Made by a program: the position numbers and the translations under genes | IMG/VR virus record: IMGVR_UViG_3300042876_000780 | Span: 1 to 22,206 of that record | Source of the DNA: a virus | DNA: 22,206 nt | Direction: 5' to 3' (one strand) | Shown: positions 1 through 22,206 of the stretch, one piece after another | Layout of the letters: each line of letters begins with the position of its first letter | Numbering within the stretch: the first letter of the stretch is position 1 | The notes under the pieces: model-generated | Seen by the model: only the letters and a program-made list of their open reading frames with translations | What the model was told of the DNA's origin: nothing | Database searches by the model: none

Positions 1-472
1 CCGTCGTGGGAGCGGACGGGGCGGGGGCACGGACAGCGCGGATCGAGGTTGCGAGCCGACGCGCGTAGGGCGCGTAGCTGGTGCCGCTCTTGGTCCCGGA
101 GTCGGCCACTTTCGCCGCCGCCTCGATCCCCTCGCGGAACCCGCGCTCCCGCTCGCCCGTAGCGGGAAGCGTGAAGTCGTGAAGCGCGCACGCCCGGATG
201 CTGATGCAGTCCGCTGCCGCGTCGCGGGCCTTGGCCGGGTCAATGGGCGTCATCCCGTCCACCCGCTGCTTTCGGACGACGGCTTCGGCCTCGGCCATCC
301 CGAGCAGGAACCACTTGCGCCGCTCCTCCTGACCACCCGGTGCGGGCTCGTCCTCGGGGAGCGCCCACGCGAGTGACAGGGCTTCGGCAGCGCGCCAGAA
401 GGCCGGGTTGATGGCCGGGAGGACACGGATCATCCGCGCCACGGCTGCATTGATCTTCTCGTTCTTCGTCAC
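1..472 (-). CDS. Hypothetical protein, 3' end beyond window edge
   Basis: The frame is open from a GTG at 472-470 to the window edge: at least 157 residues and no stop. The GTG overlaps the TGA of the preceding gene as GTGA, the junction style used throughout this operon, which supports the start. The product begins VTKNEKINAAVARM and is rich in Ala, Arg and Glu. A helical segment near residues 115-130 reads like REREREGF-type phage accessory proteins, but I do not recognise a family. It has no signal peptide or membrane segment in the visible part. It is the last visible gene of the minus-strand accessory operon that starts at 2642. It could be any small phage accessory protein; no function is proposed. 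Confidence 0.6.
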   Translation of the reverse strand, partial: MTKNEKINAAVARMIRVLPAINPAFWRAAEALSLAWALPEDEPAPGGQEERRKWFLLGMAEAEAVVRKQRVDGMTPIDPAKARDAAADCISIRACALHDFTLPATGERERGFREGIEAAAKVADSGTKSGTSYAPYARRLATSIRAVRAPAPSAPTT

Positions 473-687
473 GGCTTCCTCCCGGTCACGCGCGGGCGAG
501 TCGCCTTCACGACCTGCGTGGCGAAGGCGTGCAGGCGCACACGCATCCGGCCCCGGAAATTCACGGAGTCGATCACGAGCCCGTCGGGCGGGGGTTCGAT
601 GCGCAGCCACACCTCCCCGGAGATATTCACCAGTTCCAGCAGGCCGCCTTCGTCGGTTCTCAACACGATCCGTTTGCGTTGGCTCAC
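469..687 (-). CDS. Hypothetical 72-aa protein
   Basis: The start is taken as GTG at 687-685, which overlaps the upstream stop as GTGA. A longer frame reaching position 894 is only the shadow of the neighbouring gene. The product is 72 aa, starts VSQRKRIVLR and alternates hydrophobic and charged residues (LLELVNISGEVWLRIEPP), suggesting a small beta-rich fold. The tail is basic. There is no Cys and no membrane segment. It overlaps genes on both sides by 4 bases, so it should be translated as part of the same coupled chain. Family unknown. Confidence 0.55.
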   Translation of the reverse strand: MSQRKRIVLRTDEGGLLELVNISGEVWLRIEPPPDGLVIDSVNFRGRMRVRLHAFATQVVKATRPRVTGRKP

Positions 688-914
688 TTGGTGTCCTCCG
701 TGGTGGGGCGCGGCGACAGGTAGAGATCGAGGTGGCGCGCTCCGCCGCGCGTGTAGCACCACACCCGGTAGCCGACCGTGCCCGGCACGTCGAAGCCCCC
801 ACGCATCACGAGGAAAGTGAACGACGCCAGTTTCCACCACGGGAACGTCTTGGGGCCGTGGCTGCACCCGGTCAGCGGGCGCCGGATCTGGCAAGCGAAG
901 GAGATGCGCCGCAT
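684..914 (-). CDS. Hypothetical 76-aa protein
   Basis: The ATG at 914-912 is preceded by AAGGAG with a 5-base spacer, a good ribosome binding site that lies inside a micro-ORF ending at the same place. The product has many aromatic residues (PWWKLASFTFLV, YRVWCYTRGG) and three Cys. It may be a small beta-barrel-like domain, but no family is recognised. It ends in a GTGA overlap with the next gene. It sits two ORFs downstream of the radical SAM gene in the same operon, so a link to that enzyme is possible but not shown. Confidence 0.55.
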   Translation of the reverse strand: MRRISFACQIRRPLTGCSHGPKTFPWWKLASFTFLVMRGGFDVPGTVGYRVWCYTRGGARHLDLYLSPRPTTEDTK

Positions 915-967
915 CAGGGCTCCTTGGGTTCGGGGCGCGGGGAGGCGCCCGGGGGTGGGGTCGTCAT
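914..967 (-). CDS. 17-aa proline-rich micro-ORF linking two genes
   Basis: This reads MTTPPPGASPRPEPKEP followed by a stop. Its ATG (967-965) overlaps the radical SAM stop as ATGA, and its TGA (916-914) overlaps the next ATG as TGATG. It exactly fills the only apparent gap in this operon and contains the AAGGAG site for the next gene. It may be a translated peptide, or simply a coupling ORF that delivers ribosomes to the downstream start. Seven of its residues are proline, so it is unlikely to fold. It is too short for a family call. Confidence 0.4.
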   Translation of the reverse strand: MTTPPPGASPRPEPKEP

Positions 968-1800
968 GCGGCCTTCGTTTTCGCGCAAAGGATCATTGGG
1001 CGCGCGCGGAGCCGCGCCCACGCTCGCCACTCGGGGTCAGTCGTGCCCGACTGGTCCCGGTAGAGCATAGCCATCGGCAGGAACCCTGCCGCCATCGTCT
1101 CGGCGATCCTATGCTCTGCGTCGGAGCGGGTATCCTTCGGACCGCCGACTAGCACGTAGGCGCGGAGCCGGTGGGATCCCAGCCGGAACCCGGCCGCCGC
1201 CATGATCTGCCCGGCCCGCTGGAGCGGGGCGAGGTCGTCGGGCGTGTCGTAGGCGAAGAACACGCCGCCCGGCCGGAGGGACTTCATCTCGGCCGCGTGC
1301 CACGGCTCCAGCTTCGCCGCCTCCAGTCCTCCGGTGAACTGGATTTTCTCGCCGCCGCCCGGCAGCGCCTTCATGCGCCGCAGCATCGCGAAGACGGCCG
1401 CGACGTGATCGGGCGAGCAGGCGAGCAGGTTGTCGTCGAGGACGTTCACGCCATCCCGGATCGGCAACTCTCGGATCGCCTGCCCCTCGCGGCGCCACAC
1501 CGAGCAGAACCAACAACGGTTCGGGCAGCCGCGGGAGGTGATCACATACCCGGGCTTCACGTACCGCCCCGGGACGAAATCCTCCCCGCGCTCGCCCGTC
1601 GCGGGGCCGCCGATCTTCACGGGCGCGACGGGCGACCACAGGCGCGCCAGCCGCTCCGCTGCCGGAAGATCCCAAGTGAACGACACCGAGACGTGAACCT
1701 CGTCGGCCTCATCGTTGGAGCACGGACCGCGACCCACCCGGGCAAGGTGATCGTTCGGGGTCGCCTTCGTGCGGCGGGGGAAGACGCGGATCACTCGCAC
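964..1800 (-). CDS. Radical SAM enzyme (phage type, function unknown)
   Basis: This is a 278-aa protein from GTG 1800-1798, which has GGAGG seven bases upstream. Longer upstream frames lack this. The radical SAM CxxxCxxC motif is explicit: Cys92, Cys96 and Cys99 in RGCPNRCWFC, and would bind a [4Fe-4S] cluster and S-adenosylmethionine. Residues 30-85 (EVHVSVSFTWDLPAAERLA, then VKIGGPATGE) look like the end of a B12-binding-type Rossmann domain as in MiaB/B12 radical SAM proteins, but the cobalamin-binding DxHxxG is absent. Residues 115-125 (DGVNVLDDNLL) and 153-160 (IQFTGGLE) fit the following TIM-barrel strands. The substrate is unknown: nucleic acid, peptide and small-molecule targets are all possible. 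It overlaps the upstream CxxCxGxG gene by 10 bases, which suggests a functional pair. Confidence 0.85.
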   Translation of the reverse strand: MRVIRVFPRRTKATPNDHLARVGRGPCSNDEADEVHVSVSFTWDLPAAERLARLWSPVAPVKIGGPATGERGEDFVPGRYVKPGYVITSRGCPNRCWFCSVWRREGQAIRELPIRDGVNVLDDNLLACSPDHVAAVFAMLRRMKALPGGGEKIQFTGGLEAAKLEPWHAAEMKSLRPGGVFFAYDTPDDLAPLQRAGQIMAAAGFRLGSHRLRAYVLVGGPKDTRSDAEHRIAETMAAGFLPMAMLYRDQSGTTDPEWRAWARLRARPMILCAKTKAA

Positions 1801-1967
1801 GGCGTCCCCTCCGGTTCGCGCGTCTCCGAGGGGGCCCGCACGGTCCCGGTGCCGTTGCACGCCGGACACGTCGCGTGGGCCGCCCCGGTCCCGGCGCGTA
1901 GGGAGATCCCCTCCGTCACCTTCTCGGCGAGGGCCCGCAGCGCGGCGAGGTCCAGGTGGGCGGTCAT
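1791..1967 (-). CDS. Small CxxCxGxG zinc-finger protein
   Basis: This 58-aa ORF is too short for many gene callers. It starts at ATG 1967-1965, overlapping the upstream TGA by one base (TGATG), and ends 10 bases inside the radical SAM gene. Residues 34-41 read CPACNGTG, the half-motif of DnaJ-type zinc ribbons, and another Cys is at 57. The N-terminal half (LDLAALRALAEKVTEG) is a predicted amphipathic helix. The DnaJ-like central motif normally comes in four copies; here there is only one, so it would need another partner Cys pair or a dimer to bind zinc. Its overlap with the radical SAM gene suggests coupled synthesis. It may be an accessory or substrate protein of that enzyme; this is inference. 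Confidence 0.6.
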   Translation of the reverse strand: MTAHLDLAALRALAEKVTEGISLRAGTGAAHATCPACNGTGTVRAPSETREPEGTPCE

Positions 1968-2164
1968 CACAGCACCTCGAGGTCGCAGGGAGTGCCCTCG
2001 CGAGCGAGGATGGCCTCAGCGGTGCCACGGACGTAGCCATGGATGGCGCCGAGCGCGAACCACGACCAACGGGAGAGCTCGATGCGGACCCGGTGGGGGC
2101 TCACGTGTACGGCTCTCACGCACGGCAGGGACGACAGGGCAGACAGCAGGCGATGGGTGCTCAC
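1967..2164 (-). CDS. Hypothetical 65-aa protein
   Basis: The start is GTG 2164-2162, overlapping the upstream TGA as GTGA. A longer frame to 2227 is the out-of-frame shadow of that gene. The product begins VSTHRLLSALSSLPCVRAV and has an alternating strand segment (VHVSPHRVRIEL) followed by two helices (WSWFALGAIHGYVRGTAEAILA), suggesting an alpha/beta mini-domain. It has two Cys. I do not recognise a family. It is coupled to genes on both sides. Confidence 0.55.
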   Translation of the reverse strand: MSTHRLLSALSSLPCVRAVHVSPHRVRIELSRWSWFALGAIHGYVRGTAEAILAREGTPCDLEVL

Positions 2165-2349
2165 GCCTCGATCCTCTCTCGGTGAGGGCAGCCGACGCAG
2201 CCCTTGGTCTCGTTGATGGGTGGGCACGCGCTGCCGTCGGGTAGGGTGCAGCGGTAGCGCTCGGAGGCGATGCGCTCCGCCTCAGCGGCGTGGGCGCCGG
2301 CTCGCCGACAGACCTCGGTGATGGCGGCGAGGGTGGCGGTGGGGGTCAC
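2161..2349 (-). CDS. Hypothetical 62-aa Cys-containing protein
   Basis: ATG 2349-2347 overlaps the upstream stop as ATGA. The N-terminal half is helical (ITEVCRRAGAHAAEAERIA) and the C-terminal half carries Cys at CTLPDGSAC and CVGC followed by PH, a plausible small zinc-binding knot. Similar Cys-terminated mini-proteins are frequent in phage early operons, but no function is known to me. It ends in a GTGA overlap with the next gene. Confidence 0.5.
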   Translation of the reverse strand: MTPTATLAAITEVCRRAGAHAAEAERIASERYRCTLPDGSACPPINETKGCVGCPHRERIEA

Positions 2350-2642
2350 GGGGACACCTCAGCGGCGGTCGCCCATTCGATCCGAGCGGAGTTCGCCGAG
2401 GGGTCGAGCACGAACTCCTCGGGCCAGGTGGAAGACGGAGTGCAGGATCGATAGACCACGACGCCCGCGGCCCGGAGTTTGTTGAGCGTCGCGCCCGAGA
2501 CGCCTGGGACGACGGTGAGATCTGCGCGGTACAGGCGGGTCTTGAACTTCTCTCCGCCCTGCCATGCCCGTTCAAGAGCCCGCCGAAAGTAGCCTCCGGA
2601 TTGGAGAACCTCCATCGCCACCGCGTAGCGCTTGCTGGCCAT
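2346..2642 (-). CDS. Hypothetical 98-aa protein, first gene of accessory operon
   Basis: ATG 2642-2640 follows AAGAGAGA with usual spacing and lies about 45 bases downstream of a strong sigma70-like promoter (2692-2720), so this is the promoter-proximal gene. The first half is basic and helical. Residues 43-62 (VPGVSGATLNKLRAAGVVVY) could form a helix-turn-helix or a small winged helix, which would fit a regulator or DNA-binding role, but the match is only visual. It ends in an ATGA overlap with the next gene. No family is recognised. Confidence 0.6.
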   Translation of the reverse strand: MASKRYAVAMEVLQSGGYFRRALERAWQGGEKFKTRLYRADLTVVPGVSGATLNKLRAAGVVVYRSCTPSSTWPEEFVLDPSANSARIEWATAAEVSP

Positions 2643-2691
2643 CGTATCTCTCTTTCTGCCGCCCCGGCTTCCGGCCGCTGCGATGTGACTA

Positions 2692-2720
2692 GATATAGCA
2701 GGGCACTAAGGAAGGGTCAA
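2692..2720 (-). promoter_or_regulatory. Sigma70-like promoter of accessory operon
   Basis: Reading the minus strand, TTGACC (2720-2715), a 17-base spacer and TATATC (2697-2692) preceded by TGC, an extended -10. The predicted transcription start is near 2685 and the ATG is at 2642. The spacer end and -10 contain the shared 13-bp operator-like element (2696-2708). Confidence 0.7.
2696..2708. promoter_or_regulatory. Operator-like element O1 (TAG-N4-CTGCTA)
   Basis: The minus strand reads TAGTGCCCTGCTA. The right arm CTGCTA is intact; the left arm matches its reverse complement at 3 of 6 positions, making this the weakest of four copies. It overlaps the -10 of the promoter for the 2642 gene. A 19-bp block around it matches the plus-strand promoter at 2819-2837 at 17 of 19 positions. 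Confidence 0.6.
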
Positions 2721-2742
2721 GCCATGACCGTGTAGATACGTG

Positions 2743-2755
2743 GCACGCGCCGTGC
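2743..2755. repeat. Short inverted repeat in divergent promoter region
   Basis: GCACG-CGC-CGTGC is a perfect 5-3-5 inverted repeat between the two divergent promoters. It is followed by an AT-rich island with TTAATTAA at 2761-2768. It could be a regulator site, but nothing else in the window repeats it. Confidence 0.3.
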
Positions 2756-2811
2756 AATCCTTAATTAAAGGGACGAGACGACCGACCCCCCTCAAAAAAC
2801 ACGATCGCCCC

Positions 2812-2839
2812 CTTGCGCTCCTTAGCGTCCTGCTATAGC
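2812..2839 (+). promoter_or_regulatory. Promoter of the 2893-3754 operon
   Basis: The -10 is TATAGC (2834-2839) with an upstream TGC extended -10. The best -35 is TTGCGC (2813-2818), giving a short 15-base spacer, so the extended -10 probably compensates. Predicted start is near 2846, leaving a leader of about 47 bases to the ATG at 2893. It carries operator-like element O2 in the same position as the other three promoters. Confidence 0.55.
2823..2835. promoter_or_regulatory. Operator-like element O2 (TAG-N4-CTGCTA)
   Basis: The plus strand reads TAGCGTCCTGCTA. The left arm matches the palindrome at 4 of 6 positions and the right arm is intact. It overlaps the -10 of the promoter for the 2893 gene, in the same register as the other three copies. 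Confidence 0.6.
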
Positions 2840-2892
2840 GTGTCTCTTGTCAGCGGGGCCGCGGAGGTCCCGGGACAGAGGAGAGAGAGACC

Positions 2893-3096
2893 ATGACGAC
2901 CACGACCCCAGCCCAGCGCGCCGCAGTCGACTACAGGTCCCGAGTCGCCGAGATCGAAGCGCACTACAACACCCCCGCGAAGAGGATGACGAAGGCCTTC
3001 GCCGACGAGATGACGCGCGCCTGCCGCGAGTACGAGGCCGCGATGGTGAAGGATATCGGACTGCGCCGAGCGAACCGGAAGGGAGCGGCGCTGTGA
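2893..3096 (+). CDS. Hypothetical 67-aa protein
   Basis: ATG at 2893 follows GAGGAGAGAGAG, a strong ribosome binding site. A competing longer frame from 2847 is rejected because it starts at the promoter and merges into the next gene's frame. The product is helical and charged (YRSRVAEIEAHYNTPAKRMTKAFADEMTRACREYEAA), consistent with a small coiled-coil or helical bundle. Its TGA overlaps the next GTG as GTGA. Function unknown. Confidence 0.65.
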   Translation: MTTTTPAQRAAVDYRSRVAEIEAHYNTPAKRMTKAFADEMTRACREYEAAMVKDIGLRRANRKGAAL

Positions 3097-3308
3097 CGAT
3101 CGCCAGTGAGATGAAGGAGATCCTAGCCCGCAGCCGAGCCGCTCACGCTGCCGCCTCCGCGCTGCTGCCCGCCGGGCCCGATCGCGTCGTCAAGGGGCTC
3201 GCCATGACGATGCTGCATCACCGCGAGGACGCCGTGTCTGCCGTGCATCGGATGCGCGCGATGGGCTGGGAAAAAGATTATCCCGCGATATTCGTGGCGC
3301 TGCCCTAG
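3093..3308 (+). CDS. Hypothetical 71-aa protein
   Basis: The start is GTG 3093-3095 in a GTGA overlap with the upstream stop, preceded by GGGAG. The product begins VTIASEMKEILARSRAAHAAASALLP and continues as two or three helices ending WEKDYPAIFVALP. The frame extends further 5', but that portion is out-of-frame shadow of the 2893 gene. No family is recognised. Confidence 0.55.
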   Translation: MTIASEMKEILARSRAAHAAASALLPAGPDRVVKGLAMTMLHHREDAVSAVHRMRAMGWEKDYPAIFVALP

Positions 3309-3341
3309 TAGACACGAAGGTAACTCGTCTAGGAGTGACCC

Positions 3342-3536
3342 ATGACCAACGCCGAGTTAGCCGACGCGGTCGCCCACGACTTCGTCGCCGCTCCAGATGA
3401 CGAGGACGCCGTGGCCGCCTTCAATAACATATACGAGCTTGCCGCCGCGGCGCTCGCCGCGCTGGACGCGGGCGGGACGGTGGACGACGCACGGCAGGCT
3501 GCCGCGGAGCGGCTCGCCGACCTGACGACGACGTAG
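3342..3536 (+). CDS. Hypothetical acidic 64-aa protein
   Basis: ATG at 3342 follows AGGAG with an 8-base spacer. The product is very acidic and Ala-rich (MTNAELADAVAHDFVAAPDDEDAVAAFNNIYELAAAALAAL), a small all-helical protein with no Cys. A small acidic helical phage protein can be a DNA mimic or inhibitor, but nothing here shows that. It sits 33 bases after the previous gene and 11 before the next. Confidence 0.6.
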   Translation: MTNAELADAVAHDFVAAPDDEDAVAAFNNIYELAAAALAALDAGGTVDDARQAAAERLADLTTT

Positions 3537-3547
3537 GGGGGGGCACC

Positions 3548-3754
3548 ATGGCAAGGATCTCAAGAGAGTTGGAGCGCTACCGAGCGGCGAAGAAGGCCGC
3601 CGCCGAGGCGGAGCGAGCGCTGCATGATGCGGCGCTGGCCCTGGTCGAGCGTATCGAGGAGGACCACCCGGCCATCCGCCGCCGCCAGTCGGCACGACCG
3701 CGACCGTCTCGCGTCACCAAGAAGAGGACTCCGCGGCCCGAGGCTAGCAGCTAG
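3548..3754 (+). CDS. Hypothetical 68-aa coiled-coil, basic tail
   Basis: ATG at 3548 follows a G-rich ribosome binding site. Residues 3-40 form a charged helix with heptad-like spacing (ISRELERYRAAKKAAAEAERALHDAALALVERIEEDH). The tail from residue 44 is strongly basic (RRRQSARPRPSRVTKKR), which would suit nucleic acid binding. It is the last gene of its operon, with a hairpin 13 bases after the stop. Function unknown. Confidence 0.6.
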   Translation: MARISRELERYRAAKKAAAEAERALHDAALALVERIEEDHPAIRRRQSARPRPSRVTKKRTPRPEASS

Positions 3755-3767
3755 TCTCTCGCGCGAG

Positions 3768-3783
3768 CGTCGGGCTTCCGACG
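3768..3783 (+). terminator. Hairpin after the 2893-3754 operon
   Basis: CGTCGG-GCTT-CCGACG is a perfect 6-bp stem with a 4-base loop, 13 bases after the last stop codon. There is no T run, so intrinsic termination is uncertain. The location at the convergent junction supports a terminator role. Confidence 0.4.
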
Positions 3784-3853
3784 GCTGCCCCGGCTAGCGG
3801 ATAGGGGAGGTGAAGGGCTCGATCGCCGCGGCGGCCGGGCCCCTTGCTTGTCT

Positions 3854-3871
3854 GGCGGCGCCTACGCCGCC
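3854..3871 (-). terminator. Hairpin after the long minus-strand operon
   Basis: GGCGGCG-CCTA-CGCCGCC is a perfect 7-bp stem with a 4-base loop, 8 bases past the metallophosphoesterase stop on the minus strand. It has no T run. It is placed to end the operon transcribed from 13751. Confidence 0.45.
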
Positions 3872-3879
3872 GCCCACGT

Positions 3880-5139
3880 CTACGCCGCTGCCCACTGGAT
3901 CCAGCTTGAGCCCTTCTCGGTGGCGCGACCCTTCTCGACGAACACGGGCATCGAGATCGTCGGGCCGTGCTCGTGGTGGGTAAGCCAGAGCGCCTGACGC
4001 GGAGACTCGAACGGGAAGTTCCCCGCGTCGGCGTACTCGTCGTAGCCCTTGATACTGCCATTCACGATTAGTCGACCTAGGTTCCGGTACTGGTGCCAGT
4101 GCGCGATCAGGAGCACGTCGTACGGCCGCTCGATCGCCTGGTTCCGGCTCCGTTTCTTGTGGTCGCCGCGGATGATCGGACCGAGCGCGCCCACCATCCC
4201 GTCTCCGCCACGGAATTGGTCCCCGTGGTTCAGGAGGTAGCGCGTTCCGAACACCTGGTAGAGCGCGTCCGGGCCGTTCGGGATCAGGAACCGGATCCGC
4301 TTGTTGCCCTCGTAGTGCCTCGCGAGGAGCTGGTAGCCGAGCCAGTCGAACGAGGTATGGGCCCGCCCCTTCGCTCGGATCTTCATCGTGACGCGGCCGT
4401 GGTTCCCCGGTACGCACGGTACGAAGACGTTCTCGAATTCTCCGAGCAGCGTGTCGAAGAAGCGGATCCGGTGGTCCCGGAGGTCGAGCACGCACGGCAT
4501 GATCTCGTCGTCGTTCGTGGCCGAGAGTTCCTCGTGGATGTCGCCCGTGGTCCCGTCGCCCCCGAGCGGTACGACGATCCCCGGGTACTTGGGGTTCACA
4601 ACGTGAGAGAAGAGGAGGTCAAGCGCATTCTCGGCAAGCGACTTCAGCCGGGCCCGAGCGATCTCCATGCTGTAGGCATTGACCCCGCCGATCTGCGTAG
4701 GGTCGACGACCTCGCCCCAATGCTCGTCGGACACGAACAGGGATGGCACGCCAGGGGATGACGCCGCGGACTTGCGAGGGCGCAGCGCCCACTCTGGGGA
4801 CTGCGCCGGAACGGAGGCGATCCGGAGGATCTCGCGCGTCACTCGTTCGTCAGTGAGAGCCGATCGCTTCGACTCGGAGAGCTCGCGCTCTAGGTCGGCG
4901 ACGCGATCGCGCAGGACAGCGGCAGGGTCGGTCGCCCCGCCTTCCTGTCGACTCACGCCCTTGCGCCAGTCGGGGCAGGACCGGGAGAGGAACAGAGAGA
5001 GGTTGGTCGGAGTGACCTTGTAGCCCATCTCGACGGACAGCGACCGGGCCGCCGCGGCCATATCGCCGTTGAACGCCACGGCCAACTCTCTCGCGCGCTC
5101 GGGCCACTTCCCCACCCAGACCGTTGCCTTGCCCGCCAT
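3880..5139 (-). CDS. Calcineurin-like metallophosphoesterase
   Basis: This is a 419-aa protein starting at ATG 5139-5137 (MAGKATVWVG) with AGGGGG upstream. A frame 33 codons longer overlaps the upstream gene and is rejected. The metallophosphoesterase motifs appear in order: D138-x-H140 (VSDEHWGE), GGD 193-195, GNH 245-247, HGD 305-307 and AHWHQ with H347 and H349. Together they make a two-metal phosphoesterase site acting on phosphodiesters such as DNA or nucleotides. Residues 15-55 look like a helix-turn-helix (ARELAVAFNGDMAAAARSLS, then NLSLFLSRSCPDW), so it may bind DNA. Residues 75-95 are a coiled coil. It is the last gene of the operon, 23 bases after the primase-helicase, and may act as a nuclease in phage DNA processing. 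The exact substrate is not visible. Confidence 0.85.
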   Translation of the reverse strand: MAGKATVWVGKWPERARELAVAFNGDMAAAARSLSVEMGYKVTPTNLSLFLSRSCPDWRKGVSRQEGGATDPAAVLRDRVADLERELSESKRSALTDERVTREILRIASVPAQSPEWALRPRKSAASSPGVPSLFVSDEHWGEVVDPTQIGGVNAYSMEIARARLKSLAENALDLLFSHVVNPKYPGIVVPLGGDGTTGDIHEELSATNDDEIMPCVLDLRDHRIRFFDTLLGEFENVFVPCVPGNHGRVTMKIRAKGRAHTSFDWLGYQLLARHYEGNKRIRFLIPNGPDALYQVFGTRYLLNHGDQFRGGDGMVGALGPIIRGDHKKRSRNQAIERPYDVLLIAHWHQYRNLGRLIVNGSIKGYDEYADAGNFPFESPRQALWLTHHEHGPTISMPVFVEKGRATEKGSSWIQWAAA

Positions 5140-5162
5140 CGTGCCCCCTGTACCCAGCGCCC

Positions 5163-7346
5163 CTAGAACGGCGCTACCGTCGGATCGACGTAGACGTAAT
5201 CTCTCACACCGTCGGCCATCTTGCGCCTTCGCTCCCAACTCATCGCCTTCAACACGCGGCCGACGCGCTGCTCGTCACGGTCGGTCCAGTGCTCGATCTT
5301 CTTGTCGATCGCGCCGACGAGTACCGCGCTGATCTTGGTCTCCGTGATCTTGTGCTGAGAGGCCCACGCCCGGATCCGATCCTCCCACGGGTCGCGCTTG
5401 ACGAAGGCTTCCTGAAACCGCTCGAGGTCGGCCTCTTCCGCCTTCGTGAGCCCGTGCTCCTCGCCAGTGGTGTACGCGGCGAAGGCCTCGGCCCAGATTT
5501 GATCGCGCCACTCAGCGAGCTTCGCGAAGTTGAACTCGCTGGGGGTCTCGACGATCCAGTAGCGACGGTCTCCGCCGCCTCGGCCTTCGGTCAGGATCTC
5601 ACGCTCGTTCGTGGTGCCGCAGAGTACGAACCGCCGAGCGTGGAGTTCCATCTCTCGCGCGTACGGGGCACGGAACCGGTCCTCAGCGGAGGAGATGAAG
5701 CCTTTGACCGTGTTCACGCTGCGAGCGCGCTGCATTGATTCGAGCTCACCCCACTCGTAGATCCACGTGGTGTGAAGCTTTAGGTAGGCGTCGTTCTTGT
5801 CGTTTAGGTCCATCGCGGTATCGCCGAACCACGCGGCCGACGCGAGGATCTTGAAGAAGCTCGACTTCCCCACGCCGCCGGGCCCGACGAGGATCAGCAC
5901 TCCGTCGGCCTTCACGCCGGGCTGCTCAACGCGAGCCACCGCGGAGATCAGCCACTTCCGGATCAGCGTGTTGGTCAGGTCGGTGCGCGGCACCCCGAGC
6001 ACGTCCTCGGCGATCGAGTCTATGCGCTGCACTCCATCCCAGACGTTCGACCGTAGGTAGTCGCGAACGGGGTGGAAGCGTCGTTCGTGGGCGACCTGGC
6101 GCACGCCATCCTCGATGTCGGAACGGGAGAATTTGTACCCCTTGTCCTCGCTCTCCCCGAGCTCGGTCTCGCAGAGTTCGCGGACTCGGAGGTAGTCGGT
6201 CTCGACGACCGGGCGGCGGTTGATGGTGACGGCTAGGGTCAGCTCGTTGAATTCCAGCACGCCGCGCCCCAGCACCTTCTCGCGCAGTTCGGGCGTGCGC
6301 AGGATGAAGGTGCACGATCCGTAGGAGTTGGACTTGAGCAGGCGATCGCGCTCGGAGCGGATCGGCGTGACCGTGGCCGGCTGGCCGCCGCCGCTTGACG
6401 CGGCCTGCGGTGGGGTGGGCTTGGCCGGCGCGAGGTTGCCGCAGGCGCGGAGGTGCTCGATCGGCGACCGCTTGGCCTCCCACGCGTCGAGGTCGAGCGC
6501 GTCGCCGACCCAGCATGAGGTGCTCTTCTTGCCGGCGCCCGCGTGGTTGGCGCTGAAGCAAGCCCACTTCGAGCCCTCGGAGTCAGGGATCCCGCCGAAG
6601 CACCCCTTGTGCGAGCACACGGGGCAATCGCCCGATCCGGACTTGGGGTACACGCGTGGGTGCTCGCGGTTGTACGCGGCGACCGCGTCGCCGATCTCCA
6701 TGGCAGCCGGCGAGACGAGCGTCATCACGCGCGCGGGCGGCGCTAGGTCGCGCGGCTCGTACCCCTCCTCGCGCATGACAAGGACGCTGGCATCTCGGCG
6801 CACGCCGTCTACGACGCACCGGGGGGCGAACAGGAGCCGCGCGAAGTCGAGCAACGCCGGGCCGTCGACGTGGTAGCCCGCGCGCCCGGGAGCGGCCAGG
6901 GGGAGACCCGCGGCGCCTAGGGCCGCTGCGACTTTGTCGGCGGCGCCCTGCGCGGCGCGCGAGTAGAGCTCGCGGTCGGACACGGGCGCCCGGAACACGA
7001 ACACGATGCGGGCGCCGCGCGGGGTGAGGTGCATCAGGGATCCGGGCAAGAGGCCCAGCTCCGCCGCGGTGCGCACGGTCGCAGCGACCTCGGGGGTAGG
7101 CGCGCAGTGGTCGCCCTTCGCGTCCTCGTGGTCGAGGTCGATCTGGACGGCGCTCGAGGAGCGCCAGCGCTCCGTCCCGCGGTGACCGCCGCTCCAGTCG
7201 TGAGCCGACCACCAGCGCTCTCCGGTGGCGGGGATGGCGTTGAGCGCGTCGGCGAGCGCGCGAGCCGGCGGGACGGTGTCGGGGAGCGGAACGACTTCGC
7301 CCTGCGGCCTCTGGCGGCCGAGCCCGACCGTGATCGAGAGCCCCAT
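5163..7346 (-). CDS. AEP primase / VapE-type SF3-like helicase
   Basis: This is a 727-aa protein starting at ATG 7346-7344, in a TGATG overlap with the VRR-NUC stop and with GGAGGGG upstream. The N-terminal part resembles an archaeo-eukaryotic primase/bifunctional polymerase domain: acidic pair D70 and D72 (VQIDLDHED), with a following R-G-hydrophobic strand at 110-118. A zinc ribbon follows: C241-x2-C244, C249 and C263 with FSANH. The C-terminal half is a Virulence-associated E (VapE) ATPase: Walker A GPGGVGKSS at 488-496, Walker B-like WIYEWGE at 528-534, CGTTNE sensor at 576-581 and RR at 594-595. The family primes and unwinds DNA for phage or island replication. It is a likely replication initiator for this phage. 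No separate DNA polymerase is visible in the window. Confidence 0.88.
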   Translation of the reverse strand: MGLSITVGLGRQRPQGEVVPLPDTVPPARALADALNAIPATGERWWSAHDWSGGHRGTERWRSSSAVQIDLDHEDAKGDHCAPTPEVAATVRTAAELGLLPGSLMHLTPRGARIVFVFRAPVSDRELYSRAAQGAADKVAAALGAAGLPLAAPGRAGYHVDGPALLDFARLLFAPRCVVDGVRRDASVLVMREEGYEPRDLAPPARVMTLVSPAAMEIGDAVAAYNREHPRVYPKSGSGDCPVCSHKGCFGGIPDSEGSKWACFSANHAGAGKKSTSCWVGDALDLDAWEAKRSPIEHLRACGNLAPAKPTPPQAASSGGGQPATVTPIRSERDRLLKSNSYGSCTFILRTPELREKVLGRGVLEFNELTLAVTINRRPVVETDYLRVRELCETELGESEDKGYKFSRSDIEDGVRQVAHERRFHPVRDYLRSNVWDGVQRIDSIAEDVLGVPRTDLTNTLIRKWLISAVARVEQPGVKADGVLILVGPGGVGKSSFFKILASAAWFGDTAMDLNDKNDAYLKLHTTWIYEWGELESMQRARSVNTVKGFISSAEDRFRAPYAREMELHARRFVLCGTTNEREILTEGRGGGDRRYWIVETPSEFNFAKLAEWRDQIWAEAFAAYTTGEEHGLTKAEEADLERFQEAFVKRDPWEDRIRAWASQHKITETKISAVLVGAIDKKIEHWTDRDEQRVGRVLKAMSWERRRKMADGVRDYVYVDPTVAPF

Positions 7347-7738
7347 CACCCCCTCCGCGCTTCGTCGAGTGCCTGGGCGACGGCCTCTTCGGCTGTGGCG
7401 CCTTTCGCGAGGACGTAGATGCCCCCGTGCTTCACGATCATGTCGCGCCACCGATCTTGAGCGGGTGAGGTGCGGCCGTCCTCTGCCTTTACCTCAATGC
7501 CGACTGCGCGGCCACGCGGGGCGAGCACCCCCATGATGTCGGTCTGTCCCTCTACACCGTAGGTGACGGGGCGGAAGCCGCCGGCCATCCGCTGGCGCAG
7601 GTCTACAAAGGCCTTGCGCGCGGCTGGGGTGATGGGCTGCCAGGCAACGCCCGTGTTGGACCGCCAGATGCGTAGGTCTGGGAGGGAACCGAACCGTAGG
7701 AGGAGTCGCTGTTGCAGCACCTGCTCAGGGGTGCTCAT
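7346..7738 (-). CDS. VRR-NUC family nuclease
   Basis: This is a 130-aa protein from ATG 7738-7736, starting 14 bases inside the end of the methyltransferase gene. VRR-NUC signatures are present: RSNTG at 26-30, G-x2-D67 in GQTDIMG, E82-x-K84 in GIEVKAEDG, and Q94 in TSPAQ. This is the PD-(D/E)XK core as in stand-alone phage VRR-NUC proteins, related to the FAN1 nuclease domain. Known stand-alone members cut branched or flapped DNA, so a role in recombination or replication-fork processing is likely. The length is normal for a single-domain member. It ends in a one-base overlap with the primase-helicase start. Confidence 0.9.
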   Translation of the reverse strand: MSTPEQVLQQRLLLRFGSLPDLRIWRSNTGVAWQPITPAARKAFVDLRQRMAGGFRPVTYGVEGQTDIMGVLAPRGRAVGIEVKAEDGRTSPAQDRWRDMIVKHGGIYVLAKGATAEEAVAQALDEARRG

Positions 7739-8951
7739 GGGCGTCCACCATGGCGATCCTCTCTCCGATCCACCTCATGACGTTCACGGCCATGGAATTC
7801 CCGAGCGCCGCGTAACGCGGTCCGTCGCTGGCGCCCGGGATCAACGTGTAGTCGTCGGGCATCCCCATGAGCCGCTCGCACTCACGCGGCGTGAGGCGAC
7901 GGACGCCGCGGCCAGCGTGCACGCCCATGCCGATCGATGTGGCCCCGAGCGAAGGGGAAAACTCGCCTCCGGTGATCGGCTCCTGCGTCATGTGGAACGC
8001 GATGCAGGGCACGCCGCCCGCTGCACTGCCGCTGCCCTTGCGGAGCGTACCGGGCGGCCCCACGTTTGAGCCGTGGCACTGGAACGCGATGGCGGGCACG
8101 CCCTGTCCCATTTTCCCGCCGCCTCGGGACAGAGCACCCGCGACGTTTCCGTCTCCGCCCTCCAGCCTCACCTCGGCGCGAGAGTTCTCGGCGAAGGCGA
8201 TGGGGATCAAGTGCCCCTCCTTCGTCGACGAGTCAGGCCCCTTCGCGTCGCGCTCCTGTAGCGCCCACGCGACGGCCGGTACTAGCCCCCCATCGAATTC
8301 GTGGTCGGTCCCAAGTCCGCCACCGCCTCGAGTGCGCGCCGCAAGGGTTCCGGAAGGTCCTTCCCCCGCTTCTCTGCGCGGCGGAGGATCCCCCGACAGG
8401 CTCGCGCGCTCAAAAAGTACCGCCGCGGCACGCTGCCAGGCGCCTCCAGAATGTCCGACAACGAACACACGCCGTCGTCGCTGAGGGACGGCGCGAGCAT
8501 GTGATTCCACTCGGACGTACTGAGCGTCAAGAACTCGGTAGGCGAACCCATACCCGAGTTCTGCCAGCCCCCCGAGGATGGAGCCAAAGGCCCGTCCTTC
8601 GTCGTTCGACAAGACACCGGGGACGTTCTCCCAGACCACCCAGCGGGCGCGTGTGCGCTGAGCAAGGCGAAGGAATTGTAGGGCCAGCCCGCCACGAGGA
8701 TCGTCCAGCCCCTCCCCGAGTCCTGCAACGCTGAAGGACTGGCAGGGGGTGCCGCCGACGAGAAGATCGACAGTTGGTCCGCTGATCTTCGTGAAGTCGC
8801 CATGGTTCGGAGTCTCCGGGTAGTGGTGCGCGAGGACGCGGTTCGGGAAGTCGGCAATCTCGGCGTAGAACTCGGCGCGCCACCCGAGCGGTCGCCACGC
8901 GAGCGTGGCCGCCTCGATCCCGCTGCAGACGCTGCCGTAACGGAGGGTCAC
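7725..8951 (-). CDS. C5-cytosine DNA methyltransferase (Dcm-like)
   Basis: This is a 408-aa protein from GTG 8951-8949, in a GTGA overlap with the upstream methyltransferase. Motif I is SVCSGIEAA (7-15); motif IV is GGTPCQS with the catalytic Cys at 70; motif VI is ENV (108-110); motif VIII is QRRRRVF (157-163). Motifs IX/X are RRLTPRECERLMG (351-363) and GNSM (384-387). The enzyme transfers a methyl group from SAM to cytosine C5. The region between VIII and IX (about 165-350) holds the target-recognition part. It shows repeated segments starting VAWAL, IAFAENS, IAFQCHG and IAFHMTQ, a feature common in phage members. No cognate endonuclease is adjacent, so it is an orphan, probably anti-restriction. 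The target sequence cannot be read. Confidence 0.92.
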   Translation of the reverse strand: MTLRYGSVCSGIEAATLAWRPLGWRAEFYAEIADFPNRVLAHHYPETPNHGDFTKISGPTVDLLVGGTPCQSFSVAGLGEGLDDPRGGLALQFLRLAQRTRARWVVWENVPGVLSNDEGRAFGSILGGLAELGYGFAYRVLDAQYVRVESHARAVPQRRRRVFVVGHSGGAWQRAAAVLFERASLSGDPPPRREAGEGPSGTLAARTRGGGGLGTDHEFDGGLVPAVAWALQERDAKGPDSSTKEGHLIPIAFAENSRAEVRLEGGDGNVAGALSRGGGKMGQGVPAIAFQCHGSNVGPPGTLRKGSGSAAGGVPCIAFHMTQEPITGGEFSPSLGATSIGMGVHAGRGVRRLTPRECERLMGMPDDYTLIPGASDGPRYAALGNSMAVNVMRWIGERIAMVDAHEHP

Positions 8952-9715
8952 GGCGTCGACTCGTCGGGAGGTGGAGTCTTGAACAGTTCCCCGTTCTCGC
9001 CGGTCGACGCGAGGCGCTTGCGTGCGATCTCGACGTAGTCCGGATCGCGCTCGATTCCGAGGAAGCGCCGCCCTTCCTTTAGGGCCGCAACGCCGTGTGA
9101 TCCCGAGCCACAGAAGGGATCGACCACCAGCGCGTCGCGAGCGGCGGCCACTCGGATCAGCGACTGGATTAGATCGACCGGCTTCTGCGTCGGGTGGTTC
9201 TTATCCTGCCCTCGGACACGCCCGAAGCGGAGCACGTTCGAACCGCACAGATCGTGGAACTTCCCCGGGCCGTTGCAGAGGTGGATCGCAAGTTCGTGCG
9301 TGGGCTTGAACCCCGTACCCATCCCAGCGCTACCCTTGTCCCAGACGATCATGTTCTGCAGGCGCAGTCCGCCCGACTCCAGTGCGGGCGCCAGGTTGGC
9401 CCACATGCGCCAGTCGCAGAAGACGATCAGCGATCCGCCGGGAATTAGGATCCGCTCCGCCTCGAAGGCTACCGAACGTAGGAGCCACACGAGCCCGGGC
9501 GTCGTCATGTTGTCGCCGGCGAACCACGTCACGGCGCCCGACTGCATCCGTTCTGAGGCGATCCCCTGTGACGTGGCCTGTCGACGGGTGGCCTCGGTTG
9601 AGCCCCCGGAGCAGTACGGGGGATCGGTCACGACGGCCCCAACGCTGCGCGAAGGGATCCTCTGCAGCACGGGGATGCAGTCGCCCTGCTCAATGGACCA
9701 GCGGTCAGTGCTCAC
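8948..9715 (-). CDS. N4/N6 site-specific DNA methyltransferase (II)
   Basis: This is a 255-aa protein from GTG 9715-9713 with AAGGAG nine bases upstream. A longer TTG frame to 9766 would overlap the helicase and is rejected. Catalytic motif IV DPPY is at 31-34; HPTQKP at 174-179; motif I DPFCGSGS at 199-206. The order IV, then recognition region, then I is the beta class of amino-methyltransferases, which methylate adenine N6 or cytosine N4. The recognition region is about 35-170. It is an orphan methyltransferase, between the helicase and the C5 enzyme, and ends in a GTGA overlap with the latter. Confidence 0.9.
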   Translation of the reverse strand: MSTDRWSIEQGDCIPVLQRIPSRSVGAVVTDPPYCSGGSTEATRRQATSQGIASERMQSGAVTWFAGDNMTTPGLVWLLRSVAFEAERILIPGGSLIVFCDWRMWANLAPALESGGLRLQNMIVWDKGSAGMGTGFKPTHELAIHLCNGPGKFHDLCGSNVLRFGRVRGQDKNHPTQKPVDLIQSLIRVAAARDALVVDPFCGSGSHGVAALKEGRRFLGIERDPDYVEIARKRLASTGENGELFKTPPPDESTP

Positions 9716-9734
9716 GTGCGAGTACTCCTTCCAT

Positions 9735-11249
9735 CTAGAGAACGAACCTCCACCGAGGCTCCTCAAAGAACGTCCGCCGATACTCGGACAGCACCCACCC
9801 CGCCGACCGTCCGTCGGCGCGAGCGCGGGCCACTAGACGTCGCAGCTCTGCCATCTTGGTCGTCTGCGAAGCGGACCGGCCGCGCTCGGCGAGCTCCTCC
9901 AGCGCGATGGCTCGGACGCCCTCCTCGATCTCCTGGACGGTGCGGCCTGCGAGCGGAGGGCAGTGGCCGCAGCAGGGGCACGCGGGCAAGCGAGGATCGT
10001 AGAGCGCGAAGCAGTTGGAGCACGAACGCACCGCCGCCGCGTTCTCGCCGTTCATGTCGCCGTTGCTGCCCTTGACAGGCCGCACATCGAGCGACCACTC
10101 GCGGTCCGCGTCGGGCAGGCCGTGCGTCATCACGCACCCAGCGTGGTCGTGGATGCGCGCGGAGCGCTTCACGTTGGTCGACCCGCAGTGACGGCACCCC
10201 TGGACGTTCCACGAGGTGTCGCCGCGGCAGTCTCGGCAGACGGGGCGTAGCACGCGCCCGACCATCTGCAGGTAGAGCCCTTGCGACTTGGTCGGCCGTG
10301 CCAAGATGCAGCACTCGACGCGGGGCGAGTCCCATCCCTCGGTCAGGACCCCGACGTTGCAGACGACGGTCGTCTCTCCGTCCTCAAGGCGCTGGAGGAT
10401 GGCGCCGCGCTCGTTCTTCTTGGTCTTGCCATCGACGTGCTCGGCTCGCACGCCCGCCGCCTTGAAGCGCTCGACCATCTTCAGGGAGTGCTCGATCGTC
10501 GCGGCGAAGAGGACGGTCCGGCATCCGCCCGCCTTCTCGACCCACTGCTCGACGATGTTACCGACGATCGCAGTCCCACCCATGACCTCGCCAAGATCAT
10601 GCTCGTTGTAGTCACCGCCCGTCGTGCGGACGCCGGAGAGATCGGGGACGTCGAAAGCGAAGCCAGTAGCGGGCGTCAGGTAGCCGCGATCGGTGAGGCC
10701 CCGGATCGTCTCGACAACCACGAGGCCGCGGAAGAGATCACCAAGGCCTTTGTTGTCGGAGCGGACTGGCGTGGCCGTGAGCCCGATCGCGGGGACGCCC
10801 GGGAAGCGGTGCAGCACCTTCATGTACGAGTCGGCGCGCGCGCGGTGCGCTTCGTCGATGATGATCAGAGTCGGCTCCGGGATCCGCCCGACTCGCTTCT
10901 CGCTGAGAGACTGGATGGAGGCCACCTGCGTCCGCAGCCACGGCTTCCAGCCCGCTCGGTGCGCAGCGGAGACGATCCCGTGCCGCACGCCAGCGCCCGT
11001 GAGGCGGGCACTGCATTGCTCGAGGAGTTCTTTCCGATGCGCGATGAAGAGGACCGAGCCGCGTTCGTGCTCCTCGATCGCCCGCGCGATCAGGCTCGCG
11101 GCGATCGTGGTCTTGCCCGCGCCGGTCGGAGCCACTAGGAGCGCGTACGGGTCCACTCCTGCCCCCGCTAGGCTCGCGAGTGCCTGACGGACACGCGTCT
11201 CCGCGTCCGCCTGATAGTCGCGCAGCCTCTGAGGGGCAGGAGTGGCCAT
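9735..11249 (-). CDS. SF2 DEAH helicase with zinc ribbons (RadD-like)
   Basis: This is a 504-aa protein from ATG 11249-11247. SF2 motifs are clear: Walker A PTGAGKTT 41-48, motif Ib region TQVASIQSL, DEAH 132-135, TAT 158-160 and motif VI QMVGRVLRP 328-336. After the helicase core are Cys pairs at C338/C341 with C352/C355 (a zinc ribbon) and C410/C413 with C424 to C430 (a second). The arrangement resembles the RadD/YejH family, which assists recombination and repair, and phage DEAH helicases of the same type. The final 60 residues (SASQTTKMAELRRLVARARADGRSAGWVLSEYRRTF) are helical and conserved in phage versions. It probably unwinds DNA in replication or recombination. A true RadD interacts with SSB, and an SSB-like gene lies directly upstream. 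Confidence 0.9.
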   Translation of the reverse strand: MATPAPQRLRDYQADAETRVRQALASLAGAGVDPYALLVAPTGAGKTTIAASLIARAIEEHERGSVLFIAHRKELLEQCSARLTGAGVRHGIVSAAHRAGWKPWLRTQVASIQSLSEKRVGRIPEPTLIIIDEAHRARADSYMKVLHRFPGVPAIGLTATPVRSDNKGLGDLFRGLVVVETIRGLTDRGYLTPATGFAFDVPDLSGVRTTGGDYNEHDLGEVMGGTAIVGNIVEQWVEKAGGCRTVLFAATIEHSLKMVERFKAAGVRAEHVDGKTKKNERGAILQRLEDGETTVVCNVGVLTEGWDSPRVECCILARPTKSQGLYLQMVGRVLRPVCRDCRGDTSWNVQGCRHCGSTNVKRSARIHDHAGCVMTHGLPDADREWSLDVRPVKGSNGDMNGENAAAVRSCSNCFALYDPRLPACPCCGHCPPLAGRTVQEIEEGVRAIALEELAERGRSASQTTKMAELRRLVARARADGRSAGWVLSEYRRTFFEEPRWRFVL

Positions 11250-11274
11250 GGTCGTGTCGGCTCGGGGGGTGGGT

Positions 11275-11736
11275 CTAGAACGGCGGCTTGTTGGGGTCGA
11301 CGACGGGGGCCTCGGCGCCCGCGGCAGCGGCGGCCTTCGCGGCCTCCTCGAGCGCCGCGTACGCCGCGGAGATCGCCGCCTCGCTCTTGCGGTCGCTCGC
11401 GTCGGTCGAGACCTTGAACACCTTCATCGTCCCGCGCTTGGTCGCGCGGTCGGACGCGTACTCGATCCGCGTGAAACTGCCGATCGAGACGAGGCCCATC
11501 TTCGCGTTGATGTCGGCCGACCCGCCGACGCAGAGGAGACCTCCGGCCTCGTCGATGAACTCGTAGACCTCCTGGTCGCCCTTCGGGCGGCCGTCGGGCC
11601 ACGTGCCGACGCCCTTCTGCGTGAGGGACTTCGCGAAGTGGCCCTCAACGAAGTCGCCGAACTTCTCGAACTTGGCGAAAAGCTTCTCGATCTGCCCCGC
11701 GTTGGGGTCCTGCACCTCGGTCATGTTGCGCGCCAT
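11275..11736 (-). CDS. Putative OB-fold single-stranded DNA-binding protein
   Basis: This is a 153-aa protein from ATG 11736-11734, with AGGAG upstream. The centre alternates strands (GDFVEGHF, EVYEFIDEAGGLLCV, MGLVSIGSFTRIEYA, GTMKVFKVS), a pattern seen in phage OB-fold ssDNA-binding proteins, where a conserved G-x-KVF-V strand follows a TKRG turn. The C terminus is an Ala-rich linker then PVVDPNKPPF, ending in Pro-Pro-Phe like the acidic DxPF tip by which SSB recruits partner enzymes. The identification rests on pattern and context: the helicase gene is 25 bases downstream and recombination genes are on the opposite operon. It could be another OB-fold protein; family not certain. Confidence 0.5.
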   Translation of the reverse strand: MARNMTEVQDPNAGQIEKLFAKFEKFGDFVEGHFAKSLTQKGVGTWPDGRPKGDQEVYEFIDEAGGLLCVGGSADINAKMGLVSIGSFTRIEYASDRATKRGTMKVFKVSTDASDRKSEAAISAAYAALEEAAKAAAAAGAEAPVVDPNKPPF

Positions 11737-11747
11737 GTGTCTCTCTC

Positions 11748-11936
11748 CTAGCCCTGCCTGCGTGACGCCGGCGGGGGATCCGCCGGCGGTGTTGCGTCGC
11801 CCTTGTTAGAGTTGTCGCCCGTGTCGTGGGGTCGAAGGTCGTTGGGTACGGTGGGTCCCGTGCGTCTTCGTGCCTCGCAGTGCGCGTCGTAGCAACCTTC
11901 GCACGAGGCGGATCCGAAGGGGCACTCGGCGATCAC
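11748..11936 (-). CDS. Cys-rich 62-aa protein
   Basis: The start is chosen as GTG 11936-11934, overlapping the upstream TGA as GTGA with GAGG six bases before it. A longer frame from GTG 11957 lacks a binding site. The product reads VIAECPFGSASCEGCYDAHCEARR, with four Cys (C5, C12, C15, C20) in 16 residues, likely a zinc knuckle or small metal-binding site. The rest is a Pro/Asp-rich unstructured tail. It lies between the membrane Cys protein and the SSB-like gene. Function unknown. Confidence 0.5.
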   Translation of the reverse strand: MIAECPFGSASCEGCYDAHCEARRRTGPTVPNDLRPHDTGDNSNKGDATPPADPPPASRRQG

Positions 11937-12307
11937 CTGCCACCTCGGCGCAGCCACGCGGCGAGGACGTGCTCACGGTCGAGTCGCGTGCGCTTCCAGT
12001 CGGGCACCTCGCCGTGGGCCTTGAGGGTCGCGCGCGACACCTCCTTGCGCAGCGCGCGCTCGGGGATCGCGGTCTGCGGGTCGAGGTCGGCGAAGCACCT
12101 GCCGCAGACGCGGAACGGCGTGGCGAGACGAGCGAGCACCATGGGGCGCTCGCCACCGGAGGCGCGCACGACGACGAAGACGCGCCACCACGCGCCGTTG
12201 TGGCAGCTCGGGTTGCTGCACGGGTGCTCCGACTCGTACAGCACGACGGCCGCAGCGGAGAGTGAGAAGACGAGGGGTACGGCGATGGCTGCGAGGACGG
12301 CGATCAT
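11933..12307 (-). CDS. Membrane-anchored Cys protein
   Basis: This is a 124-aa protein from ATG 12307-12305 in an ATGA overlap with the methyltransferase stop, with GGAGG upstream. Residues 3-23 (AVLAAIAVPLVFSLSAAAVVL) form a single membrane segment. After it come Cys30-x4-Cys35 and Cys68-x2-Cys71, a possible zinc ribbon, then a basic C-terminal helix region (KRTRLDREHVLAAWLRR). The short N terminus makes the orientation ambiguous. If the soluble part is cytoplasmic, it would be a membrane-tethered zinc protein. A membrane protein is unusual among replication and modification genes; superinfection exclusion or membrane attachment of replication are possible but not shown. Confidence 0.6.
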   Translation of the reverse strand: MIAVLAAIAVPLVFSLSAAAVVLYESEHPCSNPSCHNGAWWRVFVVVRASGGERPMVLARLATPFRVCGRCFADLDPQTAIPERALRKEVSRATLKAHGEVPDWKRTRLDREHVLAAWLRRGGR

Positions 12308-13497
12308 GTGTGGGTACCTCCGATGATGCGTAGCTCTGCGATCCTGGCGTACTCGGGGTCGCGCTCGATCCCGATGAATCGGAACCCCTCCTGCAACGCG
12401 GCGATTCCCGTCGTGCCGCTCCCCGTGAACGGGTCGAGCACCACGCCGCCGGGCGGGGTCACAAGCCGACAGAGCCAACGCATCATGGCGATAGGTTTCA
12501 CCGTCGGATGGATGTTTCGCGCGCCGCCGTTGCGTCCTGCGCCCGCACGCGGCGAGTTGAGGCCCTCCGATCCCTCGTCACGTTCCGTGGCCTCACCACC
12601 GCCGCGCGCGGGAAGTGACTCGCACCCGAGGTCGCGCTCGCGTCGGCTCGGCTTGGCGACATAGCGGAAGACGGGGAAGAACCGGGAGGCGCCGCCCTGT
12701 GAGGCCGAGATGTCCCGTAGCGTTGCCGTGTCGGGCATCGCGCCGTAGCAGACGGAGCGGGCGGAGCGGGCGGAGCGTACCGTCCCCGCCGCCATGGCTC
12801 CGCTCTTGAGTGGGCCGCTCTGCCGGTCCAACTCTGCAACAGGACAGCCCTCGACGCACGCGCCGCCCTCGACGCATTCGGGGTCATGCGAGAAGATCAC
12901 GTTGGGCGGCCAACGGCCGGGCGGCAGCGGCGTGTCCGATCCATGGTGCTCGCCGTACGTGTTGCCGGTCGTACGCGCGAGCCCCTTCGCGCGCCACTCC
13001 TCCGCCGACATCTCATGCTCTCCCACCCTGCACCCGTCTACATTTAGCGCCCCGGTGCCGTACGCGAGGACGTTGTCGGCGACGGTGCCGACGAGCGGCC
13101 GGCGCGCCACGACGATCGGCTCATGACCCGGCTTGAGGGCCGTTCCCCACCCGTCGCGCACGCCCGCCGCCTTCTCCACGTCGAGTGACTTGGGGAACCC
13201 CGATCCGTACATCCAGTGCAGCGAGTCTCGGACCTCGAATCCCGAGTCCTCGATCGCGCACGCCATGCGGTGATAGGTCCGCGTGCCACCGAACGCGAGC
13301 AGGTGACCACCCGGCTTGAGCACGCGGTGCGCCTCGCGCCACATCGGCACCGAGTAGGCGATCCCGCTCGCGTCCCAACGCTTGCCCATGAAGCCAAGCT
13401 CGTACGGCGGATCCGTCACGATGGCGTCGATCGAGGCCGACTTCATGTCGGCCATCGCACCGACGCAGTCGCCGACCACCACGCGTCCGGCCGTCAC
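12304..13497 (-). CDS. N4/N6 site-specific DNA methyltransferase (I)
   Basis: This is a 397-aa protein from GTG 13497-13495 in a GTGA overlap with the XRE gene. Motif IV DPPY is at 29-32, HPTVKP lies about 25 residues before motif I, and motif I FTGSGTTG is at about 357-364, again the beta-class order (IV, recognition, I). The middle contains a Cys cluster (DPECVEGGACVEGCPVAELDRQSG), a segment common in phage methyltransferases that could bind zinc. A run of Ser-Ala-Arg repeats is encoded by a 9-bp tandem repeat at 12753. The gene adjoins the XRE regulator like a controller-protein/methyltransferase pair, but no restriction gene follows. Target sequence unknown. Confidence 0.9.
   Translation of the reverse strand: MTAGRVVVGDCVGAMADMKSASIDAIVTDPPYELGFMGKRWDASGIAYSVPMWREAHRVLKPGGHLLAFGGTRTYHRMACAIEDSGFEVRDSLHWMYGSGFPKSLDVEKAAGVRDGWGTALKPGHEPIVVARRPLVGTVADNVLAYGTGALNVDGCRVGEHEMSAEEWRAKGLARTTGNTYGEHHGSDTPLPPGRWPPNVIFSHDPECVEGGACVEGCPVAELDRQSGPLKSGAMAAGTVRSARSARSVCYGAMPDTATLRDISASQGGASRFFPVFRYVAKPSRRERDLGCESLPARGGGEATERDEGSEGLNSPRAGAGRNGGARNIHPTVKPIAMMRWLCRLVTPPGGVVLDPFTGSGTTGIAALQEGFRFIGIERDPEYARIAELRIIGGTHT
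12753..12777. repeat. 9-bp tandem repeat inside methyltransferase gene
   Basis: CGGAGCGGG is repeated about 2.8 times (12753-12761, 12762-12770, partial to 12777). On the coding strand it encodes Ser-Ala-Arg repeats in the recognition region, without breaking the frame. Length variation here by slippage would add or remove three residues. Confidence 0.7.
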
Positions 13498-13751
13498 CTG
13501 GACGCGGGACTGGACTTCGGGGGGAAGATCAGGGCGGCGAGGTCGAGGCGAGCGGCCCTCGGTGCGCCCGACTTCTGCACCGCCGCGAGGATGGCCGCTG
13601 CGCTAGCGGGGCTGAACCGCCCACCGCGCTTACCAGAGAGCACCGCGGAGATCGTCGGCTGGACCACGCCGGAGCGGCGCGCGAGTTCGGCCTGCGTCCA
13701 GCCGAGCGCGTCGAGAGCCTTGGCGAGAGGGTGTGTCGCGGGTGTCGTCAT
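13494..13751 (-). CDS. Small XRE-family transcriptional regulator
   Basis: This is an 85-aa protein from ATG 13751-13749 (MTTPATHPLA). A frame 26 codons longer would begin upstream of the promoter and is rejected. The helix-turn-helix spans about residues 8-45: scanning helix WTQAELARRSG (18-28) and recognition helix VQPTISAVLSGKR (30-42), typical of XRE/Cro. The size matches Cro-type repressors and the controller (C) proteins of restriction-modification systems. It is the first gene of the minus-strand operon and overlaps the methyltransferase as GTGA, so it controls its own level. A 13-bp operator-like element lies in its promoter and in three others, making it the likely regulator of all four. 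It could act as repressor, activator or both. Confidence 0.9.
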   Translation of the reverse strand: MTTPATHPLAKALDALGWTQAELARRSGVVQPTISAVLSGKRGGRFSPASAAAILAAVQKSGAPRAARLDLAALIFPPKSSPASR

Positions 13752-13760
13752 GGGTCGACG

Positions 13761-13790
13761 GCAATAGCAGCCCGCTACGTGAGCCGTCAA
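13761..13790 (-). promoter_or_regulatory. Promoter of XRE/replication operon
   Basis: On the minus strand: TTGACG (13790-13785), 18-base spacer, TATTGC (13766-13761) with TGC just before it. Only 9 bases separate the -10 from the ATG at 13751, so transcription would start 2-3 bases before the start codon: a nearly leaderless mRNA with no room for a ribosome binding site. Operator-like element O3 spans the -10. Confidence 0.65.
13765..13777. promoter_or_regulatory. Operator-like element O3 (TAG-N4-CTGCTA)
   Basis: The minus strand reads TAGCGGGCTGCTA. The left arm matches the palindrome at 5 of 6 positions. It overlaps the -10 of the XRE promoter, supporting autoregulation. Confidence 0.65.
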
Positions 13791-13884
13791 CGTTTCTCGC
13801 GCACCTACATCGAGAAAGATCGCGCTCACTCACCGCGCATCATCTATAGCGACAAGAATTCGACCGAATAAAAAAGAAACGGCG

Positions 13885-13914
13885 TTGACCTGCCGTGTAG
13901 CAGTCTGCTAACAG
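13885..13914 (+). promoter_or_regulatory. Promoter of recombination operon
   Basis: TTGACC (13885-13890), 18-base spacer and TAACAG (13909-13914), a weak -10 preceded by TGC. An AT-rich stretch with six A's (13869-13876 region) sits just upstream. The predicted start is near 13921 and the ATG is 13954, leaving a leader of about 33 bases with GGAGG. Operator-like element O4 lies in the spacer and -10. A weak -10 with a perfect palindromic site would suit tight or activator-dependent control. Confidence 0.6.
13898..13910. promoter_or_regulatory. Operator-like element O4, perfect palindrome
   Basis: TAGCAG-T-CTGCTA is a perfect 6-1-6 inverted repeat and the best copy of the four. It overlaps the -10 of the plus-strand promoter. 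An odd-centred palindrome of this size is typical of XRE/Cro dimer operators. Confidence 0.7.
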
Positions 13915-13953
13915 GCTCACTCACACGACACACGCCACACGGAGGATCACCAC

Positions 13954-15255
13954 ATGGCAGGGATGAAGTTCAGCACCGGCAAGCGCGCCGCTCCGATCTG
14001 GGTCCACCTCTACGGTCCCGAGGGGATCGGAAAGTCCACGTTCGCGAGCGACGCGCCGGATCCGGTGTTCATCGACGTCGAGCAGGGGACCGACAACCTG
14101 TCGACCTCGCGCGTGACGTTCGACGACGCGGGCGAGCGCACGCGGCCGACTACGTTCGCCGAGGTCATGACCGCGCTCGGCTCGCTCGCCCGAGACCCGC
14201 ACCCGTTCAAGACGATCGTGCTCGACACGGCCGACGCGCTGGAGGCGCTGATCTGGGCGCAGGTCTGTGCGCAGGCGCAGATGAAGACGATCGAGGACTT
14301 CGGGTACGGCAAGGGGTACGTGATCGCGCTCAACCCCTGGCGCCAGTTCGTCGACGCGGTCGAGACGCTCCGCGCCAAGGGCTACAACGTGATCACGCTC
14401 GGGCACGCGTTGATCAAGCCCTTCAAGAATCCGGAGGGCGAGGATTTCGACCGCTACATCCCGAAGCTCCACGAGAAGGCCAGCGCGCTGATCAAGGAGC
14501 GCGCGAACGCGGTCCTGTTCGCGAACTGGCGCAACGCGACGCGGAAGGACTCGCAGACCAAGCGGGTCCGCGGCGTGACCGACAAGGCGCGGCTGATCTA
14601 CACGACGCGCACCGCGGCCTACGACGCCAAAAACCGCTACGACCTGCCCGAGGAGATGCCGCTGTCGTGGGTGTCGTTCTACTCGGCGGTGCAGGCGCAC
14701 AAGCCCGCAGACCCCACGGCGCTCCGCACGGCCATCCTCGAGAAGATCGAGCGGCTCCCCGCCGAGGGTCGCGAAGCCGCGACCGGCTACCTTGCCGCCG
14801 CCGGCACCGATGCGGTGAAGCTGTCGAAGCTGAACGGGTGGATCAACGCGCAGATCCCGGAAGTGGACGCCCCCGCCGCTCCGTCCAACGTCCCGGGACA
14901 AGAGCCCGCGCTCCAATCGTCGGCGCAGATCGCCGAGCGTGAGGCCAAGGCCGCGGCGCCTGCCGCACCCGTCCCCGCCGCCGCCGATCCGCTCACCCCC
15001 GGCGTGGACGTGCCCGCCATGGCCCCGCCCCCCACGCCCGTCGCTCCCGTCGTCGACCCCAAGGCCGACCTGCACAAGGAGATCCTCGACGCGGCCGACA
15101 AGTGCAAGACCGCGATCGACCTCGCCAAGTACGTCCTGCCCCTGATCAAGAAGGCGATCGACGGCAAGCGGTTCACGGAGTCCGAGCTCGCCGAGGTCCG
15201 CCAGTGGTACACGGACACGGCAGCCGCGCTGACGAAGGGGGCGGTAACGCGATGA
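13954..15255 (+). CDS. Sak4-like AAA ATPase, phage recombination
   Basis: This is a 433-aa protein from ATG 13954, with GGAGG eight bases upstream. Walker A GPEGIGKST is at 21-29 and Walker B KTIVLDT at 86-92; residues 130-150 (VETLRAKGYNVITLGHA) fit the next core strand. This is the RecA-like fold of the phage AAA_24/Sak4 family, which promotes single-strand annealing or strand exchange, often together with SSB. The core ends near 265. Residues 300-355 are a Pro/Ala-rich linker and 360-433 a helical C-terminal domain. The gene heads the plus-strand operon and is followed (ATGA overlap) by a DUF5758-like gene, then an Fe-S nuclease. This resembles an annealase plus exonuclease pair. A RecA-like relative cannot be excluded, but the length and motifs fit Sak4. 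Confidence 0.8.
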   Translation: MAGMKFSTGKRAAPIWVHLYGPEGIGKSTFASDAPDPVFIDVEQGTDNLSTSRVTFDDAGERTRPTTFAEVMTALGSLARDPHPFKTIVLDTADALEALIWAQVCAQAQMKTIEDFGYGKGYVIALNPWRQFVDAVETLRAKGYNVITLGHALIKPFKNPEGEDFDRYIPKLHEKASALIKERANAVLFANWRNATRKDSQTKRVRGVTDKARLIYTTRTAAYDAKNRYDLPEEMPLSWVSFYSAVQAHKPADPTALRTAILEKIERLPAEGREAATGYLAAAGTDAVKLSKLNGWINAQIPEVDAPAAPSNVPGQEPALQSSAQIAEREAKAAAPAAPVPAAADPLTPGVDVPAMAPPPTPVAPVVDPKADLHKEILDAADKCKTAIDLAKYVLPLIKKAIDGKRFTESELAEVRQWYTDTAAALTKGAVTR

Positions 15256-15488
15256 GTCCTGACGCTCTCAGGGCAGTTGCTCCACTGGTAGGTCGGAAGT
15301 GCCGATCGAGCAAGGCGGCTGTCGTCGCCCTGTCCGTCGGCACCGAGGGCATCTCGCTTCACGACCTCAAGATCGTCTACCGGATCGGCGAGACCGTAAC
15401 GCCCGATAAATACGACCCCGACCCGCGCGTCGAGTGCTCACACGGGATCCATTTCTTCCTTTCACGCAAGGAAGCCGAGGCCTACTGA
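15252..15488 (+). CDS. DUF5758-like small protein
   Basis: This is a 78-aa protein from ATG 15252 in an ATGA overlap with the ATPase stop. It contains VVALSV, VYRIGETVTPDKYDPDPRVECSHGIHFFLSRKEAEAY. The segment C-S-x-GIHFF-x-R-x-EA-x-Y at the C terminus is the hallmark of DUF5758, found in many phage and some cellular proteins, usually next to pentapeptide repeats; function unknown. No repeats are present here, so this is the stand-alone form. It lies between the two recombination genes and shares stop/start codons with both. Confidence 0.6.
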   Translation: MSPDALRAVAPLVGRKCRSSKAAVVALSVGTEGISLHDLKIVYRIGETVTPDKYDPDPRVECSHGIHFFLSRKEAEAY

Positions 15489-16789
15489 TGATCACCCCAG
15501 AGACGTGGATCCCGCCGAGCGGGTCGAAGCTGGCGCTCGGTGAGACCTGCCCCGCCTCACTCGCACTCCCGCGCGTGAAGCAGGAGGCGGAGGTGGGCGG
15601 CCCCGCCGACATCGGCACGGGCATCCACTCGTTCATCGAGAGCGTGGCCCACCTGCTGCGGCACCCCGATGTCGCTGGCGATCTCGACAAGGCGCGCGGT
15701 GTCGCCCTGCCCGCCGTCCCCACCTCCGCGCGCGCCCGCTGCGAGGCGCTCGACCTGGCGGCGCTGGACCTCTCTCCCGCTGATCTCCACGAGGTCGGAT
15801 TCTCGCTGGAGGTCGCCACGGGCGCGGTCACGTTCCACGGCACCGGCCACGCGCACGGCACAATCGAGGGGCGCCCCGGCATCATCGTCGGCGTGCTCGA
15901 TCGCGTCACCGATCGCCCCGACCTCGATCGCGTCGATGTCGACGACTGGAAGAGCGGCTTCCTGCCGGTGCCCGTCAAGGGTAACCTGCAGCTTCTTCTC
16001 GGCGCCGTGTGCGCGGCTCGGCACTTCGGCCGCTCGAAGGCGCGGATCCGGATCGTGAAGCTCCCTGAGGACGGTGCGCCGCGTGCCGAGCACGACGACC
16101 TCGACGTGCTCGATCTCGACCTCGCCGCCCTGCGCCTCGCCGCGCTCGTCGACACGGGCCGCGAGCAGGTTCGTCGTCGTCTGGCCTGCGAGCCCCTGAC
16201 GTACGTGCAGGGCGCGGGCTGCCGCTACTGCCCGTCGTTCACCTCGTGCGAGCCGAGCATGAAGGCGATCGTCCTCATGGCGCGCGAGCCGCTCAACATC
16301 GAGTCGGAGATCACCGGACTGATCGCGTCGGCAACCGACGAGGACGCGGCCAAGGCGTTCGAGGCGTTCGAGCGCTGGGACTCGGTCGCGAAGCGGATCC
16401 GGCTCGCGCTCATGTCACGTGCCCGGGCCCGCCCGATCCCGTTTGCCGATGGCACCGTCTACGGCGAGCGGGAGGTGCCGAAGACCAAGCTGGACGGAGA
16501 GCGCGTCTTCGCCGAGCTCTCCGCGGCGTACGGCCCCGAGGTCGCGGCGCTGTCCGTGACCAAGAAGGCTACGAAGAAGCGGATCAAGGCGTGCGCCCGG
16601 ATCGTCGCTGAGAAGAGGACGGCGTGCGACCGCGCCGCCGACCCGAAGGCGAAGAAGACGACCATCACCGTCGCCGAGGCCGATCTCCACGCGCTGCTCG
16701 CGTCGCAGGGCGCGAGCGTGAAGACGATCGGCAAGAAGCTCGATCGGCACCGGCCCGGAGAGGCCAGCGCCGAGGACGAAGACGAGTAG
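15488..16789 (+). CDS. Cas4/RecB-like PD-(D/E)XK nuclease with Fe-S cysteines
   Basis: This is a 433-aa protein from ATG 15488, in a TGATG overlap with the preceding stop. Core motifs appear in order: H47 (GTGIHSF), E102 (HEVGFSL), D138 (VGVLDRV), D153-x-K155 in DVDDWKSG, and Q168 (GNLQLL). Four Cys flank this core as in Cas4 and AddB: C21 (GETCPAS), then C245, C248 and C254 (CRYCPSFTSC), which should bind a [4Fe-4S] cluster. These enzymes are 5'-3' exonucleases that prepare single strands. The C-terminal 170 residues form a helical domain with a basic, Lys-rich stretch. Being coupled to a Sak4-like ATPase, it probably supplies the ssDNA for phage recombination. It is not part of a CRISPR locus. 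Confidence 0.85.
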   Translation: MITPETWIPPSGSKLALGETCPASLALPRVKQEAEVGGPADIGTGIHSFIESVAHLLRHPDVAGDLDKARGVALPAVPTSARARCEALDLAALDLSPADLHEVGFSLEVATGAVTFHGTGHAHGTIEGRPGIIVGVLDRVTDRPDLDRVDVDDWKSGFLPVPVKGNLQLLLGAVCAARHFGRSKARIRIVKLPEDGAPRAEHDDLDVLDLDLAALRLAALVDTGREQVRRRLACEPLTYVQGAGCRYCPSFTSCEPSMKAIVLMAREPLNIESEITGLIASATDEDAAKAFEAFERWDSVAKRIRLALMSRARARPIPFADGTVYGEREVPKTKLDGERVFAELSAAYGPEVAALSVTKKATKKRIKACARIVAEKRTACDRAADPKAKKTTITVAEADLHALLASQGASVKTIGKKLDRHRPGEASAEDEDE

Positions 16790-16822
16790 TCACCACCCCA
16801 CCACCACAGAGGAGAGACCTAC

Positions 16823-18325
16823 GTGACCATCACCACGCCAGCGCCGGGTGAGACCGGCGTCTTGTACCACTACCACCCGGCGGACCTCGTCGAGTCGATC
16901 ACCAATCCTCGCAAGGGCAAGGTCGAGATCGGCGACATCGTCGAGTCGATCCGCGCCCAGGGCGTCCTTGAGCCGCTGCTCGGTCGGCGCGTCGCCGATC
17001 AGGTCGAGGTCGTCTTCGGTCGCCGACGGCGCGCCGCCGCCATGGCTGTCGGCCTCGCGTCCGTGCCGATCATCATCCGGGACGTCATGACCGACGCCGA
17101 GGTGCTCGAGGCCCAGATCGTCGAGAACCGCGACCGGCGCGACGTGCACCCGATGGAGGAGGCGGAGGGATACGAGGCACTCCTGCGGATCCCGCGGGAG
17201 GACGGCACGCCGCGCGCGCTGGAGGACATCGCGGCCCGCGTCGGCGCGGACGTGCGCTACCTCACGCGCCGTCTCGCGCTGCTGAAGCTCGCTCCCGAGG
17301 TGCGCGAGGCGTTCGCCGCGGGGCGGATCGAGACGTCGGTCGCGCTCCTGCTCGCCACGCTGCGCAAGGTCGATCAGGTCAAGGCATGCGGGGATCTGGC
17401 CGCGTCCGAGGACGGCACGCGTGGCGCCGTTCCGTACCGTGCGGCGCTCGATCACGTGCGCCGCACGTACCTGCTGCGGCTCGCCGACGCGCCGTTCACC
17501 CTCTCGGCCGAGGATCTCGTGCCGGGCGTCGGTGCGTGCGGCGGTTGCCCGAAGCGGACGGGCAGCAACCCGAACCTGTTCGGCGAGTTCGAGGCGACCG
17601 AGCTCTGCACCGATCCGGCCTGTTACGCGAAGAAGGTCTCGGCGGGGTGGTCGCGGCTGGCGCAGGCCGCGAAGGACTCGGGTCGCGAGGTGCTCGGCGA
17701 GAAGGAGGCGGCCGACGTGTTCCGGTTCGGAGCGACGACGCCGTCGAACGAGTCGCCCTTCATCGACATCGACGATCGGTGCTTCGACGACCCGAAGGAG
17801 CGGACGTACCGAGAGATCCTCGGCGACGCGCTGCCGGTGACCACGCTGGCGCGGGACGGGCAGGGGGGCGTGCACGATCTGCTCGACCGCAAGGAGGCTC
17901 GCAAGGCCGTGCGCGGCGCGCTCCCGAAGCAGGCTGCGGCGAAAGCGGAGGAGCGTGAGGCGGTGGCGGCGCAGGCTGCAGCCGACGACCGCGAGGAGAA
18001 GATCCGGGAGGCGACGTACCGCCTCGCGCTCCAGGAGTTCGCGAAGAAGGTCGACGACAAGGGTCTGCCCGTCCGCGTCGTCGCCGAGGCGCTCCTCCTG
18101 AAGGCGCGCGACACGCGCAAGCGGTGGAAGCTGGACGACGAGGGGGCGGTGTTCGCGAAGCTGAAGGCGCCGTCGATCTGCCGCCTGATCGTGGACGCGG
18201 CGCTCGAGATCGTCGCGTTCGATCCGTTCATGCGGGGCGAGCCGTCGCGAGTCGAGGACGTCGCGGCGACGTACCGAGTGGACCTCAAGAAGGTGCGGGC
18301 TGAGGCGGAGCGAGACATCGAGTAG
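16823..18325 (+). CDS. ParB/Srx-fold DNA-binding protein with Cys motif
   Basis: This is a 500-aa protein from GTG 16823, with GAGGAG upstream. The N-terminal ParB-type domain shows FGRRRRAAAMAVGLASVPIII (66-85, the box II region with GRRR) and IVENRDRRDVHPMEEAEGY (99-117, box II/III). A helix-turn-helix follows near 133-160 (LEDIAARVGADVRYLTRRLALLKLAPEV). The middle holds C239-x2-C242 and C262-x4-C267 (CGGCPKRTGSN, then LCTDPACYAKK), a zinc-type motif found in plasmid and phage ParB-like proteins. The C-terminal 230 residues are helical, with a long Ala/Glu coil (375-400). No ParA is nearby. ParB-fold proteins bind and load on DNA using CTP; some phage members act as nucleases or regulators. 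The role here is not decided. Confidence 0.82.
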   Translation: MTITTPAPGETGVLYHYHPADLVESITNPRKGKVEIGDIVESIRAQGVLEPLLGRRVADQVEVVFGRRRRAAAMAVGLASVPIIIRDVMTDAEVLEAQIVENRDRRDVHPMEEAEGYEALLRIPREDGTPRALEDIAARVGADVRYLTRRLALLKLAPEVREAFAAGRIETSVALLLATLRKVDQVKACGDLAASEDGTRGAVPYRAALDHVRRTYLLRLADAPFTLSAEDLVPGVGACGGCPKRTGSNPNLFGEFEATELCTDPACYAKKVSAGWSRLAQAAKDSGREVLGEKEAADVFRFGATTPSNESPFIDIDDRCFDDPKERTYREILGDALPVTTLARDGQGGVHDLLDRKEARKAVRGALPKQAAAKAEEREAVAAQAAADDREEKIREATYRLALQEFAKKVDDKGLPVRVVAEALLLKARDTRKRWKLDDEGAVFAKLKAPSICRLIVDAALEIVAFDPFMRGEPSRVEDVAATYRVDLKKVRAEAERDIE

Positions 18326-18332
18326 GTCACCC

Positions 18333-18362
18333 GGGGGCGGGGTTCGCGAGGGCCTCGCCCCC
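18333..18362 (+). terminator. GC-rich hairpin between ParB-like and MazZ-like genes
   Basis: A 10-bp stem (GGGGGCGGGG with CCTCGCCCCC, one G-T wobble) closes a 10-base loop, in the 58-base gap after the ParB-like stop. No T run follows. It may be a partial terminator or an RNA processing/stability element separating two parts of the operon. Confidence 0.45.
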
Positions 18363-18383
18363 TCTACCGTTGGAGACATCACC

Positions 18384-19121
18384 ATGATGCGTAACACGTC
18401 ACCGAAGCCGTGCGCTGGAAGAGCGTGCGGCGCCAATAACGGCGAGCCGCACAGCCCCGAGTGCCTCTCCGACTACGAGGCCGCCTGCGCCGATCTGGCG
18501 GGGGATGGAACCCAGATCGATCACGACGCCGTGGCGCGCCAGCTGCTTGCGGCGGCAGAGGCTGGCGGTCGTACGAAGCTCCCGCTCTCCATGGTGCCGG
18601 CGACCGCGATCGATGTCGAGTCGCTCGCCTTCCTGAATGGCGCGCTCAAGTACGGCCGCGCCAACTGGCGCGCGTGCGGCGTGCGCGCGTCCATCTACCT
18701 CGACGCAGCCCGGCGCCACATCTCCGCGTGGGAGAACGGCGAGGAGAACGATGCCGAAGGCGTCCCGCACCTCGGGTCTGCCCGCGCGTGCATGGGGATC
18801 ATCATCGACGCCATGTCCTGCGGGAAGCTCAACGACGACCGACCTCCGAGCATCGACCTCGCCGCGCACCGCGCGCGGTTGACGCCGATCGTGGGCGCGC
18901 TGACCAAGCGCCACGCCGACCGCCACCCTCGGCACTACTCGATCTCGGACACGGCGCCCGAGGATGACGCGGCCGTCATTCGCCGCCGCCTGATGGTGCT
19001 CGGGCTCGCCCTCCGCGGCGCGGCCCGGTCCCGCGACGTGCTGCCGGGAGAGCAGGGCGCGCTCCGCACGGCCGCCGACCAGATCGACGACATCCTCGCT
19101 ACGAGCGGGGGGCGGCCGTGA
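18384..19121 (+). CDS. MazZ/DUF5664-like dNTP pyrophosphohydrolase
   Basis: This is a 245-aa protein from ATG 18384, with GGAG eight bases upstream. Residues 64-142 carry the family pattern: KLPLSMVP, then GALKYGRANWRACG (86-98), RRHISAWENGEENDAEGVPHLG (110-131) and ARACMGIIIDA. The W116, E120, D123 and H129 residues match the metal-binding helix of the all-alpha MazG-like superfamily. This family (dATP/dGTP diphosphohydrolase, MazZ of 2-aminoadenine phages, and DUF5664) splits dNTPs to dNMP and pyrophosphate. The N terminus has C10, C15, C27 and H23 in a small possible zinc knuckle with GEPHSPEC. The last 75 residues add a helical tail. Substrate is not decided; no purZ is in this window, so a Z-genome role is not supported. 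It ends in a GTGA overlap with the next gene. Confidence 0.8.
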   Translation: MMRNTSPKPCAGRACGANNGEPHSPECLSDYEAACADLAGDGTQIDHDAVARQLLAAAEAGGRTKLPLSMVPATAIDVESLAFLNGALKYGRANWRACGVRASIYLDAARRHISAWENGEENDAEGVPHLGSARACMGIIIDAMSCGKLNDDRPPSIDLAAHRARLTPIVGALTKRHADRHPRHYSISDTAPEDDAAVIRRRLMVLGLALRGAARSRDVLPGEQGALRTAADQIDDILATSGGRP

Positions 19122-19519
19122 CCCCGGTGCTCGTCGAGTCCCCCTTCTCCGGCGGGGCGCCCCGCGGAATCGTCGATCGCCTGACGTTCGGACCGCGTCG
19201 ACGGCAGGCGCGCAACGTCCGATACGCTCGCGCCGCCGTGCGCGACTGCATCCTCCGAGGAGAGGCCCCGATCGCCTCGCACCTCCTCTACACGCAGCCC
19301 GGCGTCCTGCGCGACGACGTCCCCGAGGAGCGGCTCGCTGGCATCGACGCGGGACTCTCCGCCGGCAGGTTCGCCGCGCAGTCGGCCATCTACGTCGACC
19401 TCGGCCTGACCTCTGGCATGCGGTACGGGATCAAGGCCGCTCACGACGCCCAGCGTCCGTGCGACGTCCGAACGATCTCGGGGTGGCGCAACCCGTGGTG
19501 GTGCAGGAGCCGGGCGTGA
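19118..19519 (+). CDS. Nucleoside deoxyribosyltransferase-like protein (DUF7768)
   Basis: This is a 133-aa protein from GTG 19118, in a GTGA overlap with the pyrophosphohydrolase stop. The N-terminal strand VLVESPFSGG and the helix NVRYARAAVRDCILRGEAPIASHLLYTQPGVLRDDVPEER are typical of phage DUF7768 proteins, which share the nucleoside 2-deoxyribosyltransferase fold. The following AIYVDLGLTSGMRYGIKAA fits the next strand and helix. Members are thought to act on nucleotides, but their activity is not established. Coupling to a dNTP pyrophosphohydrolase supports a nucleotide-metabolism role. The C terminus (SGWRNPWWCRSRA) may be poorly conserved. Confidence 0.65.
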   Translation: MTPVLVESPFSGGAPRGIVDRLTFGPRRRQARNVRYARAAVRDCILRGEAPIASHLLYTQPGVLRDDVPEERLAGIDAGLSAGRFAAQSAIYVDLGLTSGMRYGIKAAHDAQRPCDVRTISGWRNPWWCRSRA

Positions 19520-20085
19520 GAGCTCTCAGCCTGGTGCAGCCATGGCCTTGGGCGGTGGCCTACGCTGGCGCCACTCTCCTCAACAGGGCGGACCTGCCGC
19601 CGCCCGATCTCGGCAGCAACGAGACGATCGCGATCCACGCGGGCAAGGGCTGGGACAAGAACGGCCACGCGTGGCTGAGGCTCAACGCCATCAGCCTCGG
19701 GATCCCGCTCTGTCCGAACCAGGACCAGCACCACCGCAACCGGATCATGGCGGTGTGCCGGGTCGCTGGGATCTTCATCCCTCCCGAAGTGAAGAGGCCC
19801 GGTCCGCCGCCGAATCCGTGGTTTCGCCCGCCGCCCGGTGGGTGCGCGTGGCACCTGGTGGACGTCGCGCGGCTTCCCGACGCCGTCGAGTGCAGGGGGA
19901 CGGGTAGCCTGTTCACCGTGCCAAGCGGTGTAGAGGGCGCGGTGGATGTCTCGCTCTCCCGCCGGCGCGAGTGCCGGTCGTGCTCTCGCGCGAGGACGCA
20001 GCGGCACGGTCCGCCGAGGTGCGAGATCGCGGACGACCCGACGCTGCACACCGCGGGTGGGTGCGACGGCTGGAGGCCGCGATGA
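19516..20085 (+). CDS. ASCH-domain protein
   Basis: This is a 189-aa protein from GTG 19516, in a GTGA overlap with the previous stop; a longer frame from 19459 is rejected. The ASCH start is clear: VRALSLVQPWPWAVAYAGATLLNR, followed by ETIAIHAGKGWD (36-47) and a mid strand MAVCRVAGIF. ASCH domains belong to the PUA-like barrel and bind RNA or modified nucleosides; some hydrolyse N4-acetylcytidine. Residues 120-150 (LPDAVECRGTGSLFTVP) complete the typical domain. The last 40 residues (RRRECRSCSRARTQRHG and two more Cys) are an unusual tail that is coded while another frame is also open, but the TGA/ATGA junction at 20082-20085 supports this ending. Likely a nucleoside- or RNA-related accessory gene. 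Confidence 0.75.
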   Translation: MRALSLVQPWPWAVAYAGATLLNRADLPPPDLGSNETIAIHAGKGWDKNGHAWLRLNAISLGIPLCPNQDQHHRNRIMAVCRVAGIFIPPEVKRPGPPPNPWFRPPPGGCAWHLVDVARLPDAVECRGTGSLFTVPSGVEGAVDVSLSRRRECRSCSRARTQRHGPPRCEIADDPTLHTAGGCDGWRPR

Positions 20086-20312
20086 CGGGGCGCGAGGTAG
20101 CAGCGTGGTGGCTGTTGGGCATAGCCCTCATGGTCGATCTGGCGTTGGGCATCAGGATGATCCCTACGCCCTCGCCCGCCTCACCACCGGCCCCCGCGTC
20201 CCCGACCCGGACGATCCACCTCTTCGATTGGCAGGGCGGGGATCTCGAGGTCTGCCAGTGCGTTCCGGGTCGCGTCGAACCGGGGCCCAAGGTCAAGAGG
20301 GCCGGGCCGTGA
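20082..20312 (+). CDS. Small membrane protein, 76 aa
   Basis: The start is ATG 20082, in an ATGA overlap with the ASCH stop. A longer frame from GTG 19971 would share 111 bases with the ASCH gene and is less likely. Residues 6-26 (VAAWWLLGIALMVDLALGIRM) form one membrane segment. After it come a Pro/Ser/Ala-rich linker and IHLFDWQGGDLEVCQCVPG. It looks like a small bitopic phage membrane protein; no family is recognised. It ends in a GTGA overlap with the next gene. Confidence 0.55.
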   Translation: MTGREVAAWWLLGIALMVDLALGIRMIPTPSPASPPAPASPTRTIHLFDWQGGDLEVCQCVPGRVEPGPKVKRAGP

Positions 20313-20566
20313 GGCGGCGCAGAGACGAGGGGCCGGACCTGCCCGCCATCTGCACGCTCTGCGGCTTCTCGCACGACCGAGAGCGCCGATGGAAGGCCCT
20401 GCGCCGCTTGCTCTCCACACCGATGACGAGCAAGGAACTAGCCCCCGCCCACCCGTGTTGGTGGAGCATCGAGCCTCGCAGCGCCAGGGCCCGCTGCCTG
20501 ACGCGCGACCTCCACTCGGTCGGGGCAGTGCAGGACTACCGCGGCGGGGACTGGAGGCTGCCGTGA
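20309..20566 (+). CDS. Small zinc-ribbon-like protein, 85 aa
   Basis: The start is GTG 20309, in a GTGA overlap. A longer frame to 19946 is a shadow of the two previous genes. The product begins VRRRRDEGPDLPAICTLCGFSHDRERRWKALRRLL and contains Cys-x2-Cys at 15-18, C45 (HPCWW) and another Cys after it, a plausible zinc ribbon with a basic helix. Function unknown. It ends in a GTGA overlap with the last gene. Confidence 0.5.
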   Translation: MRRRRDEGPDLPAICTLCGFSHDRERRWKALRRLLSTPMTSKELAPAHPCWWSIEPRSARARCLTRDLHSVGAVQDYRGGDWRLP

Positions 20567-20724
20567 TCTTCCGGCCCCACACGGACCGCGACGCGCGCCA
20601 GCGGGATATGGACGCTCTCGACGTACCGCCGCTACCCGTCACGCCGACAGAGCCAGCGCCCGCCATCTACGTGCCGACGCGCCCCTGGTGGCAGCGGGCG
20701 TGGGCGTGGCTTACCGGACGGTAG
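20563..20724 (+). CDS. Hypothetical 53-aa protein, last gene of operon
   Basis: The start is GTG 20563, in a GTGA overlap with the upstream gene. The product reads VIFRPHTDRDARQRDMDALDVPPLPVTPTEPAPAI and ends in the Trp-rich PTRPWWQRAWAWLTGR, an amphipathic tail that could touch a membrane. It ends at 20724, overlapping by 14 bases the 3' end of the convergent minus-strand gene. No family is recognised. Confidence 0.45.
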   Translation: MIFRPHTDRDARQRDMDALDVPPLPVTPTEPAPAIYVPTRPWWQRAWAWLTGR

Positions 20725-21034
20725 GGCGAGGCCCCTGCGCCCGCGCCGGGCAGGGGCCGAAGCATCCACGCTCGCGCTCACGCGACTCTATCCCGTTGAT
20801 CCGCTCGCCGTGGCTGGAGATCGTCACTGCCCCCGCGGCGAGGCTGCGGTCGTGGGCCTGCACCGACGATGCGAGCTGACGTACGTCCGTGGCTACCGCG
20901 GACACGGACGCCTCGACGCGCGCCATGGTGCCGTCCGCCGCCTTGACGTTGCGCCGCAGGGACCACGCGAGAACGGCCACGATCGCGGTCCCCACGAGCC
21001 CCGCCACCTGCAGCATCTCGGCGGGGGGCGTCAC
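20711..21034 (-). CDS. TM/coiled-coil lysis-region protein, 107 aa
   Basis: The start is GTG 21034-21032 in a GTGA overlap with the upstream stop; a longer frame to 21295 is rejected. Residues 8-26 (LQVAGLVGTAIVAVLAWSL) form one membrane segment. Residues 30-85 are a coiled coil (MARVEASVSAVATDVRQLASSVQAHDRSLAAG, then ISSHGERINGIE). One TM followed by a coiled coil is the shape of XhlA-like and other phage holin-associated proteins. It is the last gene of the minus-strand lysis-type cassette. Function inferred only from shape and place. Confidence 0.55.
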   Translation of the reverse strand: MTPPAEMLQVAGLVGTAIVAVLAWSLRRNVKAADGTMARVEASVSAVATDVRQLASSVQAHDRSLAAGAVTISSHGERINGIESRERERGCFGPCPARAQGPRPTVR

Positions 21035-21732
21035 CGCCACCTCCCGACTGCGCTGGCGCCGCCCTGCCACTCGCCGCCCGGGCCCACCCCCGCGCCCGCC
21101 ACGGCGTCGATCTGCAGCCGCCAAAGGGAGAGAGGCGGCAACGCCAGCGCGGGCCCCACGGCCCAGCCCGAGCGGCCCACCCCCGCCCACGCGCCCACTC
21201 CCCATCCGGCGGTCGGCCGGGGGCGCTCCATCACGGTCTCGACGGCGAGCGGTCCGCCGAAGATCCGCACAGCGGGAGCGGGCTCCACACGCCACGCCTC
21301 AGCGGCACCGACGAAGACGACGTTGTCCCCGCGCGTGGCGAACGTGGCGGAGGCGAGGCGCACCTCGCCCTTGTCGCCCTCGTAGAGCACGCAACCGAGC
21401 GAGGAACCGGGGACGGCGCCCGTGACGGGGACGGCGCCCGTGGTCCCGGTGGTCACGGAGACGGGGCGCACGCCCGGCGAGGCGCGCTTGAGACGTGCCA
21501 CCTCTGCGGCGAGGTCGGCCGACCGGGAGAGCTCGGCTGTGAGGGCCGCGCGCGTGGCCGCGGCGGAGGTCTGAGCGGCGACGGCCACGCCCTGCTGGCG
21601 CAGGGCTTCGGCCTCGGCGAGGCGGGTGGCATCGAGGGCGCCGCGCCGGCCGTGCTCGAGGTAGGCGACCGCAGCCACCAGGAGCAGGAGGACGACGACG
21701 ACCGGGGCCCAGCGTCTGGCGGCGAGGGTCAT
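21031..21732 (-). CDS. Spanin-like membrane protein, 233 aa
   Basis: The start is ATG 21732-21730 in an ATGA overlap with the holin-like stop; the longer frame to 21804 is rejected. Residues 9-24 (APVVVVLLLLVAAVAYL) are a membrane anchor. Residues 33-85 are a coiled coil (DATRLAEAEALRQQ, then AELSRSADLAAEVARLKR), the layout of Rz-type inner-membrane spanins. After residue 90 there are short repeats (TGAVPV-TGAVPG), then a Gly-rich beta domain (GWGVGAWAGVGRSGWAVGPALALPP). That domain is longer than in a classical spanin, so the protein could be a unimolecular or hybrid form. Identification rests on shape and neighbours. Confidence 0.5.
   Translation of the reverse strand: MTLAARRWAPVVVVLLLLVAAVAYLEHGRRGALDATRLAEAEALRQQGVAVAAQTSAAATRAALTAELSRSADLAAEVARLKRASPGVRPVSVTTGTTGAVPVTGAVPGSSLGCVLYEGDKGEVRLASATFATRGDNVVFVGAAEAWRVEPAPAVRIFGGPLAVETVMERPRPTAGWGVGAWAGVGRSGWAVGPALALPPLSLWRLQIDAVAGAGVGPGGEWQGGASAVGRWR
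21409..21444. repeat. 18-bp tandem repeat inside spanin-like gene
   Basis: The unit starting GGGGACGGCGCCCGTG occurs at 21409-21426 and 21427-21444, 16 of 18 bases identical. On the coding strand it makes the protein repeat TGAVPV-TGAVPG, between coiled coil and beta domain. Confidence 0.75.
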
Positions 21733-21983
21733 GGGGTGTCCTTGGGGACGACGGGCTGGGGGTTCCTCTCGCCCACGCTGATGGCGCCGCCGATGAACGC
21801 GCACGCGAGCGAGACGATCTTGATCGTCTTCACCGCGCCGGGCGCGCCGATGACGACGGCGAGCTGATCGGCGAAGGCGACGCCGCCGACCGCGAACGTG
21901 ATCGAGGCGCCGCGGGCCCAGCGGCGCACGGCTGCCGCGTCCCAGAGGAGCGCGAGGACGATGCTGCGAACGAGAGGGATCAC
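21729..21983 (-). CDS. Holin-like membrane protein, 84 aa
   Basis: The start is GTG 21983-21981, with AGGAGG four bases upstream. Two hydrophobic segments are visible: about 27-46 (ASITFAVGGVAFADQLAVVIG) and 52-71 (TIKIVSLACAFIGGAISVG), plus a weaker N-terminal one (LVRSIVLALLWDAAAV). The C-terminal tail is short. Two or three membrane helices in under 90 residues, 8 bases from a cell-wall enzyme gene and overlapping a spanin-like gene, fit a holin. Holins lack strong sequence signatures, so this is a positional call. Confidence 0.6.
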   Translation of the reverse strand: MIPLVRSIVLALLWDAAAVRRWARGASITFAVGGVAFADQLAVVIGAPGAVKTIKIVSLACAFIGGAISVGERNPQPVVPKDTP

Positions 21984-21991
21984 GGGGCCTC

Positions 21992-22206
21992 CTACTGGAC
22001 GACGAGACGGCGGATGCCAGACGCGTGGATGGCCTCGCGCACGGCGCGAGGGAGGATGATGCAGCCCTGCGATGCGGTCAGGCCGCCGCCGTGCACGAGG
22101 AAGCCGCTCCGATCGTACATGACGAGCGGCTGCAGCGGCGTGAGGCGCAGGGCGTATGGCCCCGCGTGCGGGTGCGTGAACGGGTCGCCGATCTCATAGA
22201 TGCCGG
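21992..22206 (-). CDS. DUF2778/L,D-transpeptidase-fold peptidoglycan enzyme, 5' end missing
   Basis: The frame is open from the window edge to TAG 21994-21992; 70 residues of the C-terminal part are visible. It reads YALRLTPLQPLVMYDRSGFLVHGGGLTASQGCIILPRAVREAIHASGIRRLVVQ. The His38 (HGGG) and Ser-x-Gly-Cys48 (SQGC) are the catalytic His and Cys of the YkuD fold, and RSGFLVHGG followed by SQGCIILPRAVR closely matches the DUF2778 (Tlde1-like) type. Such enzymes cut or exchange peptidoglycan peptide stems. In this cassette it is a good candidate for the phage lysis enzyme. The missing N terminus would show any signal or extra domain. Confidence 0.8.
   Translation of the reverse strand, partial: GIYEIGDPFTHPHAGPYALRLTPLQPLVMYDRSGFLVHGGGLTASQGCIILPRAVREAIHASGIRRLVVQ

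Follow-up and report, generated by a model that had tools for sequence, protein, structure and literature searches.

Control of several promoters by one phage repressor is conventional, and circuits of this type are already known. In mycobacteriophage BPs, the small repressor gp33 acts in several intergenic regions and controls four promoters. Its operator OR occupies the stretch from the -10 to the -35 of PR, and gp33's own promoter is one of the divergent promoters next to it (PMC4557955). We investigated a related arrangement in the phage record IMGVR_UViG_3300042876_000780 of IMG/VR (positions 1 to 22,206; the whole 22,206-base stretch is called the window below). Four 13-bp sites of the form TAG-N4-CTGCTA were found over four putative promoters, and they are probably, judging from their sequence and position, operators for an 85-aa XRE protein that the phage itself encodes and that would exert Cro-like negative feedback on these promoters.

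The original prediction had placed the four 13-mers by eye, and an exact search of the whole window recovered each of them on the same bases and strand. O1 (TAGTGCCCTGCTA, 2696..2708, minus) lies within the putative promoter P1 (TTGACC-17-TATATC), and O2 (TAGCGTCCTGCTA, 2823..2835, plus) lies within the putative P2, which combines a poor -35 (TTGCGC), a 15-bp spacer and an extended -10 (TGC-TATAGC). O3 (TAGCGGGCTGCTA, 13765..13777, minus) lies within the putative P3, the promoter of the XRE gene (TTGACG-18-TATTGC), and O4 (TAGCAGTCTGCTA, 13898..13910, plus) within the putative P4 on the Sak4 side (TTGACC-18-TAACAG). The motif occurs nowhere else on either strand, as had been claimed: the search returned five matches at four sites, O4 matching on both strands, while shuffled sequences gave a mean of 0.02 matches and none of 100 shuffles reached five. 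When one mismatch was allowed, the sole extra match in the record was the other strand of O3. CTGCTA alone occurred eight times on both strands; five of these were the TAG-N4-CTGCTA matches, and the remaining three (3745, 12746 and 20098, all minus) lacked the TAG. A more open test, in which any 9 of the 13 columns including both end columns could define the motif, was run on dinucleotide shuffles of the two intergenic regions; at least four separate sites appeared in none of 900 shuffles, and three sites were reached in 207 of them. An Rfam scan gave no match, and a tRNA search found none.

Every one of the four sites ends on the TA that opens the putative -10, which bears out the predicted position. 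The case for the putative promoters P1-P4 consists of a TTGAC located 17-18 bp upstream of the -10 (three of the four sites, and both sites of a sister phage described below), of TG-N-TA (at all four) and of their position before genes; their -10 hexamers match TATAAT at 3-4 of 6 bases, and a generic sigma-70 scan of positions 2500-14100 found no promoter where 0.6 were expected. At the sequence level, one operator is shared by the XRE gene's own promoter and other phage promoters. The P3 -10 ends 9 bases before the XRE ATG, and therefore the XRE mRNA is probably leaderless or nearly so. O4 is a perfect 6-1-6 palindrome and the left arms of the four sites match at 6, 5, 4 and 3 of 6 bases, both as first described. 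The right arm, whose TG-N-TA also makes up an extended -10, is no separate sign of symmetry. With DNA looping between paired sites in mind, the centre distances were compared; they are 127, 133 and, in the sister, 134 bp, which are similar and not of one helical phase.

The regulator itself is encoded at 13494..13751 (minus) and is the proposed binder of O1-O4. It scored 30.2 bits against HTH_3 (PF01381, cut-off 23), which places it among Cro/C1-type HTH proteins, and PHROG assigned it to the transcriptional regulators. Its structure model has five helices, with HTH helices at residues 20-27 and 31-38 (pLDDT 73.6), and controller (C) proteins were among the top, though weak, fold matches. Dimerisation of XRE is an assumption here, because the structure was modelled as a monomer, with modest confidence, and the PDB matches were weak (best E 0.063).

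The proposal that the four sites head four gene runs is consistent with the ORF map, the runs being read from ORF spacing only. Behind P3, the XRE gene overlaps the next gene, a methyltransferase, by 4 nt, and after it a roughly 10-kb replication/methylation run extends over 3880..13497 (minus) with gaps of at most 25 nt. This run comprises the N6/N4 methyltransferase (12304-13497) and further ORFs after it, a helicase (9735-11249), a methyltransferase (8948-9766), a C5-methyltransferase (7725-8951), a VRR-NUC protein (7346-7738), a VapE-domain helicase/primase-like protein (5163-7451) and an exonuclease (3880-5238), all on the minus strand. The P4 run (13954..19519, plus) encodes a Sak4-like annealing protein, an exonuclease, a ParB-like protein (16823-18325, plus) and two more, a protein with a dATP/dGTP diphosphohydrolase N-terminal domain and a DUF7768 protein. 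The P2 run (2893..3754, plus) consists of four small ORFs, for which Pfam gave no family, and converges on the P3 run. The P1 run (469..2642, minus) contains a 98-aa ORF (2346-2642), small ORFs and a radical-SAM-like ORF (964-2040) whose Pfam match is below the cut-off.

Comparison with the sister phage (G001) tied the site to the XRE protein. The sister keeps the operator pair beside the XRE gene, O3 and O4, with 18 of 18 motif bases identical, compared with 4 of 8 N4 spacer bases (p=0.005) and 98 of 166 remaining intergenic bases (p=0.0002). The sister XRE protein is only 57% identical; in codons 28-48, which cover the recognition helix and the following loop, there were 8 synonymous changes and 1 nonsynonymous change, versus 3 synonymous and 17 nonsynonymous changes in the rest of the first 60 codons (Fisher p=0.0003). 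Since the core of an HTH domain is often more conserved than its tails, the recognition-helix result does not by itself amount to proof; the link to XRE is drawn from the constancy of the helix together with the conservation of the operators. The assignment of all sites to one regulator, XRE, has good support at the pair next to the XRE gene, whereas for the P1/P2 pair, which shares the motif and has no relative to be compared in, it is the simplest reading. The expected conservation in relatives likewise held for the XRE-side pair and not for the second one, which is absent from the sister. The idea of graded affinity, on the other hand, was not supported by the comparison: the sister sites score 5/6 on the XRE side and 4/6 on the Sak4 side, an inversion of the order here (5 and 6). 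Moreover, position 5 is G in five of the six sites (four here and two in the sister) instead of the palindromic A, and the perfect palindrome is therefore the exception among the six and not the consensus.

The conserved-pair argument rests on one independent relative in the collections searched. Three viral scans for XRE relatives returned the same two contigs only, and the plasmid collection gave no relative. The genome collection yielded 10 weak HTH relatives, none of which carried TAG-N4-CTG, on either strand, in the 330 bases preceding the match, and phage records yielded 190 HTH proteins from mycobacteriophages, whose matches extended over no more than 55% of XRE. Only two of the 18 loci found with the ParB-like protein were close kin. 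Sak4 was surveyed at 42 of 43 loci with positive controls (L037, matching from base 1 onwards, was left out; L010 and L021 offer less than 600 bases upstream of Sak4). Among these 42, only a fragment near-identical to the window and the sister had a relative of XRE ahead of Sak4 (phmmer E up to 10), and exact sites within 500 bases upstream were present only in the same two kin, so that protein and site went together; L011 had one site with one mismatch. One-mismatch matches occurred in 8 of 13 kin records and exact ones in two kin only, and a reversed control pattern matched these records about as often or more. The motif pattern with a -35 was also used as a probe of the viral collection, and 2 of the 25 stretches it returned were kin (L007 and L069). 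The other 23 were 17 stretches sharing one near-identical sequence around the match (contigs of 42-45% G+C) and 6 singletons, and tblastn of 26 proteins of the phage record against L053 to L076 gave no match except L069. Taken alone, the pattern was therefore rejected as a diagnostic probe for other phages.

The second divergent region differs between the two phages. In the sister, the place of the P1/P2 operator pair is taken by different DNA that carries another XRE gene and a palindrome, while the downstream genes (3342-3754) are kept with 95% and 86% protein identity. It is possible, though less likely than not, that a single XRE sets an early circuit of four single-operator promoters, the right arm of the operator serving also as the extended -10, and that sister phages rewire it modularly, the whole divergent region being swapped for a self-contained regulator that brings a 19-bp palindrome of its own and the downstream genes staying.

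There are three potential alternatives to a Cro-like operator circuit. XRE might be a CI-like prophage immunity repressor that, through the four sites, prevents expression of the lytic runs in a lysogen. The operator biochemistry would be the same, BPs likewise has a small repressor at several dispersed promoters (PMC4557955), and few segments common to two otherwise similar phages have diverged as much as the XRE region. Nevertheless, XRE heads and overlaps the very replication/methylation run that would need silencing, no tyrosine or serine integrase was detected (PF00589 and PF00239, 0 of 2 records each, both records being incomplete), and the two phages, whose recognition helices and operators are equal, would be homoimmune on present evidence. 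We thus regard this explanation as unlikely.

Less likely still is that the motif is a promoter element, an extended -10 together with an element in the spacer that a host or phage sigma factor recognises. All six sites contain TG-N-TA, the pattern of an extended -10, and the poor -10 hexamers (2-4 of 6) would be expected if another element carried recognition. But the TAG at fixed distance, as had been argued from the start, and the invariant C of CTGCTA lie outside an extended -10; the change pattern in the XRE gene would be left unexplained, and in the second divergent region of the sister, promoters would have to work without the motif. Ownership by another DNA-binding protein, either the ParB-like protein of the phage or a regulator from the host (a LexA, for example), seems the most improbable of all. 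Short palindromes would suit such proteins, a ParB-like protein is encoded in the P4 run, and a host regulator is conceivable. However, all four sites share one promoter position, unlike centromere sites, and the sister, which is without the second pair, has a ParB-like protein that aligns with 100% identity. No LexA box is known to have the form TAG-N4-CTGCTA.

Returning to the Cro-like circuit, each operator lies in the -35/-10 spacer and ends on the -10, where a bound XRE dimer would block RNA polymerase. XRE would be made early, together with the replication and methylation genes of the P3 run. Afterwards it would repress this run, the recombination run that diverges from it behind P4, and the P1 and P2 runs. 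By ORF spacing, its gene is the first of the putative early run that it would repress. The Cro-like reading is favoured because XRE overlaps the next gene by those 4 nt and its run has no gap over 25 nt. The sequences show the sites with their positions and statistics, the conservation of one pair and that of the recognition helix; binding, dimerisation, repression and a Cro-like rather than CI-like role are inferred. Pfam, PHROGs and NCBIfam scans pointed to no CI-type partner repressor among the proteins covered in this incomplete record. For a group of uncultivated phages, the results provide a candidate operator and the regulator that probably goes with it, and the sister comparison offers a natural experiment in rewiring, in which an operator-bearing early divergent region faces one with its own regulator and palindrome. 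The operator had no published description among the literature matches listed, which is no proof of absence.

Cluster A mycobacteriophage stoperators are also 13-bp sites at several genome places, but they are asymmetric and number more than twenty, and their repressor is a two-domain monomer of about 183 residues (PMC9283540), whereas XRE has 85. Many asymmetric 13-bp sites, including sites outside promoters, were not found here; stoperator-like genome-wide sites were rejected, as there are four sites only, all positioned at promoters. Controller proteins of the C.Kpn2I type are small XRE proteins beside methyltransferase genes and autoregulate via a site over their own promoter (PMC6237814), as O3 lies over that of XRE. 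Their C-boxes hold two dimer sites (PMC6237814) and they are linked to a restriction endonuclease, whereas here each promoter has a single 13-bp site, no restriction gene was identified next to XRE among the ORFs scanned, and the apparent targets extend to non-methylation runs. Lambda-type Cro/CI systems and PY54 Cro share with this locus a small HTH protein, a divergent region and a short palindromic operator overlapping a promoter, and the PY54 cI and cro mRNAs are leaderless (PMC4488713), as the XRE message may be. Lambda, however, has tripartite OL/OR operators (PMC4557955) and PY54 Cro binds one 16-bp site (PMC4488713), whereas four promoters carry single sites here; lambda-type switches pair Cro with CI, and no CI-like repressor was recognised among the proteins scanned. 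BPs gp33 resembles the proposed role of XRE as one small repressor with four promoters and an operator between -35 and -10, but in BPs a tetramer binds full operators, which are built from two 12-bp half sites and a spacer of variable length, in contrast to one 13-bp site per promoter here, and gp33 is a lysogeny repressor (PMC4557955), whereas XRE looks Cro-like.

An exact search of the window (a linear, complete IMG/VR record of 22,206 bases, 69.3% G+C) found TAG-N4-CTGCTA at four places only: 2696–2708 (minus strand), 2823–2835 (plus), 13765–13777 (minus) and 13898–13910 (plus and, being palindromic, also minus). These sites lie in the putative promoters P1 to P4, respectively, and shuffled windows contained a mean of 0.02 matches. 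Because the motif had been chosen post hoc, an any-pattern test was added, in which a 13-base pattern with 9 fixed columns, including both ends, had to be shared by at least four distinct sites across both intergenic regions. No such pattern arose in 900 shuffles of both regions, while the actual regions contain one, with two sites in each. The original observation of four 13-mers at these places and none elsewhere was confirmed.

A TTGAC-N-TA arrangement surrounds three of the four sites, with spacers of 17 (P1), 18 (P3) and 18 bases (P4); the chance expectation of TTGAC combined with the motif was 0.00 (100 shuffles). P2 has a poor −35 (TTGCGC) and a spacer of 15, and shares with the other three promoters a TG one base ahead of the −10. 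A generic sigma-70 scan detected none of the four, because their −10 hexamers match TATAAT at just 3–4 positions. The motif runs through the spacer into the −10, of which it takes in the first two bases; therefore, its right arm, CTGCTA, includes the extended −10. An extended −10 leaves just two parts unexplained, namely the TAG on the left and the C of CTGCTA. Among viral loci matched by the motif plus −35 pattern (L053–L076), 17 loci of 42–45% G+C carry, by happenstance, a near-identical stretch with TTGAC-N7-GTAGC-N3-CTGCTA.

The sister phage G001 (IMGVR_UViG_3300042876_000590; 30,842 bases) has 83–98% nucleotide identity to much of the window over long segments, and several common proteins are 94–100% identical; XRE, the proposed regulator, is 57% identical, the lowest among matching window proteins. 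(IMGVR_UViG_3300044712_001487, of 5,457 bases, is not independent of the window, its proteins being 100% identical over the matches listed.) When G001 was aligned across the XRE/Sak4 intergenic region, both sites were found to be retained, as TAGCGGTCTGCTA and TAGCGTCCTGCTA. The nine fixed motif bases of both sites were identical at 18 of 18 positions and TTGAC of both promoters at 10 of 10, against 4 of 8 N4 spacer bases and 98 of 166 remaining intergenic bases. The motif was more conserved than the rest (Fisher p = 0.0002) and than N4 (p = 0.005). Also identical in G001 are an 11-base block, CGCATCATCTA (13836–13846), mid-region and outside both promoters, and AAAAAGAAACG (13871–13881), directly ahead of the P4 −35, which could be an A-rich UP-like element.

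Residues 28–48 of XRE (GVVQPTISAVLxGKRGGRFSP) comprise the recognition helix and the loop after it. Between the window and G001, these codons have 8 synonymous changes and 1 amino-acid change, versus 3 and 17 in the other 39 of the first 60 codons (p = 0.0003). Judged from these sequences, the putative DNA-reading part of XRE and its site stay constant while the rest of the protein drifts. An AlphaFold2 model from a two-sequence alignment (pLDDT 73.6) has helices at 20–27 and 31–38, fitting the expectation for an XRE HTH; against the PDB the model scored weakly (best E 0.063), with C proteins, HigA and 434 Cro among the hits, and the 434 repressor is a marginal sequence match (E 0.033).

At the position of P1/P2, the DNA differs in G001. 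Among those tested, window proteins from 469–3308 had no G001 match at E 1e-4, and nucleotide matches before position 3340 were short (33–42 bases only). The equivalent place holds no motif site. It has another XRE gene (L050:12111–12353), which matches a PHROG transcriptional repressor (E 1e-10), and a perfect 9-1-9 palindrome, GGGTCATCCCGGATGACCC (L050:12421–12439). That palindrome is not present in the window, and a search of L050 allowing up to 3 mismatches found just the one copy. Because of this difference, only the window shows the four-promoter circuit, in which the P1/P2 pair rests on common motif and position. The proposal that XRE owns all four sites is well supported for the P3/P4 pair, for which the conservation of helix and site is the strongest support, and likely for P1/P2. 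The graded affinity also proposed was not upheld. In the window, left-arm agreement with the palindrome covers 6 (P4), 5 (P3), 4 (P2) and 3 (P1) positions, whereas G001 has 5 on the XRE side and 4 on the Sak4 side, reversing the order; motif position 5 is G in 5 of 6 sites of both phages, where the palindrome requires A. A TAGCG-NN-CTGCTA consensus with a symmetric TAGC-N5-GCTA core fits the sites more closely than does a graded series of imperfect palindromes.

The minus-strand run from XRE (13494–13751) to 3880 has no gap above 25 nt and includes helicase, methyltransferase, nuclease, VapE-domain and exonuclease genes. In the window as in G001, XRE and the gene behind it overlap by 4 nt; the slot is the same, but it holds an N6/N4 methyltransferase in the former (12304–13497) and a different enzyme, an MT-A70 methyltransferase, in the latter (L051:6694–7248). 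On the P4 side lies a recombination run (Sak4-like, exonuclease, ParB-like and others), in which the 178-nt gap downstream of Sak4 contains part of another ORF. P2 is directed at four small ORFs convergent with the P3 run, and P1 at a run leading leftward. In G001, terminase, portal and head genes, which may or may not be continuous with such a run, are located leftward on the same strand. Scans with Pfam and PHROG matched none of the minus-strand ORFs near the right end (20711–21983) that were covered. Tyrosine and serine integrases were sought and not found in the records of the window and of G001, both of them fragments. Since the P3 −10 ends 9 bases upstream of the XRE ATG, with identical layout in G001, the XRE message is suggested to be leaderless.

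We propose that XRE binds and represses at the putative operators. As first product of the replication run, it would repress that same run, and because of this order the arrangement is most likely that of Cro, not CI. The predicted leaderless message resembles PY54, where cI and cro messages were mapped as leaderless (PMC4488713). The nearest parallel is gp33 of mycobacteriophage BPs, which binds five regions and controls four promoters, with OR between −10 and −35, although its operator structure is unlike the 13-bp site here (PMC4557955). Partial likeness exists to lambda-type Cro switches, cluster A stoperators (PMC9283540) and C proteins (PMC6237814). The XRE circuit proposed here belongs to an already known kind of system.

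Follow-up and report, generated by a model that had tools for sequence, protein, structure and literature searches.

The Cro proteins of phages 434 and lambda are small HTH_3 proteins with palindromic operators in two divergent early promoters, one of them their own. In phage PY54, the cI and cro mRNAs were mapped as leaderless by 5'-RACE and there is a single palindromic operator; PY54 Cro is believed to act against cI while leaving its own synthesis unrepressed (PMC4488713). PaaR2 and lambda cI are further leaderless phage regulators, and PaaR2/YdaS of an E. coli O157:H7 cryptic prophage combines a leaderless XRE-type regulator, a divergent second operon and intergenic operators (PMC8630535). 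The controller (C) proteins of restriction-modification systems act through a C-box, in which two dimer sites lie upstream of the C gene itself, and this gene generally stands before a restriction gene (PMC6237814). Leaderless C transcripts are documented for C.PvuII (PMC2997769) and C.Csp231I (PMC4824078), and most C proteins contain an SQE sigma-contact motif (PMC4824078).

The XRE gene described here lies in a window of 22,206 bases, the IMG/VR virus record analysed, and resembles each of these systems in part. It shares with 434 and lambda Cro the small HTH_3 protein and the operators in two divergent promoters, but there is one operator per promoter instead of three, the gene heads a leftward replication/methyltransferase operon whereas Cro heads the rightward one, and no partner CI gene is seen in the window fragment. 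A leaderless repressor gene with a single palindromic operator is predicted, as in PY54, except that here both facing promoters carry the operator. The likeness to PaaR2/YdaS extends to the divergent arrangement, but that regulator controls a toxin-antitoxin operon, whereas XRE would control replication and methyltransferase genes. C.PvuII, C.Csp231I and C.Kpn2I have a small XRE fold, an operator of their own and, in several cases, a leaderless mRNA; their two-dimer C-box, position before an endonuclease gene and SQE motif were not found for XRE.

For comparison we used a relative, IMGVR_UViG_3300042876_000590 (L004/L070/L071; 30.8 kb), which shares most of the window and has terminase, portal, head protease and head morphogenesis genes and therefore belongs to a tailed-phage group. 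The comparison is thus of two independent phages, both records being fragments; a near-identical copy of the window locus (L003/L005) was not treated as an independent case. Among 40 loci of more distant AAA_24 relatives, none had an XRE gene of this family divergent from the AAA gene. Ten genome matches to the XRE profile proved to be generic HipB-like/XRE genes, and a mycobacteriophage match covered the HTH half only and lay among hypothetical genes with no methyltransferase adjoining; both were set aside. No Rfam families or tRNAs were found in the window. Elsewhere in the window a Radical-SAM-like protein is encoded at 964-2040 (Pfam PF04055, E=3e-5, below the cut-off), and the rightward operon of the relative includes a gene with long pentapeptide-like repeats (DLRGADLSRA...; L004 3565-4515) that is apparently missing from the window. 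The features of the locus are listed in Table 1.

Table 1. Features of the XRE locus and of the second promoter region (window coordinates).
Feature	Position	Strand	Remarks
XRE (HTH_3) repressor gene	13751..13494	-	85 aa, ATG at 13751
XRE promoter TTGACG-18-TATTGC, extended -10 TGCTA	13790..13761	-	Same boxes in L004
Operator TAGCGGGCTGCTA in XRE promoter	13777..13765	-	Covers spacer and first two bases of -10
Facing promoter TTGACC-18-TAACAG of rightward replication operon	13885..13914	+	Same position in L004
Operator TAGCAGTCTGCTA, perfect 6-1-6 palindrome, in facing promoter	13898..13910	+	
A-tract, UP-element-like, just 5' of facing -35	13868..13879	+	A-rich in L004 too; putative function
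Shine-Dalgarno GGAGG of facing AAA gene	13941..13945	+	Normal leader of ~33 nt
Second-region promoter TTGACC-17-TATATC with operator TAGTGCCCTGCTA (2708-2696)	2720..2692	-	
Second-region operator TAGCGTCCTGCTA (2823-2835) overlapping extended -10 TGCTATAGC	2823..2839	+	
N6/N4 DNA methyltransferase	13497..12304	-	GTG start overlaps XRE stop (GTGA); no SD (-0.1 kcal/mol)
Rest of leftward operon	3880..12307	-	Helicase, methyltransferases, nuclease, primase-type genes
AAA_24 ATPase, first gene of rightward operon	13954..15255	+	Followed by PD-(D/E)XK nuclease, ParB-like

The XRE protein matches HTH_3 above the cut-off (E=5e-7) and has no further domain. It is 57% identical to its counterpart in the relative, and the recognition-helix region VVQPTISAVL-GKRGGRF is nearly identical in the two proteins, as a shared operator would require. 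The start of the gene is fixed by L004, in which the XRE ATG (6001) is the first ATG, GTG or TTG after a stop. Anti-Shine-Dalgarno (anti-SD) pairing calculated upstream of this ATG is +0.4 kcal/mol in the window and in the relative, that is, no ribosome-binding site is found in either phage, as the preliminary description had proposed for the window; the facing AAA genes give -9.5 and -10.2 kcal/mol, and pairing as poor as that of the XRE start occurs at 8.7% of random window positions. Sequence matches to XRE in the PDB are weak and are led by 434 repressor/Cro-type domains and HipB, and the predicted structure consists of five helices (pLDDT 74). A match to Aca11 (9lx2, E=0.04) led us to consider an anti-CRISPR-associated (Aca) regulator, but XRE heads its own operon and no acr gene was recognised.

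The XRE -35 box TTGACG (13790-13785) is followed by an 18-bp spacer, the -10 box TATTGC (13766-13761), the nine bases CGTCGACCC and the ATG. In L004 the promoter reads TTGACG-18-TAATCC and ends 8 bases 5' of the XRE ATG, a layout that has persisted despite the divergence of much of the intergenic DNA around it. The transcription start was predicted from the standard spacing between the -10 box and +1 and would fall at about 13755-13754 or on the ATG (13755-13751 overall), giving a leader of 0-4 nt. The XRE mRNA thus very probably begins at or just before the start codon, i.e. leaderless, to judge from the spacing of the boxes. The nine-base distance agrees with the preliminary description; its leader of 2-3 bases is broadened here to the predicted range, while the near-leaderless start itself gains support from the conservation of the boxes in a second phage. 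The promoter matches the sigma-70 consensus at 8 of 12 positions and is absent from the list of a consensus scanner because its -10 hexamer matches at only 3 of 6; the claim for this promoter should therefore rest on the comparison with the relative. The -10 hexamers of these promoters are weak (3 of 6), and conservation of TGCTA may reflect the operator instead of sigma. Three other elements were noted nearby. An inverted repeat, TTTCTCG-N11-CGAGAAA (13793-13817), lies directly 5' of the XRE -35 and differs in sequence in the relative. A terminator-like match on the minus strand (13896-13879) is no better than expected by chance, lies over the facing -35 and was not taken as real. The element TAGATGATGCG (13846-13836, minus strand; about 5907-5917 in L004) is identical in both phages amid the diverged divergent intergenic stretch and is a possible site for another regulator.

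An operator had been reported in the promoter of XRE itself, and the 13-bp TAGCGGGCTGCTA does lie there across the -10; that report covered only part of its reach, as the same operator is present in the facing promoter of both phages. The pattern TAGC-RNN-CTGCTA occupies the same place in both facing promoters of each phage, and a search for repeats picks out TAGCAGCCCGCTA/TAGCAGTCTGCTA in both promoters of the window, within inverted 28-nt arms that are 71% complementary. All four facing promoters (two per phage) fit the promoter unit TTGACNNNNNNNGTAGCRKNCTGCTA exactly, and this unit occurs twice in the window, where 0.01 occurrences are expected by chance even with three mismatches. A scan of IMG/VR found it in this phage group and otherwise as a single copy on an unrelated contig (L006, the third match), with no XRE or AAA neighbour, which we took as chance. 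Each operator reaches as far as the second base of the -10 hexamer. Its centre lies at about -17 relative to the predicted start, where occupancy should keep polymerase out. With a matrix trained on the two operators of the relative only, the top four sites in the window are 2823, 13898, 13765 and 2696, all of them within promoters, and the next unrelated site scores 10.6. The same scan of the intergenic region found no second operator upstream in either facing promoter of either phage, the next best scores being 3.4 in the window and 6.1, inside the gene, in L004.

The sites at 2696 and 2823 lie over the extended -10s TGCTATATC and TGCTATAGC, respectively, of a second divergent promoter pair ~11 kb from the XRE promoters. 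This pair precedes two small SD-led genes of unknown family, which encode 98 aa (minus strand) and 67 aa (plus strand). The 2823 operator is identical to one operator of the relative, and the 2696 operator scores 12.59, close to the value of 12.7 that the best site of a window exceeds in some 5% of simulated sequences. The relative carries different DNA at this region, and the second pair is accordingly a feature of the window only. The operator copies suggest a wider regulon, and the XRE protein probably acts on these promoters too.

As previously described, XRE heads an operon of eleven contiguous leftward genes (13751 to 3880) and overlaps the first methyltransferase as GTGA, which we located at 13497-13494 and found in the relative as well. 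The order is XRE, N6/N4 methyltransferase, two small genes, a 153-aa protein, a ResIII-type helicase, a second N6/N4 methyltransferase, a C5 methyltransferase, VRR-NUC, a VapE-like primase/helicase and a phrog_284 exonuclease-like protein. The relative has an MT-A70 methyltransferase, unrelated to that of the window, in the slot behind XRE; it too is joined by GTGA and lacks an SD. The coupling is therefore kept while the methyltransferase family changes. The first and second window methyltransferases have no counterpart in the relative, whereas genes farther down the operon share 71-99% identity. The slot would thus appear swappable, which from two phages is a lead and not a rule. We also note that the operon encodes three DNA methyltransferases (12304-13497, 8948-9766 and 7725-8951), two of which are absent or replaced in this close relative, a pattern of methyltransferase exchange.

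Several other interpretations were weighed. The XRE message might start upstream, from another promoter, with the gene merely SD-less behind an ordinary leader. The weakness of the XRE -10, the conservation of TAGATGATGCG between the phages and a TATAGA at 13848-13843 are in keeping with this, but there is no -35 match near the upstream element (TTATTC), and the conserved unit of TTGAC, operator and -10 adjoining the XRE ATG mirrors the facing promoter exactly. The SD is missing from XRE either way, and we regard an upstream start as improbable. About equally improbable, in our view, is that XRE is a CI-like maintenance repressor of a temperate phage, encoded by a leaderless leftward gene as is lambda cI and directed at the rightward early operon. 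Such an arrangement, in which the leaderless gene diverges from an SD-led rightward early gene, is known from lambda PRM/PR and PaaR2/YdaS (PMC8630535). The operon of XRE, however, carries helicase, primase and nuclease genes in place of lysogeny functions, an equivalent operator is present in the XRE promoter itself, the protein is without a C-terminal domain, and no integrase was recognised among the window proteins scanned, both records being fragments.

We consider it still less likely that XRE is a C-protein-like controller which would first switch on, and later repress, its own leaderless operon and in this way time methylation. A small XRE protein, a near-leaderless start and an operator of its own are common to C genes (PMC4824078, PMC2997769). 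The structural comparison put forward in the preliminary description was run and does not discriminate: the best Foldseek match of the predicted model is C.BclI (E=0.068) and C.AhdI, C.Kpn2I and C.Esp1396I are also listed, but C.BclI, HigA, HipB, C.AhdI and 434 Cro match about equally and none of the matches is significant. C proteins are also absent from the PDB sequence-search matches. The distal site of a C-box is the activating one, and here each promoter has a single operator at about -17 with no second site upstream; the matrix scan of the intergenic region of both phages found no paired dimer sites of the C-box kind. No type II endonuclease family, or other restriction gene, was recognised among the 11 genes of the leftward operon, where a divergent endonuclease of unknown type is conceivable, and the SQE position is occupied by TQA in the window and KQA in the relative. 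The likeness suggested at the outset holds for the predicted leaderless mRNA and self-control and fails for membership; the analogy is superficial, and it is the arrangement of sites that decides. A broader proposal is a phage early-gene governor in which translation of the leaderless repressor cistron is tied to that of an exchangeable methyltransferase slot (N6/N4 in one phage, MT-A70 in the other). Feedback by the repressor would then also set the dose of genome methylation, a solution akin to that of C proteins but reached with no restriction enzyme. This we consider unlikely.

One site inside each promoter, with the same operator in the facing promoter and in the second pair, amounts to a Cro-like early-repressor layout. 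In our view, XRE is most likely a small, Cro-like, self-limiting repressor of divergent early promoters, which is translated leaderless and blocks both promoters via the shared palindrome. This agrees with what the locus contains, namely a phage-borne small XRE/HTH_3 protein with no further domain and palindromic operators in divergent promoters including its own. The sequence itself shows the gene, the boxes and their spacing, the operators, the lack of an SD and the overlap, as well as the retention of these features in the second phage, and from them we infer the transcription start, binding, repression, reinitiation and timing, with operator position as the sole pointer to repression by XRE. 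Early in infection both divergent promoters would fire, and the leftward message would start at, or 1-4 bases 5' of, the XRE start codon and be translated leaderless. The SD-less methyltransferase would then start by termination-reinitiation at GTGA. Accumulating XRE dimers would bind TAGC-RNN-CTGCTA across the spacer and -10 of both promoters, blocking RNA polymerase, and would also bind the second divergent pair 11 kb away. The outcome would be shutdown of the XRE operon and of the facing replication operon.

The circuit is a neat but familiar phage design. For an uncultured phage group it offers a clean circuit of one repressor and two promoters that can be put to the test, and its operator and divergent promoter pairs (one at least and probably two) are defined from sequence alone. 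It is also a likely further example of a phage regulator translated from a leaderless message. Given the apparently swappable methyltransferase slot, one may ask whether phages link the dose of methylation to feedback on their early genes.
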